Below, piece by piece: positions 1-64,000 of a stretch of 64,000 nucleotides of DNA. Every line of letters begins with the position of its first letter. The stretch's first letter is position 1. A program made the translations under genes and the position numbers. The notes beneath the pieces were generated by a model. The model saw nothing but the letters and a program-made list of their open reading frames with translations. It searched no databases and was not told the origin of the DNA. The stretch comes from Lyngbya sp. HA4199-MV5 (GTDB lineage: Bacteria; Cyanobacteriota; Cyanobacteriia; Leptolyngbyales; Leptolyngbyaceae), in contig JAHHHL010000022.1 of NCBI GenBank assembly GCA_019359375.1, positions 1-64,000 on the forward strand, written 5' to 3'.

Positions 1-128
1 GGTCAGCGCATCAAACTAGCCGGAGCGCAAGGGCAAAAAGATAATGTGCCGCAGGTGCTCAAGCATCGCTGTGCCTATCTCAATGGGCAGTTCTCAAAAT
101 GAGTCTTGCAAGATTGGGATGCTCTCAA

Positions 129-403
129 CCGATCTGTGGGACTTTAAAGCGAACGTAGACGGTTCACAAAAAATTGTGGAATTGCTGCGCCCTAGCTTAG
201 AAAAAGCTGATCCCGCTTTGCTGGGACGGGTTGATAATAATTTCAAAATTATCAACGACAGTTTGGCGAAGTACAAAGCATCCGATGATGGTTTTGAGTC
301 CTATGACAAACTGACGGAAGCAGACCGCCAAACGCTGAAAACAGTAATTGCGGATCAGGCAGAAGATTTGTCTAAACTGCGCGGCACGCTGGGAGTGAAT
401 TAA
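129..403 (+). pseudogene. efeO: C-terminal remnant of EfeO-type (imelysin/M75) iron-uptake protein
   Basis: The frame from about 129 to the stop at 403 encodes the typical C-terminal part of EfeO, the periplasmic iron-binding partner of EfeB: TDLWDFKANVDG, then a helical tail with FESYDKLTEADR. EfeO proteins are normally over 250 residues. Here the matching sequence starts abruptly near residue 30 of a 119-codon frame, and the same frame has a stop at 17-19. The 5' 128 bases give nothing EfeO-like in any frame I read. Either the gene is truncated by a rearrangement at about 120, or it is frameshifted with its body outside the window. It ends 4 bases before efeB, so it was the upstream gene of an efeOB operon. 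Confidence 0.65.
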
Positions 404-407
404 GGCA

Positions 408-1688
408 ATGAAAGACAGCCTATCGAGTTCTGATCAGTCATGGTTGCGGATCAGTCCTCGCCTGCGCCGCCGTGATCTCTTAGTTGGTATGGCAGCCGCC
501 GGAGGACTCGCCGCCCTTACTACTCTAGGGTATCGATCGCTGCAAAAAAGTGAAGAAGACACCACTGAAATGCGCGTGCCCTTTTGGGGCATACATCAAC
601 CTGGAGTCGTCAATCCGGCTCCAGCAGCAGCGTTAATGGTGGCGTTTGACGTGACGGCTCAGACCAAAGCTGACTTGGTGCGCTTATTTCAGACGTTGAC
701 GCAACGCGCGACCTTCCTGATGGCAGGCGGCACCCCTCTGCCGATCGATGCTAAATTTCCTCCCAGTGATTCGGGTGTATTGGGCACCAAGGTCTTTCCT
801 GATAATCTCACCATGACGGTGGCGCTTGGTAGTTCGTTGTTTGATCAACGCTTCGGGTTACAAGCGCTGAAACCGCATCGTCTGATTGAGATGCCCAATT
901 TTCCCAATGATCAACTCGATCCTGATTTGTGTCATGGGGACATCCTGGTGCAGTTTTGCTCCAACACTGCCGAAACTAACATTCATGCCCTACGAGACGT
1001 TCTCAAAAATTTGCCCGACCTGCTCACTGTGCGCTGGAAGATGGAGGGTTTTTTACCGCCACACACGCTGAAGAAGCTCGGCAAAGATACCGTGCGGAAC
1101 CTCTTAGGCTTTAAAGATGGGACGGCTAATTTAAAAGTTGATGACACCAAACTGATGGATCGCACTGTTTGGGTGCAACCGAATAGCCAGGAACCTGCCT
1201 GGGCAACGGGTGGCACTTATCAAGTCGTGCGTATCATCCGCAACCGAGTGGAGCGATGGGATCGCACACCGCTGCAAGAGCAAGAGGAGATTATTGGACG
1301 CGAGAAGGGATCTGGCGCACCCCTGGGGATGCATCATGAGCGTGATCTGCCTGACTATGCTCACGATCCGAAAGGTAAAAACATTCCACTCGACGCCCAC
1401 ATTCGGTTGGCAAATCCGCGTCAATCTGAAGCAGGGCTGATTTTACGGCGTGGATTTAACTACTCAGAGGGTGTCGATCGATCAGGACATCTGAACATGG
1501 GCTTGCTGTTTGTTTGTTTTCAAGCAGACTTAGAGCGAGGCTTCATCACTGTCCAGAACCGCTTGAAAGGTGAACCATTAGAGGAATACATCAAGCCGAT
1601 CGGCGGTGGCTTTTTCTTTGCCTTGCCGGGAATCACTGCTAAGGGGCAATACCTGGGTCAATCGCTACTGGAAGGCACCCCAACCTGA
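408..1688 (+). CDS. efeB: EfeB-like Tat-exported Dyp-type haem peroxidase
   Basis: This 426-residue protein is a Dyp-type peroxidase of the EfeB class. These oxidise substrates or extract iron from haem in the periplasm as part of EfeUOB. A twin-arginine signal is visible at the N-terminus (RRRDLLVGMAAAGG, residues about 20-34), so export is folded and haem-loaded. The Dyp signature GFKDGTAN lies at about 234-241, and the length is normal for the family. It starts 4 bases after the efeO remnant and is followed after 32 bases by feoA, which puts it in an iron-uptake cluster. No EfeU permease gene is in the window. Confidence 0.9.
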   Translation: MKDSLSSSDQSWLRISPRLRRRDLLVGMAAAGGLAALTTLGYRSLQKSEEDTTEMRVPFWGIHQPGVVNPAPAAALMVAFDVTAQTKADLVRLFQTLTQRATFLMAGGTPLPIDAKFPPSDSGVLGTKVFPDNLTMTVALGSSLFDQRFGLQALKPHRLIEMPNFPNDQLDPDLCHGDILVQFCSNTAETNIHALRDVLKNLPDLLTVRWKMEGFLPPHTLKKLGKDTVRNLLGFKDGTANLKVDDTKLMDRTVWVQPNSQEPAWATGGTYQVVRIIRNRVERWDRTPLQEQEEIIGREKGSGAPLGMHHERDLPDYAHDPKGKNIPLDAHIRLANPRQSEAGLILRRGFNYSEGVDRSGHLNMGLLFVCFQADLERGFITVQNRLKGEPLEEYIKPIGGGFFFALPGITAKGQYLGQSLLEGTPT

Positions 1689-1720
1689 GTGCCAAATGAC
1701 TAAATCAGGAGAGACTGGGG

Positions 1721-2089
1721 ATGCACCGACGCGATCGCTTAAAGCATGATTCAGATTTACCATCCAAACCGGGCTGGCAGGGTTTCACTTTTGTGAGCCA
1801 GAAGCATCAGAGACCTCAAGACTCTACAGACCCACTACCGTTTTTACAGAACGATGGCGATCGCTCTCAGGTGAAACGGCTGCTCTCTCAAACTCAGGTG
1901 GGCGATCGCGTCCGCATCATTACGCTCCATCAACTTGCAAGTGACCTTGCTGCTATGGGGTTAACTTGCGGTATGACAATTCAAATCGTGAGCCGCACTG
2001 CCAGTGGTTCAGTCATCGTGTCGTTGTCAGGTAGAAACCTGGGAATCGGCTCGGCGATCGCACAGGCAATTGTTGTAGAACCGCTCTGA
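1721..2089 (+). CDS. feoA: FeoA-domain protein
   Basis: This 122-residue protein has a C-terminal FeoA (SH3-like) domain at about 50-120, beginning LLSQTQVGDRVRI, with the conserved turn LAAMGLTCGMTIQIVSR and the ending GIGSAIAQAIVV. FeoA is a small cytoplasmic partner of the ferrous transporter FeoB. Here no feoB lies next to it. The first 50 residues are a polar extension not found in minimal FeoA proteins. A good ribosome-binding sequence (AGGAGAG) precedes the ATG. It follows efeB in the same orientation, so co-transcription with efeB is likely. Confidence 0.8.
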   Translation: MHRRDRLKHDSDLPSKPGWQGFTFVSQKHQRPQDSTDPLPFLQNDGDRSQVKRLLSQTQVGDRVRIITLHQLASDLAAMGLTCGMTIQIVSRTASGSVIVSLSGRNLGIGSAIAQAIVVEPL

Positions 2090-2128
2090 AGAAGACGAGA
2101 ATGATTTAGGCAGCGTGGTCTTTGGATA

Positions 2129-2389
2129 TTATTTCTGCTGGAAGTGATCAAGCTGCCAACAGGTTTCTAGCCCAGCCGATAGAGTTTGCCGCGAGGCTGT
2201 CACGCTTCGCACAACGCTCCAGATTTGAATTGCCATAGCAACACTGTGCAACTGCACTTTCAACGGCTGGTAGGCAGCACACTGACAAGGAATTCCTAAT
2301 GTTTGCAACCGTTGATAAACCTGCCAGCGATCGTCGCAGTTTACTTCAATCAGGTCTTGGGACTGGCAAGAAAGATTTTCTAAATTCAT
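2129..2389 (-). CDS. Small conserved cyanobacterial protein (Asr1405/Asl0597-like)
   Basis: This 86-residue frame starts at MNLENLSC; a longer frame reaching 2482 is open but lacks conserved character. It contains RWQVYQRLQTLGIPCQC and a downstream AIQIWSVVRSVTASR. I associate this pattern with a small cyanobacterial family named after Anabaena Asr1405/Asl0597, recalled and not searched. The function is unknown and there are no membrane segments. It lies convergent with feoA and just downstream of the transposase remnant, so its original neighbours may have been displaced. Confidence 0.55.
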   Translation of the reverse strand: MNLENLSCQSQDLIEVNCDDRWQVYQRLQTLGIPCQCAAYQPLKVQLHSVAMAIQIWSVVRSVTASRQTLSAGLETCWQLDHFQQK

Positions 2390-2474
2390 GTCAAAACACC
2401 AGTAAAGAATGATTGGCAATAAGCGGTTGACAGTGCTTAGGATGTCTGAGCGCACTGCACAAGGACGTAATGGT

Positions 2475-2906
2475 CTAGGCAACTAAATGTAGAAGGCTCA
2501 TCTTGTTAACGAGAGCCTTTCTCCTGGAATGGTGAAGCCAAATTTTTGATCGCTGAGACTCTAATCGATCGTCTGCGCTCAACTGATTCAATTCCTCCAA
2601 CTCTGTCGTCTCAGTCGGTTCAGCCACATCCACTGATACTGGCTCTTCCTGGCGCACCCAGTTAATGACAGTATTGTGGCTTATTCCTGTGGCACGCTCG
2701 ATCGCCCGAAAGCCCATGCCACTTCGGTAGAGGTTTAAGCAGATTTGTTTAGCATCTCTGGAGTAGCCTCTTGAAGCATAAGACTCGACAAACTGACGAC
2801 CACACTCTTTGCAGCGGTAGCTTTGTTTCGCACCACGACGGCCATTCTTGATGATCTGATCGGAGCGACAAACTGGACATTTCATTCCTTGATTGTGCAG
2901 TGCCAT
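2475..2906 (-). pseudogene. IS1-type transposase fragment (InsA-like zinc ribbon and HTH)
   Basis: The 143 codons encode a zinc ribbon (MKCPVCRSDQIIKNG, then YRCKECGRQF) followed by a helix-turn-helix region (GMGFRAIERATGISHNTVINW). This is the N-terminal half of an IS1-family transposase. After EELNQL the reading departs from the family: the expected DDE catalytic half is absent and replaced by a short basic tail that stops at 2475. The element is therefore a non-autonomous remnant. The start at 2906 is the in-frame ATG nearest the zinc ribbon; the frame is open further upstream but without family resemblance. Confidence 0.75.
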
Positions 2907-3153
2907 GTTTGAGGGCTTAGATTTAAGTAAAAGAATAGTTTTTCGGCTTTCAAGTGATAGGAAAAGCTTGCAGTTGATAGCGAACCGAAAGGTAGAAAAA
3001 ACCCACTGCCTCTTGTTTTTTGATTGAAAGATAGTTAGGTTGCTAATACAGACTGGGTGTCTCAACCCAACGCTGCTTAGCAGATCGGACAAGACTCTAC
3101 TATCAAGCGAGCCTGAAGCCTCTAGAGCAGCGTTCACATGCAAGGAGAATAAA

Positions 3154-3690
3154 ATGTCGAATACTCAAACACTGCTCCGTCCGTTTGGACAGGTGCTGCC
3201 TAATCCAATTTTGCTCGATCAAACAGTGACCGAACCTGTTTGTGAGGGCATGAATGTCCTGCTCGCGAGCTTTCAAGCGTTGTATTTGCAATATCAAAAG
3301 CATCATTTTGTCGTGGAAGGGGCTGAGTTCTATTCTCTGCATCAGTTCTTTGCCGATCATTATGAACAAGCACAGGAACACGTGCATGAATTGGGTGAGC
3401 GTTTAGATGGTTTGGGCGGTGTCCCAGCAGCCAGTTTTACTAAGCTGGCAGAGTTATGTTGCTTCACACCTGAAGTGGACGATGCTTACGCCTGTCGTCC
3501 GATGTTAGAGCATGATTTGGCAGCCGAGCAGGCAATCATTGGTGTCTTGCGTCGTCAAGCGGCTCAGGCAGAAACCCTGGGCGATCGAGCGACTCGCCAT
3601 CTGTATGAGCAGATTTTGCTCAAGACCGAGGAGAGAGCCTACCATATCGCTCACTTCCTGGCACACGATACGCTGGTGGTGCTGAATTGA
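3154..3690 (+). CDS. dps: Dps-family ferritin-like protein
   Basis: This 178-residue protein is a Dps/DpsA-type miniferritin that oxidises ferrous iron with peroxide and stores it, sometimes protecting DNA. The four-helix pattern is clear: [21 protein letters not shown], then [28 protein letters not shown]. The histidine, aspartate and glutamate spacing is typical of the inter-subunit ferroxidase centre. The ATG at 3154 is chosen because AAGGAG lies about 7 bases upstream. Its place between iron-uptake genes fits a role in iron buffering and oxidative defence during recovery from starvation. Confidence 0.9.
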
Positions 3691-3757
3691 TGGCATCGGT
3701 TCGGCTGTTCATAGGCTCTCCGTTTTGCTTAGTGATCGGTTGAATCAAGCCGCTGTT

Positions 3758-4924
3758 TCACTGACCAGACGTTGGAGGAACGGTTTCCGCAGGCGCTGGT
3801 GCTGGGGCCGGGGCGGGTGATGCTGGTGGAGCGGCTTCCACAGGTGCAGGTGGTGCTTCCATAGATGGAGCAGGTGCGGGTGCTGCTGAGGGCGCAACGG
3901 GTTTCTCGGTGGTGGGAGCAGGTGTAGGAGACGCAGGGGCAGTCCTTTCAGGTGTTTCCACAGCGGTGGTTGGTTGTTGGCGCTGACGTTCCTGGGCTTC
4001 TCGTCGTTGTCGTTCCTGTTCTACTGCCTGCCGCTGTTCCGCTTCTTGGCGACGACGCTCTTCGTTGCGCCGTTGCGTGTTAGAACCCTCTTCCTCGTAC
4101 TCAACCCGCACCCGCTTTTTGATACCACCTTCAGGGACGGTTTTAGGGTCAAACCGCCATTTGCTCATAGTTTCTAACGTCTCGCGATCGGTCTCTGGAT
4201 TGCCGCTTGACTTTCGTAATCGCACCTCTACGCTGCCGTCTGGTCGGACTGTCATATCAACCCGAGGACTGCCTTCCGTTCCTCGGTAGCTTGGCTTGGG
4301 GCAGCTTAAGCAAGTCATTTGATTCGGAGCCGGAACCGGGGGAGCCGTTGTGCGGGTCGCGGTACTACCTGGAGTGCCACCGGGATTGCCATTTGGTGCA
4401 CTTTTCGGGTCGCCATTTGGTTGCCCCAGCGGATTAAAACCTGTGGGTCGACTGGCATCTCCAAACCCAAACCCTTTCCCAAACGGACTAAAAATGGGAC
4501 CACCACCAATTCGCAGCCCACTATCTTCTCCGGTTTTGCTTGTGAGAGAATTCGCCGCTGTAGGCGAAGGGACTGAGGGCTTGTTCGTGGGCGCATCTTC
4601 CCCTGGGGTTTGAGGAGCCTGGTTTGCGGGAGCAAGGGGAGGGGGAGGAGCAAAGGCAACCTCCGGTGCCGCTTCGGGCGGCGGTGTCTCTACCTTCTGC
4701 TCGACGGGTTTTTCCGGCTCAACTGGCGTTTCGGGTTCTGCTACTACTTCGATCGTGTCTTCTTCGGCTTCGGGCAGACTGTTCCAAAAGGCGGTGGGTG
4801 TAGATGCCATCGCGATCGTGTGGAATGCAGCCGACCCCAAAAAACTCCACAGCAGAAAACGTGTAATCGCCTTTCCTTCTTTGATACGTTGGGCAGTGGT
4901 TAAGTCTGAGGCAAGCATAATCAC
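3758..4924 (-). CDS. tonB: TonB energy transducer with extended C-terminal tail
   Basis: This 388-residue protein has one N-terminal membrane segment (about 24-41, FLLWSFLGSAAFHTIAMA) and a periplasmic Pro/Glu-rich spacer (about 50-135). A TonB C-terminal domain follows at about 200-285 (SYRGTEGSPRVDMTVRPDGSVEV, MSKWRFDPKTVP). TonB couples the ExbBD proton-driven motor to outer-membrane receptors. About 100 residues follow the TonB domain: a Glu/Arg/Gln-rich stretch likely to be helical, then an Ala/Pro-rich tail. Most TonB proteins end at the domain. Its start overlaps the exbD stop by 4 bases, so the two are translationally coupled. Confidence 0.85.
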   Translation of the reverse strand: MIMLASDLTTAQRIKEGKAITRFLLWSFLGSAAFHTIAMASTPTAFWNSLPEAEEDTIEVVAEPETPVEPEKPVEQKVETPPPEAAPEVAFAPPPPLAPANQAPQTPGEDAPTNKPSVPSPTAANSLTSKTGEDSGLRIGGGPIFSPFGKGFGFGDASRPTGFNPLGQPNGDPKSAPNGNPGGTPGSTATRTTAPPVPAPNQMTCLSCPKPSYRGTEGSPRVDMTVRPDGSVEVRLRKSSGNPETDRETLETMSKWRFDPKTVPEGGIKKRVRVEYEEEGSNTQRRNEERRRQEAEQRQAVEQERQRREAQERQRQQPTTAVETPERTAPASPTPAPTTEKPVAPSAAPAPAPSMEAPPAPVEAAPPASPAPAPAPAPAETVPPTSGQ

Positions 4925-5328
4925 TTCCGTTGGGTAGCAATGGCTAGTTTGGCTCCCGGCACCTGGCGCAGTTGATCCATCACTTCAATCACATGACTGT
5001 GGGTGACAGAACCATCGGCGTTCAAAACAACTACCAGTTCCTGACCAGGACTAAGTTGCGTCTTAATAGTGGTTGCCAGGTTATCAACCGGGATGGGCGC
5101 TTTGTTCAAGAAAACTTTTCCCGCTTTGTCAATGCTCACCGTTGATCGGCTCGCCGCTTGTGGTTTTGAAGTCGTGGCTCTGGGCAGATTCACAGGCAGT
5201 CCTTCCGAGCGCACTAGAAACAAAGTCGAGAGGATGAAAAAGGTCAACAGTGCAAACAGCACATCGATCAGGGGCACGACGTTAATTTCGGTGGGGCGCT
5301 CCAGTTCTTCAGATAGTCGCCTACGCAT
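4921..5328 (-). CDS. exbD: ExbD-family proton-channel subunit
   Basis: The 135-residue product is an ExbD/TolR protein. It has one N-terminal membrane helix (INVVPLIDVLFALLTFFILSTLF) with the essential channel aspartate in PLIDVLF, followed by a periplasmic domain (TVSIDKAGKVFLN, LVVVLNADGSVTHSHVIEVMDQLRQVPG). The start MRRRLSEEL at 5328 is preferred because the frame upstream overlaps exbB. The stop of exbB (5321-5323) lies just inside it, a coupling arrangement. With ExbB and TonB it powers the siderophore receptors at 6.5-16.6 kb. Confidence 0.9.
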   Translation of the reverse strand: MRRRLSEELERPTEINVVPLIDVLFALLTFFILSTLFLVRSEGLPVNLPRATTSKPQAASRSTVSIDKAGKVFLNKAPIPVDNLATTIKTQLSPGQELVVVLNADGSVTHSHVIEVMDQLRQVPGAKLAIATQRK

Positions 5329-5964
5329 AGGATGACTCCAAGACTCTGTGGGCACGACGATGGAGCAGTTCTAGCTGGACGCTGTACTCTTCAATTAAAC
5401 CGAGTTGCCGCTGGTAAAAGGCTCGAAAGGTGTTGGCAAGTAAGAGGGCGATGACGGCTACGACTAAGCCAGTGGCGGTCGCAACCAATGCCTCACTGAT
5501 GCCAGCCGTAACACCCAGCGTTTTCGTGCCACCAATTTCGCCGAGATTCAACGAACTGAAGGAGCGAATCAACCCCATGATGGTGCCCAATAATCCCAGC
5601 AGGGGAGCGAGACCAACCACCGTCTCAAAAATGGGTGAAAATCGTTTAAGAGGGGCAACTCTGCTTGAATTGCGCCATCTAAGGCGAGACGAAATTCTTC
5701 AGGATTTGCGCCCTTGAGCGAAAGAGCTTCCAAAAAGATGCGGGCAACGGGCAGATCAAGATTGCGTTTGAGTTTCTCGATCGCCAGGTCAGGTTCTTGC
5801 GGGTAAAGTTTCAGGATATCCCGAATGACTGAATGCTGGCGACGCTTAACGCGATACCAGAACACAAATCGCTCGACTGCCAGGGCAATAACGGCGATCG
5901 AAAACCCAAACAGCGGCACCATGACGATACCGCCTGCGGCAATTAATTCGTAAAGTCTTTGCAT
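5321..5964 (-). pseudogene. exbB: ExbB/TolQ-family channel protein interrupted by a one-base frameshift
   Basis: The two halves of ExbB are in different frames. From 5964 the frame reads MQRLYELIAAGGIVMVPLFGFSI and continues to AIQAELPLLN; the remainder (IFETVVGLAPLLGLLGTIMG, then the last two helices) is in the next frame. Adding one base in the A-run of TTAAAC (T-run near 5645-5647 on the plus strand) would restore LPLLKRFSPIFETVVGL. A single homopolymer deletion is therefore the simplest explanation: a sequencing error, a recent mutation or slippage. No other gene in the window supplies ExbB. The order exbB-exbD-tonB is the usual operon. Confidence 0.85.
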
Positions 5965-6475
5965 GCACTCTCTACGTAAAGGTAAACAACAGTCAGCACG
6001 AGCAGTCGCGCGACTCGCACTGACATAATCTTTCAAAAGCACTATAGAGTTTAATAGGAACTTATATCAAGTAGCTTACCCAATTATTTTCGACTGCTCA
6101 CATCAGGCGGCACGATCGCCAAAAGTAAAACTCGCTTCAGCCTTTTGACCAGCAATCGACCACGTTCTCAACTGAAACAAGACGAAAATCAAGAAACCTT
6201 GCAATCATTTTCAGCCTTTTGGCAATCGGAAATGGCTGAAAATCTCGCTCCGAGACGTAAGAGTCGTTTTGAGGCTGACCCCAAGTAAATTATCCTTGAG
6301 CGATGAAAGGCTTGACTTTGGGCACCAGTCATCCTAATTTCTTGATCATTACTAAAAATTATTTTCAATAAGCTGAACCACTCCTGCCCAAAGAACTGGG
6401 AGAGCGTTGTCACTCGTCTATTTGAGACGGGTAATCTCTGTTGCCAATAATCTCATCCATTTGTGAGGAATTGTT
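5965..6475. other. Intergenic region between exbB and the first siderophore receptor
   Basis: About 510 bases divide the divergent exbBD-tonB and receptor operons and must hold both promoters. The right part (about 6340-6375) is AT-rich with a Fur-box-like stretch. No convincing coding sequence was seen; a 74-codon minus-strand frame at 6189-6413 has no family character. Confidence 0.5.
6351..6372. promoter_or_regulatory. Candidate Fur box upstream of receptor operon
   Basis: ACTAAAAATTATTTTCAATA lies about 105 bases before the receptor start. It resembles the AT-rich cyanobacterial Fur site and shares TTTTCAATAAG with TTTCTCAATAAG before isiA in this same window. It fits iron repression of the receptor operon. 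This is a visual match only. Confidence 0.4.
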
Positions 6476-9037
6476 GTGAAGTCATTGCATTTAGGGTTGG
6501 GGGTGCCGAACGACCTTGGTGTTCGCTGCGCGATCGTGTCTCTACTGTTAGTCAGCTTGGCAGGTCTTGCCAGCTCAAGGGTGGAGGCGAGGGAAACTCC
6601 AGTGAGAAAAACGGCAACGGTATGGACTCGCGTGAGGGACTTTAACCGCCCTGCCACAACTCTAAAAGAATGGGAGGCAAAACTCGAACACGCAAAGCTG
6701 CTCACTCAAAACGCACCTGTGACAGTCACTAGTGTGCAATTAAATCGCGCTGAGGATGGCTTAGACATTACTCTAGAAACTGCTGATAGCGAACCCTTAC
6801 AAGTTGATGCCACAAAATTTAGAGCTGAAGGCAAGAGTTTAGTTGCAGACATCCCGAATGCAGTTTTGGCGTTGCCCAATGCTCAAGAGTTTAGTGCAGA
6901 CAACCCAACGAGTGAAATTGCGGCGGTTCGCGTCACCCAGACGGATGCTTCCACGATTCGAGTGAGTGTGATTGGCACAACAGCATTACCCACATCCGAT
7001 GTCACGCTGAAGGTGGGCAGACTGGCATACAGCCTCAACGCGGAAGGGCAGACCCCAGAAGAAGAACTCGTGGTAACGGGTGCAGGACAAGGAAGCTATC
7101 GAGTTCCCGATGCCACCACCGCGACAAGAACAGATACACCCCTGCGCGATATTCCTCAATCCATTCAGGTCATTCCCCAACAGGTCATCCGAGATCAAGG
7201 CATCACGCGTATTACCGACGCGACTCGCAACGTTTCAGGCACCACGATCGCATCGGGCTACGGCAACCTGATCGGCGATGTGCGTGTGCGTAGCTTCTCT
7301 AGTGGTTTCTTGAGGGATGGCATTGCCACGCAGCCGTTCTTTGTGGATGGTGGCAACATTGAACGGGTGGAAGTGCTCAAGGGACCAGCTTCCGTGCTAT
7401 ATGGCGCATTGGAGCCAGGTGGCATCGTGAATTATGTCACCAAGCAACCGTTGCGTACACCCTACTATGCCGCCGACTTCACCGCCGGAAGCTTCGACTT
7501 TTACAAGGGGCAGATCGACTTAACTGGACCCGTGACTAAAGACGAACGCTTGCTGTACCGCTTGAATGTGTCCTATGAAAACTCTGGTAGTTTTCGGGAT
7601 TTTATTGACAATGATATTTTCTTTATTGCTCCCGTTGTCACCTATCGGTTTAGCGACTCAACCAACCTCACGTTCGCCTACGAACATCTCAACGCCAAAC
7701 TGGGGTTCGATCGCGGGTTACGCCCAGTGCCCGAATTCCTGAAAGTGCGCCGAAGTCTAAATATTGGCGAACCGGATGATTTCCAAAACAACGAAGAGGA
7801 CCGCATCAACTTAACGTTAAACCATCGATTCAATCAAAATCTCCGCATCAGGAGTGCGTTTCTCTACCTGGCTGAGAACTATGACAGTCTCGTGACTCAA
7901 CCAGGAGAACTTGCCGCAGACGGTCGCACTTTGCTCGATCGCAGCTACTTTGGTGGTTCGACTCACGTGGATAACTACGCGCTGCAAACAGATTTGATTG
8001 GTGATTTCAACACGGGTTCTGTTGCCCATCAACTGCTGGCAGGACTGGAATTACGCCGCAGGAATCAAGCTGACAATGGTATTGAAGGGGTTTATGAGGG
8101 GTCACTCGATATTTTCAATCCCGTCTATGGCTTACCGCGCATCCCCGACCCCGATGTTTTCTTCGAGCAAACCAACGACACGATTGGCATTTACCTGCAA
8201 GATCAGGTGACATTGCGCTCCAATCTCAAATTATTGGTGGGCGGCAGATATGATTTTATCTGGTACGACACTAAGTTTATCGCTGACACCAGCATCGACA
8301 GTGACCCCGATCGCACCAACTTCTATGATGGTGCGTTTTCACCCCGCGTTGGCATTGTCTATCAGCCGATTGAGCCGATCTCGCTCTATGCCAGCTATAG
8401 CCGTTCCTTTAGTCCCAATAATTCTAGAACCGCCAATGGCGAAGCGCTAGAGCCTTCACGCGGCACTCAATTTGAAGTCGGTGTGAAAGCTGAATTGTTT
8501 GATAAACGCCTGTCGGCAACGCTGGCAGCGTACGACATCACCAAAACCAATATTCCCACAACAGACCCGAATGATGAGCAATTCTCGATCGCGGTCGGCG
8601 AAGTGAAAAGCCGGGGGATTGATCTGGATATTGCTGGAGAGATTTCACCCGGTTGGAAGGTGATTGCGTCTGCTTACTTGAATGATGCCTTTGTCAGCGA
8701 AGATAACAATCTTCCCGAAGGTCGTCGTCTGACCAACGCACCGACGCATGGGGCGAGTCTATGGACCACCTATGAATTTCAAAGGGGTGGTTTGAAAGGC
8801 TTTGGCTTTGGAGGAGGACTGTTTTTTGTCGGCGATCGCACTGCCAATATTGACGATCCACTGATCCTGCCCTCCTATGTTCGGTTCGACGCTGCCCTCT
8901 TCTACAAGTGGAATAACGGGCGCGTTGCCCTCAACTTTAAAAACCTCGGCAACGTGAAATACTACGAATCCAATGACTTTCTAGTGTTTCCACAAGCGCC
9001 ATTTACTGTCCAGGGAACCGTTTCCGTAAGCTTTTGA
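6476..9037 (+). CDS. TonB-dependent siderophore receptor 1 with N-terminal AMIN domain
   Basis: This 853-residue outer-membrane receptor starts at GTG with GAGGA upstream. The order is signal peptide (about 10-35), AMIN domain (about 75-185, VTVTSVQLNRAEDGLDITLE), plug domain (about 200-320, DTPLRDIPQSIQVIPQQVI, VEVLKGPASVLYG), then a 22-strand barrel ending in the aromatic residue VSVSF. The plug and barrel are FecA/FhuA-like, so it should import a ferric chelate using TonB energy. The AMIN domain replaces the more usual signalling (STN) domain. It is the first of three paralogs sharing the GTGAGGA...TTGTGAA translation start context. Confidence 0.92.
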   Translation: MKSLHLGLGVPNDLGVRCAIVSLLLVSLAGLASSRVEARETPVRKTATVWTRVRDFNRPATTLKEWEAKLEHAKLLTQNAPVTVTSVQLNRAEDGLDITLETADSEPLQVDATKFRAEGKSLVADIPNAVLALPNAQEFSADNPTSEIAAVRVTQTDASTIRVSVIGTTALPTSDVTLKVGRLAYSLNAEGQTPEEELVVTGAGQGSYRVPDATTATRTDTPLRDIPQSIQVIPQQVIRDQGITRITDATRNVSGTTIASGYGNLIGDVRVRSFSSGFLRDGIATQPFFVDGGNIERVEVLKGPASVLYGALEPGGIVNYVTKQPLRTPYYAADFTAGSFDFYKGQIDLTGPVTKDERLLYRLNVSYENSGSFRDFIDNDIFFIAPVVTYRFSDSTNLTFAYEHLNAKLGFDRGLRPVPEFLKVRRSLNIGEPDDFQNNEEDRINLTLNHRFNQNLRIRSAFLYLAENYDSLVTQPGELAADGRTLLDRSYFGGSTHVDNYALQTDLIGDFNTGSVAHQLLAGLELRRRNQADNGIEGVYEGSLDIFNPVYGLPRIPDPDVFFEQTNDTIGIYLQDQVTLRSNLKLLVGGRYDFIWYDTKFIADTSIDSDPDRTNFYDGAFSPRVGIVYQPIEPISLYASYSRSFSPNNSRTANGEALEPSRGTQFEVGVKAELFDKRLSATLAAYDITKTNIPTTDPNDEQFSIAVGEVKSRGIDLDIAGEISPGWKVIASAYLNDAFVSEDNNLPEGRRLTNAPTHGASLWTTYEFQRGGLKGFGFGGGLFFVGDRTANIDDPLILPSYVRFDAALFYKWNNGRVALNFKNLGNVKYYESNDFLVFPQAPFTVQGTVSVSF

Positions 9038-9079
9038 CCTTTTCCATCTGTGGCTCATTACTCTGCTGTAGTCTCTACC

Positions 9080-10216
9080 ATGTTTGCAAAAAAGCTCCGT
9101 AAGCTAATATTTACCCTGCACCGCTATTTGGGCTTAGCGCTAGGACTGATTGCGATCGTCATCGGCTTGACAGGTAGCTTACTGATCTTCCATACCGAAA
9201 TTCAGCAATATGATGAGCATCTCCAGTCTGGCATCATCCTGCCTCAAAGAGAAAAGCTGCCTGTTGAAACAGTCCTCAACACTGTCAAAAAAGCCTACGC
9301 CGATCAACCCGATGCAACAGTGCGACGGTATTACCCGCCTCTAAAACCAGATCAGCCAATCAAGGTCATCCTCAAAACCAAAGAAAATGACTGGAACCCA
9401 GTCTTTGTCAATCCTTATACAGGAGCAATCCTCAACCCCAACGCCAAGCCAAGCTCGATCCAAAAGATTTTTGACATTATCTATTCTCTCCACTACAGCC
9501 TTTTGGGAGGTGACATTGGCACTAAGTTTGTCGGCGTTGTGGGTCTATTGTTCACGATCTTGAGCCTTACAGGTATCATCCTGTGGCCCGGTTGGCGCAA
9601 GCTAATGGTTGGCTTCAGAATCAAGTGGAACGCCCATCCCAAGCGAATGAACTTTGATGTACACAAAGTTGCGGGTGTGATGACTGGTGTGTTCCTGATC
9701 TTTACCTTTTTCACAGGCTTCTGCTGGAATTTTGGAGAGCTTGTAAACCCATTAATCTATGCAGCGACCTTCAGCAAAGCACAACCCGATCTGACGTCTG
9801 TTCCCATCTCTGGTCAGTCTCCGCTAAAAGTTTCAGAGCAGTTGAAAATCGCTCAAACTGCCCTACCCAATGCGTTGCCCCGGTTGATTGCTTTGCCAGT
9901 TGAGCCAAAGGAGGCAACGTGGGTAGGCTTTAATCTGCCCCAGGGCGACGAGGGCGATGTTCATCTTGACCAATACAGTGGCAAGGTTTTACAGGTATCT
10001 ACAGCGGCAACTAAATCTTTGGGCGATCGCATCCTCGATTCCTTCAACGATTTGCACTACGGCACCTTTTGGGGCTTACCCACCCGCATCCTTTACGTCT
10101 TTGTCGGTCTAGCTCCCTTGATTCTATTTACAACCGGGTTTGTGATGTGGTGGTATCGCAAACGCAAAGACATTCGACTGGTTGAGGTCGGTGAAGAGAC
10201 GGTCGCCGAGCGTTGA
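9080..10216 (+). CDS. PepSY-associated transmembrane protein 1
   Basis: This 378-residue membrane protein carries PepSY-associated TM helices: LHRYLGLALGLIAIVIGLTGSLLIF near the start, further helices around GVVGLLFTILSLTGIILWPGW and VAGVMTGVFLIFTFFTGF, and a last helix FVGLAPLILFTTGFVMWWYR. Conserved histidines (LHRYLG, FDVHKVAG, DLHYG) suggest haem binding. Relatives sit next to siderophore receptors and are thought to reduce imported ferric chelates at the inner membrane. The ATG at 9080 is preferred over 9050 because it starts just before the conserved part. It lies 42 bases after receptor 1. Confidence 0.8.
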   Translation: MFAKKLRKLIFTLHRYLGLALGLIAIVIGLTGSLLIFHTEIQQYDEHLQSGIILPQREKLPVETVLNTVKKAYADQPDATVRRYYPPLKPDQPIKVILKTKENDWNPVFVNPYTGAILNPNAKPSSIQKIFDIIYSLHYSLLGGDIGTKFVGVVGLLFTILSLTGIILWPGWRKLMVGFRIKWNAHPKRMNFDVHKVAGVMTGVFLIFTFFTGFCWNFGELVNPLIYAATFSKAQPDLTSVPISGQSPLKVSEQLKIAQTALPNALPRLIALPVEPKEATWVGFNLPQGDEGDVHLDQYSGKVLQVSTAATKSLGDRILDSFNDLHYGTFWGLPTRILYVFVGLAPLILFTTGFVMWWYRKRKDIRLVEVGEETVAER

Positions 10217-10273
10217 TTGCTCTTTTCCATTTCAATTCAAGGTTTTCTATTTTCAATTGTGTGAGGATTTGTT

Positions 10274-12844
10274 GTGAAACCCGTTTCGTTAGTTCATCAT
10301 CTCTGCCTAATCATTGCCGCATCCCTGCTACTCATTCCAACCGTCCAAGCGAATCAAACTGCACCACTTCCATTGGCTGCATCTACTAAACTGCGCGATC
10401 TGAAACAACCTGCCAAAACTGTCAAAGAGTGGCTGGCCCAAAGTGAAACCACACCCAGTAGTGCCGCTGTAAAAGTGACAGGGGTAAAGCTTGATCGCGC
10501 CGAAAATGGCTTGGACATTACGCTGGAAACGTCCGAGAGCAAACCCTTACAGGTGGATGCCACAAAGTTTCGGGCTGAAGGCAAGAGTTTGATTGCGGAC
10601 ATCCCAAACGCAGTGTTGGCGCTGCCAGGTACGACCGAGTTCACTGCTGAGAATCCGACAAGTGAAATTGCCACTGTTCGCGTCATCCAGACGGATGCTT
10701 CTACGATTCGCGTCGATGTCATGGGCACAGCAGCGTTACCTAAATCTGATGTGACGCTGAAGGTGGGCGGCTTAGCATACAGCCTCAACCCAGAAGGACA
10801 AACACCAGAAGAGGAAGTGGTGGTAACAGGAGCAGGACGAACTCCCTATCGTGTGCCCAACTCCAGTACTGCCACAGGCACCAACACCCGCATTATCGAC
10901 ACTCCGGCGGCTATTCAAGTGATTCCACAAGACATCATTCGCGATCAGCAGGTGATTCAGCTTAAGGATGCGTTGAGCAATATCAGCGGTGTGACGTATG
11001 GCGGCGACATCCAGGGACGGAGCGGCAATACATTTAGCATTCGAGGCTTTACCGATGCGCCCGTGCTACGCGATGGTTTCAGGCGCTTTGGGTCGTCTGG
11101 AGAAGGGGGTTCGCAACCAGCGATCGAAGTTGCCAATTTAGAGCAGATTGAAGTGCTCAAAGGACCAGCATCAATTTTGTATGGGGCGATCGAACCTGGT
11201 GGTTTGATTAATCTGGTGTCTAAAAAACCACTCGCCAATCCATTTTATGAAGCAGAACTCCAAGTGGGTAGTCGAGGGCTAGTACGACCGCGCTTTGATT
11301 TTTCGGGTCCGTTAAACACCGATGGAACGGTACTATATCGCTTGAATGGTTTATACCAGCGGTTTGATAGTGTGCGGAATCTAGACCAGGAGGATCGACG
11401 GTTCTTCATTGCTCCCACGCTTGCCTGGAAAATCAACGATCGCACCGACCTCAATGTCTCTCTAGAATACATCGACAACAAACGTCCTGCTGACTTTGGT
11501 CTTCCGGCTGTGGGCAATGGAGTGCCCAATGTGCCGCGCGATCGCATTATTGGCGAACCCAGTGATGTGGTGACGAGCCAATCGCTGGACGTTGGTTATA
11601 CCTTCGAGCATCGCTTTAATCAAAATTGGAAGTTCCGCAATGCTTTTCGTTACTCTTCTTACGACTATGACTTTGGTGTGATTCCCCTGCCCTTGTTTTT
11701 TGATGAAACCACTAGCACCGTTAATCGCTTCTTAGCGTCTCAGGATGCACAAAGTCAAAACTACACCGTGCAGGCGAATCTAGTTGGTGAGTTTGCTACG
11801 GGTTCAATCAAGCATACGCTGCTGGCAGGAGTTGATTATGTGCATAAAGATAGCCGCATCTTCTCACGAGTCGATTTTGTACCCAGACCGCTGAATCTCT
11901 TCAATCCCGTTTATGGTTTGGTCAAACCGGATGAAAATGCCTTGCCGCCCTTTGGTGGTAGCGAGACCAACGCCAATTCATGGGGCTTCTATCTTCAAGA
12001 TCAACTGGCACTATTGCCGAATTTGAAACTGCTAGCAGGTATTCGTTACGACACGTTACGACAAACCACCGTCAATCTGCCAGGGCTTGCTACTGAACCG
12101 GGTGAAAGCACTCAAAATGATGACGCCTTTACGCCTCGGATTGGGCTGCTCTATCAACCCACCCCAACCATCGCTCTGTACGGCAGCTACTCGCGATCGT
12201 TTACGCCTAATACAGCAACCAACGCTACGGGAGAAATTCTAGGACCACAACGGGGAAAAGGTTACGAGTTTGGCATTAAGACCGATTGGCTCAATGGCAA
12301 GCTGTTTGCCACGCTGGCATATTTTGACGTGACCAAACAAAACGTGGCGGTTCCCGATCCTAATTTTCCACTAGCCTCGATCGCCTCTGGAGAACAGCGC
12401 AGTCGCGGAGTCGAGTTTGATGTCTCAGGCGAACTCTTACCGGGATGGAAACTGATTGCTTCCTATGCCTACATTGATGCAAAAGTGACTGCCGATACCG
12501 ATGCTACTCAAGTTGGTAATCGTTTGTATGGTGTGCCTAAAAACAGTGCCAGCCTCTGGACAACCTATGAAATCCAACGCGGCAACTTGCAGGGACTAGG
12601 CTTCGGCGTTGGCTTTAACTATGTAGGTGAGCGCCAGGGAGACTTGGCAAATAGCTTTGTGGTTGATGGGTATGTCACCACTAATGCAGCGATTTCTTAC
12701 AAGCGTGCAAATTGGCGCTTGGCGCTTAACTTCAAAAATATTGGTGATGTCAAATACATCGAAAGTGTCTTCAATAGCCGGGGTGCCGCCAACTACTTTG
12801 GCGATCCATTCACCGTCATCGGGTCTATTTCGGTGCAGTTTTGA
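10274..12844 (+). CDS. TonB-dependent siderophore receptor 2 with AMIN domain
   Basis: This 856-residue receptor is closely related to receptor 1 in the first 200 residues. It has a signal peptide (about 8-27), an AMIN domain (VKVTGVKLDRAENGLDITLETSE, about 68-180) and the join NPEGQTPEEEVVVTGAG. The plug follows (AIQVIPQDIIRDQQVI, IEVLKGPASILYGAIEPGG), then a barrel with typical motifs (LYGSYSRSFTPN, FGIKTDWLNGKLFATLAYFDVTKQN) and terminal SVQF. The GTG start with GTGAGGA upstream matches the other copies. Barrel loops differ from receptor 1, suggesting a different ferric chelate. Confidence 0.92.
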   Translation: MKPVSLVHHLCLIIAASLLLIPTVQANQTAPLPLAASTKLRDLKQPAKTVKEWLAQSETTPSSAAVKVTGVKLDRAENGLDITLETSESKPLQVDATKFRAEGKSLIADIPNAVLALPGTTEFTAENPTSEIATVRVIQTDASTIRVDVMGTAALPKSDVTLKVGGLAYSLNPEGQTPEEEVVVTGAGRTPYRVPNSSTATGTNTRIIDTPAAIQVIPQDIIRDQQVIQLKDALSNISGVTYGGDIQGRSGNTFSIRGFTDAPVLRDGFRRFGSSGEGGSQPAIEVANLEQIEVLKGPASILYGAIEPGGLINLVSKKPLANPFYEAELQVGSRGLVRPRFDFSGPLNTDGTVLYRLNGLYQRFDSVRNLDQEDRRFFIAPTLAWKINDRTDLNVSLEYIDNKRPADFGLPAVGNGVPNVPRDRIIGEPSDVVTSQSLDVGYTFEHRFNQNWKFRNAFRYSSYDYDFGVIPLPLFFDETTSTVNRFLASQDAQSQNYTVQANLVGEFATGSIKHTLLAGVDYVHKDSRIFSRVDFVPRPLNLFNPVYGLVKPDENALPPFGGSETNANSWGFYLQDQLALLPNLKLLAGIRYDTLRQTTVNLPGLATEPGESTQNDDAFTPRIGLLYQPTPTIALYGSYSRSFTPNTATNATGEILGPQRGKGYEFGIKTDWLNGKLFATLAYFDVTKQNVAVPDPNFPLASIASGEQRSRGVEFDVSGELLPGWKLIASYAYIDAKVTADTDATQVGNRLYGVPKNSASLWTTYEIQRGNLQGLGFGVGFNYVGERQGDLANSFVVDGYVTTNAAISYKRANWRLALNFKNIGDVKYIESVFNSRGAANYFGDPFTVIGSISVQF

Positions 12845-12856
12845 TGTGAATCCAAA

Positions 12857-12885
12857 ATCTCTGACTTCTTCAAGCAGTCGGAGAT
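12857..12885. terminator. Hairpin after receptor 2
   Basis: ATCTCTGACT and AGTCGGAGAT form a near-perfect 10-bp stem around a 9-base loop just after the receptor stop. There is no T-run, so it may act as a processing or attenuation hairpin instead of a strict terminator. A related hairpin built on a GACCTCT/AGAGGTC arm occurs at 17481-17506. Confidence 0.45.
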
Positions 12886-12916
12886 CTAAACAACCCATCT
12901 ATCAGGAGACGTTGCT

Positions 12917-14035
12917 ATGAGTGCGAATCGCTTTCGCGAATGGGTTTTAAGATTACATGGATTGATCGGCATTGTGATGGGATTATTGCTGGTTGTGAGC
13001 AGTCTTACAGGTGTGGGCATTGTGTTTCGGGAAGAATTGGATCACGCGCTCCATCGATCGCTCCAATCAGTCAGTCCCCAGGCTGAACAAGTTTCCATCG
13101 ACGCTGTGCTTGCCCCTGTCATGGCATCCCATCCCGATTTGCCCTTGCAGTTTATTCTGTTTCCTCGCAAACCCGATGAAACCTATCTAGTGGCAATGAA
13201 GGAACCCAACGGGCATCGGTTGGAAACCTTTGTGAATCCGTATACAGGTGCCGTATTAGGGGAACGGGTGTGGGAGCGATCGCCGATCGGGTTCCTCTAT
13301 GGTTTGCATGAGGAGCTATTGTCTGGCACGGGAGGGATGATTGTCGTCGGCATCACAGGCTTTTTCTTACTGCTGACGGCATTGACTGGCATTGTTTTGT
13401 GGACAGGTTGGCGGCGACTGGCGACTGGGTTCAAAATTCGCTGGAATGCACCAGCGGCTTTAGTGAATTTTGACATTCACAATGTCGGCGGTATCGTTTC
13501 CAGTGTGTTTTTGCTCATTCTGGCAGCGACAGGCATTGTCATTGTTGTCCTGCACGTTTTACCAGCCCTGAGTTTGCCACCGACTGTAAAATCTGCGCCG
13601 CAAGCATCGTCGATCACCCTCAATGAACTGCTGCGAAACGCTGATGCTGCCATGCCTGAAGGCAAAACAACCGTGATGGTTTTCCCGGAAGCGACCCCTG
13701 AGAAGGTCAGCATCAACAAGAAGTTGCCGAATCAAGCCACGGGACGGTTTGATCTGAGTTCTGTTGAACTCGATCGCACCACTGGCAAAGTGCTGCAAGT
13801 GACCAAAGTGGAAAAAGCAGAAGGCTTTTTCAAGTTTATTGTGGCGATCGCCGATCTCCATTTCGGTACCTTTGGTGGTCTGTCCACGCGTATTCTCTAT
13901 GTCTTCGTGGGGTTAATGCCCACCGTTTTGTTCGTCACAGGTCTGGTGAATTGGAAACGGAGACGGGCGATCGACACCAGGCGAGATTCAGCGTTGCAAT
14001 TGGCGCAAGAAACTCAGGACAACAGGCTTTCATAG
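12917..14035 (+). CDS. PepSY-associated transmembrane protein 2
   Basis: This 372-residue paralog of the protein at 9080 has the same layout: WVLRLHGLIGIVMGLLLVVSSLTG at the N-terminus, then a periplasmic PepSY-like section with NPYTGAVLGE. Central helices follow (TGFFLLLTALTGIVLWTGWRRL; NFDIHNVGGIVSSVFLLILAATGIV), and the end is ADLHFGTFGGLSTRILYVFVGLMP. The paired conserved histidines (LHG, DIHN, LHFG) fit inner-membrane haem ligands. A CAGGAG ribosome-binding site is upstream. It alternates with the receptors, so each receptor probably has a dedicated PepSY partner, except receptor 3. Confidence 0.8.
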   Translation: MSANRFREWVLRLHGLIGIVMGLLLVVSSLTGVGIVFREELDHALHRSLQSVSPQAEQVSIDAVLAPVMASHPDLPLQFILFPRKPDETYLVAMKEPNGHRLETFVNPYTGAVLGERVWERSPIGFLYGLHEELLSGTGGMIVVGITGFFLLLTALTGIVLWTGWRRLATGFKIRWNAPAALVNFDIHNVGGIVSSVFLLILAATGIVIVVLHVLPALSLPPTVKSAPQASSITLNELLRNADAAMPEGKTTVMVFPEATPEKVSINKKLPNQATGRFDLSSVELDRTTGKVLQVTKVEKAEGFFKFIVAIADLHFGTFGGLSTRILYVFVGLMPTVLFVTGLVNWKRRRAIDTRRDSALQLAQETQDNRLS

Positions 14036-14075
14036 AACCATTCAGTTTTTCATTCATCGTGTGTGAGGATTTATT

Positions 14076-16616
14076 GTGAAACCATCTCAGTTCGTTCAAT
14101 TTCTCTGTTGGTGGAGCATCGTCTCTCTCATCGGAACGCTATCTGCACAGGCGGAAACCCCATCCGTTCAACCTGATACTGTCATACCGCGACTGCGAGA
14201 GGTGAAACAGCCTGCCAAAACCGTCAAAGCTTGGCTGGCACAAGTGGAAACCGCAACGGTGACAGTGACAGGCGTGAAATTAGAACGTACCGAAGCAGGT
14301 TTAGACATTACCCTGGAAACTACCGATGGCAAGCCGTTACAAATCGATGCCACGAAATTTCGCACTGAGGGCAACAGCCTGATTGCCGATATTCCCAGGG
14401 CGATGCTGTCACTTCCGAATGCTCAGGAGTTTAGCGTCGAGAACCCAACCAGCGAAATTGCTAATGTCCGGGTGACACAAGAGGCAGACAGCCTGCGGGT
14501 GACGGTGACAGGGAACGATGCCTTACCCAGGCAAGAGGTGACGTTGAAAACGGCAGGACTGGCATACAGTCTCAATCCAGAAGGGCAAACACCAGAAGAA
14601 GAGCTTGTGGTGACAGGTGCCGGACAGCGTAGCTATTTTGTGCCGAATGCAACGGCTGGTACGCGTACCGATACGCCGTTACGCGATGTGCCGCAATCCA
14701 TTCAGGTCATTCCACAGCAAATTATCCGGGAACAACAAGTAACGCGCTTAGATGAAGCCCTCCGCAATGTTAGCGGGGTGACTGCGACCAACTTTGCGGG
14801 AGGCTTTACTGACTTTACGATTCGCGGTTTTTCCGGTGCACCGATCTTACGAGATGGCTTCCGGCAGTATGACTTTTTTCAATCGATTCCTGAAACGGCG
14901 AATCTGGAACGGATCGAAGTCCTCAAGGGTCCAGCTTCCATCTTGTACGGTGAAATTCAACCGGGTGGTGCGATCAATGTCGTGAGCAAAAAGCCGTTAT
15001 CGAACCCGTTCTATGAAGCCGAACTCCAGGTTGGCAGTCGTGGCTTTGTTCGTCCTCGGATTGATTTTTCGGGTCCCATTACAGCGGACAGCAAGCTGCT
15101 TTACCGCGTCAATGCCTTGTTTCAGAATGATGATGGCTTTCGAGGGTTTGACCAAAACACGCAGCGAACATTTGTTGCGCCTGTGCTGACCTGGAAAATT
15201 AGCGATCGCACTGACCTCACCTTTGAGTTGGGCTATATCAACGATAAGCGTCCCTTGGATGCAGGCTTAGTTGCAGTTGGAACGGGCGTTGTGAAAGTGC
15301 CCCGCGATCGCGTCACGAATGAACCTGCTGACGAAAGTGAACAGAAGTTTTTCAATATTGGATATAACTTCGAGCATCGGTTTAGTAACAACTGGAAAAT
15401 CAACAACGCCTTTCGGTTTTTCAAGCAAAGATTTATTTCCGATTTCTATTTTCCTATTGCCTTTGATGAGACAACCAGAGACCTGCTGCGAATATTTACG
15501 ACTCGTGATTTAGATTTTCGCACCTATTCTCTCCAGACCAATGTCACGGGCAAGTTCAATACTGGCTCTATTGCTCATACCCTGCTGTTTGGTGTGGATC
15601 TGAGTCGCCAAACCGAACGGTTTTTTGGAGGGTTGGATCTTTCATCATCGACCGTGCTCAATATCTTTGATCCAATTTATGGAGCGAGTCCAAGACCAAA
15701 TTTGGCGGATATACCTGTTTTGGCGAACGATCTGACCTCACAAAACAGGCTGGGTATTTTCCTGCAAGATCAGGTCGCCTTGCTCGATAACGTTAAACTC
15801 TTAGCAGGAGTCCGCTACGACACCGTTAAACAAACCAGACAGCGCGATCCTAACTTCTTTAACCCCATCAACTCTGAATCGACTCAGAATAATGACGCGG
15901 TGACTCCTAGAGTAGGGTTAGTGTATCAACCGATTCCAGAGCTTTCCCTCTACGGCAGCTACTCGCGATCGTTCAATCCCAACTCTGGAACTACCGTCAG
16001 CGGCGCTTTTCTGGAGCCGGAAAAGGGGCGAGGCTACGAGTTTGGGGTTAAGGCTGAACTGCTTAGAAGCAAGTTGTTTGCCACGTTAGCATACTACAAC
16101 ATCACTAAACAGAATGTGGCAACGGCTGATCCTGTGAATCCCGATTTTTCGATCGCCACGGGAGAGCAGCGCAGTCGCGGCGTTGAGTTTGACTTGTCTG
16201 GCGAGATCCTACCGGGTTGGAATATTATTGCCGCTTACGCCTACACCGATGCCGAAATCACCAAAGACTCTGCCATTCCCATTGGCAATCGCTTGGTGGG
16301 AGTGTCTAAAAACAATGCCAGTTTATGGACAACCTACACTATTCAAAGTGGCAATCTCCAAGGCTTGGGCGTTGGCTTTGGGTTCAACTATGTTGGAAAC
16401 CGCGAAGGTGATTTAGGCAACAGCTATCGGCTAGGCGATTACTTTGTCACCAACGCTGCCATTTTCTATCGGAAAAATAACTATCGCTTGGCAGTCAATA
16501 TCAAAAATCTGTTCAACATTGACTACTTTGTTGCCTCCAATTCCGGTAGCCGCACCAGTGGTATTGAACCCGGTGCCCCCTTAACCGTAATTGGCTCGTT
16601 CTCAGTAGAGTTTTAA
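14076..16616 (+). CDS. TonB-dependent siderophore receptor 3 with AMIN domain
   Basis: The 846-residue product repeats the receptor plan: signal peptide (about 10-27, ending SAQA), AMIN domain (VTVTGVKLERTEAGLDITLETTD, about 65-170), plug (about 195-310, DTPLRDVPQSIQVIPQQII, IEVLKGPASILYGEIQPGG), and a barrel with terminal SVEF. It starts at GTG in the same GTGAGGATTTATTGTGAA context as the others, evidence of tandem duplication of whole transcription units. The barrel resembles receptor 2 more than receptor 1 (PRIDFSGPIT, SVRGVEF-like strands). It lies 40 bases after PepSY protein 2 and 31 before a methyltransferase gene. Confidence 0.92.
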   Translation: MKPSQFVQFLCWWSIVSLIGTLSAQAETPSVQPDTVIPRLREVKQPAKTVKAWLAQVETATVTVTGVKLERTEAGLDITLETTDGKPLQIDATKFRTEGNSLIADIPRAMLSLPNAQEFSVENPTSEIANVRVTQEADSLRVTVTGNDALPRQEVTLKTAGLAYSLNPEGQTPEEELVVTGAGQRSYFVPNATAGTRTDTPLRDVPQSIQVIPQQIIREQQVTRLDEALRNVSGVTATNFAGGFTDFTIRGFSGAPILRDGFRQYDFFQSIPETANLERIEVLKGPASILYGEIQPGGAINVVSKKPLSNPFYEAELQVGSRGFVRPRIDFSGPITADSKLLYRVNALFQNDDGFRGFDQNTQRTFVAPVLTWKISDRTDLTFELGYINDKRPLDAGLVAVGTGVVKVPRDRVTNEPADESEQKFFNIGYNFEHRFSNNWKINNAFRFFKQRFISDFYFPIAFDETTRDLLRIFTTRDLDFRTYSLQTNVTGKFNTGSIAHTLLFGVDLSRQTERFFGGLDLSSSTVLNIFDPIYGASPRPNLADIPVLANDLTSQNRLGIFLQDQVALLDNVKLLAGVRYDTVKQTRQRDPNFFNPINSESTQNNDAVTPRVGLVYQPIPELSLYGSYSRSFNPNSGTTVSGAFLEPEKGRGYEFGVKAELLRSKLFATLAYYNITKQNVATADPVNPDFSIATGEQRSRGVEFDLSGEILPGWNIIAAYAYTDAEITKDSAIPIGNRLVGVSKNNASLWTTYTIQSGNLQGLGVGFGFNYVGNREGDLGNSYRLGDYFVTNAAIFYRKNNYRLAVNIKNLFNIDYFVASNSGSRTSGIEPGAPLTVIGSFSVEF

Positions 16617-16647
16617 GTGTCGCTGTACTTCTCAGGAGTTTTAACTC

Positions 16648-17466
16648 ATGGCTCAAGTTCTGACTCAACTAACAGGTGTTCCCCGCACGATGCTGATGAC
16701 GACTCGCGCCCGTGTGGAAGAGCATCAACGTGCCGATGCTTTATTTCGTGATCCAAAAGCGTTTGAATGGTGGCAGTCGATCGCCTGGGATTCTAAGCTC
16801 GATCGCCTCTGGTCACCTATTTCGCAGCTCAGTTGGGCAGTTCGAGCACATATATTCGATCAAATGGTGCAGCGCCATCTTGCCACTCATCCGGATGCGG
16901 TGGTGGTTGAACTCGGTGCTGGCTTATCCACACGCTATTACCGGGTGGGGCAACGCTGCCAGTGCTGGATCGATCTGGATTTACCTGCCGTCATGAACTT
17001 GCGACGGCAGTTGGATCAAGAAACCGCACAACATCGCTTGATTAGCCAGTCGGCGCTGGATTTTAGCTGGATGGATGCAGTACCCAATTGTCCACCAGAA
17101 AAATTGTTGATCCTGGCAGAAGGCTTGCTAATGTATTTCACCCTTGAGCAAGTGCAGCAACTCATCCAGCAGTTACGTCAACGGTTTCCCCATGCCACAT
17201 TCCTATTTGAAATCATTGGTGGAGCCAGCAAAGGTCGAGCGGCTAAAGTCCTGGCAGAATTGGGTGCGCCGATGCAGTGGTTGGTTAAGGATGAACATGA
17301 TGTGGATGGGATGGGTTTGACGATCGCACAGGTACGTTCTTTACTCCAGGAGAATTGTCGCTATCCCGATCGGTTAGGTGCGTTGCGGTGGTTTACCTGG
17401 ATGACGAAACTACCCGCTTTCCGCAATGCCAGCCTGCTTCTGGAAGCCAAACTTTTGCCGTTGTGA
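16648..17466 (+). CDS. LCM/PPM-like SAM methyltransferase 1
   Basis: This 272-residue protein is a class I SAM methyltransferase of the leucine-carboxyl-methyltransferase-like family. The SAM motif VVELGAGLSTRYYR lies near residue 90, an acidic loop WIDLDLPAVMNLRR near 110, and ILAEGLLMYFTLEQV near 150. Relatives act in polyketide or secondary metabolism, or on small molecules. The substrate cannot be read from sequence. It begins 31 bases after receptor 3 with CAGGAG upstream, so it belongs to the iron-regulated unit. A second copy lies at 23150 beside isiB. Confidence 0.8.
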   Translation: MAQVLTQLTGVPRTMLMTTRARVEEHQRADALFRDPKAFEWWQSIAWDSKLDRLWSPISQLSWAVRAHIFDQMVQRHLATHPDAVVVELGAGLSTRYYRVGQRCQCWIDLDLPAVMNLRRQLDQETAQHRLISQSALDFSWMDAVPNCPPEKLLILAEGLLMYFTLEQVQQLIQQLRQRFPHATFLFEIIGGASKGRAAKVLAELGAPMQWLVKDEHDVDGMGLTIAQVRSLLQENCRYPDRLGALRWFTWMTKLPAFRNASLLLEAKLLPL

Positions 17467-17480
17467 TGCTTTGAGATCTG

Positions 17481-17506
17481 CGACCTCTTAAGGAAGTCAG
17501 AGGTCG
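17481..17506. terminator. Hairpin after methyltransferase 1
   Basis: CGACCTCT and AGAGGTCG form a perfect 8-bp stem around 10 bases, 15 bases after the stop codon. No T-run follows. It may end or process the receptor-methyltransferase transcript. Confidence 0.45.
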
Positions 17507-17549
17507 ATCGGTTTGCTTTCTTTTCCGTAATTTATTTGGAGCAATTGCA

Positions 17550-18278
17550 ATGAAATCAACTCTTTTTGGTGCCTTGTTCATGGTCGGTGGCACGATTTCA
17601 GGTGTGTGCATTGCCATTTTATGCACCCCAAACCAACCTGCTTTCATGCTTGCCTCTGCTCAACCGGCAAAGTCGGTGACAGCGGGCTTTAACGCCGACA
17701 TTTATCTGATGGCGTATCCCGATGTTGCTAAGCAGATTCAAGCAGGCAAATTCAAATCGGCGTTAGACCATTATGAAAAAGTGGGGCAATCCGGCAAAGA
17801 TGCCAATGGAGAGGCGATCGGTGGCTTTTTTACGGGTACAGCAGGCAACGACACGATAACAGGGTTTGGTCAGGCTCCTCACTTATCTGGGGTTGGATTG
17901 GAAGTGGTAAGAAACTTAGAAGGTCCGCTGCCTATGCGCCCTACAAGCTTGGGAATTGGCGAAATTGATACGCTGATTGCAACTAGAGGCTCAAGCAATG
18001 AGATTTTACTGGGCAGCTTTAAGACAGTTGCTAACCCGAAAGCACAACCATTTTATGTTGGCAAAGGCGATGCCGACTATGTGCGTGTGCAGAATTTCAC
18101 CAAGTCAAAAGATGCGTTGATTCTGGCGGGTGATCCAAAGCAGTACAGGTTTGAGTCAGTCAAGGGAGACTTGCGGATTTCGACCGTGAGTGGTGATTTG
18201 ATCGCGATCGTCGAAGGCGTTGACAAATTAGCAGTTGGCGAAAGCTCCAAAGAGTTCGGCATCTTCGGGTTGGAGTAA
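17550..18278 (+). CDS. Secreted RTX-like protein of unknown function
   Basis: This 242-residue protein has an N-terminal hydrophobic signal (about 3-37). A segment DIYLMAYPDVAKQIQAGKFKSALDHYEKVGQ follows, a pattern seen in cyanobacterial secreted proteins. Near residue 100 is one glycine/aspartate-rich repeat, GTAGNDTITGFG, like a single RTX calcium-binding turn. The rest (about 125-242) is beta-rich and resembles the C-terminal part of RTX proteins (GKGDADYVRVQNF, LILAGDPKQYRFES). It is followed after 11 bases by an O-methyltransferase gene. Its position between siderophore receptors and isiA suggests iron-responsive secretion; no function is assigned. Confidence 0.65.
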   Translation: MKSTLFGALFMVGGTISGVCIAILCTPNQPAFMLASAQPAKSVTAGFNADIYLMAYPDVAKQIQAGKFKSALDHYEKVGQSGKDANGEAIGGFFTGTAGNDTITGFGQAPHLSGVGLEVVRNLEGPLPMRPTSLGIGEIDTLIATRGSSNEILLGSFKTVANPKAQPFYVGKGDADYVRVQNFTKSKDALILAGDPKQYRFESVKGDLRISTVSGDLIAIVEGVDKLAVGESSKEFGIFGLE

Positions 18279-18289
18279 GCAGGAGTGCT

Positions 18290-18982
18290 ATGACTAAACC
18301 ATCAAAACGGAGCGCGATCCATGATGCCAAAATCGAAGCAGTCTTAGAGCGCTTACATGGAGCAGCCGATCGCCAGTTTGGCGCGTTGTTCTTCCACTAC
18401 TTGCCCAAATTACCAGGTTTATTTCTAGGTAAAGGCATCCAGTGGGACAAGACTAAAACCGAGTTTTACCGCGATAAATATATTCCCATTGAGCGCGATC
18501 AAGGAGAGTTCTTGTATTTGCTGGCGCGATCGATTAACGCCAAAACCATTGTGGAATTTGGCACCTCGTTTGGTATTTCGACTATCTATCTAGCAACAGC
18601 TATGAGAGATAATGGTGGCGGAGTTGTGATTGGCACCGAAATTGTGCCAGAAAAAGTCACTCAAGCTAGAAAAAACATTGCCGATGCTGGACTGGAAACC
18701 TACGTTAAAATCCGTGAAGGCGATGCTCTAGAGACGCTCAAGCACTTAAAGCAACCGATTGATCTGGTATTGATGGATGGATGGGTACATATGGCGCTGG
18801 ATGTACTCAAGCTCCTTGATCCATACATAAGAGTAGGGGGCATTGTTGTATCTGACAATGTGGGGACGTTCAAAGATGACTTGAAAGCCTACGTTGAGTT
18901 TCTGCAAAATCCTGCCAATAGCTATCGATCAGCAACGTTAGCGCTCAAAGCAGGCACTGAGTTTTCAGTGAAGGTGAAATAA
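18290..18982 (+). CDS. O-methyltransferase (family 3-like, SAM dependent)
   Basis: This 230-residue protein has the class I SAM fold: motif I VEFGTSFGISTIYLA near residue 89, TEIVPEKVTQARKNI, and then DLVLMDGW with a metal-site-like aspartate and VVSDNVG. This matches metal-dependent O-methyltransferases that act on catechol-like groups. Catechol methylation would be relevant to siderophore-like ligands, but that is inference. It lies 11 bases after the RTX-like gene, which indicates one operon. Confidence 0.78.
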   Translation: MTKPSKRSAIHDAKIEAVLERLHGAADRQFGALFFHYLPKLPGLFLGKGIQWDKTKTEFYRDKYIPIERDQGEFLYLLARSINAKTIVEFGTSFGISTIYLATAMRDNGGGVVIGTEIVPEKVTQARKNIADAGLETYVKIREGDALETLKHLKQPIDLVLMDGWVHMALDVLKLLDPYIRVGGIVVSDNVGTFKDDLKAYVEFLQNPANSYRSATLALKAGTEFSVKVK

Positions 18983-19340
18983 GCGGTATCTGCTTCCAAG
19001 ACATCAAAAATAGTCTGCTATTACTCTCAATAGGTGGGAGACCTCTACCGCATCTGGAGCTTGAGCTCCTGGGTGCAGTAGAGAATTTTGTTGCGATCGT
19101 CCGTCCATCTACTATACACCTGATCTTGAGCTAACAGGTAATACAACCGATTAGCCTTATTCGCATCGAGCAAAACTGTCACCCACGTTACAGGCTATCT
19201 TGAGCGAAGCTCAGGGAGTTACTTAAGAAAACTTAACTTGATCTTATTGAGAAAGATTCTAATCTATTTAAGAACAGCTTGTTGAATAAATTTCTCAATA
19301 AGCGTTGACTCCGAATTCCATCTGAAGGAAGCAAACCATT
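18983..19340 (+). promoter_or_regulatory. isiA upstream regulatory region with two Fur-like boxes
   Basis: This 358-base gap has no coding sequence. Near the isiA start, TTGAATAAATTTCTCAATAA (19282-19301) and an inverted relative, CTTATTGAGAAAGATTCTAA (19243-19262), share TTTCTCAATAA and look like a pair of opposed Fur sites. isiA is classically repressed by FurA. The left part holds a GC-rich hairpin-prone stretch (about 19045-19080) that may close the upstream operon. Confidence 0.5.
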
Positions 19341-20381
19341 ATGATAAGTACGGCTGATCAACCGCTGGAGTCAGCTCCCTGGTGGGCGGGTAATGCTCGT
19401 CTAACCAACCTTTCTAATCGACTTTTAGGAGCGCATGTTGCTCATGCAGGGCTGATTGTGTTCTGGGCCGGAGCCATGACGCTGTTTGAACTATCGCACT
19501 TCAATCCACAGCAGCCGATGTATGAGCAGGGCTTGATCCTGCTACCGCATCTAGCAACAGAAGGCTGGGGTGTGGGAGCAGGCGGTGCTGTTGTTGATAC
19601 TTACCCCTACTTTGTGATTGGAGCCTTACATCTCATCTCATCGGCATTTCTGGGCTTTGGTGGCATCTTTCACTCACTGCGGGGACCAGAAAAACTAGAG
19701 CCAACGTTCCGCTTTTTTGGCTACGACTGGGCAGATACGAACAAGATGACCACAATCTTAGGCACGCATCTGGTGTTGTTAGGCGTAGGTGCCTTTTTAC
19801 TCGTTGCCAAAGCGATGTTCTTTGGCGGCTTGTATGATCCGACTATCGAAGACGTGCGAGTCATCATCAATCCCACACTCAATCCCGCTATCATTTTTGG
19901 CTATCTGTTTGGCGCGGTTGGCAAATTCTGGATTGCTGGTGTGGGTAACCTGGAAGATGTTGTCGGCGGTCATATCTGGATTGGTGCGCTGCTGATTGGT
20001 GGTGGGCTATTCCATATTGCAACTAAACCATTTGCTTGGACGCATCCCATGTTTGTCTGGTCTGGAGAAGCGTATTTGTCCTACAGCCTGGGGGCGCTGG
20101 CGCTGATGGGCTTTGTTGCCACCTTATTCGTTTCAGTCAATACCACTGTGTACCCTGAAGTGTTTTATGGTCCGACGCTGGTAATTCGGCAAAATATCAT
20201 CCCCTACTTTGCCTCGCCCGATCCTGATTTTCTGAGTGCGCGATCGTGGTTGGCAAATGCTCACTTCTGGTTAGCGTTCTTCTTTTTGCAAGGGCACATC
20301 TGGCACGCACTGCGGGCACGCGGGTTTGACTTTCGCAAAGGTCGCATTAATGACGCGGCTGTTCTACCACAACCTGTTTGA
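19341..20381 (+). CDS. isiA: Iron-stress chlorophyll-binding protein IsiA (CP43')
   Basis: This 346-residue protein is IsiA, the six-helix CP43-like antenna that forms rings around photosystem I in iron starvation. Typical segments are [65 protein letters not shown] and [29 protein letters not shown]. Histidines in HVAHA, GGHIW and HFW are chlorophyll ligands of the CP43 family. The large lumenal loop of true CP43 is missing, as expected. The length matches IsiA. It is the first gene of the isi cluster and is preceded by Fur-like boxes. Confidence 0.95.
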
Positions 20382-20555
20382 AAGTAGTTTTTAGTTTTTG
20401 GTCGTTAGTTGTTAGAAGCAGTGAGCTAGCAACAAACAACTTTTCTTGTATGACCGAAGAGCTTTACAACTAACAACCCTCTTAGAAATCTTCTCACAGT
20501 CAGAGCGGAGAACACTAAATTCAGTACTGTTTTGAAGTTTCAAGGAGTTCAATCG

Positions 20556-22082
20556 ATGACAGCCGTGATTGCTGAAAGTCCTTACCAGCAGAAAATTCCA
20601 AGAACGGGCTGGTGGGCAGGTAATTTTCGCTTGGTTAATTTGTCCGGTAAATTGCTCGGCGCTCATGTGGCTCACGCTGCCTTAATTCTCTTGTGGGCGG
20701 GCAGCATGACGTTGTTTGAGTTATCGCGCTTCATTCCCACCAAGCCGATGTATGAGCAGGGATTGATTATCCTACCTCACCTGGCAACGCTGGGCTTTGG
20801 CGTTGGGGCAGGCGGACAAATCACCAGCGTCTATCCTTACTTTGTGATTGCTGTCTTGCATATCATTCCATCGGTCATTCTAGCAGCCGGAGGTATCTAT
20901 CATTCGCTGCTGGGTCCAGAAGTGCTGGAGGATAATCCTACCTGGGCAGGCTTCTTTGGCTACGACTGGAAAGACATTGATAAAATGACAACCATTCTGG
21001 GTATCCATCTGGTGTTGCTGGGCTTGGGAGCCTGGTTGCTGGTTGCCAAAGCCATGTTCTGGGGTGGACTCTTTGACCCCTGGGTGGCAGGTGGCGGTGA
21101 TGTACGCGTGATTAACCATCCGACTTTGAATCCAGCTACCATTTTTGGTTACCTGTTTGGCGCACATGGAGCCGAAGGGATGGCAGCCGTGAATAATCTG
21201 GAAGATGTCGTTGGGGGGCATATCTGGGTTGGGCTACTCTGTATCGGCGGCGGCTTGTTTCACATCCTGACGCAACCGTTTGCTTGGGCACGGCGCGTTT
21301 TAATCTACTCCGGCGAGGCGTATCTGTCTTACAGCATCGGTGCCGTTGCCTACATGGGGTTTTTAGCCGCCTACTTTATCAGCGTCAATAATACAGTCTA
21401 TCCAGAAGTGTTCTACGGTCCATTAGGAACACTGACGAGCCAGGTGCCAACAGAAAAGCTGCCAACGGCGATCGGCATTATTTCGTCTCGCGGCTGGTTA
21501 GCCACGTTCCACTTTGTTCTGGCAGGGCTATTTTTGGCAGGTCACATTTGGCACGCGATTCGGGCACGGGGCGATGCGGCTGGGTTTGATTTCAAGCGGG
21601 GTGATGTGGTGCGATCGGCTAGAGATGCGCAAACCGGGAACCTCTCCACTCCCATTAATTCCTCAGATTTCACCTTGAATTTTCTGAAGAATCTACCCAT
21701 TTACCGAGCGGGGCTTTCTCCACTCACACGCGGCTTGGAAATTGGCATGGCGCATGGCTACTGGCTCATCGGTCCGTTTGTGAAACTGGGTCCCTTTCGT
21801 GACTCCAGCTCAGCTAATCTGGCGGGTTTGATTGCCGCTGCGAGTCTCATTGTCATTGCAACAGTATGTCTCTCCTTGTATGGCAGTGTCACCTTTGAAC
21901 GACGGTTAGAAACGGTACCGCGCCCCACCTTTGCAGAGACGATTCCCAACGTTCCCACCTCTTTGCAAACGGTGGATGGTTGGAGCCAGTTTGCGAGTGG
22001 CTTTTTGATTGGTGGGATTGGTGGCACGATTTTTGCCTACTTGCTGTTGAACAACCTTGACCTGTTTCGACAACTGGGTTAA
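20556..22082 (+). CDS. IsiA-PsaL fusion chlorophyll-binding protein
   Basis: This 508-residue protein begins with a full IsiA-like domain (about 1-350, [56 protein letters not shown]). It continues with a PsaL-like domain (about 360-508, [62 protein letters not shown]). PsaL is the photosystem I trimerisation subunit, so the fusion could place a CP43-like antenna in the PsaL position. Such fusions are known in some filamentous cyanobacteria. The ATG at 20556 has AAGGAG upstream. It lies 174 bases after isiA, with a T-rich spacer that may allow separate expression. Confidence 0.92.
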
Positions 22083-22109
22083 AGGCGCATGAATGAAGTT
22101 TGCTGTTCC

Positions 22110-22144
22110 GTCTACGGTTGCTGGTTACCCCCTCAACCGTAGAC
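22110..22144. terminator. Perfect inverted repeat after the IsiA-PsaL gene
   Basis: GTCTACGGTT and AACCGTAGAC form a perfect 10-bp stem with a 15-base loop, 28 bases after the stop codon. The T-run is weak, so it could be a terminator or an mRNA processing and stability hairpin between two isi genes. Confidence 0.5.
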
Positions 22145-22194
22145 CTTCCTCCTCTGCACGTTCACACAAGTATTCTTTTCACAAAGGCATTCCT

Positions 22195-22578
22195 ATGGTG
22201 CAAACAACTGTCATGCATCGATCGTTCCATCTTCAGCTCCTGCCAATGAAAGCAGCGGCTCAGCAGGTGATTAACGTTGAAGTGGTGGAATACACACACG
22301 GTCAACAAATTCTTTACCAACAAAGCCTGATGAGTTTAGGCGCAGACACTGCATTGCCAGAACTGTGCGATGAAAAGGATGTGACGATCGCCATTCTTGA
22401 AGGGTGCGGCAATCTGACCTTGAATCAGGAAAGTATTCCTCTGGAACCCGGTCGCTTTATTTTCATTCCCGCTCAAATGCCTCATACGCTGCAATCTTAT
22501 ACCAGTCTGGTGTTTTTGCTGTGTCGAAGCGAATCGCACGCAGGTTTACAGGACACTGCCTGGGCAATCACGTTGTAA
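22195..22578 (+). CDS. Small cupin-domain protein
   Basis: This 127-residue protein starts at MVQTTVMHRS; the open frame goes further upstream through the hairpin but is not conserved there. A cupin barrel is visible: DVTIAILEGCGNLTLNQESIPLEPGRFIFIPAQMPHTLQSYTSLVFLLCR. The second motif (G-x5-P-x4-H-x3) matches PGRFIFIPAQMPH, but the first motif lacks the usual HxH, so metal binding may be reduced. Such proteins often act as small sensors or ligand-binding proteins. Its place between isiA-type genes and isiB makes it part of the iron-stress cluster. Confidence 0.7.
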   Translation: MVQTTVMHRSFHLQLLPMKAAAQQVINVEVVEYTHGQQILYQQSLMSLGADTALPELCDEKDVTIAILEGCGNLTLNQESIPLEPGRFIFIPAQMPHTLQSYTSLVFLLCRSESHAGLQDTAWAITL

Positions 22579-22630
22579 CTCAAATTTGTTCACTTTCATT
22601 TGTTCACTTTCAAATTAGCAAGGAGTTTCT

Positions 22631-23143
22631 ATGACTAAGGTTGGCTTGTTTTTTGGTACTCAAACTGGCAACACCGAAACGATCGCCGAAACGATCCAGA
22701 AAACCTTTGGTGGCGATAGTGTGGTCACATTACACAACGCGGCGGATGCCGAAGCCACTGATCTGGAAGGGTATGAGTACCTGATTGTTGGTTGCCCGAC
22801 ATGGAATATTGGTGAAATGCAGTCGGATTGGGAAGGCTTGTATGACGAACTCGATAACATTGATTTCAGCGGCAAGAAGGTAGCTTACTTTGGACCGGGT
22901 GACCAAGTTGGCTACGCCGATAACTTCCAGGATGCAATGGGTCTTTTGGAGGAGAAGATTTCCGAATTGGGCGGTACAACCGTTGGCTATTGGTCAACCG
23001 AAGGCTATGACTTTAGCGAGTCAAAAGCAGTTAAAAATGGCAAGTTTGTTGGACTGGCACTCGACGAAGAGAATCAGTCTGAACTCACGGACGAACGTAT
23101 CAGCACCTGGGTCGCACAACTGAAGCGAGAGTTTGGGGTGTAG
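22631..23143 (+). CDS. isiB: Flavodoxin IsiB
   Basis: This 170-residue flavodoxin has the FMN phosphate loop FFGTQTGNTETIAETIQ at the N-terminus, the aromatic stacking loop GCPTWNIGEMQSDWEGLYD and the second flavin loop YFGPGDQVGYADNFQDAMG. It replaces ferredoxin as photosystem I electron acceptor when iron is limiting. Length and order fit the long-chain cyanobacterial type. AAGGAG lies upstream of the ATG. It lies downstream of isiA and the IsiA-PsaL gene, as in other isi operons. Confidence 0.96.
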   Translation: MTKVGLFFGTQTGNTETIAETIQKTFGGDSVVTLHNAADAEATDLEGYEYLIVGCPTWNIGEMQSDWEGLYDELDNIDFSGKKVAYFGPGDQVGYADNFQDAMGLLEEKISELGGTTVGYWSTEGYDFSESKAVKNGKFVGLALDEENQSELTDERISTWVAQLKREFGV

Positions 23144-23149
23144 ATTAGC

Positions 23150-23968
23150 GTGACCAGAACAAAAGTCAATCTGGGTACGGTTCAAGAAACACTGCTGATC
23201 CCTTTATGGGCAAGGGCAGTTGAATTGAAGCAACCCGATCCGATTCTTCGCGATCCGAAGTCTGCTGAAATTATGGCGACGATCGACTATGACTTTGACA
23301 AGTTCAATCATGCCAAAAGTTCGCAGGTCGGTTGCTGTTTGCGGGGCTTTATTTTTGACAACTGGGTGCGTCAATTTCTCGATCAGCATCCGCAAGCAAC
23401 CATTGTCGAAATTGGAGCCGGACTCAATACCCGCTTTGAGCGAGTGGATAATGGTCAGGTGCGCTGGTTTGATCTTGATTTACCAGATGTGATGACCATT
23501 CGCCAACAGTTTTTTCAGCCGAGCGATCGTCACCACTTTATTGCCGCTTCTGCACTTGATCTTGATTGGATCGCTCAGGTAAAAGCAGCCAGCAATGCAC
23601 CTTACCTATTCGTGGTGGAAGGCGTGTTGATGTACCTGAAGGAAGCACAGGTGATGCAGCTATTTGCTCACTTGATGCAGCATTTTCCAGGTGCGTTAAC
23701 AGCCTTTGATTCCATGTCAGCGCTCATGGCAAAGAATCAACGACAACACGACATCATGAAAAACATGGAAGCTCAGTTTGATTGGCATCTTTCAGATGTT
23801 CGCAAAATTCAGAAATGGGACGATCGCTACCAGGTTCTAGAAATCGTTCACTTTAATGACTTGCCCATTTCATACTGGCAGCGATTTTCACTCAAAGAGC
23901 GAATTCTTTTCTCACTGCCAGTGCTGCGAAGTGCTTATCGTCTGGCGCTCGTGAAACTTGGAACGTGA
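23150..23968 (+). CDS. LCM/PPM-like SAM methyltransferase 2
   Basis: This 272-residue paralog of the gene at 16648 starts at GTG 7 bases after isiB, so it is almost certainly co-transcribed with it. The SAM loop IVEIGAGLNTRFERV, acidic motif WFDLDLPDVMTIRQQ and FVVEGVLMYLKEAQVMQLF are all intact. Conserved early residues (DPILRDPKSAEIM) match the family. The substrate is unknown. Having two such enzymes in one iron-stress region suggests modification of a small molecule made or used in starvation. Confidence 0.8.
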   Translation: MTRTKVNLGTVQETLLIPLWARAVELKQPDPILRDPKSAEIMATIDYDFDKFNHAKSSQVGCCLRGFIFDNWVRQFLDQHPQATIVEIGAGLNTRFERVDNGQVRWFDLDLPDVMTIRQQFFQPSDRHHFIAASALDLDWIAQVKAASNAPYLFVVEGVLMYLKEAQVMQLFAHLMQHFPGALTAFDSMSALMAKNQRQHDIMKNMEAQFDWHLSDVRKIQKWDDRYQVLEIVHFNDLPISYWQRFSLKERILFSLPVLRSAYRLALVKLGT

Positions 23969-23996
23969 CCAACCTTCAACTTATACCAGAATCATC

Positions 23997-24785
23997 ATGC
24001 CTACTTTGCTTGAAGTACTTTGCTTGAGTGCCAGTCCCCATCTGCAAGTGTTCGATCGCCCGCTGCTCAAAGCGCTGGCACAGCATGCGCTCGTGGCTCA
24101 ATGGGACTATCAACAAACACCCGATGAACCTTGTTCACTAGATATTGCCTTGGTGTTATTGCATGACTATCTCAAGCACCAGTCTCAGCCACTTCATCTC
24201 GTTGGTCACGGCATTAGCGGACTACTGGCGTTGCTATACGCCCAGCGACATCCTGAACGAGTGCGATCGCTCACACTACTATCAGTCGGTGCTTGTCCCG
24301 CTGTCGATTGGCAAGCACACTACTACGCCCAGCGGAATCTGCTGCCCTGTAGTCGTCGTCAGCTTCTGACTCGCATGGTAGAGACGCTCTTTAGCTCTTC
24401 ATCTCAAGCTATGACGAAAGCACTGGTCAAGCTTTTGGGGCAGGATCTTGATCATTCCTTGTCTCCTCATAGTCTGATCAAATGTATGAATTTAGCGCCC
24501 ATACAAGTGGCAGTGCCCTTGTTCGTGTGTGGCAGCGTGGATGATATGGTGATCGATCCGCACCAGCTACGTAGTTGGCAGCAGTACTTCAGTGACGAGG
24601 CATCAAGACTTTGGGTTTGTTCGGGTGGACGCTATTTCTTTCACTACTTTTATCCGCAACAGACGGGAGCACAGATTTTGGACTTTTGGCGATCGCTGCC
24701 AGGAAACCCAAACAGCCACCTGTCGAAAACCCTGATTTCAGCTACCAATGCTGAATCTCAAGCCGCTTCTGTGCTCGTTGAGTAA
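23997..24785 (+). CDS. isiC: Alpha/beta hydrolase, IsiC-like
   Basis: This 262-residue alpha/beta-fold protein has a nucleophile-elbow-like region (PLHLVGHGISGLLALLYAQRHPERVRSLTLLSVG). The elbow reads GHGISG, with glycine where a classical GxSxG serine nucleophile would sit, so hydrolase activity is uncertain. A late acid region (VPLFVCGSVDDMVIDPHQL) is present. IsiC, an alpha/beta hydrolase, is known downstream of isiAB in cyanobacteria, and this gene occupies that place. The ATG at 23997 is chosen over the frame start, which overlaps the preceding gene. Confidence 0.72.
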   Translation: MPTLLEVLCLSASPHLQVFDRPLLKALAQHALVAQWDYQQTPDEPCSLDIALVLLHDYLKHQSQPLHLVGHGISGLLALLYAQRHPERVRSLTLLSVGACPAVDWQAHYYAQRNLLPCSRRQLLTRMVETLFSSSSQAMTKALVKLLGQDLDHSLSPHSLIKCMNLAPIQVAVPLFVCGSVDDMVIDPHQLRSWQQYFSDEASRLWVCSGGRYFFHYFYPQQTGAQILDFWRSLPGNPNSHLSKTLISATNAESQAASVLVE

Positions 24786-24813
24786 CCCAATCTTAGAGCT
24801 TTCTGTTTAAGCC

Positions 24814-25170
24814 ATGTCTTATCTCACCTCTCTTCAGGCTAGCCAGTTGTTGACGATCGCGAGTTGCAGTTGCTGTGCCTTTTTTCTAGTGGGTTTCTTC
24901 TGTTGGAGCCTTTGGCGCACTTTACAAGAAGGGTTCCGTTACCTGCGGCGATTGCATCAAGTACCCTGCGATCGCTGCCGCTATTTCACAGGTGAACAGT
25001 TGCTGAAATGCACAGTGCATCCGTGTAAAGCGTTTTCCGAGGCGGCGATCGACTGTCTTGACTTTGAAATGAAACCCTCCGGTGTTTCGACAATGCCCTA
25101 TCGACGCTGTCAAACCAATGTCGATAAAGAACGATCGCTGTCTCAACAAATGTCTCAGCAAAACCGATGA
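24814..25170 (+). CDS. Small single-helix membrane protein with cysteine motif
   Basis: The 118-residue product has one membrane helix (about 16-35, CSCCAFFLVGFFCWSLWRTL) and a cytoplasmic part with spaced cysteines: CDRCRYFTGEQLLKCTVHPC and CLDF. The CxxC...C...C spacing could bind a metal or an iron-sulfur cluster. I do not recognise a named family beyond similar cyanobacterial hypotheticals. It lies 28 bases after the isiC-like gene in the same direction and may end the iron operon. Confidence 0.6.
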   Translation: MSYLTSLQASQLLTIASCSCCAFFLVGFFCWSLWRTLQEGFRYLRRLHQVPCDRCRYFTGEQLLKCTVHPCKAFSEAAIDCLDFEMKPSGVSTMPYRRCQTNVDKERSLSQQMSQQNR

Positions 25171-25419
25171 GGGTTGGAAGCAGACAAGCCTCTGCTCAAG
25201 ATCTGTGGACTTAAATTCTGTTAAGACGCAATGATGTAAAGCAATGATTGCGTGGCTGGCACATTAGAACTGTCTTTTGGTGTCTCGTTGGTTCAACGTT
25301 TGTTTGTCTCATCTTTTGCCGTTCCTAAAGTGATGATGTGCCAATCAATCTGACGGTGATGCTGGTGTTACGTTGCGTAACATTAAGCTGGGAACGTTGA
25401 ATGAAGGTGATAAATTGAT
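25171..25419. other. Intergenic region before the riboswitch
   Basis: About 250 bases separate the last iron-cluster gene from the cobalamin riboswitch. This segment should hold the promoter of the cbtB operon. I see no coding sequence in it and no clear terminator. Confidence 0.4.
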
Positions 25420-25550
25420 TGCCAATCGGTTCTGGTGGGGATCAGCCATCAGACGCAAGGGGGAAAGTCCGGTGGAAATCCGGCGCTGTCCCGCAACTGT
25501 AAGGAGAGTGTTTGATTCTCTGAGCCAGGATGCCCGCCGATGAGTTCGAT
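25420..25550 (+). promoter_or_regulatory. Cobalamin (B12) riboswitch
   Basis: The core is easily read: GGGGGAAAGTCCGGTGGAAA, then ATCCGGCGCTGTCCCGCAAC, TGTAAGGAGAGTGTTTGATT, and the closing GAGCCAGGATGCCCGCC. These are the conserved elements of the AdoCbl/MeCbl aptamer (CCGGTGGAAATCCGG stem, CCCGCAACTGTAA box, GAGCCAGGA closing box). The edges are approximate, and upstream paired sequence around 25360-25420 may belong to it. It lies just before cbtB, so cobalamin would repress cobalt uptake. Confidence 0.9.
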
Positions 25551-25705
25551 GATCTTGTTTCATCTGCGAGGTACAGTATGAGAACTTCCATTCCAGTTTC
25601 TTGGTGGCAGCGAACCGGACAGTTCGCTCTGTCTATGCCAGCGCAAGCCTTGCTCTACGTGGCGCTGTGGTCATTGATTATTTGGTTGGTTTATTGTCCC
25701 AGCAC

Positions 25706-26308
25706 GCTAGTCAAAACTACCCACTTTAGTGGGAGGCTTTAGCTGCTACACAGTTCCCCGGGCTTCAGGCAGCTTTGCAAAGATGGTAGCGTTGACAGAA
25801 ACCATCATGGCAGAACAACGACGGGGCGGTCATACGGTGACGCGGTTGACGGTGCACATCGTCTGGGTGACGAAGTAGCGCTATGCGGTGCTCAAGGGGG
25901 AGATCCAAAAGCGCTGCCGAGAACTGATTATCCAGGTGTGCGATGCCGAAGATGTGACGATTCTCAAGGGGGCGGTCAGCAAGGATCATGTGCATCTGCA
26001 TCTGGAGTATCCGCCGTCAAAAGCGGTGAGTGACTTAGTCAAGCGGATGAAAGGGCGCAGTTCACGGCTATTGCAGCAGGAGTATCCAGAGTTGCAGCAG
26101 CGATATTGGGGCAAGCATTTCTGGGCAATTGGTTACGGGGCGTGGAGTACTGGCAATCTGACCGAGCAGTTAGTAGAAGAGTATTTAGAGCATCATCGGC
26201 AACCGTCGAATCAAGAGCGCGACAATTTCTTACTCGAATAGGTTAACTCGGGCTTTCAGCCCTTCAGGAACCTATGCACTTTCAGTGCATAGTGGTTCAG
26301 TTCAGCAC
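25706..26308 (+). mobile_element. IS200/IS605-family insertion element, tnpA only
   Basis: The boundaries were deduced from restoration of cbtB. The element is 603 bases, and a short AGCAC lies at the left junction and repeats at the right end, as expected where target and right-end cleavage sites match. Left-end hairpin CCCACTTTAGTGGG (about 25720) and right-end hairpins CGGGCTTTCAGCCC and CTATGCACTTTCAGTGCATAG are the subterminal structures of this family. No tnpB and no target duplication were seen. Confidence 0.8.
25783..26241 (+). pseudogene. tnpA: TnpA (Y1 HUH transposase) with in-frame stop
   Basis: The frame encodes a Y1 HUH transposase: HTVTRLTVHIVWVTK, the HUH motif in KDHVHLHLEYP, and the helix with catalytic tyrosine VEEYLEHH. 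A TAG at 25876-25878 replaces the residue after VWVTK, where the family has tyrosine (VTKYRY). Everything after the stop is intact. The transposase is therefore dead or needs readthrough, so the copy may be locked in cbtB. The start is 25783 or 25807. Confidence 0.85.
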
Positions 26309-26408
26309 CTATCCTCCTGTCCATAATGCTGTGCATTCTTTGCGACATCACACTCTCGGCGTGAGTTGTCATTGATTGTTAGATCCAGCATTTACAGGAG
26401 TTTTCATC

Positions 26409-27611
26409 ATGTCAAAAATTAAATGGTTAGTGCTGGTGGTGGCAACTTGCCTCATCAGCGTCTTGTGCTACACGGTCATTAGCTTTTCTCAGTCCCCTCA
26501 AGCTTCGGTCTCTTTAACGACTGAACCATCGATCGCTCAAGCAATGCCACTGGAAGCAGAAGCGACAAAATACTTAGGTTCAGGACAGTATCATCCACCC
26601 GTGCAGCTCAAGTTTCAGGCGCGAGATACTACAGGTGCACCGCTGCAAAAGGCTCGGTTTCATCTGCAAATTTTAACCCCTGTGCCAACTCCCTGGTTCA
26701 CCACCGACTTTCCGATTGTGGAAGGCACGAAACTATTGGATCTTACAGGCGATGCGCCAACGGGTGCGTTTCAATTGCAACAAGTGTTTCCGATTCGGGG
26801 CACCTATCAGTTGCAGGTGGCTGTGATGCCTATCGTCGCCAATGCCTTCGCGCCGATTGAGCAGACATTGACTCTGACCGTTCCCGAAAATCCGCTGAAG
26901 TTCCGTTATTTTCCCATTGTTTTGGGTGTGCTATTGACGATCGGGTTTGGCGGCGGTTGGATCATTGGCGGTCGTCAAGGCATCCAAAGCGGCGAAATTG
27001 CCCCGCTGCGGGTGCGGTTGCTGTTGAGTGGAGTCACAGTTTTGGCGATCGTCGCCCTGCTATTTTTTGATGTGAGTGCCGAACTCGGTCAGTCCCATGC
27101 AGGGATGGCAATGCCTGAAGCAGCGCCGCCAGCCGATACCTCCGGGTTGATACAGTCACAAGGATTGAAATTGGCATTAACCGGAGATGACCAGACGGCG
27201 GTGGGTCAATTGGCATCGTTCCAGGCAAAATTGCTCGATCGTCAAACCAATCAGCCCGTAAATGATGCCATCTTTGCTGTGAAAGCGACTCAGCTAGAAA
27301 ACAACTGGGTCGCGTTTGCCTATCAGGGCGTGCCTGATACTACCGGTTCACTGACATGGCAGGAACAACTTTTTGATGGTGCTTCCCATAAAATTGAAGT
27401 GGCGGTCTCGCCCAGCCCTAACAGCAGCAGACAATTTAAACCGTTTCAAGTCACGAAAGAAATTGAGGTCGAGGGGATTGCCCCACCGATCGCCGTTCGA
27501 CTCGTGGGGTTACTTTACTTCACTGGAGTACTGGTACTGGGGCTGCTTGCAGGACTCTGGCTACAGCGTCGTCGCTTGCGTTTCAGCGATCTCAGAACTG
27601 CGAGCGTCTAA
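26409..27611 (+). CDS. Membrane protein with periplasmic beta domains, cobalamin-riboswitch operon
   Basis: This 400-residue protein has an N-terminal anchor (about 5-25) and a periplasmic beta-rich domain (about 55-170, HPPVQLKFQARDTTGAPLQ). Two adjacent membrane helices follow (about 180-235), then a second similar domain (about 255-360) and a last helix (VGLLYFTGVLVLGLLAGLWL). The two beta segments look like duplicated FixH/CopC-like folds, seen by eye only. A short methionine/histidine stretch GQSHAGMAMPEAA lies between the halves and could bind metal. CAGGAG lies upstream of 26409. Location after cbtB suggests a cobalt-related role, but I do not recognise a named family. Confidence 0.55.
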   Translation: MSKIKWLVLVVATCLISVLCYTVISFSQSPQASVSLTTEPSIAQAMPLEAEATKYLGSGQYHPPVQLKFQARDTTGAPLQKARFHLQILTPVPTPWFTTDFPIVEGTKLLDLTGDAPTGAFQLQQVFPIRGTYQLQVAVMPIVANAFAPIEQTLTLTVPENPLKFRYFPIVLGVLLTIGFGGGWIIGGRQGIQSGEIAPLRVRLLLSGVTVLAIVALLFFDVSAELGQSHAGMAMPEAAPPADTSGLIQSQGLKLALTGDDQTAVGQLASFQAKLLDRQTNQPVNDAIFAVKATQLENNWVAFAYQGVPDTTGSLTWQEQLFDGASHKIEVAVSPSPNSSRQFKPFQVTKEIEVEGIAPPIAVRLVGLLYFTGVLVLGLLAGLWLQRRRLRFSDLRTASV

Positions 27612-27638
27612 CCTTTTCATCGTCATGGTTTAAGAGCG

Positions 27639-28220
27639 ATGCTAAACGACCACTCCCAAAAAAAACAAGAGCACAAAGCCTTCTCCGGTTCTCACTGGCA
27701 GGATTTTCAAACCCCGGCAGCCAGAAAGTTGTGGCAGTACTGCTTGCTAGCTATTGGCAGTGCGAGTAGCTTTGTCTACCCCCATGCGCCGCTGGTCAGC
27801 TTTGCCGCTGTGGCGGGTTTGACACTCAAGCGTCGGCAAGCAGTTGTTGCTGCCGCGTTGATTTGGTTGGTTAATCAACTCTATGGCTTTACCGTTCGGC
27901 ACTATCCCTTAAGTGCGATCGCCCTTTTGTGGGGCGTGACGATGGGATTAGGGATAATTGTTGTTGTCTTGATTGCCTCCATGCAGCCGACGTTTAGCCG
28001 CCGGAGTTGGGCAGGACAGGGCTTGTGGTTAGGACTATCGCTGTTGCTGGGGTTTGCCGCTTATCAAAGCAGCAGCCTGTTGGTCAATCGATGGGTAGGG
28101 ATGCACGGTCTTACGGCTGATGTCTTCCTGAGAATGTTTGTGCGAGATGGAATCTGGGCGATCGCGCTCTTTGCTCTCCACACCGTCCTGGTGGTTAGAA
28201 AGTCCTCCGGCGCAACCTGA
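27639..28220 (+). CDS. Hydrophobic membrane protein, last gene of the cobalt operon
   Basis: This 193-residue protein contains about five membrane helices: ASSFVYPHAPLVSFAAVAGL, AVVAAALIWLVNQLYGF, LSAIALLWGVTMGLGIIVVVLI, GLWLGLSLLLGFAAYQ and WAIALFALHTVLVV. It starts 28 bases after the previous gene and shares the orientation, so it is likely under the same riboswitch. CbtA, the usual CbtB partner, is a similar-sized multi-helix protein, but I cannot confirm homology by eye. It could be the channel partner of CbtB. The stop overlaps the convergent permease gene. Confidence 0.5.
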   Translation: MLNDHSQKKQEHKAFSGSHWQDFQTPAARKLWQYCLLAIGSASSFVYPHAPLVSFAAVAGLTLKRRQAVVAAALIWLVNQLYGFTVRHYPLSAIALLWGVTMGLGIIVVVLIASMQPTFSRRSWAGQGLWLGLSLLLGFAAYQSSSLLVNRWVGMHGLTADVFLRMFVRDGIWAIALFALHTVLVVRKSSGAT

Positions 28221-29475
28221 ACAGAAAGAAGAGTCCTTCAAGACCGATCGCTAAGCCCACTAGTACCACTAACACCCAAAGGGTCACAGCATCCGTTTGG
28301 AAGGTCTGCCAGATCAGTACGCCCAAGGCACTTAAGCAAAGGAGCACCCCCAGCAGTGAGAGCCACTGACGGCTCCTAGTTGTCTGTGCGAGCCGTGCGT
28401 TCGTCCCATTGACTGCTGCAAAAATCAGGAGGAACCCCGCGCTGCCCATCGTGGCAATGCGAGCTAAGTCAAACAGATTGGCCAGCAGCAAGGTCAGGCT
28501 ACTCGTTAGCAACAGTCCAGGCAGAGAACGTGCCGCACTTGCGGTTGGCAAGCGAGCCGTGAGGCGACGACCGTGAGCAATGGTGGCACTAAAGCGAGCG
28601 GAGGCATAGAGGGTCGCGTTATTGGCAGACAGGGCAGACAGCATAGCGGCAGCCGTCATGAGTAGTACGCCCAGTGGTCCGAGCAGTGGTCGAGCGGCTT
28701 GTGCTAGAGCCGCATCGCGTGCGGCAACAATGTCGGTGATCGACGAAGTGCCCACCGTCACCACCGTCACTAAAACATAGAGACTCACCACAAACAGCAC
28801 CGCTGCGTAGTAGACTCGCGGCAGTGTGTGTCTGGGGTCAACCACATCATCGGCTGTATTGGCAATGAGTTCAAAACCTTCGTAGGCGAGAAAGATGACC
28901 ATCGCACCAGTCAAGAGGTTGGGTAGTGGCAGCCAGGTCGCGGGGGCTAGTTGGTGCCAGTGCATATGCCCCAGCCCCACGGCAATGAACAGCAGCAAGA
29001 TCGCCAGTTTGAACCCTACAATGGCACGTTGCGCCTGACCTACAGCCTTGGCGCTCAGCAGGTTGATACTAGTGGTGCCCAGCACGGCGGCACTGATTAA
29101 ACCGTGTTGCCAGAGTGGTTGCGCCGTATGGGTCCAGAGGCTCACGCCATAACTACCCACAGCCGAACAATACAGGGAAAGCATGATGAGATAGCTGAGC
29201 CACAAGAGGAGATTGAGTGTGCCACTCAATAGCCCATTACCAAACGCGTGCTGGAAGAACGTTACAGTGCCGCCTTTGTTGGGATAGGTGAGCGAAAGCT
29301 GGACATAGGAGTAGGTGGTCATGAGGGCAATCATGCCAGCCAGTAGAAATGCCAGCGGTGCGCCACCATGAGTCAGTTGCACGGCTAAACCGAGTACTGG
29401 GAAAATGCCGCCCACCATCCCACCCACACCCACAGCCCACACCGACCAGAAGCCCATTTTTGCGTTTGTCACCAC
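28195..29475 (-). CDS. APC-family amino-acid permease
   Basis: This 426-residue protein has about twelve helices and the APC superfamily N-terminal signature GVGGMVGGIFPVLGLAV (unwound helix 1 with glycines). A GTVTFFQHAFG loop and AMVIFLAYEGFELIANTADDVVDPRHTLP on helix 6 follow. This matches amino-acid transporters that use proton or sodium gradients. An AGAGG ribosome-binding site lies upstream on the minus strand. It is convergent with the cobalt operon (26-base overlap), which separates the two transcription units. Confidence 0.85.
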   Translation of the reverse strand: MVTNAKMGFWSVWAVGVGGMVGGIFPVLGLAVQLTHGGAPLAFLLAGMIALMTTYSYVQLSLTYPNKGGTVTFFQHAFGNGLLSGTLNLLLWLSYLIMLSLYCSAVGSYGVSLWTHTAQPLWQHGLISAAVLGTTSINLLSAKAVGQAQRAIVGFKLAILLLFIAVGLGHMHWHQLAPATWLPLPNLLTGAMVIFLAYEGFELIANTADDVVDPRHTLPRVYYAAVLFVVSLYVLVTVVTVGTSSITDIVAARDAALAQAARPLLGPLGVLLMTAAAMLSALSANNATLYASARFSATIAHGRRLTARLPTASAARSLPGLLLTSSLTLLLANLFDLARIATMGSAGFLLIFAAVNGTNARLAQTTRSRQWLSLLGVLLCLSALGVLIWQTFQTDAVTLWVLVVLVGLAIGLEGLFFLFRLRRRTF

Positions 29476-30101
29476 TTACCTCTTTCTTGTGTTCAAGACT
29501 GCGATCGCAGTCGTAGCTTTTTTTGATCTAAACAACTTATGAGGCGCACGATGATGTTGTGTGGAGAGCAGCAACGGTTGTTTTACCAAACCAGACAGGG
29601 GTAATGCTCTAGTCGAGGGGCGCTTAGATTTAGACTGCCTGTACCAACTCAAAGCTGTTGCGGCATAATCCCAGCACGATGTCAGGCATCATAATGGATC
29701 TTGAGAAGCAGATGTCTTTCATGTGAGTCTTTTGATTCGGGTTCGCAAGTACCGCCCCTTCTGTTGATGCGACTGTCATTCAGCAGCAGTCTTGGTCGCT
29801 TTGGAATGTTTAGGGCTGTCCGCGACGCAGCAGCACCTGTAAACCAGTTGCGAGAGGAAGCCTATGCGACCACAAGATAGTCTTTTGGCAAGGCTGTTTT
29901 GGCTACTGGCAAAATCTATTTATCCGTGAAAATCTATTGCCCCTGGGACACGTCGCATGGCAAGGTTTTATCACTGAAGAGCCGGGCATCGTAGTTTGTG
30001 ATGTAGCGATCGTCGCTCTAATCTCTGTTGATTGAAGCCATGATGTGGTGGAGTACACAGTTCGTTTTACCCCTGAGATACAGTACAAGTAAATCAGACT
30101 T
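29476..30101. other. Intergenic region flanking the Tn7-like element
   Basis: This 626-base gap lies between the permease start and the 3' end of tnsD. Several short frames exist, but none looks coding. If the tnsD-CRISPR unit was once mobile, one element end should be here or beyond. I could not recognise the repeated terminal binding sites typical of Tn7-like ends, and no tRNA was seen. Confidence 0.4.
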
Positions 30102-32033
30102 TTAACATAGAAGGAGCAAATTGCAAGCGATCTTGGTTGAGCGGACAAAAATTTCTTGTTCGATCGCCTTGTCCACCGTCTTTGAGTAGTCAGGACTCAG
30201 TCCTGCTATCCTGATCACCTTCCAGCGATCGACACTCTCACCCCGATGATCGAGCAGTCTAGCCACCCACCTCACCCGTCGAATCTGGTAGTCCTCGATG
30301 CTTTCTGCCACTGTATCCAGATAAACCTTCGTTAGTGGCATCTGGTCGAGATGCTGTTCGATCAGTGCCAGTTGCCCGATCACCTTCGCAACCTTGCTCA
30401 CTGTAATTCTGATCGGTCTCTCGGCGACCAAAAGCCTTTGCATGGCTTCTTGCACCTGAGCCAAAATTTGCTCATCTCGTTCCTGCCAGTCTACCCGGTT
30501 ATTGATATAGACTGGCTTCTGGGCGGACGGTGAGTGCTGGCTGAGCCACACCTGATCGTACCGATAGAGCCAGGAATAGGTGGCGGGAGCGCAGCGGCGG
30601 AGTGCTGTTTTAGAAGCCTGGGGATGCTGGCTCCGAAGGGTACTCCAGGTCTGCCGATGTTGGGTTTTGCGATCGTCAGAGCCATTGGCTTGAGGATAGA
30701 TCACTTCTGTAGCAACCGAGTTCTGGGTTTCACTGTGCGATCGCCATTGAGGTTGAAGATCCAGAAGCTTGACATACCGATTAATAGTGTTGGGATCAAC
30801 CTGAAGCCGTCTAGCAGTTTCCCGCAATCCCAGTCGTTCCACTTCTACCAGTTGCTTCAACTCCTGCTGCCACACGGAACCCACCGCTTTGATTTTGCCT
30901 ATGCGGCGTGTCTCTGCTTCAGTCTGGTCAGGTCCTGTTCGGCAGTAGATGAAGCCACAGGAGCAAGTAAAGGTGCCGACAGGCTTTTTCGTATCGCAGC
31001 ACAGACTAATGGTCAGATTGGTGATTTTAGGTTTGAGGTAGTGTTTAGCAGCAGCATTCAGGCAGAGCCACGGTCCTGCGCCAAAGGGTTTATAGCTGCG
31101 ATCGACCTGGAAGAAGTCTGCAACCGATACACCCAAAAAGCGCAGCATCAGAAGATGTCGAAGGGGATGAAAGGTTTTCCGATGTTTCCGCACAATACCC
31201 GTGAGCCAGTTGTGCTCATCCTGCAAAGCCACGTTTGAATCTAAGGAGTCCAGGAGGTTGTGCCCATAGAACGACAAAAACTGACCCAGCAAGTCCCGCT
31301 GATGCACACGACCCGTTGCGGTTGCCAGTCCTCGCTCAATGAGCAGAGCGATGTACTGCTGGCGGAACCACGTTACAGCTCTAGAGGGTAGTGCCTGTTC
31401 GAGTAGAAAGTAGGCATCCTGAGCCAGTCCATGCAAGGTGCTTAAGGCTTTCTGACTGAAGGGTGCATCAGTCTGATGGCTGCGGCAGTTGTCAGGACTG
31501 GCAGCACTATAGGCGTGGCGATTTAAGCCCTGCATGGGAATAAGGCTAGACTGCAAAACTTCAGCATGATGAGGGCAGACAAGCACTCCCGGCACTTGGT
31601 GAAGGCGATGCCAATACAACTCGCCGTAGATTTGCTGGTCGTTTTGAGTGCATTGAGGGCAGAACCGGAAGTACCGTGGCACACTCACCAGGCTGGCTCG
31701 AATCCCCACTTTGTCGTGGATACCGCCGCCATCCCCCGATCGCATGGCTTCGATGATTTGTTGCGAGCGCTCTTGCGGCAAAAAGGCAGCATAGAAGCGG
31801 TAGAGTGTATGATTTTGAATCAACTCCTCGACGGTGATCTGTGAGATGAGAGACAGGTTTGTGGCTAACGCTTCCAAATTGGCTGGCAGGTCAGCAGTGG
31901 CGATCGCGTTTTTAGCATTGAACAGCTCTTGCACCGTGAGCTTGGGACCCGTATTGCCACTTCTGATGTGATATCGGGCAAGAACGCTGTAAAGGACTTC
32001 ATCTGGATAAGGCTTGGGGAAAAAGCTCAACAT
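30102..32033 (-). CDS. tnsD: TnsD/TniQ-family Tn7-like target-selection protein
   Basis: The 643-residue protein begins MLSFFPKPYPDEVLYSVLARY, the classical TniQ-domain start. A zinc site follows at about 130-170 (FCPQCTQND...VCPHHAEVL), as does a C-terminal HTH section (LGLRETARRLQVDPNTINRYVKLL). TniQ proteins of about 400 residues recruit a CRISPR complex; longer TnsD proteins bind a fixed attachment site. This length favours TnsD. The start at 32033 is chosen because earlier codons are not conserved. TnsA, TnsB and TnsC genes are absent, so it cannot mobilise anything alone. It lies upstream of two small ORFs and a CRISPR array. Confidence 0.82.
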   Translation of the reverse strand: MLSFFPKPYPDEVLYSVLARYHIRSGNTGPKLTVQELFNAKNAIATADLPANLEALATNLSLISQITVEELIQNHTLYRFYAAFLPQERSQQIIEAMRSGDGGGIHDKVGIRASLVSVPRYFRFCPQCTQNDQQIYGELYWHRLHQVPGVLVCPHHAEVLQSSLIPMQGLNRHAYSAASPDNCRSHQTDAPFSQKALSTLHGLAQDAYFLLEQALPSRAVTWFRQQYIALLIERGLATATGRVHQRDLLGQFLSFYGHNLLDSLDSNVALQDEHNWLTGIVRKHRKTFHPLRHLLMLRFLGVSVADFFQVDRSYKPFGAGPWLCLNAAAKHYLKPKITNLTISLCCDTKKPVGTFTCSCGFIYCRTGPDQTEAETRRIGKIKAVGSVWQQELKQLVEVERLGLRETARRLQVDPNTINRYVKLLDLQPQWRSHSETQNSVATEVIYPQANGSDDRKTQHRQTWSTLRSQHPQASKTALRRCAPATYSWLYRYDQVWLSQHSPSAQKPVYINNRVDWQERDEQILAQVQEAMQRLLVAERPIRITVSKVAKVIGQLALIEQHLDQMPLTKVYLDTVAESIEDYQIRRVRWVARLLDHRGESVDRWKVIRIAGLSPDYSKTVDKAIEQEIFVRSTKIACNLLLLC

Positions 32034-32122
32034 GGCAACAGCTTTAGATTGTCCTGACCCTGAGGCAAAAAAATGAGTGCCAGATTCACACTGATTCAAG
32101 CGCTAAATCTGGCATCGGATGA

Positions 32123-32329
32123 TTAACCTTGACTGCGTAATGCCCTCACAATTTCTTGCGCCAGGTTTTTGCTCCAGACTTGTTCAAAGGGGCAGGAGAT
32201 GCGATCTGTCTCCCGCTGAAACCAACTGATTGCCTCCTCTAGTTCACTCACCGAGTAGGTCTCGTTGATCAGCATTTTGGTGAGCAAGCTTTCGACCACT
32301 AACGCTTGAGCCTCATTCAAAACCAGCAT
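32123..32329 (-). CDS. Small conserved-looking hypothetical next to tnsD
   Basis: This 68-residue product (MLVLNEAQALVVESLLTK, SELEEAISWFQRETDRIS, SKNLAQEIVRALRS) is acidic and probably helical. AGGAG lies upstream of the start (about 32336-32340). It sits 89 bases upstream of tnsD and just downstream of another tiny ORF in the same direction, so the three may form one transcript. I do not recognise a family. Confidence 0.5.
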   Translation of the reverse strand: MLVLNEAQALVVESLLTKMLINETYSVSELEEAISWFQRETDRISCPFEQVWSKNLAQEIVRALRSQG

Positions 32330-32340
32330 TTGATGTTCTC

Positions 32341-32493
32341 CTATTGATTTTGATGCGTGTTTTTTGCAGAGGCTTCGCTACTGCTCTTACTGAGCATGAC
32401 GAGGGCTTTGTCGATGTCTCGCACCTTAATGCCTCTAAGCGTCGTCAAGATGGCTTTGATGAGAGCGACCTCATCGGGGGAAAGAGTAGTCAT
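32341..32493 (-). CDS. Very small ORF (50 codons) upstream of the 68-residue ORF
   Basis: The minus-strand frame encodes MTTLSPDEVALIKAILTTLR followed by a helical GIKVRDIDKALVMLSK and a polar tail. It ends 12 bases before the next gene starts. Two compact, neatly spaced frames upstream of tnsD suggest a real small-protein pair, but coding status rests only on spacing and composition. Confidence 0.4.
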   Translation of the reverse strand: MTTLSPDEVALIKAILTTLRGIKVRDIDKALVMLSKSSSEASAKNTHQNQ

Positions 32494-32593
32494 GGGTATG
32501 GCCTCAATAGTACAAGCGGTCAGAAATGGTGTATATACACCACTTGCATCACAGCATACCGGAAAATGGCTAAGAATCTACTCCTGATCCGAT

Positions 32594-32782
32594 ATGAATG
32601 CTAGGAAGGCAGACCAGAAGCAACTCAAAATAACCGTCTCTGAGGACATTTATAGTCTGTTGAAACGCCTAGCCGGTGTTAAGGAAACATCGATGAATAA
32701 AGTTGTCGGTGAAGCGCTCGATCTCTACCTCGAATCTGACCACGCAAGAGAACTTATCGATCGCCACCACTTAGAAGACTAA
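32594..32782 (+). CDS. Ribbon-helix-helix (CopG-like) protein
   Basis: This 62-residue protein has a beta strand KQLKITVSEDIYSLLKRLAG and a helix pair (VKETSMNKVVGEALDLYLES), typical of an RHH/CopG DNA-binding protein or antitoxin. No toxin gene is adjacent. It runs opposite to tnsD and ends 34 bases before the first CRISPR repeat, so it may regulate the small divergent operon. Confidence 0.6.
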   Translation: MNARKADQKQLKITVSEDIYSLLKRLAGVKETSMNKVVGEALDLYLESDHARELIDRHHLED

Positions 32783-32816
32783 AAGCTGGCGCTTCACGAG
32801 GTCACTGAAGAATGAT

Positions 32817-33640
32817 GTATTGAACACTTAACGGTTTCTGATGCTGACGCATGTCTTTGACGATCGTCAATATTTGAGTTCCCACGTCCCGATACTCAAC
32901 ACCTAACGGCATCTAGTGCTAACGCATGTATATCGTTAGGGGTGTTTTGTCTGACTTTTTTGCCGTACTCAATACCTAACGGTATCTAGTGCTAATGCAT
33001 GGTTACGGGTTTACACTACCAACGGTCGCCACGTTGTACTCAACACCTAACGGTATCTAGTGCTAATGCATGGCAAACGGCTCACAAACTGCCCTACAAC
33101 GTGATGTACTCAACACCTAACGGTATCTAGTGCTAATGCATCTGCGTCGATCGCAGCTTATGAGTCAGATTGACGGGTACTCAACACCTAACGGTATCTA
33201 GTGCTAATGCATGTGGAAAAACAATGACCGCTACAACAGTTCCGCCCAGTACTCAACACCTAACGGTATCTAGTGCTAATGCATTCCCAGAGCGCATCGA
33301 CAATTTCTTCAAGTTGGAAGTACTCAACACCTAACGGTATCTAGTGCTAATGCATGTGGAAAAACAATGACCGCTACAACAGTTCCGCCCAGTACTCAAC
33401 ACCTAACGGTATCTAGTGCTAATGCATTCCCAGAGCGCATCGACAATTTCTTCAAGTTGGAAGTACTCAACACCTAACGGTATCTAGTGCTAATGCATCG
33501 ACGATCGGTAGAGTCGAGCCCCTCGACACCATCGTACTCAACACCTAACGGTATCTAGTGCTAATGCATGTCGCTGGTTTGCTTTTCAGAAAATGCCTGC
33601 ATGCGTACTCAACACCTAACGGTATCTAGTGCTAATGCAT
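32817..33640 (-). CRISPR. CRISPR array, 12 repeats of 36 bp
   Basis: Repeats start at 32817, 32892, 32965, 33036, 33106, 33177, 33249, 33320, 33392, 33463, 33534 and 33605. The plus-strand consensus begins GTACTCAACACCTAACGGTA and ends TCTAGTGCTAATGCAT. The first three are degenerate (32817 strongly, 32892 moderately, 32965 by one base), marking the trailer end. The leader is therefore on the right and the array is read on the minus strand, in line with the cas genes. Spacers are 34-39 bases. Spacers at 33213 and 33285 are repeated exactly at 33356 and 33428. The 143-base period of that block indicates a tandem duplication. Confidence 0.97.
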
Positions 33641-33918
33641 CGCGTAGTCTAGAATCCTTACTTAGCGCAGGCTATCAGCCAAGTTTACAAGCACCTAAGA
33701 TAAAAGGAGATCAAAGCTTCAAAATTCGACAGAATCGGCTCGTTTACAGAAGCCGAAAAGCCTTCTCCCTTAGCTTTCACCGCATTGCAAGCATCTAGCA
33801 TCATGCTAAAAGCTCTAAATATCCCCTTCAGTAAGGGTTCTACTCTGTCAACACCCCCTATTGCAGAAAACAAGAAGACATCCTTACTAAAATATTGCGA
33901 ACCACCTGGTGATTCACT
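33641..33918 (-). promoter_or_regulatory. Probable CRISPR leader and cas5-array spacer
   Basis: This 278-base stretch joins the non-degenerate end of the array to the cas5 stop. By position it is the leader that would drive array transcription. It is moderately AT-rich and has a 62-codon minus-strand frame (33685-33873) that I do not consider coding. Confidence 0.5.
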
Positions 33919-34545
33919 TTAGACAGCTTGAATTTCAGTCCATGCTCTATCAGGTGGTTCCTGCAGGTCATATTGCTGTAGTTCATACCTCAGCCAACAC
34001 GTTCCTTTTGAACCAATGTGGTCAACCCAATAAGGCAACGTCAACAAACCATTCTCGTCCTGGACTAACCACCTTACAGTCTCTCTACGAAAACCTCTAA
34101 ACAAACTTACAGCATTAATCAAATCCCTGCTTTCTCCTAAAGACAGCCCACCAAAACGACGGACAGAGGCAGGGTTTGCAAAAGCTTGCTGTAAGCGCTT
34201 CGCTAGTGATGGCCGAGCCGTTTCAGTCTCTGCCTTGACCCACACAATAAATTGAACATCTGTCAACAACTCCTGGTAATCAGGTCGGATATTGGTGGGA
34301 TCATGAATGTCCCGCTTCTTATATCGATGAAACGTCCGAACAATGGTGGATTTTTTAGGCTCTGAGAGGAGGGCGATCGCAAGGCGAACGCCACAATGTT
34401 TGTAGCGATCCATCTCGCCAACCAGAGATAGTAACATGCCGTAAACAGTTGAAGGTGGTGGTACTGGATAGGTCTCAAAATATTCCCTTGCTTGGGATTG
34501 TCTAAAGCACGCGATCGGCACTTCAACTTCTAGAGCGACAATCAT
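33919..34545 (-). CDS. cas5: CRISPR Cas5, I-MYXAN (DevS/Cmx5) type
   Basis: This 208-residue Cas5 begins MIVALEVEVPIACFRQSQAR with YPVPPPSTVYGMLLSLVGE, the glycine-rich RAMP start. Downstream are PDYQELLTDVQFIVWVKAE and PASVRRFGGLSLGESRDLI, which match DevS-like Cas5 of the I-MYXAN (type I-B) group. Cas5 caps the 5' handle of the crRNA within Cascade. It follows cas7 after 12 bases and precedes the array. The gene appears intact. Confidence 0.85.
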   Translation of the reverse strand: MIVALEVEVPIACFRQSQAREYFETYPVPPPSTVYGMLLSLVGEMDRYKHCGVRLAIALLSEPKKSTIVRTFHRYKKRDIHDPTNIRPDYQELLTDVQFIVWVKAETETARPSLAKRLQQAFANPASVRRFGGLSLGESRDLINAVSLFRGFRRETVRWLVQDENGLLTLPYWVDHIGSKGTCWLRYELQQYDLQEPPDRAWTEIQAV

Positions 34546-34557
34546 GGTATTTCACTC

Positions 34558-35484
34558 CTACAGACCTTGAATATCCCTGGTAATAGTTTCCTTAAGTGCT
34601 GCTACAGCAGCTTTTGTACCAGGAAAAACATTAGCGCCCCAATCGCCTAAAGTTCCGGCAAGCTTGCCACCAATCCATAACTCTTTGGGATCAATGTCTC
34701 CAGCGTTAACTCGATTAATCAGGTCTGTTGCGGACAGGTTTCCTGCCTCATCTTGCTTGAAGCAATACAGCAAGCGAGGGGAGAAGTCATGCGTCCAGCG
34801 CAAAACAATAGTTTCAGGGGCAAAGTCGTAGAGAAAACGGGCATGGTTACCTGCAACTTCGCCGAGCGGGACTAGACCATCCAGCACGGCGTGGATGCGA
34901 GCTTTGTCCTTAAGGCGATCGGGCGTCAGCGCAAACCCATATTGGTAGCGAGTAGCATGTACCTCTGTGCCATACAACGATGTCCGATCCTTTTCTTTAC
35001 TCACAGCATTAAACGTAATGTCTCCCACAAACGGGGTCGTTGAAACAGCACGGGTAACCTCTAAGACCCCTCGCCTATTTACAATAGTCCCCTTCGGTTG
35101 TTTGCTTTTCTTCTTGGGTGGCTCCAATGGCTCATCAGCATTTTCCAACTTCGCTGCTTCGGTCCGCATAAAGCCGAGCACATCATCATCAATAAAGCTG
35201 ACGGCATCAAAACTGGGATTAGTCACTGAAAATTTGTTAGCGTCATCATCCCAGCACCTGTTAACCCTATAGCCAGACCGTTGCCAGTAGTAACGCAAAG
35301 CCCAACGAATGGCTTCAGCCGAGACAGTCGTGTGGGTTTCGCCTTGCCACCAGAGCTTTTGTAAGGGAGTAATGTTACCCTCATTCTCACCACGGTTGTT
35401 TGCAGCCGCACCGTGGTGAGTTAAGACATTTCCAAAGAGATGCAACACTAAAGACTCTCCTTCCAATCGCTTGGTCTTTGACAT
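34558..35484 (-). CDS. cas7: CRISPR Cas7 (Cst2/DevR family)
   Basis: This 308-residue Cas7/Cst2/DevR protein shows the family pattern LHLFGNVLTHHGAAANNRGENEGNITPLQKLWW, HTTVSAEAIRWALRYYWQRSGYRVNR, and later DITFNAVSKEKDRTSLYGTEVHATRYQYGFAL. Cas7 forms the backbone filament of Cascade on the spacer RNA. The length is normal. It lies between the cas8 remnant and cas5 with 11- and 12-base spacing, in the DevT-DevR-DevS order. It appears intact. Confidence 0.9.
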   Translation of the reverse strand: MSKTKRLEGESLVLHLFGNVLTHHGAAANNRGENEGNITPLQKLWWQGETHTTVSAEAIRWALRYYWQRSGYRVNRCWDDDANKFSVTNPSFDAVSFIDDDVLGFMRTEAAKLENADEPLEPPKKKSKQPKGTIVNRRGVLEVTRAVSTTPFVGDITFNAVSKEKDRTSLYGTEVHATRYQYGFALTPDRLKDKARIHAVLDGLVPLGEVAGNHARFLYDFAPETIVLRWTHDFSPRLLYCFKQDEAGNLSATDLINRVNAGDIDPKELWIGGKLAGTLGDWGANVFPGTKAAVAALKETITRDIQGL

Positions 35485-35495
35485 GACCGCTTGAA

Positions 35496-36449
35496 TTAAT
35501 TGGCAGTCTCAGAATCAGGCTGTCTAGCCTCAGCGGTTGTCGCGCTGGAGATATTGCTTTCTGCGGTGCCGCTTTTCTTATAGCTAGCTAACGCAAGTAA
35601 AGTTAAATCTCGTGTGAGGCTCCAATCGCTTTCCCCTGTTGTGATGGGTAACAGTGCTTCCCAATGCTCTTGCAGGATAGGTGGCTGCCCTGCCTCAGAA
35701 AAAAACCGACTGATGAAACCACGAAGTGTTATGGCATTCCTACAGCGTAACAACTCGGAACGAATGCGTATATTTCGACGTTCAATCTGGGCGTAGTAAC
35801 CTTCAAGCGTCTGATCGTAAATTTTGGCGTAAATTCTTTGCAAAGCTTCGTGGCAGGCTTTGACAAACAATTTCTTGGACTGGTCTTCCCACTCGGATTC
35901 CTCGATCATCAGCCGTAGTCCTTCTTTTTCAGCACTTATGTCCTCGGCTAGCTTCTTATTGGTCGTTCTCTCAGAAAAACGGCACCACCAGGGCAGATCT
36001 TGAGCAAGATTAGCGGCAATCACGCCGCGAGTAGCACTAACGGTGACAGCAGTTTTTCCTTCGTCATTGCAGACTCTGTTTTGCGGTAAATACTGGCAAC
36101 TCGATTGGTACTGAAGCAGAGTTTCCTGCGTCGCTTTTATGGTCTCTACCCTAGTCCGAACGATTTGCTGTTTTGCCCACTTGGTTTTCCCAAACAGAAC
36201 ACACTGGCATCGCCTCGCTCTACTGTCTGTCGTTGGAACTGCTACCGCTTGCAAGGCAAGAAATTTAAGTGCAGCCTCCTCCAAATTTGCCGTCCAGAAA
36301 TTCTCATAACTAGTATTTCTGCGTTCTCGATCGCCTTCAGCATGGGTGCCTAACTCATCAATCTCTGGAATGACAAGGACATAGCGTACTGTCTCATGCC
36401 CTGAACCAGCAGCATGAACACCAGCGGCACGACTTAAACCATGATGCGG
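35496..36449 (-). pseudogene. cas8: CRISPR Cas8 (DevT/Cmx8-like) remnant lacking N-terminus
   Basis: The open frame of about 317 codons covers the C-terminal part of a Cas8-type large subunit. It contains VRYVLVIPEIDELGTHAEGD, a middle LPWWCRFS, and LRGFISRFFSEAGQP. It opens right after a TAA at 36450-36452 and has no ATG or GTG in its first 55 codons; the first possible initiator is a TTG at 36284. I-MYXAN Cas8 proteins are usually about 500 residues or more, so about a third is missing. The break lies at the 3' end of an unrelated small gene, indicating a deletion or insertion junction near 36440. Confidence 0.7.
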
Positions 36450-36640
36450 TTAAGGGCGACGAGGACTTTAGCCGGACTATCAGGGGCGGGTTGGGGTTTG
36501 CTCCACTCGTAGGTTTTGGCGTAGCCGCGCAAGTGTTGCTCTCGGATGTAGGTTTCGATGTGTTCGGGGATGCCGATGACGACGATCGTCAGAAAACGTG
36601 GATCGGGGTTGATTTGAATGGGCGATGCGTTGTAGGTCAT
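36434..36640 (-). CDS. Small conserved hypothetical protein at the Cas8 truncation junction
   Basis: This 68-residue protein (MTYNASPIQINPDPRFLTIVVIGIPEHIE, REQHLRGYAKTYEWSKPQP, VLVALNRIMV) is clean, with ATG at 36640; an upstream ATG at 36658 is possible. I have seen similar small cyanobacterial proteins but can give no function. Its last codons overlap the first codons of the truncated cas8 frame, so it marks the rearrangement point. Confidence 0.55.
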   Translation of the reverse strand: MTYNASPIQINPDPRFLTIVVIGIPEHIETYIREQHLRGYAKTYEWSKPQPAPDSPAKVLVALNRIMV

Positions 36641-36794
36641 GGCAATGTCGCACTCCACTGAGTGATGGGGTTTGCTGAGAGTCCCAAAACTGAAGCCACC
36701 CCGCTTTCTGTTTGCAATGCAAAGCTGGGGTGGCTAGTGGAGTGCTAAACTGCCTTACTAGCCCACCAGACTGCTGATACCAGTTTGGGGGTTA

Positions 36795-36829
36795 GTTCCT
36801 TGAGGGTGTTGGTAGCACCTTCAGGGAAC
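36795..36829. other. Long inverted repeat
   Basis: GTTCCTTGAGGGTG and GCACCTTCAGGGAAC form an imperfect stem of about 14 bp with a 6-base loop in non-coding DNA. It could be a terminator-like structure or an element end close to the cas8 junction. Confidence 0.4.
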
Positions 36830-36925
36830 GCTTCAAGAAATGAGCATTTTTAGTTGTGAGATACAAAAGTACTGCAAGTTGCAACGTTTAGCAAGTAGCT
36901 TTTGACAAATTACATGGTCTGTTGA

Positions 36926-37178
36926 CTTCTGCACTCGGAGTTTGCGGTTCTAAGGTCGGAGTTCCGTGTTCTAAGCTTGATGTTCCGTGTTCTGTAGCTT
37001 GCTTCTGCGGAGCAGTGCCTGGAGTGCCGAGCTTTGAGGTCGGAGTTTCGTGTTTTGAGGTTAAAGCTTTGAGTTCTGATGTCGGAGTGTCGAGCTTTGA
37101 GGTCGAAGTTCCGCGATCTGAGGTCAGACTTTCAGGCTCAAAAGTCGAAATTTCGTGTCTAGAGGTTGGAAGGTGGGG
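36926..37178 (+). repeat. 21-bp degenerate tandem repeat array (about 11 units)
   Basis: Units such as TTCTAAGGTCGGAGTTCCGTG and TTTGAGGTCGGAGTTTCGTG recur with a strict 21-base period. The repeat keeps both strands open (seven-residue periodic peptides), which explains long but meaningless frames here. It is related to in-frame 21-bp repeats in the alpha-mannosidase gene. The remaining bases of 36641-37198 hold no gene. Confidence 0.75.
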
Positions 37179-37198
37179 GTTAGAGAGCGAGATTTCGA

Positions 37199-37608
37199 TC
37201 ATCGCAAGAGAGCAATGAAGCCTGCTTGTTCAAAGTGCCTGTCGTGGGTCAATGCTTCGAGGATATTTCGTTGCTGCATGATGCAGAAGGAAGCACAGTC
37301 CGTGTGGCTCCAAGCTTGATCGGGGCGCTGCTGGTAAAGGGTGAGTGCTTCGTAAAAAAGGCTGCTTGTTTGAGGAATGATCTCAACGTTGGGCTTACGG
37401 GTAAATTGTTGAATGAGTGTCACTGCGTTTTGCCGAAGAAATGCGCCTTGCTTAGAAAACGAGTTTAATACCTCGGTAAAAACCATTTCGCTGGTAACAA
37501 TCCGGAGGGATGAAAGGGCAGCGGTAACACTGACTGCGGTTTGATTAAGCCATCATCAGCATTCAGGATGGCGACTCAGTAACCCGTATCGGCAAAGACG
37601 GTTTTCAT
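37199..37608 (-). pseudogene. vapC: VapC-like PIN toxin, inactivated
   Basis: The gene should start at 37608 (MKTVFADTGY), but TGA at 37576-37578 falls where the family has tryptophan. A frameshift after GLIKPQ then moves the rest (TAALSSLRIVTSEMVFTEVLN, ALTHDRHFEQAGF) to another frame. The conserved acidic residues of the PIN fold (FADTGY, TEVLN, DRHF) survive across the pieces. Two independent lesions mean a true pseudogene. It overlaps the antitoxin stop by 4 bases. Confidence 0.8.
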
Positions 37609-37910
37609 CCTTCAACCTTTGGAGCACCGTACAAATAGTGATCGATGTTTTTAGAAAGGTCTGTTGGTAGCTTTTTCCACTCTTCGTCCGGCACTTGAGC
37701 GCGAATTTCGTCGATCATGCTAAGAAATAATTGAGCAGAAAAATCTTGAGACTCAGATGACTCTGTTGGGTTGACGTTAGGGCTTGCAGTTGCGCCCTCA
37801 GATAAGAGGACAATCACTCGTAATCTAGCAGGATGAGCAATCTGCAACGGCTGATCCAGCGTTAATCGTCCTGTGGGGTCGATCGTTCCTGTGGCTTCAA
37901 AGGCTTGCAT
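37605..37910 (-). CDS. vapB: VapB-like antitoxin (orphaned)
   Basis: The 101-residue protein begins with an AbrB-like strand pattern (MQAFEATGTIDPTGRLTLDQPLQIAHPARLRVIVLL) and ends in a toxin-binding tail (SEEWKKLPTDL-like). It directly precedes the broken vapC and overlaps it, the usual TA order. Because the toxin is dead, the antitoxin is an orphan, which may explain its survival without selection. Confidence 0.65.
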   Translation of the reverse strand: MQAFEATGTIDPTGRLTLDQPLQIAHPARLRVIVLLSEGATASPNVNPTESSESQDFSAQLFLSMIDEIRAQVPDEEWKKLPTDLSKNIDHYLYGAPKVEG

Positions 37911-38208
37911 GGTTCTAAGGCTGATAGAGTCTGTCCAAATTCTAACAGGGGAGATTGTTTGTTGAAGGGTGAAGGCTTGCAGTGAGAAGAGGAGGGGAGA
38001 AAAGGCGGTCGCTCTTGTGTAACTAACAGGAACAGGTAAGTTTGCTTGATGAAGCTGGTTTATTACACTGATGCTAAGTTATTTTCAATGGGTAGTCGCG
38101 CTATTACGACTAAATTTAGACAGCCGTACACCCTTCTTATTGGGTTGGCGTAAACTATTAAACAACACTGACCAAAAGAAATTCAGAGGAATTGTTGAGA
38201 CTAAATTT

Positions 38209-39510
38209 ATGGATCTATTAACCTTACTAGCCGTTCTAGCTCTAATTGGTGCAGCCATACAGTTAAAGATCATGCAAAACGAGCGAGATCGGCTTAATAG
38301 AGACCTGCAACAATACAAAAGTTTGGCTGACACGGGAGAGCTAGACAAACTAATTCGGACTAAAGAGGAGATCAATAAACAAGTTAGCAATTTGCAACAG
38401 CAGCTATCTAGCCTTGAGGAAGAAGCCTATATTCAGTCGTTTGGATTTTACGAGCCAAAATATGACTTTATCAATTCTGAAGATTACGCTGTAAGGCTAA
38501 GACAAGTAAAATTGGAACAGAAAAGAATGATAAAAGAACGCACTGCGGTAGAAAGCAAAACTAAGTTGGTTTTCAACGATAGCGAAAAGAAAGGGCGGAA
38601 GCTAACCGAAAACCTTCAAAAACTTGTGCTAATAGCTTTCAATACTGAAGCTGATGATGTAATTCTCAGAGTTAAGCATAGTAACATTCAATCTTCAGAG
38701 GAGCGGATAATTGCAAGTTTTAGAAGATTGAATAAGCTATCGGAAACAACCACCTGTGAAATTACACAGGAATATCTCAACCTAAAATTGTCAGAGTTAC
38801 ACCTTCAGTATGAAATGGCTTGTAAGAAGCAGCGCGAAAAAGAACAGGATCAAGAAAGAAAAAGAGACGACAACGAACGCAAAGCTCTTGCAAAAGCCGA
38901 AGAAGAGATTAAAAAAGCAGAACAGAAAGAAGAAGTTTATCGTCAGGAAATCGAAAGCATTCGACAAGCGATTCAACAGGCTGAGGGAGATAAACTCAAG
39001 CAACTGGAGTTTGAAAATAATCAGCTTCAGCGTGAGTTGGAAAAAGCTAAAGTTGAAACAGAACAGGCTACGTTGCGCTATAGAGCGAGGAAAGAAGGTT
39101 ATATCTATGTGATCTCAAATATTGGTTCTTTAGGGCAAGGCATCTACAGAATATGTAAAAGTATTCGAGACGAGGATTTTATTAGTGAAATGAATCCTGC
39201 TGTCCCTTTCCCGTTTGATACTCACTTTAAGATTCGTTCGGAAGATGCTTCAGATACGCTAGCGCGTTTACACAGCCGATTCCAGTCTAGAAGAGTAAAT
39301 TTGCTCAACGATAGAAGGGAATTCTTTCAAATCTCAATAGATGAAATTGCTCAAGCTGTTGATGAAATTAATCGACAAACTGGGATGCTGAATATTCTTA
39401 TTTCTGAACGTGTGGCTCAGGCATATGAGTATCGTAGAACTGATGCTGAACGTAATAAAAAGACTGACTCAACAACAACTGATACATACAGTTACAATGC
39501 GACAGCCTAA
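38209..39510 (+). CDS. DUF4041 / T5orf172 (GIY-YIG-like) coiled-coil protein
   Basis: From ATG 38209 the 433-residue protein has an N-terminal membrane helix (LLTLLAVLALIGAAIQL), a DUF4041-like helical domain (about 60-190) and a long charged coiled coil (about 210-310). A C-terminal T5orf172 module, GYIYVISNIGSLGQGIYRICKSIR, ends with NDRREFFQIS. T5orf172 is a GIY-YIG nuclease-like fold. The usual second motif YKIG reads YRIC here, so catalysis is doubtful. The frame is open to 38071 with a possible earlier start. Such proteins occur in phage and defence islands. Confidence 0.7.
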   Translation: MDLLTLLAVLALIGAAIQLKIMQNERDRLNRDLQQYKSLADTGELDKLIRTKEEINKQVSNLQQQLSSLEEEAYIQSFGFYEPKYDFINSEDYAVRLRQVKLEQKRMIKERTAVESKTKLVFNDSEKKGRKLTENLQKLVLIAFNTEADDVILRVKHSNIQSSEERIIASFRRLNKLSETTTCEITQEYLNLKLSELHLQYEMACKKQREKEQDQERKRDDNERKALAKAEEEIKKAEQKEEVYRQEIESIRQAIQQAEGDKLKQLEFENNQLQRELEKAKVETEQATLRYRARKEGYIYVISNIGSLGQGIYRICKSIRDEDFISEMNPAVPFPFDTHFKIRSEDASDTLARLHSRFQSRRVNLLNDRREFFQISIDEIAQAVDEINRQTGMLNILISERVAQAYEYRRTDAERNKKTDSTTTDTYSYNATA

Positions 39511-39534
39511 GGCATTTCTAGTTGAAATCCTAAC

Positions 39535-41511
39535 CTATAAGCTGCGTACAATTCGGAAACCGATGTGATCAGCAGCTTGCTCTGAGCCTTTCCATAAACG
39601 GTAAGAGGAGCGACAGTTAGAAGGCTCGTTGCGCCAGGAGCCACCTCGAATTACATGGTTTTGATTGCCAGAGCTATCGATCCAAGCCTCACCGTTAGTC
39701 GGAGCACTATTATAGTTTTCATGCCAGTGGTCTTTACACCACTCCCAAACGTTACCGTGCATATCAAACAAACCAAAAGCATTAGCAACTTTCAGTTCTC
39801 CAACTTGTAGTGTTTTTGCTCGATTGATTCCCTTTGGTTCTAAGCGATATGAATAAGTACCATCATAGTTTGCCAAGTCTGAGGTAATTGTTTGTCCAAA
39901 GTGGAATGGAGTTGTAGTGCCAGCTCGACAAGCGTATTCCCACTCAGCTTCTGTTGGCAAACGATATGTAGTTCCTGTTTTCTGAGATAGAAGATTGCAA
40001 AATTCTACTGCATCATGCCAAGAAACTTCTACAACAGGTCGATTAAGTCCCCAGTTACTTGGTGAAGGACGTAGTTTAAGCTTCTTAGGATTAAGCTGTA
40101 ATTGAGCTATCGCTCTCCATTGAGCAAATGTGATGGAGAATTTACTTATCAAAAATGACTTAATTGTCACCATATGCTGAGGGCGTTCATTCTTGTAGAT
40201 CCTGTTTTCTGATTCAGACGAACCCATTAGTAAAGTTCCACCAGGCACAAACGCCATTTCAATTGATACGCCATTGATTTCTTCAACAACAAACCAGTTT
40301 TTCCCAGTGTGTTGAGCGATGCTTGTCCCGTAAGAATCAATTTCTAAAACATCAAAGATAAACTCTTGAAAATTAGAAGTAGATAACTCAGGAATTTGAA
40401 AAATTCGCTGCTCCTCCGCAGGCTTCACAATTTGAACCGGAACGGCAGGTGTTGCTAAAGTCGAGCGCCCTAACGTACTTTTTGGGGTTTTGATAGGAGA
40501 CTTTTGGGAAGCTTTAGACGTTTCAGACGTTTGGTAGACTTCTGGTTGAGGGGAGGTAGCTTCTGTATAAAGATGGCTACTCCATCGAGCTATTTTCTTT
40601 TCAATGCGCTCAATTGCAATTCGGGCTTCTTGTCTTTGAGTAATGGATTGCGACACATCAACTACTTGCCACCAAAGGTTCTTGGCAGTCTCAAAGTCTT
40701 CCTCGATTTCATCTTTTTCAGCCTGACTAACAAGAACTTCAATATCGGCTGACGTAACCGCATCAGGCAGTAACGGTTGAAAGGCTGTTATGGTAGATTC
40801 AGTACGAATGCGAGGCGTTTGTTCGACTCTATCGTGCCGATACTGCAAGTTTAAGGCTGGAACTCGCTGTCGTAAGTAAGTTTCTAACTGGCTGGGCAGT
40901 GTGTACTGAGCTAATCCTTCGACTAAAGCATAGGTAAACGCTCCTTGCTGTAGTCCTTCTAGCTCATAAGAGTATTGCCCATAATCGCATGAGAAAATAG
41001 TCGTGATGCCACGCTCTTGGGCAGAAGCGATTGTTTGTTCCCCGATTGAGCTACCAAAACTCTTTCTACCCGTTACCTGCCGACAAGCATCCAAGATTAA
41101 AACAATATCTGCATCTTTATGTAATCGTAAGGTAGCGAGTACCTCATCGAGTGGCAAGGCAAATCGTTCGATTTTATCTTCCAAACAATCTGAGGTGATC
41201 AAATAATCACGCCCATTTCGACTAATTCCGTGACCACTAAAGTAAAACCAGAAGCGATCAACTTTACCCACACGGTTGGGCTGGAGATCTCGTTCAAGCA
41301 ATTGCAGCAGATTAGAGCATGTAGGATAGGTTGAACTGCTCCGATGTTCCTCATCTCCTAAGCATTGAATGACATGATCTGCACCAAAGCCTGCCCGATT
41401 GCTCAAAAAGTCGCCAATCTTTTGGGCATCATTGACGGCATACTTTAGTTTCCGTTCTGGGTGATGCAGATAATCGTTAATGCCAATGACAACTGCCCAG
41501 TTATTTCCCAT
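39535..41511 (-). CDS. Orthocaspase fused to formylglycine-generating-enzyme-like domain
   Basis: The 658-residue protein starts with a caspase-like (C14) domain (about 1-255). The catalytic histidine is in YFSGHG (about residue 94) and the cysteine in LILDACRQ (about 143), both intact. A helical linker (about 260-400) leads to an FGE/SUMF1-type C-type-lectin domain (about 425-658): MAFVPGGTLLMGSSESE, RLPTEAEWEYACRAGT, GNVWEWCKDHW, IRGGSWRNEP, IGFRIVRSL. FGE domains act as ligand-binding modules and as variable proteins of diversity-generating retroelements. A Pepco-like gene begins 354 bases upstream and ends at the neighbouring base, so the two are co-transcribed. Confidence 0.85.
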   Translation of the reverse strand: MGNNWAVVIGINDYLHHPERKLKYAVNDAQKIGDFLSNRAGFGADHVIQCLGDEEHRSSSTYPTCSNLLQLLERDLQPNRVGKVDRFWFYFSGHGISRNGRDYLITSDCLEDKIERFALPLDEVLATLRLHKDADIVLILDACRQVTGRKSFGSSIGEQTIASAQERGITTIFSCDYGQYSYELEGLQQGAFTYALVEGLAQYTLPSQLETYLRQRVPALNLQYRHDRVEQTPRIRTESTITAFQPLLPDAVTSADIEVLVSQAEKDEIEEDFETAKNLWWQVVDVSQSITQRQEARIAIERIEKKIARWSSHLYTEATSPQPEVYQTSETSKASQKSPIKTPKSTLGRSTLATPAVPVQIVKPAEEQRIFQIPELSTSNFQEFIFDVLEIDSYGTSIAQHTGKNWFVVEEINGVSIEMAFVPGGTLLMGSSESENRIYKNERPQHMVTIKSFLISKFSITFAQWRAIAQLQLNPKKLKLRPSPSNWGLNRPVVEVSWHDAVEFCNLLSQKTGTTYRLPTEAEWEYACRAGTTTPFHFGQTITSDLANYDGTYSYRLEPKGINRAKTLQVGELKVANAFGLFDMHGNVWEWCKDHWHENYNSAPTNGEAWIDSSGNQNHVIRGGSWRNEPSNCRSSYRLWKGSEQAADHIGFRIVRSL

Positions 41512-41865
41512 CTACTTCTTTACATCCGATCGCTTGAATTTCAGCTTAATCGCGCCCTTTCCAGCCGCTTTTCCACCTGCTACTAATTTAACCTCCCCTT
41601 CCCCACTGACTTCAACCGATAGCTCCACCTCATCCAGCTTCATCTCCGATTCAGCACCAATCTGCTGATCCACCTGCTTGAACAAGCGTCCCACCAGTTG
41701 CAAAAACTGATTCATGTTTTGCTCTAGCTGCGAGACAGGCAACCGCACTTCCTTCAGGCTAGTAAGGCGCTTACCCACTTCCTCGCGCCAGCCCCTCTGT
41801 CCTTCGATCGGTGCTGAGGCTTCATCCGTCTCATCCGTCACAATCACGATGTAGTCTTCTGGCAT
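41512..41865 (-). CDS. Small Pepco-like protein, partner of the orthocaspase
   Basis: The 117-residue protein (MPEDYIVIVTDETDEA; LPVSQLEQNMNQFLQLVGRLFKQ; KLDEVELSVEVSGEGEVKLV; GKGAIKLKFKR) matches, by my recollection, the small Pepco domain described in NTP-dependent conflict systems next to caspase-like proteases. Its stop is immediately followed by the orthocaspase start, so it is the first gene of a two-gene unit. It is predicted to be cytoplasmic, with an amphipathic helix and a glycine-rich beta tail. Confidence 0.6.
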   Translation of the reverse strand: MPEDYIVIVTDETDEASAPIEGQRGWREEVGKRLTSLKEVRLPVSQLEQNMNQFLQLVGRLFKQVDQQIGAESEMKLDEVELSVEVSGEGEVKLVAGGKAAGKGAIKLKFKRSDVKK

Positions 41866-42369
41866 AAATGGGTGCGGCTAGGGAGATTAACCTGATAATA
41901 GCCTCCAGTCAGCGAATGTCGTGCTTGCTTCTGCACAATCGATCGCTACTTTCGCCTAAGCGATCGTCACCTCTGCATGAGCCGTCCTAACCAATGCACA
42001 AGTAGTCGTTACCATTGCACAAGCGATCGTTACTTCTGCACAAGTTATCGTTACCAACTCACAAGCTGTCGTTAGGAATGGTGAAGCCATCGTCACTAAC
42101 GGTAAAGCTGTCGTTACTAACGGTGAAGTTGCCATAAAGTTTGCAGGTGCGATCGTCTCACTCACAAACCCAGAAACAGCCAGGGGCAGACCGTTTCTTT
42201 CGCTTGCAGCGATTCAGACAACTCCATCCGTACACTACGCCCGTGCAAACAATGGTGGACTTAAAAACTTCATTGAGAAAATATGCTTTTTCTGTGCCAT
42301 TCCCTGAACCGAATGCTTGTAATCGTCAGCCATGCTGGTCTCATCCACTCTCATCAGAGGCTTGCTTCT
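41866..42369. other. Non-coding stretch between the caspase pair and next gene
   Basis: The stretch is dominated by a 21-bp tandem repeat block (41960-42150). The flanks show no convincing gene, and divergent promoters for the Pepco-caspase pair and the gene at 42370 must lie here. Confidence 0.4.
41960..42150 (+). repeat. 21-bp tandem repeat array (about 9 units)
   Basis: Units such as GCGATCGTTACTTCTGCACAA and GCTGTCGTTACTAACGGTGAA repeat every 21 bases in non-coding DNA. The phase and shared ATC...CC...CAA skeleton parallel the repeats in the alpha-mannosidase gene and at 36926. Confidence 0.75.
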
Positions 42370-42771
42370 ATGACCCGCAAAAAACGTACCTCTCAAATGC
42401 TCGAAAAAGCCGAACTCCGTTCTGCTGGCTTGAAAGCTGTTGACCCGACAATGGACTTTGGTGATACTCGCAGCGTTCCCAACCTCACTACCCAGATTGC
42501 ACAACTCCGCAGCAAAATCGATTCCTACAACACGGCTCTCGCCATCATCGATTCCTCCAAAGCGGAAATTGCAGCCCTGGAGAGAAATCTGGGCGACCTG
42601 GCAGACCAGATGTTGATTGGGGTCGCGTTCAAATATGGCAAGAACAGCCGCGAATACGAAATGGCTGGCGGAGTCCGCAAGAGTGAGCGAATTCGTCGAA
42701 GCAGCGTGAGCCGTTTAAAGGCTGGAGCCGAAGAACCCTCTGCTACCAGTGGTAGTATGCAAGCGGTTTAG
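42370..42771 (+). CDS. Hypothetical basic helical protein
   Basis: The 133-residue protein (MTRKKRTSQMLEKAELRSAGL, ALAIIDSSKAEIAALERNLGDLADQMLIGVAFKYGKNSREYEMAGGVRKSERI) is basic at both ends with a coiled-coil-prone centre. Its C-terminal GGVRKSERIRRSS resembles a tail found in several cyanobacterial hypotheticals. ATG at 42370 is preferred over 42283. It shares no obvious operon. Function unknown. Confidence 0.55.
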   Translation: MTRKKRTSQMLEKAELRSAGLKAVDPTMDFGDTRSVPNLTTQIAQLRSKIDSYNTALAIIDSSKAEIAALERNLGDLADQMLIGVAFKYGKNSREYEMAGGVRKSERIRRSSVSRLKAGAEEPSATSGSMQAV

Positions 42772-42788
42772 TGTTTGTCTCAACGAAT

Positions 42789-42840
42789 GGCGATCGCCGT
42801 CTGCTGAACGCTTCAAACCCAGCGGCGCGATCGCCCTTTT
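42789..42840. terminator. Probable bidirectional terminator
   Basis: GGCGATCGC and GCGATCGCC arms flank a GC-rich loop, followed by CTTTT, between two convergent genes. The arms are HIP1 palindromes, so part of the pairing is expected by composition. Confidence 0.45.
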
Positions 42841-42849
42841 CACAACCCA

Positions 42850-43338
42850 TTAACCATTTAACTTTCGCTGCATGACCGCTTTTGCCGTTTCGTAATCTTC
42901 GCCAATGAGATAAGAGAAGTGATAGTAACTGGCAAGGTAAAAATCACAGCCGAATTTTTGGTAACGATCGGCAATTGCCAGAAACCCATACCGAGCCGCC
43001 CATCCATCGTTAAAGTAGGACTCATGAAACGAATCGTGTAGAAAGAGTGTGAGCGTTTGATGGTTCACACCGGGAATCAGACGAATGAGTGCAATGTTGG
43101 GATGATGAGAACGGGGCACTGGCAGCAAGACATCAAAGCCATCAAACGTCAGAAAGTCTGCTAAATCTGCCTCGGTTGACTCGTAATGGGGAGAAGAGTT
43201 TTCTGGTAGAATAACGAAATGTCGCCAGGATAGAAAGAACTCGTGCTTGGCATCAAGTCCAGGATCGATGTCTAACCGCCAACGATCGTCTTCACAAAGA
43301 TCCTCAATCACTTCACCTAGAAGATCTGTCAGTTTCAT
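42850..43338 (-). CDS. Hypothetical protein beside glmS
   Basis: This 162-residue soluble protein (MKLTDLLGEVIEDLCEDDRWRLDIDPGL, LADFLTFDGFDVLLPVPRSHHPNIALIRL, FLHDSFHESYFNDGWAARYGFLAIADRYQKFGCDFYLASYYHFSYLIG) is rich in aromatic residues. No motif gives a clear function. It is 8 bases downstream of glmS in the same direction, so it is likely expressed with it. Confidence 0.6.
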   Translation of the reverse strand: MKLTDLLGEVIEDLCEDDRWRLDIDPGLDAKHEFFLSWRHFVILPENSSPHYESTEADLADFLTFDGFDVLLPVPRSHHPNIALIRLIPGVNHQTLTLFLHDSFHESYFNDGWAARYGFLAIADRYQKFGCDFYLASYYHFSYLIGEDYETAKAVMQRKLNG

Positions 43339-43346
43339 ACATTGAC

Positions 43347-45260
43347 CTATTCCACAGTTACACTTTTGGCGAGGTTCCTTGGCTGATCCACATCCAAACC
43401 CCTGCGTGCGGCAATGTGATACGCCAGCAGTTGCAGGGGAATGACGGTGACGATCGGCGACAGAAGCTCATCCACATGGGGCACGGGAATTAAGGTGTCA
43501 AAGGTTTCGGCGGCTTCATGTTCATCCATGGGTGTGACACCAATCAGGCGAGCATCGCGTGCCTTTGCTTCTTGAGCATTAGAGAGCACTTTTTCAAACA
43601 CCGTTCCAGGCATGGCGATCGCCACCACAGGTACCTTGGCATCCAACAGGGCGATCGGTCCGTGCTTCATTTCGCCTGCGGGATAGCCTTCGGCATGGAT
43701 GTAGCTGATTTCTTTAAGTTTGAGGGCACCTTCGAGGGCGATCGGAAAATTGATGCCGCGTCCTAAAAAGATGAAGTCTTGCGTTTCAGCAAAATCATGA
43801 GCGAGTTGTTCGATGTAGCGTTCCTGGCTTTCGAGCACCACTTCAATCTGCGACGGAAGCTGCTGTAAACCTGCCAGCAATTGTTCAAGCTGGGTGGGTG
43901 CAATAACCTGGCGATGCTGTGCAAGGTCGATCGCCAGACAGTAAAACGCCATCAATTGCGCGACGAAGGTTTTCGTGGCGGCTACACCAATTTCAATCCC
44001 CGCGTGGGTGTCAATCATATTGGGCACTAAATCTCCCAACGAACTTTCGGGACGGTTGGTGATGCCTAATAGGCGCGCTTGAAATTCTGCTGAGTGTCCC
44101 GATCGACGTTGCTTCTCCATTGCCAACGCTGCCAGCGTATCGGCAGTTTCGCCCGATTGCGTCACGCCGATGGTGAGGGTGTGAGAAGTCAGCGGTGCAG
44201 GCGCGTAGCGAAACTCAGACGCATACTGTACAGAGGTTGGAATCTCAGCAATTTGTTCTAGCAAGTACTTGCCAACCAGAGCCGCGTGCCAACTGGTACC
44301 ACACGCCAAGATTTGAATGTGCTGCAAATCGGCATACAGGTCAGCAGGCAGATTCAGGCGAATGGGTGAATGGGTGTGATCGGCGGCTGTCCAATGGGTA
44401 TCGATATAGGTTTCCAGACACGATCGCACCACTCCTGGCTGCTCATAGATTTCCTTGAGCATGAAGTGTTTGAAGCCCTGCTTCTCTACCATCACCGGAT
44501 TCCAGTTGAGGGTGCGAGGCGTTTTCTTCAAGCGCTGCCCTTCAAAGCTGTAGACCTCAACGCCCAGCGGTGTCATTCGTGCCAGTTCGCCGTTATCCAG
44601 GGTTAGCACCGCACGAGTATAGGGGACGATCGCAGGCGTATCCGAGGCACAGTAGAACTCGCCCTGCCCAAAGCCAATCACGACGGGAGCCTGTTGCCGC
44701 GCCACAATCAGTTCATCGGGATAATCGGCGGAGATAACGGCGATCGCAAACGCGCCTTCCAGTCGATTCACCACCTGCCGTACCGCTTCTAAAAACGGTG
44801 ATGGTTGAATTGACACCAGGGGGCTAGTTTCCAGACTTTCTGCCTGCTGTAGCACTTCAGCAATCAGATGTGGCACAACTTCTGTATCGGTATCAGAGCG
44901 AAACTCGCAGCCGCGCTCTTTCAGTTCTTCTCGCAGTTCACGATAGTTCTCAATGATGCCGTTTTGGATCACCGCTATCCGCATCGCCATGTCCATATGC
45001 GGATGGGCGTTGTATTCTTCTGGCTTGCCGTGGGTTGCCCAGCGGGTATGAGCGATGCCAACCCGCGCCGGATTTTCTTCTCCCGCTAATTTTTCTTCCA
45101 GATTGTGTAGCTTGCCCTTAGCACGGACGCAGTGAATGTCGCCTTCCAGCACCGTGGCGATGCCAGCAGAATCATACCCGCGATATTCCAGCTTCCGCAG
45201 CCCTTCGAGCAAAATACCGCTTGCTGCCTGCGTGCCAATATAGCCAACGATTCCGCACAT
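43347..45260 (-). CDS. glmS: Glutamine-fructose-6-phosphate aminotransferase
   Basis: The 637-residue enzyme makes glucosamine-6-phosphate for peptidoglycan and lipopolysaccharide. It has the N-terminal nucleophile Cys2 in MCGIVGYIG, glutaminase motifs (HTRWATHGKPEEYNAHPH), two SIS sugar-isomerase domains (LACGTSWHAALVGKYLLE, GVTQSGETADTLAAL, FLGRGINFPIALEGALKLKEIS), and the C-terminal PRNLAKSVTVE ending. The length is typical. It is a core gene; no glmS ribozyme is expected or seen in cyanobacteria. Confidence 0.97.
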   Translation of the reverse strand: MCGIVGYIGTQAASGILLEGLRKLEYRGYDSAGIATVLEGDIHCVRAKGKLHNLEEKLAGEENPARVGIAHTRWATHGKPEEYNAHPHMDMAMRIAVIQNGIIENYRELREELKERGCEFRSDTDTEVVPHLIAEVLQQAESLETSPLVSIQPSPFLEAVRQVVNRLEGAFAIAVISADYPDELIVARQQAPVVIGFGQGEFYCASDTPAIVPYTRAVLTLDNGELARMTPLGVEVYSFEGQRLKKTPRTLNWNPVMVEKQGFKHFMLKEIYEQPGVVRSCLETYIDTHWTAADHTHSPIRLNLPADLYADLQHIQILACGTSWHAALVGKYLLEQIAEIPTSVQYASEFRYAPAPLTSHTLTIGVTQSGETADTLAALAMEKQRRSGHSAEFQARLLGITNRPESSLGDLVPNMIDTHAGIEIGVAATKTFVAQLMAFYCLAIDLAQHRQVIAPTQLEQLLAGLQQLPSQIEVVLESQERYIEQLAHDFAETQDFIFLGRGINFPIALEGALKLKEISYIHAEGYPAGEMKHGPIALLDAKVPVVAIAMPGTVFEKVLSNAQEAKARDARLIGVTPMDEHEAAETFDTLIPVPHVDELLSPIVTVIPLQLLAYHIAARRGLDVDQPRNLAKSVTVE

Positions 45261-45509
45261 CTGGGGTCACTCCTGCTGAGCCTACATAAGCGTTAATATA
45301 CTCCGTTTTCTTGGTCTTAATGGGGAGTGGGGAATAGGGAGTAGGGAGTGGGGAAGGGATGAGGGATGAAAGATGAGGGCAAAGGCTAAAAGCTGACTGC
45401 TAATCGCTTAATCAGCTTAAAACTCCTTACTCCTCACTCCTCACTCCTCTCTGCCAATTCAAAACTCAAAACTTGCTGCGCCTTTCGGCAGTCTGCTCTA
45501 AGCGATCGA
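45261..45509. repeat. Simple-sequence-rich intergenic region
   Basis: Short motifs such as GGGGAGTGGGGAATAGGGAG, GGGATGAGGGATGAAAGATG and ACTCCTCACTCCTCACTCC form long, low-complexity stretches. Their relatives occur at 46390-46460, 48497-48718, 60768-60943 and 62222-62530. No coding sequence. Confidence 0.7.
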
Positions 45510-46289
45510 TCAGGCACGTTTGCAAGCTGAGACAGCCGAGGGCGCAAAACTCCCAAATGTGACGGCTTTAAGCGCAAAATCTCGGATGGCATTGTTATGA
45601 AGCTGAACGTTTGTCATGCCATGATGCTCAAAATAGTGTGCATATTCAGCTTGATGGATGATATCTGACAAAACGACTCTGCCATTTGGTTTGAGGACTC
45701 TCACAATTTCATCAAGTGCTTTTTTGCGATCGACCTCAGCTTCTACGTTATGAACCGCCCAACTTGAGAGCACCACATCAAAGTAGTCGTCTGGAAACGG
45801 CAATTGACGCATATCGGCTGTTTTGATTTCAACGCGCTCTGTCACCCTTTCTGTTACAGCATTTGCTAATGCTGCCGCCGCACTATTGTTGGCTTGATCA
45901 TGCTGTTGCCATAGGTCAATGCCGATCGCTTTGCCAGTCGTCAGCCGCTTTGCCGCCCCAACTAGCATTAAACCTCGTCCACAACCGACATCAAGCACAC
46001 GCTCGTTACCTGACCACGGCACAAGATCCAGCAGTTTATCTCTATCCTTTAACTTCATGACTTTACTGCCATAGAGCATGAAGCAACCCATGCCAAGCAA
46101 GTAGGTGGCTGCAATACCTGATAGCGTACCGACGACTATTTTGAGAATCTGCCCTAATAGCGATGAGAACAGCACGACAAGAAAGATTGCGAGTGCAACA
46201 GCACCAGCGCTAAAAAAGAAGCGCACTAGACCAGGCGCATCAATGCCATAATTCGGTCTGCTTTGAATTTGAGCATTTTCAGCCATCAC
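45510..46289 (-). CDS. Membrane-anchored SAM methyltransferase
   Basis: The 259-residue protein has two N-terminal membrane helices (FFFSAGAVALAIFLVVLFSSLL, IVVGTLSGIAATYLLGMGCFMLY). A class I SAM domain follows: VLDVGCGRGLMLVGAA, GIDLWQQHDQ, FDVVLSSWAVHNV, VRVLKPNGRVVLSDI. It is UbiE-like in its C-terminal fold, so lipid, quinone or sterol-type substrates are plausible, without proof. It runs antisense to the Coq4-like region with a 180-base gap. Confidence 0.75.
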   Translation of the reverse strand: MMAENAQIQSRPNYGIDAPGLVRFFFSAGAVALAIFLVVLFSSLLGQILKIVVGTLSGIAATYLLGMGCFMLYGSKVMKLKDRDKLLDLVPWSGNERVLDVGCGRGLMLVGAAKRLTTGKAIGIDLWQQHDQANNSAAAALANAVTERVTERVEIKTADMRQLPFPDDYFDVVLSSWAVHNVEAEVDRKKALDEIVRVLKPNGRVVLSDIIHQAEYAHYFEHHGMTNVQLHNNAIRDFALKAVTFGSFAPSAVSACKRA

Positions 46290-46469
46290 TTAGCCTTGCG
46301 TTGCATGAGAAATACCTTCAATAAAATAGTACATCCGCTCATGCTGTTCAAGTGTTAACAAGCACAATTTCAATCCGTATTAGTTAAAGGCTTGCAGCAT
46401 CACTCCTGCCTCCTGCCTTCTGCCTCCTGCCTTCTGCCTCTTGCTTTCTGCCCTCTGCCTTCCTCCCCT
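46290..46469. repeat. Short simple-sequence gap (CTGCCTCCTGCCTT type)
   Basis: This gap is partly made of the repeated CTCCTGCCTTCTGCCTCCTG motif family. No gene; likely promoter for the methyltransferase. Confidence 0.5.
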
Positions 46470-46979
46470 CTAATCCCATGCGCCTGCATTTTGAATGCCA
46501 TAGTCCGATCGCAGCGATTCCAAATCTCGATCGAGCACCGTTTTAGGATCGATCGCGGCATCAATTTTCTTTTGTACAGCCAGTCCTTGCTTAACGCCCT
46601 TGAGGTACAGTCGGCAGACCTGCACAGGGTTATGGTAAATACCGCCCCACGCTTTTCCTTGCATGGATTGCCACAGCAGTTCTAGAAACACGACAAAGCT
46701 CTGCGCGTAGTAGTACCAGGGACGTTTCCAGGTCAGGGATGTGAGTAAAAAGCCGATGAGCTGAAGCTCTTGTTCCAGTGCGGTGCTGTAGCCTGTGACG
46801 ACGTGCATGATGTCGTGGCGCTGCATGTCACACCAGGGAATGAGCATGATGCCAACTCGCAGGTCTTGATCGCGCACAAAGTCAGGGTTTGCCTGGTAGT
46901 AATGCTCTAACCCCTGCCGGAGTGTGACAGGTTGAGAAGACTGGCTGGTTGCTAAGTTGATATTGGCGATCGCGTCCAT
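46470..46979 (-). CDS. Coq4-family protein
   Basis: This 169-residue protein carries the Coq4 zinc signature HDxxH(x11)E: RHDIMHVVTGYSTALEQE. Helices around it match the family (LRVGIMLIPWCDM). In proteobacteria and mitochondria Coq4 supports ubiquinone synthesis; cyanobacteria make plastoquinone, so the local role must differ, perhaps handling a lipid intermediate. It lies between a methyltransferase and a divergent KAS III-diiron gene, which suggests a small biosynthetic cluster. Confidence 0.8.
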   Translation of the reverse strand: MDAIANINLATSQSSQPVTLRQGLEHYYQANPDFVRDQDLRVGIMLIPWCDMQRHDIMHVVTGYSTALEQELQLIGFLLTSLTWKRPWYYYAQSFVVFLELLWQSMQGKAWGGIYHNPVQVCRLYLKGVKQGLAVQKKIDAAIDPKTVLDRDLESLRSDYGIQNAGAWD

Positions 46980-47374
46980 TGCAGATTTTTCTAAGCGTCA
47001 GCTCCAGTCTGCTCTAAATTGATTACTCAACACTTAATCGCGTGACAGTGAGCAAAAGTGTCACAAATTTTAGGAAAATTCTACGCGAAATTACTAGAGT
47101 CAAACTATCAACTTTACAGTTAAGTTAGTCTTTTTTGAAATCCACGTAGTCTAATTTTGAGACCTCGTGGCGAAAGACGTTTTGACTTGACCGATCCAGG
47201 AAACGTTTCTGTACATTGTTTGATTGACTAGCTTGTAAAAAGTTCCGAAATGGACAAAGCTGTCGATGATGAGATGTTTTAACGAGTGCTTCGGTTCAGA
47301 ATCGTAGCTTCTGAATGCTTTAAATCAGGGCAATACTGCCCTCAAACTGTAATCGTTCACAAAAAGAGTCACAT
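46980..47374 (+). promoter_or_regulatory. Promoter region between Coq4-like and KAS III-fusion genes
   Basis: This 395-base divergent gap is AT-rich in its middle (about 47040-47130). No coding sequence or clear operator was seen. It should hold both divergent promoters. Confidence 0.4.
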
Positions 47375-49375
<2,001 letters not shown>

Positions 49376-49485
49376 TATACGAACCGCTGAAACGTAGAGC
49401 GCGCGGAGAACTTAAAACTCTGCGACCTCTGCGCCTCAGCGGTAGTTCCTCTGTTTCAGTTAAAAACTCTATCCTGTTGATCGCC

Positions 49486-50424
49486 ATGAGCCAAGCTGAA
49501 TTAATCTCACAAGAGTTAGAAACCCCTATTCCATCACAAGTCGCGCAATCGTACACACCCGAACCGCACGATCGCGCTAACCCCAATGCCTGGGATGCGC
49601 TGTATGTGGATCAGGCGATTCCAGTAGACCCGATCGCCAAAGGTTACATGATTCGGGACTTGCGAAACTGGACACGCAGTTATTTATTAGTGCCGATCGC
49701 GTTCCTTGCAAATCTGCTGCTGGCGGTCATTATGACGGTGAAGCGATTATTACCGTTTCAATTCAGCAACTACACGCTAATGCATCGATCGGCAACCTGG
49801 TTTCTCAATACCTTTGTCTCGCCTGAAGCCTGCTACCTGATCGTGCGGCACCTTTGCCTGGGTTCCAACATTGTGAATTTCTTGATTGATAATGGACCTG
49901 ATCCAACCATTGAAAAATCTCAACTTTATCCGCGCACCGTTGGCGATCTGGCAGAGAATGCGTTTCTGGAACACGATTTGATCCTGTACAACTTCGTGCT
50001 GGATTACAACAAGGCACAGCGCGAAACCCCTCACTGGATGCAGCAAGTGCAGGCGCGGGGATTGAATTTTGACAGCATTCAGTCAGTGCAAGTGGATATT
50101 GATTTCACCAAACGACGCTGGTTACGAGTGCTGGATCTGGAGTCGGCGATCGAACTCTTCAAGGTCTTCTATTCACTCTGTCTCACCAGCGACGAATTTG
50201 AACGGGCTGTGCTCTCGCTCGAATTTGACGAAAACTTTGGCTGCTACATCAGTGCGCTCACAGGCGACTACAACTGGAACCACGTCATCACCAATCGTCA
50301 TCCACTCGCGCCCGAAAGTCCGTTTGCGGCGGCGCGTAATCTCTTACTCCACGGCATCATTTCAGAATACCTGCACCGTTATCTAGAATTGCGAAAGGAA
50401 ATGGCAGCGGTTAGCGATCGCTAA
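49486..50424 (+). CDS. Hypothetical protein, possible partner of the KAS fusion
   Basis: From ATG 49486 the 312-residue protein begins SQAELISQELETP, has a hydrophobic region near 80-95 (YLLVPIAFLANLLLAVIMTVKRL), and continues with conserved-looking segments HRSATWFLNTFVSPEACYLIVRHL, IEKSQLYPRTVGDLAENAFLEHDLILYNFVLDYN. Histidines near acidic residues (ENAFLEHD) could bind metal. I cannot assign a family. It follows the KAS fusion after 110 bases in the same direction, so co-transcription is likely. The last 14 bases overlap the convergent LapA gene. Confidence 0.6.
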   Translation: MSQAELISQELETPIPSQVAQSYTPEPHDRANPNAWDALYVDQAIPVDPIAKGYMIRDLRNWTRSYLLVPIAFLANLLLAVIMTVKRLLPFQFSNYTLMHRSATWFLNTFVSPEACYLIVRHLCLGSNIVNFLIDNGPDPTIEKSQLYPRTVGDLAENAFLEHDLILYNFVLDYNKAQRETPHWMQQVQARGLNFDSIQSVQVDIDFTKRRWLRVLDLESAIELFKVFYSLCLTSDEFERAVLSLEFDENFGCYISALTGDYNWNHVITNRHPLAPESPFAAARNLLLHGIISEYLHRYLELRKEMAAVSDR

Positions 50425-50800
50425 TTCCATCTGAGTCGATCGCCCTTACTTCAACCGTCTGTTTCACATTCTCCAACTGGTCATTCCGCTCTTTCAACGC
50501 CGCATTCTCTTGCTCCAGCGATGTGTTCAACCGCTCTAGCTCACCGTTGCGTTGCTCCAGGCTTGTCAGTTGCTTGTTCGTCCGCATAGTACGAAGACCG
50601 CGTCGCGCACTGTTCCATAAACTGAGTAACCCGATCAGCGCTGCGCCGATGAGGGCAGACACCACGATGACAAGGGACAGTGAGATGTTGCCGCTTTCAA
50701 GGGTGAAGAACCTGACATTGACAGGCTGGGGATTTTGCACCCCAAAGAGAACCATGATGATGGAAAGCACTATCATCAGGATGAGTACGAGAATGCCCAT
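50411..50800 (-). CDS. LapA-domain (DUF1049) membrane protein
   Basis: The 129-residue protein has two N-terminal helices (ILVLILMIVLSIIMVLFGVQN and LSLVIVVSALIGAALIGLLSLW) and a LapA/DUF1049 domain with PQPVNVRFFTLESGNISLSL between. A coiled coil follows (LEQRNGELERLNTSLEQENAALKERN). LapA-type proteins help assemble envelope complexes. It runs convergent to the preceding gene. The function is inferred from the domain alone. Confidence 0.8.
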   Translation of the reverse strand: MGILVLILMIVLSIIMVLFGVQNPQPVNVRFFTLESGNISLSLVIVVSALIGAALIGLLSLWNSARRGLRTMRTNKQLTSLEQRNGELERLNTSLEQENAALKERNDQLENVKQTVEVRAIDSDGISDR

Positions 50801-50889
50801 AGCAGCGTCTTGGTGAGGACAGAGGATAGGGTCGATCGTACCACTCTGCGCTGGAGACGCTCATTCACTCAAACCCTGCACTTTCGTGT

Positions 50890-51020
50890 TACCCCGCCCT
50901 TGAATAAATTCAGGGCTAATGGCTAAAACCCATTGAAATGGGTTGAAATGGTTGTCTGTTGGGTATCTTAGTCCGTTTCAACGGACTTCGTTCTGTTAGC
51001 CCGCAATTCATTGCAGGGCG
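50890..51020. repeat. Palindrome cluster in intergenic DNA
   Basis: Four hairpins follow one another: CGCCCTTGAATAAATTCAGG, AACCCATTGAAATGGGTT, AGTCCGTTTCAACGGACT and GCCCGCAATTCATTGCAGGG. This array-like block looks like a repeated non-coding cyanobacterial element, possibly a decayed insertion-sequence end. No gene was seen in 50801-51046. Confidence 0.6.
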
Positions 51021-51046
51021 GTGCTGAGCGTGGTGAAAGCTTTCAA

Positions 51047-51660
51047 TCAAGCAAACAACTCTGCAACCGAAATGCTGAAGCCTTGCAAGACGGTTTGAGT
51101 GCTCACGGTTTCAGCTTCGGTGAAAATCAACGATCTGTCGGCTGTCATGATGATGACGATCGCATTCTCAGGAAACAGCAACCAGATTTCCTGACAGCCC
51201 GATCGCAAATACTCCCGCGCCTTGCTAAATAACGCTTCTGACGCGTCCTCTGGCGAAGCAACTTCTACAATTAGGGGAAACTTTGCGGCAAAATGGCTGG
51301 CATTCCATATTGCTCCGCCAGTTCCACCGTCATGTAGGCAACATCGGGACGACGAATTTGCTCAACCGTCGCACAGGGAGGCGAAACCAGCACTTTCCCC
51401 TTCCGCTGATTTGCCTTTACAAACTTAAGCCATTCGCTACTCAGGTTTCCTTGAACCAAACCATGCTGAAGTGTCCTACCCGTTTTCTCAACCAGCACCC
51501 CGTCCACGTATTCCATCAGCGACGGTAGGACGGCATTAGTTTGCAGTAATTCAGCTACCGTTGCGCCTTGCGAGAAACCGGGTTTCTGGACGTAGCCTGA
51601 ATGTTGAGACGGCATATTTTCGTGGAGAAACCCGGTTTCTGTGCCAGCCATAACCTGCAT
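51047..51660 (-). pseudogene. Uma2-family (PD-(D/E)XK) protein, frameshifted
   Basis: The first frame ends at 51271 in LAEQYGMPAILPQSFP. The next frame continues AAKFPLIVEVASPEDASEALFSKAREYLRSGCQEIW to a stop at 51047. A single base lost near 51285 splits the Uma2/DUF820 endonuclease-like domain; the restored junction reads LPAKFPLIVEV. N-terminally the frame includes two 15-base palindromes of the AGAAACCGGGTTTCT type, so the start is uncertain. Uma2 genes are abundant and often broken in cyanobacteria. Confidence 0.8.
51573..51640. repeat. Pair of palindromic repeats AGAAACCGGGTTTCT / AGAAACCCGGTTTCT
   Basis: Two 15-base palindromes lie 53 bases apart inside the broken Uma2 start region. 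They belong to a family common in cyanobacterial intergenic DNA and probably contributed to the false N-terminal codons. Confidence 0.7.
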
Positions 51661-51684
51661 CGCTGAACTCTGTGTACCTCTATT

Positions 51685-54600
51685 ATGGATGTGCAGTCAG
51701 TAGAACCAATGACAGTAGTGAGTAATCCCGTTTCAGCCCCAGGCGATCGACTTTCGGAAGCCATTACGCGCCTCCGTAGCCTCACCCAAACCAGCATTCA
51801 GTCAGGGTGGCGCTACTGCGATGCAGATTTGCCGATCGCCCACGCAACCCAGCCCGACACCTGGCATAACTGGGCGATCGCTCCCCTCAACGCGAAAGAT
51901 CACATCGCCTGGACAAAAGGCGAACACGTCCGCTGGCTCGGTCAACTCGTCACCGTGCCCCACGACTTAGCAGGCTACCCGCTAGAAGGACTGACCCTCC
52001 GACTAGCCCTGACCTGGTGGGCGATCGATGCCCAAATTTTTGTCAACGGTGCCCTAGTGCAAGCAGGCGATCTGTTTGACTGCGTGACCCGCATCTGCCT
52101 GAGCGAAACCGTCACACCTGGAGATCAGTTTGCGATCGCCCTTCGCCTGGTCAGCCCCGGACACGATGATGGTGCCCTCGTGCGATCGGTCTGCCACTAT
52201 GAGAGTTCTGATGAGCACCCCGAACCCAGCTTCATTGCCGACGAACTCGACATCCTCCGCCTCTACCTCCAAACCTTCGCCCCCGAAAAGCTAGATCTCC
52301 TTGCCCAAGCCGTTACCCAAATCGACTGGTCAACCCTCCCCTCTCCCTCTGCTTTCTCCTCTCTCTCCAACAAGCTGGCACAACTGCTAGGCAAGCTTAA
52401 GCCTGCCTCCTCCGCTTCCCTTGCTCCCTCCGCCCGCAAACCCTTCGACCAAATCCTCGCCAAATTACGCGATCGCCTCCTCCCCCTCTCCCCCCTCCTC
52501 AAACAGCGCCGCATTCGCCTCCTCGGACACGCTCACCTTGACATGGCATGGCTCTGGACAGTTGCCGAAACCTGGAATGCTGCCGAACGCACCTTCGAGT
52601 CTGCCCTGAACCTGCAACAAGACTTTCCCGAACTCACCTTCTGCCATTCCACCCCGGCACTCTATGAGTGGATTGAGCAAAACCGTCCTGCGCTATTTGA
52701 GCGGATTCAACAGGCGATCGCAGACGGATGGTGGGAACCTGTGGGCGGACTGTGGATCGAGCCAGAACTCAACCTCATCAGCGGCGAGTCAATGGTGCGG
52801 CAAGTGCTGTACGGTCAGCGCTACTTTCAAGAGAAGTTCGGCAGCATCAACCGTATGGCGTGGCTACCCGATAGCTTTGGCTTCACCTGGCAGCTCCCGC
52901 AGATTCTCAAGCAGGGCGGCATCGATTACTTCGTCACCCAAAAACTGCGCTGGAACGACACCACCCAATTTCCCTACGAAGTGTTTCAGTGGCAGGCACC
53001 CGATCGTACCAAGATCTTCAGCCTCATGTCCGCGCCGATCGGTGAAGGCATCGACCCCATCAAAATGGCAACCTACGCCTGCGAGTGGGAAACCAAAACA
53101 GGCATCCCTGATGTCCTCTGGCTCCCCGGAGTTGGCGATCATGGTGGTGGTCCCACCCGCGATATGCTCGAAATCGCCCGCCGCTGGCAGCGATCGCCCT
53201 TCTTCCCCCAGCTAGAATTCTCCACTGCCCTCGACTATCTGCAAGACCTCGAAGCACATTACACACCTGACGCAGCTTCAAGCATCCCCGCTGATGTCTC
53301 GAACATCGTGAACGCACCTCAGACCATCACGAACGAACCTCAAAGCATCACCGCTGAACCTCAAAGCATCGCCGCCGAACCTCTGAGTATCAGCCGTGAA
53401 TCTCAAAGCGTCACCAGTGAGCCTCAGAACATCAACGTCGAACCTCAAAGCGTCACCAGTGAACCTCAGAGTATCAACGCCGAAGCTCAAAGCATCAACA
53501 CCGAAGCTCAACCATTTACGAGTGAATCTCAAAGCATCAACGCTGAAGTGCAAAGCATCAACGCCAACTCTCAGAACTTAGAACTCAAAACTCAAAACTC
53601 AAGACTCTTCCCACCCCACACACCACACCACACCCCCCACTCCCTCCCCCTCTGGCACTCCGACCTCTACCTCGAATTCCATCGCGGTTGCTACACCACC
53701 CACGCTGATCAGAAGCAGTTCAACCGACGCTCGGAACAGTGGCTATATCAAGCTGAACTGTGGGCATCACTGGCAACTATTAGCGCAGGCGTTGAGTATC
53801 CTAAAGCAGAGCTAGAAGATGCCTGGAAGAAAGTGCTGTTCAATCAGTTTCACGACATTCTTCCTGGATCATCTATTACAGAAGTGTTTGATGACGCTAA
53901 TAAGGCTTGGAGAGACGTTGAGCAAGTTGGACGCGATCGCATTGAGCAATCACTTAATGCGATCGCGTCTCAAATCTCTCTTCCGCCATCACCTCACCCA
54001 AATGCTAGAGCAATCGTGATCTTTAACCCCTGTAATTGGGAGCGATCAGCGATGGTAAGTACAAATATCACCCAAAAGCCTACCAGTGCTAAAATGCTCA
54101 CCGAATTTGAAGACCTTGAGGAAGGTCACTTTTATGATTGGCAAATGTGTGACTTAGAGGGTCGAGTCGTTGAAGCACCATTCTGCATCTTCACAAAACA
54201 AATTGATAGTTACGGCTACGGTTGGGGACTCACGTTTCTTGCTGAAAATATCCCTGCACTTGGCTATCGCTCCTTTTGGGTCTATCCTCATCCAAAGCAG
54301 CGCATTGGGAAGCTTCCTGTAGAAGATCCTGTTTTGGAAAATGAATTTCTGCGCGTTGTGGTCGATCAAACAACAGGTGAACTATCCAGCATTTTTGACA
54401 AAATCAACCAGCGCGAAGTTCTCAGCGCTCCAGGAAATCAGCTACAGGCTTTTCGAGATGAAGAACAGTATTGGGATGCCTGGAATATTGATCCGAATTA
54501 CGAAGAAAAGCCTCTGCCATCGGCTGAAACGCTGGAAGTATACTGCTGGAGAACCAGCGTCAGGCAGAACAACTCGCTAACAAACAGCGTTCATGTGAGT

Positions 54601-55407
54601 CGTAAATTTGGTCAATCCGCCTTTAACCAAAACTACATTCTTGAGAAAGACTCTCCTGTCTTCAAGATTCAAACTTTTGTCATGGATTGGCAAGAGCGCC
54701 ATACTCTGGTCAAAGCTGCTTTTCCACTGAACTTAAATGCAGACTACGCGACGTATGAAATTCCTTGTGGGGTGATTCAGCGCACCACGAAGCCAGAGAC
54801 TGCGGCTGAAAAAGCGCAGTGGGAAATCCCCGCTATGCACTGGGCAGATCTCAGCGACGGCAACTATGGCGTGAGCCTACTCAACGACTGCAAATACGGC
54901 TACGACGCGAAACCCAACCAACTGCGCCTCACCTTACTGCGCGGCTCTGAATTCCCCGATCCAGATGCTGACAAAGGGCATCACATGTTTACCTATGCGC
55001 TGTATCCCCACGCAGGCGACTGGAAAGCTGCTCAAACCGTCAAGCATGGCTACGAACTCAATATGCCGCTCATGGCACAGGTCATTCCTACCAGCGAAGA
55101 CGATCGCCCGAAAACCTTGCCTCCCACAGCCTCTCTTCTCGATCTGGGAGCCGACAATCTCGTGCTGATGGCATTCAAACAGTCCGAAGACTCGCCCGAT
55201 GAGTGGATTCTGCGCTGCTACGAGTGTCATGGGGAAGCGGCACAGCTAAACGTCCAGAGCGATCTGGGTTTGGCGTTAGGAGAGCGGGTTGATGTGCTGG
55301 AGCGATCGACCCACTCAGAGCCATCCCAGGCAACAGATACGAAGATACAGCCCTGGGAAATCGCCAGCTTCAAAGTCACGACTCATTCAGCCGATACCGA
55401 CTGCTAA
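51685..55407 (+). CDS. Alpha-mannosidase, GH38 family
   Basis: The 1240-residue enzyme removes alpha-linked mannose. Family motifs are GHAHLDMAWLWTVAETW (about 280-296), the EPVGGLWIEPELN loop, and the nucleophile aspartate in MAWLPDSFGF (about 395), followed by DYFVTQKLRWND. The C-terminal beta domains follow from about 755. Between about 532 and 630 the protein holds an insert of about 14 copies of a seven-residue repeat encoded by 21-base units, ending in a Pro/His-rich stretch. Known GH38 enzymes lack this. The frame stays open throughout. Confidence 0.92.
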   Translation: MDVQSVEPMTVVSNPVSAPGDRLSEAITRLRSLTQTSIQSGWRYCDADLPIAHATQPDTWHNWAIAPLNAKDHIAWTKGEHVRWLGQLVTVPHDLAGYPLEGLTLRLALTWWAIDAQIFVNGALVQAGDLFDCVTRICLSETVTPGDQFAIALRLVSPGHDDGALVRSVCHYESSDEHPEPSFIADELDILRLYLQTFAPEKLDLLAQAVTQIDWSTLPSPSAFSSLSNKLAQLLGKLKPASSASLAPSARKPFDQILAKLRDRLLPLSPLLKQRRIRLLGHAHLDMAWLWTVAETWNAAERTFESALNLQQDFPELTFCHSTPALYEWIEQNRPALFERIQQAIADGWWEPVGGLWIEPELNLISGESMVRQVLYGQRYFQEKFGSINRMAWLPDSFGFTWQLPQILKQGGIDYFVTQKLRWNDTTQFPYEVFQWQAPDRTKIFSLMSAPIGEGIDPIKMATYACEWETKTGIPDVLWLPGVGDHGGGPTRDMLEIARRWQRSPFFPQLEFSTALDYLQDLEAHYTPDAASSIPADVSNIVNAPQTITNEPQSITAEPQSIAAEPLSISRESQSVTSEPQNINVEPQSVTSEPQSINAEAQSINTEAQPFTSESQSINAEVQSINANSQNLELKTQNSRLFPPHTPHHTPHSLPLWHSDLYLEFHRGCYTTHADQKQFNRRSEQWLYQAELWASLATISAGVEYPKAELEDAWKKVLFNQFHDILPGSSITEVFDDANKAWRDVEQVGRDRIEQSLNAIASQISLPPSPHPNARAIVIFNPCNWERSAMVSTNITQKPTSAKMLTEFEDLEEGHFYDWQMCDLEGRVVEAPFCIFTKQIDSYGYGWGLTFLAENIPALGYRSFWVYPHPKQRIGKLPVEDPVLENEFLRVVVDQTTGELSSIFDKINQREVLSAPGNQLQAFRDEEQYWDAWNIDPNYEEKPLPSAETLEVYCWRTSVRQNNSLTNSVHVSRKFGQSAFNQNYILEKDSPVFKIQTFVMDWQERHTLVKAAFPLNLNADYATYEIPCGVIQRTTKPETAAEKAQWEIPAMHWADLSDGNYGVSLLNDCKYGYDAKPNQLRLTLLRGSEFPDPDADKGHHMFTYALYPHAGDWKAAQTVKHGYELNMPLMAQVIPTSEDDRPKTLPPTASLLDLGADNLVLMAFKQSEDSPDEWILRCYECHGEAAQLNVQSDLGLALGERVDVLERSTHSEPSQATDTKIQPWEIASFKVTTHSADTDC
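53281..53574 (+). repeat. In-frame 21-bp tandem repeat inside the alpha-mannosidase gene
   Basis: About fourteen units with consensus AGCATCAACGCCGAACCTCA (A) run in frame and encode QSI(N/T)(A/S)EP-type heptapeptides. The reverse complement TTTGAGGTTCGGCGTTGATG resembles the non-coding 21-bp units at 36926-37178. Confidence 0.9.
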
Positions 55408-55446
55408 ATTAGACCTAAGATCCGCTCACTTAAAAGGAGAAGGGCT

Positions 55447-55674
55447 GTGATCACGATCGAAGCGATTGCGACAGTCACACCAGAGGGCAAAGTGACCATT
55501 CAACTGCCAGCAACTGTTCTACCGGGGAACCACAAGCTGGTGCTGGTCATTGACGAACAACCCGTCACCGCTGAGAAACGCCCACCGTTTGATTTTCCAT
55601 TGATTCACGTTGACTCTTATCCTGCCGATCTATCGCTTCGACGTGAGGATATGTATGGTGATGATGGCAGGTAA
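55447..55674 (+). CDS. vapB: VapB-like antitoxin
   Basis: The 75-residue protein starts at GTG (AAAAGGAGAAG ribosome site upstream) and has an AbrB/VapB-like N-terminus (ITIEAIATVTPEGKVTIQLPATVLPGNHKLVLVID). A short C-terminal toxin-binding tail follows. The stop overlaps the following PIN gene, the usual antitoxin-toxin coupling. Confidence 0.7.
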   Translation: MITIEAIATVTPEGKVTIQLPATVLPGNHKLVLVIDEQPVTAEKRPPFDFPLIHVDSYPADLSLRREDMYGDDGR

Positions 55675-56116
55675 TCGCGTCTTCGTGGATACTAACATCC
55701 TTGTCTATGCCAGCATTCCTGAAACTCCGCTACACTCCGTTGCTCTAAATGCCATTCAAACCTTGGAGCAAAATGAAAAGGAACTGTGGGTTAGCCGACA
55801 GATTTTACGAGAGTATCTGGCAACCTTAACTCGCCCACAAGCCTTTGGAAGTCCGATTCCAATCGTCTTAGTTGTTGAAGAAGTGCGCCAGTTTGAGTCT
55901 CGTTTTCGGGTGGCGGAGGATAATGCTCAGGCAACAGCGAACTTACTGGCGCTGATGCAGCAAATTTCGGTGGGCGGTAAGGAGGTACACGATGCCAACA
56001 TTGTGGCGACGATGCAGGCATATGGCATTGACCAGTTGTTGACTCACAACACGATCGACTTTGCACGCTTTGCCACCCTAATTACCGCTCTGCCGCTGGT
56101 GAATGCTCAGGTGTAA
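55661..56116 (+). CDS. vapC: VapC-like PIN-domain ribonuclease toxin
   Basis: The roughly 151-residue PIN protein has the first acidic motif VFVDTNILVYAS, the second acidic residue in WVSRQILREYLA, and the third motif VHDANIVATMQAYGIDQLLTHNTIDFARF, all intact. Alternative starts are ATG 55655, 55661 or 55664; all overlap the antitoxin. PIN toxins cut RNA and are held in check by VapB. Unlike the copy at 37.4 kb, this pair is complete. Confidence 0.8.
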   Translation: MMAGNRVFVDTNILVYASIPETPLHSVALNAIQTLEQNEKELWVSRQILREYLATLTRPQAFGSPIPIVLVVEEVRQFESRFRVAEDNAQATANLLALMQQISVGGKEVHDANIVATMQAYGIDQLLTHNTIDFARFATLITALPLVNAQV

Positions 56117-56228
56117 GTTACGTGCTCATACCCTGTGCGTTAGTGCGTTAGCGATCGCCAACAGCACCTTACGACCTAACTGCCACCTGTAGGGACATGT
56201 AACGTCCCTACTTTTAACATCCCGATCT

Positions 56229-56360
56229 CTAATCTTCGTGATCTTCAAACGGGTCATCCAACGCCTTCGACGGGGGACCAAACGCCGTGTAGATGGCGTA
56301 TGCTGTCAGACCAACCAGCGTCGCGCAAATCGAAATATTAAGAGCTGTTGCGGGTTCCAT
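56229..56360 (-). CDS. psbN: PsbN, photosystem II assembly protein
   Basis: This 43-residue membrane protein ([20 protein letters not shown], then [23 protein letters not shown]) is PsbN, a single-helix factor for photosystem II assembly. Family hallmarks are the N-terminal MEPAT and the GPPS...L.DPF tail. It lies divergent from psbH, the conserved cyanobacterial arrangement. It is too short for most ORF lists but unambiguous. Confidence 0.96.
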
Positions 56361-56439
56361 ATGCGAAAAAAATTATGAGTGCATTGCCATATAATGTTAC
56401 AAACAATATACATGTTCTGTCGAGCTATATAGGTGACTC
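56361..56439. promoter_or_regulatory. psbN-psbH divergent promoter region
   Basis: This 79-base AT-rich gap separates the two divergent photosystem II genes, and both promoters must lie in it. It includes the AT-rich TGTTACAAACAATATACATG stretch, a likely -10 area for psbH. Confidence 0.5.
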
Positions 56440-56643
56440 ATGGCACAGCGGACTCGGTTAGGAGACGTTCTTAAACCCCTGAACTCTGAATACGGTAAGG
56501 TTGTACCCGGTTGGGGCACGACCACGTTGATGGGTGTTTTTATGCTGCTTTTTTTGGTATTCCTGCTGATCATCTTGCAGATTTACAACTCTTCGCTCTT
56601 GCTGAATGATGTCGATGTGAATTGGACAGGTCTGGGTGGCTAA
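56440..56643 (+). CDS. psbH: PsbH, photosystem II 10-kDa phosphoprotein
   Basis: The 67-residue protein ([61 protein letters not shown]) is PsbH. It has one membrane helix and helps stabilise photosystem II and CP47. The typical PGWGTT entry to the helix is present. The length is as expected. A strong terminator follows, so it is a short transcription unit. Confidence 0.97.
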
Positions 56644-56681
56644 GCGCGCTCAATCGTAACAATCTGACCGATACTTTGGCT

Positions 56682-56706
56682 TCCCGGCTTGACCGGGATT
56701 TTTTAT
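56682..56706 (+). terminator. Rho-independent terminator after psbH
   Basis: TCCCGG pairs with CCGGGA around CTTGA, followed by a T-run (TTTTTT), 39 bases after the psbH stop. Confidence 0.85.
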
Positions 56707-56713
56707 GGCGTTC

Positions 56714-56842
56714 TAAGGGCTGTCATCAATTACAACTACACATGCCTCTTAGAAAGGGTTCCAGCCCTTAGCCTGGTGTGTTGGGGCGGGCGCGACCATA
56801 CTGATACCGCGAGATTTTGGAGCTAATTGATAACGCGCCCTA
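56714..56842. mobile_element. MITE-like element, copy 1 (129 bp)
   Basis: Ends AAGGGCTGTCATCAATTA and TAATTGATAACGCGCCCTA are imperfect inverted repeats. A near-identical element of the same length lies at 62862. No coding capacity. It sits between psbH and tatA. Confidence 0.75.
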
Positions 56843-57004
56843 GATTAAGTCGCACAAAGGACGGAGGGCGATAGACTAGACACGGTAGGCTACACATGAT
56901 GGCGCGATTTGTATCAAGTCTAGTTATATAGGTCCAGCTTACAAGTCTACGCCTTGAGTCGAGTCTGCGTTCTTAGCCAGCAAGCATTTGCAGGAGGCGA
57001 TACG

Positions 57005-57343
57005 GTGAATATTTTTGGAATTGGCTTGCCAGAGATGGCAGTCATTATGGTTCTGGCTCTGCTCGTCTTTGGACCCAAGAAATTGCCCGAAATTGGTCGC
57101 AGTATGGGTAAAGCCATTCGTGGCTTCCAGGAAGCCTCCAAAGAATTTGAGGCAGAGTTTAAGCGCGAAGCCGAACAGATCGAACAGGCGGTGAAAGCCC
57201 CGATGGAAGCTACGTTAGAAACACCCTCTCAGCCAGCATTGTCCCCTGCTTCTGAGCCAACGCCGATCGCCGAAGAGACCCCAGCCACAGACGAAAGCGT
57301 TGCCGAAGCCGAGAAGGTCGCCACACCCAGCGAAGTCAGCTAA
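57005..57343 (+). CDS. tatA: TatA/E-type twin-arginine translocase subunit
   Basis: The 112-residue protein starts at GTG, with AGGAGG upstream. It has the TatA pattern: a short hydrophobic helix (FGIGLPEMAVIMVLALLVFGPKKLPEIG) followed by an amphipathic helix (SMGKAIRGFQEASKEFEAEF) and a Pro/Ala/Glu-rich tail. TatA forms the pore for folded proteins such as the Tat-exported peroxidase EfeB. TatC is not in the window. pth follows after 34 bases. Confidence 0.93.
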   Translation: MNIFGIGLPEMAVIMVLALLVFGPKKLPEIGRSMGKAIRGFQEASKEFEAEFKREAEQIEQAVKAPMEATLETPSQPALSPASEPTPIAEETPATDESVAEAEKVATPSEVS

Positions 57344-57377
57344 TGTTGCTTGTACCGAATTTGCCTGGACAACGCCC

Positions 57378-58007
57378 ATGACAGCGGGGACGATCGCACA
57401 ACCTGTTATCCCTCAACTGATTGTTGGGTTGGGCAATCCGGGCGCAAAGTACGATCGCACCCGGCACAATATTGGCTTTGAGGCGATCGATGCGTTAGCT
57501 AAAACCTGGCAGATCAGCCTAACAGAAAATCGGAAATTTCAGGGGTTTGTAGGCGAAGGGATAGCGGCAGGAAGCGTCAAAATTCGTCTGCTCAAGCCCA
57601 CCACTTACATGAATAACTCTGGACAAGCCATTCGCGCTCTTACCGACTGGTATAAACTGCCGCCAGAATCGGTGCTGGTGATTTATGACGATATGGATCT
57701 CCCGGTGGGCAAGTTGCGGTTGCGACAGTCAGGCTCGGCAGGTGGACAGAATGGGATGAAATCGGCGATCGCCCACCTTGGCACCCAAGCCTTTCCTCGC
57801 CTACGCATTGGCATTGGCAGTGCTAAAGAAGAACAACAGGGGAATGCCGTGGGTCACGTCTTGGGTCGGTTTTCGCCTACAGAAGCTGAGGTTATAGCAG
57901 AGGTGATGCACCTTGTTGTTGGCGCAGTGGAACTCAGTCTCAAGCAAGGCGTGGAGAAGGCAATGAGTTTGTACAATAACCGGACGATCGCACAGACATC
58001 CTCTTGA
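57378..58007 (+). CDS. pth: Peptidyl-tRNA hydrolase
   Basis: The 209-residue enzyme frees tRNA from stalled peptides. It has the Pth motif IVGLGNPGAKYDRTRHNIGFEAID with the catalytic histidine, then LKPTTYMNNSG, YDDMDLPVGKLRLRQSGSAGGQNGMKS and FPRLRIGIG. The ATG at 57378 is chosen before the family start; an upstream frame overlaps tatA. It is a core gene, probably co-transcribed with tatA. Confidence 0.95.
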   Translation: MTAGTIAQPVIPQLIVGLGNPGAKYDRTRHNIGFEAIDALAKTWQISLTENRKFQGFVGEGIAAGSVKIRLLKPTTYMNNSGQAIRALTDWYKLPPESVLVIYDDMDLPVGKLRLRQSGSAGGQNGMKSAIAHLGTQAFPRLRIGIGSAKEEQQGNAVGHVLGRFSPTEAEVIAEVMHLVVGAVELSLKQGVEKAMSLYNNRTIAQTSS

Positions 58008-58141
58008 GTAGCGCCTGAGTAGCGTGGGATAACCATCTGAACGCCTGGTATGGTGAGGCTTCCGTAAAGCAGTGCCATCGCTGCCTGGGCAAAATACGCT
58101 AAGATTCCATGCAACCGTCCCTAGAAGTATGTCCCAGAAGT

Positions 58142-58534
58142 ATGTCTATGACCGGGCAGTCATTCTCAGACAACCAGCAGCTACTGACGACACTGGTACA
58201 GGCAACCGTTGAACTGGTTCAGTTAAACAAGCAGTACAGCCAAAAGCTTGACGCAGTTGAGACCAAAATCGATACGTTTGAGATCAAGCTTGACGCAGTT
58301 GAGACCAAAATCGATACGTTTGACATCAAGCTCGGAACGTTTGACGCGAAAATCGAAGCCATTGCCGATCAAATTGGCAAACTGACGGAATCGATGACTG
58401 CTTTTCGCCTGGATCTCGACGACATCAAGGAAACTACTCGACAACAAGCTGAGACGGCAAAAGCTCAGGCTGAGACTGCTAAAGCTCAGGCAGAAAGCGT
58501 CTCGCAATTGATTGCTCTGTTGGGGAGAAGATGA
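58142..58534 (+). CDS. Coiled-coil protein with internal 14-residue repeats
   Basis: The 130-residue protein contains repeats DAVETKIDTFEIKL / DAVETKIDTFDIKL / GTFDAKIEAIAD, then a second repeat AETAKAQAETAKAQAES. The DNA has a 42-base tandem copy at about 58247-58330. It is a parallel coiled coil like those in membrane-associated or phage tail proteins. No family was recognised. ATG 58142 is preferred; the frame extends to 58109. Confidence 0.6.
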   Translation: MSMTGQSFSDNQQLLTTLVQATVELVQLNKQYSQKLDAVETKIDTFEIKLDAVETKIDTFDIKLGTFDAKIEAIADQIGKLTESMTAFRLDLDDIKETTRQQAETAKAQAETAKAQAESVSQLIALLGRR

Positions 58535-58597
58535 GGTTATGCTGGTTAGCTTCGATCGCGCTCTGTAACATGTACTTCTGACACAACACAAACTATC

Positions 58598-58861
58598 GTG
58601 GGTTCTCGCCGCTTACCTGAAACTACTGCACATGTTCGTATCCTGCGTCAGTCCTGGCAGCAGGGCAAGATTGAAGGCGAAGTCAGCGCAAACCAGTTCG
58701 AGTGGCAATTTCAGTGGTGCTTTCAGCGGGGCGAACTGTCTGTCGAGCCGTCGCTGGGTCGTGCGCTCATCAAAGAACCGTTGGGTCGTTTTTTAGAGCA
58801 GCGTGATTATCAGCTAGAGCCGGGAGCCGATTATTTCTTTACAATTCGGGCGGATGTTTAG
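58598..58861 (+). CDS. DUF3146-like small cyanobacterial protein
   Basis: The 87-residue protein (GSRRLPETTAHVRILRQSWQ, GKIEGEVSANQFEWQFQW, PSLGRALIKEPLGRFLEQRDY) matches a small cyanobacterial family I recall as DUF3146. GTG start. Function unknown; it is widely conserved and core. Confidence 0.7.
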   Translation: MGSRRLPETTAHVRILRQSWQQGKIEGEVSANQFEWQFQWCFQRGELSVEPSLGRALIKEPLGRFLEQRDYQLEPGADYFFTIRADV

Positions 58862-59021
58862 CCGTGTGAAGACTTAGCGTTGCTTAAGTGTTCTGTCCAC
58901 CAAAGCTATTCGAGAGGACATGAGAGCGCTAGGCTATAAAGAGTCCGTAGATCAATGTAAGCTACTTGACAGTCACAGTATCAGTAGCTTGAGCCAAGTT
59001 TGCTAGAGGAGCGATCGTGCC

Positions 59022-59546
59022 ATGTTTGGCTTCTTGCCTAGATTCATCCGTTATAAGCAGCGCCGCTTTCAGTGCTCCTTAGCCAGAACCTATCAGGCGC
59101 TCAGTTCCGCTTCGGTGGATGATCTGTGGCAAAAAATTGTCGATTTAACGGACGTATCGTGGCATCCGCTCATCGCCAGTACAAATGTGCCGCGTGGGTT
59201 AGTCGCCAAGCCAGGGCTGATTTATCAAGCGGTTACCCGGATGAGTCCAATCCCGATTCAGATTTTTGTCGAACGGGTGCGCCCAGGTGAGCTATTGAGT
59301 GTACGCATTCTGGTGCTGCCAGGGCTAGAAGAACAGGTCACGTATCAGGTAAAATCAACGGTTTGCGGCACCTGTGTTTCTTACTCGGTCACACTCAGAG
59401 GCTGGCTCTCTCCGGTACTCTGGTCATTTATGCGCCCCTATGCCGCACGCGTCGCATCTGACCTGGTGCAGGCGGCAGAGCAAAAAGCGTTACAAGCTGT
59501 ACCTGAAAAACTAAAGCGATCGCGCCAAAGCTGTCTCGATTTTTAG
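59022..59546 (+). CDS. SRPBCC-fold protein (START-like)
   Basis: The 174-residue protein has a START-like pocket domain: SSASVDDLWQKIVDLTDVSWHPLIASTN, PIPIQIFVERVRPGELLSVRILVLPG, YSVTLRGWLSPVLWSFMRPYA and a C-terminal helix (ASDLVQAAEQKAL). SRPBCC proteins bind lipids or hydrophobic ligands. No ligand is evident. It lies between core genes in the same direction. Confidence 0.7.
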   Translation: MFGFLPRFIRYKQRRFQCSLARTYQALSSASVDDLWQKIVDLTDVSWHPLIASTNVPRGLVAKPGLIYQAVTRMSPIPIQIFVERVRPGELLSVRILVLPGLEEQVTYQVKSTVCGTCVSYSVTLRGWLSPVLWSFMRPYAARVASDLVQAAEQKALQAVPEKLKRSRQSCLDF

Positions 59547-59618
59547 GTCGTTCCCACCACTCACGCTACAGGGGCGATCGCTTAACGGTAAGATCATTCA
59601 AGCTTCATTGTTTTTAGA

Positions 59619-59676
59619 CCCGATTTTTGCACTCCCGATTATTGCACGCCCGATTATTGCACGCCCAATTTTTCAC
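59619..59676 (+). repeat. 15-bp tandem repeat before mrp
   Basis: CCCGATTATTGCACG is repeated twice perfectly, with two degenerate copies. It lies in the mrp leader. Confidence 0.7.
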
Positions 59677-59693
59677 CAGAGCCAGGGTTCACT

Positions 59694-60767
59694 ATGCCGA
59701 CATGCCTTGATACCAGTTCTGTGCTTGAAGTCCTCAAGCCCGTACAAGACCCTGAACTCAATAAGAGCCTGGTAGATCTGAACATGATTCGCAACGTAGC
59801 GATCGTGGACGGCAACGTAAGCTTTACGCTCGTGCTGACGACACCCGCCTGCCCCCTGCGTCAGTTCATCGTGGAGGAATGCGAACGAGCGGTGAAAACC
59901 CTGCCTGATGTCAAAACTGTCAGCGTTGATGTGACGGCTGAAACACCACAGCAAAAGGGCTTGCCCGATCGTACTGGCATTGATGGCGTGAAGAATATTC
60001 TGGCAATCTCCAGTGGCAAAGGTGGAGTCGGCAAAAGCACCGTTGCCGTGAACGTTGCCGTTGCGCTGGCGCAGTCTGGGGCAAAGGTCGGGTTGATTGA
60101 TGCAGACATTTACGGTCCTAACGCACCCATGATGCTGGGCTTAGAGGGTGCCCAGGTGATGGTACGGCAAGCAGGCTCTCAGGGTGAAGTGCTGGAACCT
60201 GCGTTTAATCACGGAATCAAGCTGGTGTCGATGGGCTTTTTGATTGACAAAGATCAGCCCGTCATTTGGCGCGGTCCAATGCTGAATGGGGTCATTCGTC
60301 AGTTTCTCTATCAGGTAGAGTGGGGCGATCTCGATTACCTGATTGTGGATATGCCACCGGGAACCGGAGACGCGCAGTTAACGTTGGCGCAAGCCGTACC
60401 GATGGCAGGTGCCGTGATTGTCACCACCCCGCAAAGCGTGGCGCTACTCGATTCTCGTCGCGGCTTGAAGATGTTCCAGCAGCTTGGTGTGCCTGTGCTG
60501 GGCATTGTGGAGAATATGAGCTACTTCATCCCACCCGATCTGCCCGACAAGCAGTACGATATTTTCGGTTCGGCTGGTGGCGAAAAAACAGCCCATGAGC
60601 TGCAAGTGCCGTTATTAGGCTGCATCCCGCTAGAGATTTCGCTACGTGAAGGGGGCGATCGCGGCATTCCTATCGTTCTCGCAGCGCCTGAATCTGCGTC
60701 TGCCAAAGCGCTTACCGCGATCGCTGAACGAATTGCAGGCAGAGTTTCGGTGGCAGCGCTAGCGTAG
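59694..60767 (+). CDS. mrp: Mrp/NBP35-family iron-sulfur cluster carrier ATPase
   Basis: The 357-residue protein has an N-terminal DUF59/MIP18 domain (VLEVLKPVQDPELNKSLVDL, TTPACPLRQFIVEECE). A P-loop ATPase follows (AISSGKGGVGKST at about 105-117, DADIYGPNAPMM, DYLIVDMPPGTGD). Mrp/ApbC proteins assemble or carry 4Fe-4S clusters, central for photosystem I. CPxC-type cluster ligands near the C-terminus were not evident. Confidence 0.9.
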   Translation: MPTCLDTSSVLEVLKPVQDPELNKSLVDLNMIRNVAIVDGNVSFTLVLTTPACPLRQFIVEECERAVKTLPDVKTVSVDVTAETPQQKGLPDRTGIDGVKNILAISSGKGGVGKSTVAVNVAVALAQSGAKVGLIDADIYGPNAPMMLGLEGAQVMVRQAGSQGEVLEPAFNHGIKLVSMGFLIDKDQPVIWRGPMLNGVIRQFLYQVEWGDLDYLIVDMPPGTGDAQLTLAQAVPMAGAVIVTTPQSVALLDSRRGLKMFQQLGVPVLGIVENMSYFIPPDLPDKQYDIFGSAGGEKTAHELQVPLLGCIPLEISLREGGDRGIPIVLAAPESASAKALTAIAERIAGRVSVAALA

Positions 60768-60943
60768 GAAAAGTTGTTGGTTGTTGGTTGTTAGAAGGAG
60801 CCAGAAGCCAGGAGTCAGAAGTCAGGAGTTAAAGGGTAGAAGAAGTTTTAAGCTGTTAGTTGTTAAAAGAAAGCTAACTGCTGAATGCTGACTACTGCTG
60901 GCTCAAGCAAATCATAACCCCTCACCCCTCTCTCCTCTCTCTC
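60768..60943. repeat. Simple-sequence gap between mrp and rodA
   Basis: This gap is composed of GTTGTTGGTTGTTGG-type and GGAGTCAGAAGTCAGGAGTT-type repeats plus CCCCTCACCCCTCTCTCC. No gene. Confidence 0.6.
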
Positions 60944-62221
60944 ATGTTGCAAAAATCACCTCGTCGCATTCGTTGGAAATCGCTGGTGCAGCCCTGGCAG
61001 CATACCGATTGGTTGCTGTTTGTGTTGCCTGTGGGTCTGACGATTTTCGGAGGGGTCATGATTCACAGCACAGAGCTAAATCAGGGCTGGACAGATTGGT
61101 ATCAGCACTGGATTATTGGCGCGATCGGGTTTGTGATGGCTCTGGCGATCTCGCGTATACGGTACGATAATTTAATCCAGGCTCGCTGGATTGTCTATGG
61201 CATCACCAATCTTTCGCTCTTAGCGGTGATGTTTCTGGGTACATCGGCTTTGGGGGCACAGCGCTGGATTACGATCGGTGGCTTTAACATTCAGCCGTCA
61301 GAATTTGCCAAATTAGGGGTTATCGTTGTTTTGGCAGCCATTTTGAGCGATCGTGCCGCCTCTACCCTGCCCGTGTTAGTGAGAACTTTAGCCATTACAG
61401 CCGTGCCTTGGGCGCTGGTCTTTGTGCAGCCAGACTTGGGCACATCGCTGGTGTTTGGAGCCATTACGTTAGGCATTCTTTACTGGGGCGATGCGAATCC
61501 TGGCTGGCTGCTGTTGCTGGTGTCGCCACTGTTTTCAGCCATTTTGTTTAATCTCATCGGAGTCTCGCCCTGGTTTATCGGGTTACTGGCTATCTGGGTT
61601 GTTTTGACGGGGATTGTTGGCTGGCGGACGTTGCCGTGGCATCGGTTTGGAGCCGCGGGTGCGCTCGTGGTCAACCTGATTGCAGGCGAACTCGGTCATC
61701 TAGCCTGGGGCATTTTGAAAGACTATCAAAAAGATCGGCTCACGCTCTTTCTGGATCCTGACAAAGATCCACTGGGGGGAGGGTACCACCTCATTCAGTC
61801 ACGCATTGCGATCGGGGCAGGCGAACTTTGGGGGCGGGGACTGACGCAAGGCACGCAAACCCAGCTCAACTTCATCCCTGAACAGCATACCGATTTTATT
61901 TTTTCAGCGATCGGCGAAGAACTGGGCTTTGCTGGCTGCTTTCTGGTTTTGCTGGCGTTTTGGCTGATTTGCCTGCGGATCATTATCATTGCTCAAAATG
62001 CGCGGGATAATTTCGGCTCCCTCCTCGCGATCGGAGTGCTGTCAATGCTAATCTTTCAAGTTGTCGTGAACGTCGGCATGACGATTGGTCTCGCGCCTGT
62101 TACAGGCATTCCGCTCCCGTGGATTAGCTATGGTCGCTCGGCACTGCTCACAAACTTTGTGGCGATCGGGCTGGTGCAGTCGGTTGCAAATTTCCGTCAG
62201 CGCTTGAACTTTAGAGACTGA
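60944..62221 (+). CDS. rodA: RodA, peptidoglycan polymerase of cell elongation
   Basis: The 425-residue SEDS protein polymerises peptidoglycan with a class B PBP. Typical features are about ten helices, IGGFNIQPSEFAKLGVIV, VQPDLGTSLVFGAI, IQSRIAIGAGELWGRGLTQGTQTQLNFIPEQHTDFIFSAIGEELGF and the C-terminal VTGIPLPWISYGRSAL. Length and motifs are normal. It is a core gene. Confidence 0.95.
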   Translation: MLQKSPRRIRWKSLVQPWQHTDWLLFVLPVGLTIFGGVMIHSTELNQGWTDWYQHWIIGAIGFVMALAISRIRYDNLIQARWIVYGITNLSLLAVMFLGTSALGAQRWITIGGFNIQPSEFAKLGVIVVLAAILSDRAASTLPVLVRTLAITAVPWALVFVQPDLGTSLVFGAITLGILYWGDANPGWLLLLVSPLFSAILFNLIGVSPWFIGLLAIWVVLTGIVGWRTLPWHRFGAAGALVVNLIAGELGHLAWGILKDYQKDRLTLFLDPDKDPLGGGYHLIQSRIAIGAGELWGRGLTQGTQTQLNFIPEQHTDFIFSAIGEELGFAGCFLVLLAFWLICLRIIIIAQNARDNFGSLLAIGVLSMLIFQVVVNVGMTIGLAPVTGIPLPWISYGRSALLTNFVAIGLVQSVANFRQRLNFRD

Positions 62222-62529
62222 GGTGGAAAAGATAAAGTGGAAAGGATAAAGGCTAAAAGCTAAAGGATAAAAAGAAGAAACGATAGCCTGTAGGAGGGAG
62301 AAGGCAGGAGGCAGAAGGCAGAAGGTAGTGTGGAGAAAGGCTTTCAGCGCAACGTTGGGAATGAGAAGGTGTATTTCATTTCGCCGCAAGCTGCTGTAAC
62401 AGCGAGAAGATAAGCAACAAATTTTTAGCCTTTAGCCTTTATCCCTTAGCCTTTTTTAGCCTTTAGCCTTTATCCCTTAGCCTTTATCCCTTATCCTTTA
62501 ATTTAGTCCTTCTCACCCCGCAAAACGCC
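62222..62529. repeat. Simple-sequence intergenic region before ndhS
   Basis: Repeats AAAGGCTAAAAGCTAAAGGA and CCTTTAGCCTTTATCCCTTA form most of this 308-base gap. No gene is supported; the ndhS promoter should be at the right end. Confidence 0.6.
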
Positions 62530-62727
62530 ATGATTCTTCCCGGTTCTGCTGTTAAGGTTATCAATGCAGAAGATACGTACTATGCGTTTCAAGGCTTAGT
62601 GCAGCGAGTCTCTGACGGTAAGGCTGCTGTACTTTTTGAAGGTGGCAACTGGGATAAACTCGTCACGTTTCGTTTAGCAGAGTTAGAAGAAGTAGACATG
62701 TCGGCTGGCAAGAAGAAGGGAAAATAA
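62530..62727 (+). CDS. ndhS: NdhS, NDH-1 ferredoxin-binding subunit
   Basis: The 65-residue protein ([47 protein letters not shown]) is NdhS, the SH3-like subunit of cyanobacterial NDH-1 that helps bind ferredoxin. The size and the EGGNWDKL segment are typical. It allows ferredoxin-dependent cyclic electron flow, relevant to the iron-stress remodelling in this window. Confidence 0.9.
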
Positions 62728-63073
62728 GGGTATCGAGTACTGGAGTTAGGGTGCAAGGTACGAGAAGCGACGGTTATCAAGCTCTTATGCTTTTTAGTGC
62801 CATCAGAAATAGACGCGTTAGAACGACGATCGCTGCTTTAATGAAAGCTCTGCCCAGGTGCTAGGGGCTGTCATCAATGACAACTAAACATGACTCTTAG
62901 CAAGGGTTCCAGCCCCTAGCCTGGTATGTTGGGGCGGGCGCGATTAGGCTGATACCGCAAGGTTTTGGAGCTAATTGATGACGCGCCCTAAACCATAGGG
63001 ACACATCCCCTTCCTGTCTTAAGCGCTGTTCAGACACCCTATCCCCTAAACCCTGCTCCCTAACCCCTGCCTC
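62728..63073. other. Intergenic region containing MITE-like copy 2
   Basis: This 346-base gap holds the second 129-bp MITE-like copy and further C-rich low-complexity DNA. No gene is supported. Confidence 0.5.
62862..62990. mobile_element. MITE-like element, copy 2 (129 bp)
   Basis: This copy has the same length, internal sequence (GGTTCCAGCCCCTAGCCTGG, TTTTGGAGCTAATTGATG) and terminal inverted repeats as the copy at 56714-56842, differing at scattered bases. It inserted in non-coding DNA. Confidence 0.75.
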
Positions 63074-63742
63074 ATGCGTCTTCCTCTGCCCCAATTTGCT
63101 GCCCAAAATCGATCGCCCAATCACATTGCCGAAGTGATTGAAACGGCAACGACCGAGTTTTTGGCGCAATGTTTAGAGCCAGAAAACTTGAGTTTTCCGG
63201 TGATGCCGCCGTTTGGGAGTTGGGTCAAGTCGATCGATGAAGAGTCGGGCAACCAGATTTATGCGGTAGTTTATCATGCCACTACGAGTCCGATCGACTC
63301 AGTGCATCGAGCGCGGGCATTAGGGCTATCGCTGCAAGACCTGCGCGAACAGCAACCCCAAATCTTTGCCATGTTGAAGACGGAATTTAGAGCTGCGATC
63401 GTAGGTTTTCAGCCACCATCCGACGCTAGAGAGAACGAATTTACTGAGAAGACCACTGTTTATCAGCACTTGCCGCCGCGTCCCCCGCAAATTCATCAGG
63501 CGGTGTATGTCTGTGACAAGGCTGAAATTCTCCACTTCAGTGAAACGCTTGACTTTTTGCGCACCCTACTGCAAATGCCCGGTGCGCCAGTCGATGCCCT
63601 GGCTGCCGCCACCATCCGCGACATTTATCAACTGCGGCAGGCTGATCGTGCCTGGTTGGTTCAAGCAGGGCGATCGCTCAGCTTGTTGTTAAAAGACGAT
63701 TACGATCGCCTACGTATCATCCTGAGCCAAATCCACCTTTAG
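63074..63742 (+). CDS. HAS-barrel domain protein
   Basis: The 222-residue protein has an N-terminal barrel-like part (IAEVIETATTEFLAQCLEPENLSFPVMPPFGSWVKS; IYAVVYHATTSPIDSVHRARALG). This resembles the HAS-barrel found in HerA/ATP-synthase relatives, and a helical C-terminus follows. I recall related cyanobacterial proteins as HAS-barrel domain-containing. Function unknown. Confidence 0.65.
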   Translation: MRLPLPQFAAQNRSPNHIAEVIETATTEFLAQCLEPENLSFPVMPPFGSWVKSIDEESGNQIYAVVYHATTSPIDSVHRARALGLSLQDLREQQPQIFAMLKTEFRAAIVGFQPPSDARENEFTEKTTVYQHLPPRPPQIHQAVYVCDKAEILHFSETLDFLRTLLQMPGAPVDALAAATIRDIYQLRQADRAWLVQAGRSLSLLLKDDYDRLRIILSQIHL

Positions 63743-64000
63743 AGCGTGGATTTATGAAGGTGTCATTCTGTGCGTAGGGGCGTGGCAAGCGGTAAAAAGT
63801 CCTTGCAGTCGCCCAGAGAGTGATCTGCCGCATGCCGCGCCCGTACAATGAAAAGGCTGAGGTTGTCGAAGTGATTTAATTTCCATTCCTTAGCCCAGGA
63901 CTGGAGCGATTACGGTCGCTTAATGCCAAAATCTAACGCTTGTCCAGATTGACGTGGTGATGGCGTGGGTAGCAGCGTCCCTGTGAGTGTGGCAGAAACA
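63743..64000. other. Right edge, no gene seen
   Basis: This 258-base tail holds no convincing coding sequence. A short plus-strand frame starting near 63923 is too short to support. Confidence 0.4.

Follow-up and report, generated by a model that had tools for sequence, protein, structure and literature searches.

A probable remnant of a type I-B1 CRISPR-associated transposon in a Lyngbya genome, with a newest spacer matching the host's own sasA-like gene

Type I-B1 CRISPR-associated transposons (CASTs) such as Tn7743 and AvCAST (PMC11406308, PMC12719977) combine a glmS-type TnsD with I-B (I-MYXAN) Cas5, Cas7 and Cas8 and with an array of their own that has no cas1, cas2 or cas3 beside it; the excerpt of PMC11406308 reports them only from cyanobacteria. 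The DNA analysed here (the window) comprises 64,000 nucleotides from the cyanobacterium Lyngbya sp. HA4199-MV5, and its positions 30102-36449 hold a single block of tnsD, a CRISPR array, cas5, cas7 and a cas8 stump (Table 1), whose gene families match their profiles far beyond chance. The block resembles the I-B1 CASTs in its type of TnsD, its Cas genes, its array and its host; unlike them, it lacks tnsA, tnsB, tnsC, tniQ, cas6, the cas8 N-terminus and the transposon ends, and it does not sit at the glmS site. We regard it as very probably what is left of a type I-B1 CAST that has decayed and can no longer move. A preliminary description had named the same parts, all of which are in place, and had read them as a decayed type I-B CAST; this reading is supported by the gene order, by near-complete close relatives, by the TnsD tree and by the failure to find an I-B-type TnsB, a cas6 or transposon ends. 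Its statement that I-B CASTs carry just these Cas genes has to be corrected, since complete ones also have cas6 and a full-length cas8.

Table 1. Features of the block and of the glmS region (window coordinates)
Feature	Position	Strand	Basis or remark
tnsD	30102..32099	-	TniQ core and TnsD C-terminal domain; Pfam, tree
CRISPR array	32817..33640	-	12 repeats of 36 nt; predicted orientation
Newest (cas5-proximal) spacer	33570..33604	-	perfect match to host's own sasA-like gene
Presumed leader	33641..33918	-	between cas5 and array; presumed from position only
cas5 (I-B / I-MYXAN)	33919..34545	-	TIGR02586, E 3.2e-44
cas7 (Cst2/DevR)	34558..35484	-	TIGR02585, E 2.5e-35
cas8 stump, C-terminal part only (Cas8a1/Cmx1)	35496..36446	-	TIGR03486, E 3.2e-42
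Possible internal cas11	35496..35909	-	137 aa; ATG preceded by AAGAAGGA; putative translation
Break region	36387..36446		homology to complete CASTs lost; cas8 N-terminus, cas6, tniQ, tnsC, tnsB, tnsA missing
162-aa ORF directly after glmS, intact	42850..43338	-	86% identical to G084 counterpart after glmS
Expected attTn7 insertion point	43321..43327		20-26 nt past glmS stop; unoccupied
glmS (presumed), TnsD home gene	43347..45260	-	94-96% identical to GlmS of genus members

The search for related I-B CASTs yielded two near-complete elements, in genomes G178 and G258 (contig C48), with the order tnsA-tnsB-tnsC-tniQ-cas6-cas8-cas7-cas5-array-tnsD, and the genes kept in the window have the same order and orientation. 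These comparators are worn too, one cas5 having an in-frame stop (G258) and one tnsD being short (G178). Identity to the G258 proteins is 74% for Cas5, 75% for Cas7 and 58% for the Cas8 part, and the repeats agree at 34 of 36 positions. The best solved-structure matches all came from the type I-B2 element PmcCAST (PDB 8fcj and related), namely Cas5 (8fcj_A, E 4.5e-70), Cas7 (8fcj_C, E 5.1e-62), Cas8 for the stump (8fcj_I) and Cas11 for the putative cas11 product (8fcj_J, 138 aa, E 1.2e-12). However, in I-B2 elements TnsA and TnsB are fused and TnsD is tRNA-homing (excerpt of PMC11406308), whereas the remnant has the I-B1 layout and a glmS-type TnsD.

Homology of the stump to Cas8 starts at about residue 240 of the 534-residue G258 protein, at window position 36386, and runs down from there; the ORF match covers 35496-36284, and the reading frame continues without a stop to 36446. 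The Cascade set thus consists of whole cas5 and cas7 genes and the C-terminal part of cas8, with cas6 absent. In a related I-B Cascade, the Cas8 N-terminal part reads the PAM together with Cas5 (excerpt of PMC11096372), and the loss of this part and of cas6 argues against a working I-B Cascade in the remnant. The substitution rates of the cas and tnsD genes showed no excess in the 16 usable comparisons (of 17; the out-of-frame G207 Cas8 row was dropped), and these equal rates, together with the open frames, suggest that the loss is not old.

A single gap covers everything that is missing: tnsA, tnsB, tnsC, tniQ, cas6 and the ~240 N-terminal residues of cas8. When complete relatives were used as queries against 24-43.4 kb of the window (E<=5), fragments of tnsA, tnsB, tnsC, cas6 and a second tniQ all stayed at or below chance level, in line with the earlier claim of a block without cas6 and tnsABC. 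No I-B-type TnsB was found in the genome: TnsB occurs only within two TnsB-TnsC-TniQ sets (contigs C92 and C20), and since V-K models are the best matches of both, a transposase acting in trans was rejected. Four further TniB matches lie in frames of 828-931 aa. No CAST-type cas6 was found either, the CAST Cas6 profile being silent in the whole genome; it was positive in five of the nine genomes tested together, both near-complete CASTs included. TnsB-binding ends were not detectable on the 112-kb contig C4, where the best score was 13.9 bits, compared with up to 13.5 for shuffles and 22-31 for true sites, although strongly diverged ends could escape.

The TnsD of the window is a full-length TniQ+TnsD protein (Pfam TnsD, E 5.2e-124; TniQ, 1.9e-31) that probably starts at 32036, because its homologues begin at residue 22, and it is 69% and 67% identical to the TnsDs of G034 and G258, respectively. 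In the TnsD tree it groups with CAST-linked rows, 15 other TnsDs lying beyond a 100/100 branch, so that a place outside the CAST-associated clades was rejected. It groups there with rows from CASTs beside glmS, which points to a glmS-homing type, and TnsD alone could bind the glmS 3' end. However, TnsD clade and Cas association are not perfectly matched, since on another contig of G258 (C90) an I-B cas6-cas8-cas7-cas5 set lies near a TnsD from the other side of the tree. The PADLOC TniQ_IB profile, which represents the second, short TniQ that couples to Cascade, matched the G258 TniQ at 2.1e-95, whereas the window TnsD reached no better than 2.1e-34. The proposal in the preliminary description that the remnant may bind target DNA through TnsD and crRNA therefore finds no support: TnsD appears to be of the glmS-homing type, and the Cascade-coupled TniQ, Cas6 and the PAM-reading part of Cas8 are all missing. 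The examined stretches of G145 and G073 hold tnsD without other CAST genes; in G034, tnsD lies apart from them, outside a stretch beside glmS that has TnsB sites at both edges, where the flanking 5-mers do not match (by eye).

The home gene, presumably glmS, lies ~6 kb from the remnant. Ends lie at the attTn7 point in G034, G178 and G270 (by eye). Insertion at this point was rejected for the window, where the next ORF follows glmS without interruption, just like its counterpart in G084 (by eye); in G270, by contrast, the first codons of the next ORF run straight into end repeats. Comparing the gene order at window positions 1-42 kb with that downstream of glmS in members of the genus did not reveal the insertion route.

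The array has 11 spacers, nine of them unique. Its three leftmost repeats deviate from the consensus at 8, 3 and 1 positions, respectively, the remaining nine being identical, and the repeat orientation relative to the cas genes is that in G251 and G207 (read by eye). From the degenerate repeats at the tnsD side and the orientation in relatives, we infer that the array is transcribed together with the cas genes. Neither cas2 nor cas3 was found among the ORFs examined around the block, and no complete cas operon lies nearby, the sole Cas1 found in the genome being part of a type I-E locus elsewhere, on contig C63.

The newest spacer matches the host's own sasA-like gene at 35 of 35 positions (G000:C84:41049-41083, E 2.4e-10), and the protospacer is flanked on its 5' side by ATG, the PAM of I-B CASTs, PmcCAST among them (excerpt of PMC12719977). 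The sasA-like gene of the nearest sampled relative matches at 33 of 35, so the array took up this guide after the two lineages split, even though the sole Cas1 found is of type I-E. The gene is intact, with nothing inserted. Insertions by AvCAST fall 43-49 bp beyond the site that the spacer matches (excerpt of PMC12719977), which here would correspond to codon ~42. Because the crRNA has the sequence of the coding strand, it cannot pair with the sasA-like mRNA, and antisense control was rejected. An array spacer to a host gene is also found in the I-B1 subgroup with a comM-targeting guide (excerpt of PMC11406308); in that subgroup the guide is used for homing and tnsD has disappeared, whereas the remnant has kept tnsD, and its newest spacer targets a sasA-like gene in which nothing is inserted. 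A search of open-licence PMC articles for sasA with CASTs and for self-targeting with CASTs found no such case.

The best explanation would be one deletion or replacement that removed tnsA, tnsB, tnsC, tniQ, cas6 and the cas8 N-terminus, and the element would thereby have lost the ability both to transpose and to build a functional Cascade. Binding of TnsD to the glmS 3' end and production of Cas5, Cas7 and Cas11 may persist, and the self-matching spacer would be tolerated for want of an effector and a matching transposase. Against this stand several points: no ancestor with the same element was found among the sampled genomes, the remnant lies ~6 kb from glmS instead of at the att site, tnsA was searched for within 24-43.4 kb, the genome has the four further TniB matches, the comparators are worn, and the G258:C90 TnsD is of the other clade. 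That the gap is an artefact of assembly or contamination is very improbable: the assembly is a draft of 95 contigs, but the junction lies inside a 112-kb contig, and the searches made found the remaining CAST parts nowhere else in the genome. Equally far-fetched is a worn immune I-MYXAN locus that came to lie beside an unrelated tnsD by chance, as order, orientation, repeat and protein identities are all CAST-like, even if immune I-B systems, going by NCBIfam names, have these Cas families too. The open frames and equal rates would fit continued use as well, and the occurrence of tnsD without, or apart from, other CAST genes in G145, G073 and G034 could mean retention. TnsD and/or Cas5-Cas7-Cas11 with unprocessed array RNA might thus have been kept for a role in DNA binding or regulation, for instance at glmS or the sasA-like gene; we consider this improbable, since a Cas6 of matching type and the PAM-reading part of Cas8 (excerpt of PMC11096372) are missing, and the guide cannot pair with the mRNA.

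The deletion itself may have had a cause in the array, and here we put forward a refinement of the single-loss explanation that is speculative and rather unlikely. A working CAST would have captured the guide to the sasA-like gene, a clock-output kinase gene, its insertions would then have been directed into that gene, and cells that lost the half with the transposase, TniQ, Cas6 and Cas8 would have been favoured, so that the element was in effect killed by its own newest guide. The closer match to the own gene, the ATG flank, and an insertion predicted within a gene that is nevertheless intact are consistent with this sequence of events. However, the array may already have been dead when it gained the spacer, and CASTs do not cut, so that a self guide does less harm than it would in an immune system. 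Cells would, moreover, probably survive the loss of SasA. A parallel comes from the arrays of Lactobacillus acidophilus NCFM, where a cas cassette deletion is described beside self-matching spacers (excerpt of PMC6990116); that system is a cutting immune one, whereas the effector here guided a transposon. If the idea were true and general, self guides would be a main route of CAST death, comparable to the part that self spacers play in the loss of immune CRISPR systems. The perfect, PAM-flanked match shows that, despite the lack of cas1 and cas2 in CASTs, such arrays can acquire guides from the host, and the remnant offers a concrete case for asking how CASTs gain spacers and how they die. It also cautions against taking cas and tnsD genes near glmS as proof of a working CAST.

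For the other spacers, a scan of viral_contigs with 26 PAM-side bases per spacer and every sixth base free gave no match for seven of the nine unique spacers (all but the self spacer and the oldest one). The whole array had no match among plasmids and one chance-level 27-nt match among phages (E 0.8). The spacer at 33142-33176 agrees at 26 of 35 positions with G270 and at 25 of 35 with G258:C90, near tnsC-tnsD; we do not claim that it is aimed at rival Tn7 elements, as 60 shuffled copies reached up to 24 and nine spacers were tried. Within the array, a 143-bp stretch of two units is duplicated exactly.

The genome of Lyngbya sp. HA4199-MV5 (6.9 Mb in 95 contigs) carries the block on contig C4 (112,444 bp), of which the window is the first 64,000 bases; its minus-strand genes read from right to left in the order cas8 (C-terminal part), cas7, cas5, CRISPR array, and tnsD. 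The array contains twelve 36-nt repeats and 11 spacers, nine of them unique. Degeneration is seen in the three leftmost repeats, and 143 bp, equal to two units, occur as an exact duplicate. We searched 388 genomes of the class, evenly drawn from a larger group, for TnsD and found matches at E<=1e-30 in 26, the studied genome included; in the named genome collection, the closest come from a Myxacorys californica MAG and a Pantanalinema MAG. Stretches from 18 of the 25 other positive genomes (16 + 2) were then compared gene by gene using tblastn. Among them, genome G178 and contig C48 of G258, a genome of the same family as ours, carry the complete I-B1 set, both arranged as tnsA-tnsB-tnsC-tniQ-cas6-cas8-cas7-cas5-array-tnsD; reviews define I-B1 CASTs as having a TnsD that homes to glmS and a further TniQ working with Cascade (PMC11406308). 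The G178 CAST sits directly past glmS, and the G258 contig ends within tnsA. Both are worn: an in-frame stop interrupts G258 cas5 once, and G178 encodes a short TnsD of 446 aa. In two further genomes, G251 and G207, the same set lacks tnsD within the stretches compared. NCBIfam assigns the G258 proteins to Cas6/Cmx6 and Cas8a1/Cmx1; identities between window and G258 are 74% (Cas5), 75% (Cas7), 58% (Cas8 C-part), and 67% (TnsD), and 34 of 36 repeat positions are identical.

In a tree of 27 TniQ/TnsD proteins, rooted only at the midpoint and flagged by the program for long branches meeting, the window TnsD clusters with those of G073, G258:C48, G034, and G145 (support 100/99). A 100/100 branch splits 12 rows (these five, G178, two from G300, and four CAST TniQs) from 15 other TnsDs, many of which come from ordinary Tn7-like elements. 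One of the 15, G258:C90, lies near I-B cas6-cas8-cas7-cas5 genes; this locus is either another type of element or the insertion of one element next to an older CAST. Three genomes keep a CAST-clade tnsD with no other CAST genes in the stretches compared, and tnsD seems to outlast the rest of the CAST there; in one, G034, tnsA and tnsB lie ~25 kb from tnsD, beside glmS.

The preliminary description was right to see a decayed CAST. Cas8 homology starts only at about residue 240 of 534, and no fragments of tnsA, tnsB, tnsC, cas6, or the second tniQ rose above chance-level matches at 24-43.4 kb (E<=5). Genome-wide, the TnsB C-terminal family occurs in only two sets, both best matched by V-K models. 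A Cas6 profile built from six CAST-type proteins matched five of nine genomes tested together and was silent in the studied genome, G034, G073, and G145. With a TnsB-site matrix, the best match on all of C4 scored 13.9 bits, against 10.8-13.5 in five shuffled copies and 22-31 for the sites used to build the matrix; G258:C48, outside the training set, gave two candidates (19.9 and 17.7 bits). The block thus looks immobile. Its proposed continued crRNA-guided binding is not supported: the block has lost Cas6, the TniQ that couples to Cascade, and the N-terminal part of Cas8. A related I-B Cascade reads its PAM through the Cas8 N-terminal domain together with Cas5 (PMC11096372). The stump could still give Cas11, judging by an internal ATG at 35909, preceded by AAGAAGGA, that opens 137 residues (138 in PmcCAST Cas11).

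The block's reading frames are open. Of 17 cas/tnsD relative-rate comparisons against G258 copies, one (G207 Cas8) was dropped as out of frame, and the other 16 showed no significant excess in the window (maximum chi-square 2.5); of two glmS controls, one reached 4.9, with the window having fewer changes, and the other 0.9. Synonymous distances of 1.2-2.3 are near saturation, so dN/dS says little.

An intact 162-aa ORF starts 8 bases after the glmS stop, as in genome G084; the TnsD home site is therefore empty. In G270 the first codons of this ORF are followed directly by end repeats; in G034, G178, and G270 the ends start ~20-26 nt past the glmS stop (both by eye). The remnant lies ~6 kb further on, oriented to glmS as in complete CASTs. 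It may have homed to glmS and then been displaced, or may have reached its present site by RNA-guided insertion. Gene order upstream of glmS is conserved with four genus members over as much as ~18 kb, and in one more, G276, the contig stops before that; on the downstream side, no more than two small genes are shared with genus members, and content differs in every genome compared.

With the whole array as a single query, a search of the studied genome found only one site besides the array itself (35/35, E 2.4e-10), which is exactly the cas5-adjoining spacer; the other spacers had no match there at E<=1. This spacer is taken as the newest because the degenerate repeats lie at the opposite end, here and in G258; the repeats have the same orientation relative to the cas genes as in G251 and G207. 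The target encodes residues 16-27 of a protein of 439 aa with KaiB, HisKA, and HATPase domains, the architecture of the clock-output kinase SasA. The gene is intact, with no CAST genes or end sites in the surrounding 40 kb. ATG precedes the target on the crRNA-identical strand; PMC12719977 gives 5'-AT (AvCAST) and 5'-ATG (PmcCAST) as 5' PAMs and has AvCAST inserting at a distance of 43-49 bp from the spacer site, on its far side, which here would fall near codon 42. Six other genus members match 28-33 of the 35 positions, G135 best, so the spacer was probably captured from the studied lineage after its split from G135. That this self guide led to loss of half the CAST fits the facts, with the order of events unproven, and seems to us rather unlikely. 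Another spacer may be aimed at rival elements, a suggestive but not secure reading of its partial matches to tnsC-tnsD junctions.

The only Cas1 found in the genome is type I-E, adjoined by Cas2e, Cas6e, and Cas5e, with a different repeat at its locus, and the array repeat core has no other copy in the genome (<=3 mismatches allowed). We infer from this that a matching adaptation module either existed at an earlier time or worked from outside.

Coordinates of the block and of further observations (window positions unless a contig or stretch is named)
Feature	Position	Remark
tnsD	30102-32099	minus strand
CRISPR array	32817-33640	minus strand
Spacer with partial matches	33142-33176	26/35 in G270 (L051:9260), 25/35 in G258:C90 (L059:11160); tnsC-tnsD junction of Tn7-like elements
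Self spacer	33570-33604	target C84:41049-41083
cas5	33919-34545	minus strand
cas7	34558-35484	minus strand
cas8 stump	35496-36446	minus strand; homology from 36386
Low-complexity short ORF beside break	36888-37202, 37021-37167	~21-bp imperfect repeats
DUF4041/T5orf172 gene	38071-39510	adjoins next; the pair is possible defence cargo
Peptidase_C14 (caspase)/FGE-sulfatase fusion	39535-41511	
Variable spot	42283-43338	with glmS-downstream regions of G217, G251, G135, G270, G276
glmS	43347-45260	minus strand
CAST-clade tnsD, G034	L045:8893-10839	
CAST-clade tnsD, G145	L047:8174-10102	
CAST-clade tnsD, G073	L048:9215-10993	
G258:C90	L059, L147	other-clade tnsA-tnsB-tnsC-tnsD adjoins glmS; cas genes ~7-13 kb beyond
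TnsB-TnsC-short TniQ, own genome, C92	L010:7836-11974	V-K models best
TnsB-TnsC-short TniQ, own genome, C20	L011:9400-13011	V-K models best
ORF run resembling iron-uptake and iron-stress genes	~3758-22578	TonB-like receptors, ExbB/ExbD-like, IsiA-like, flavodoxin-like (by eye)
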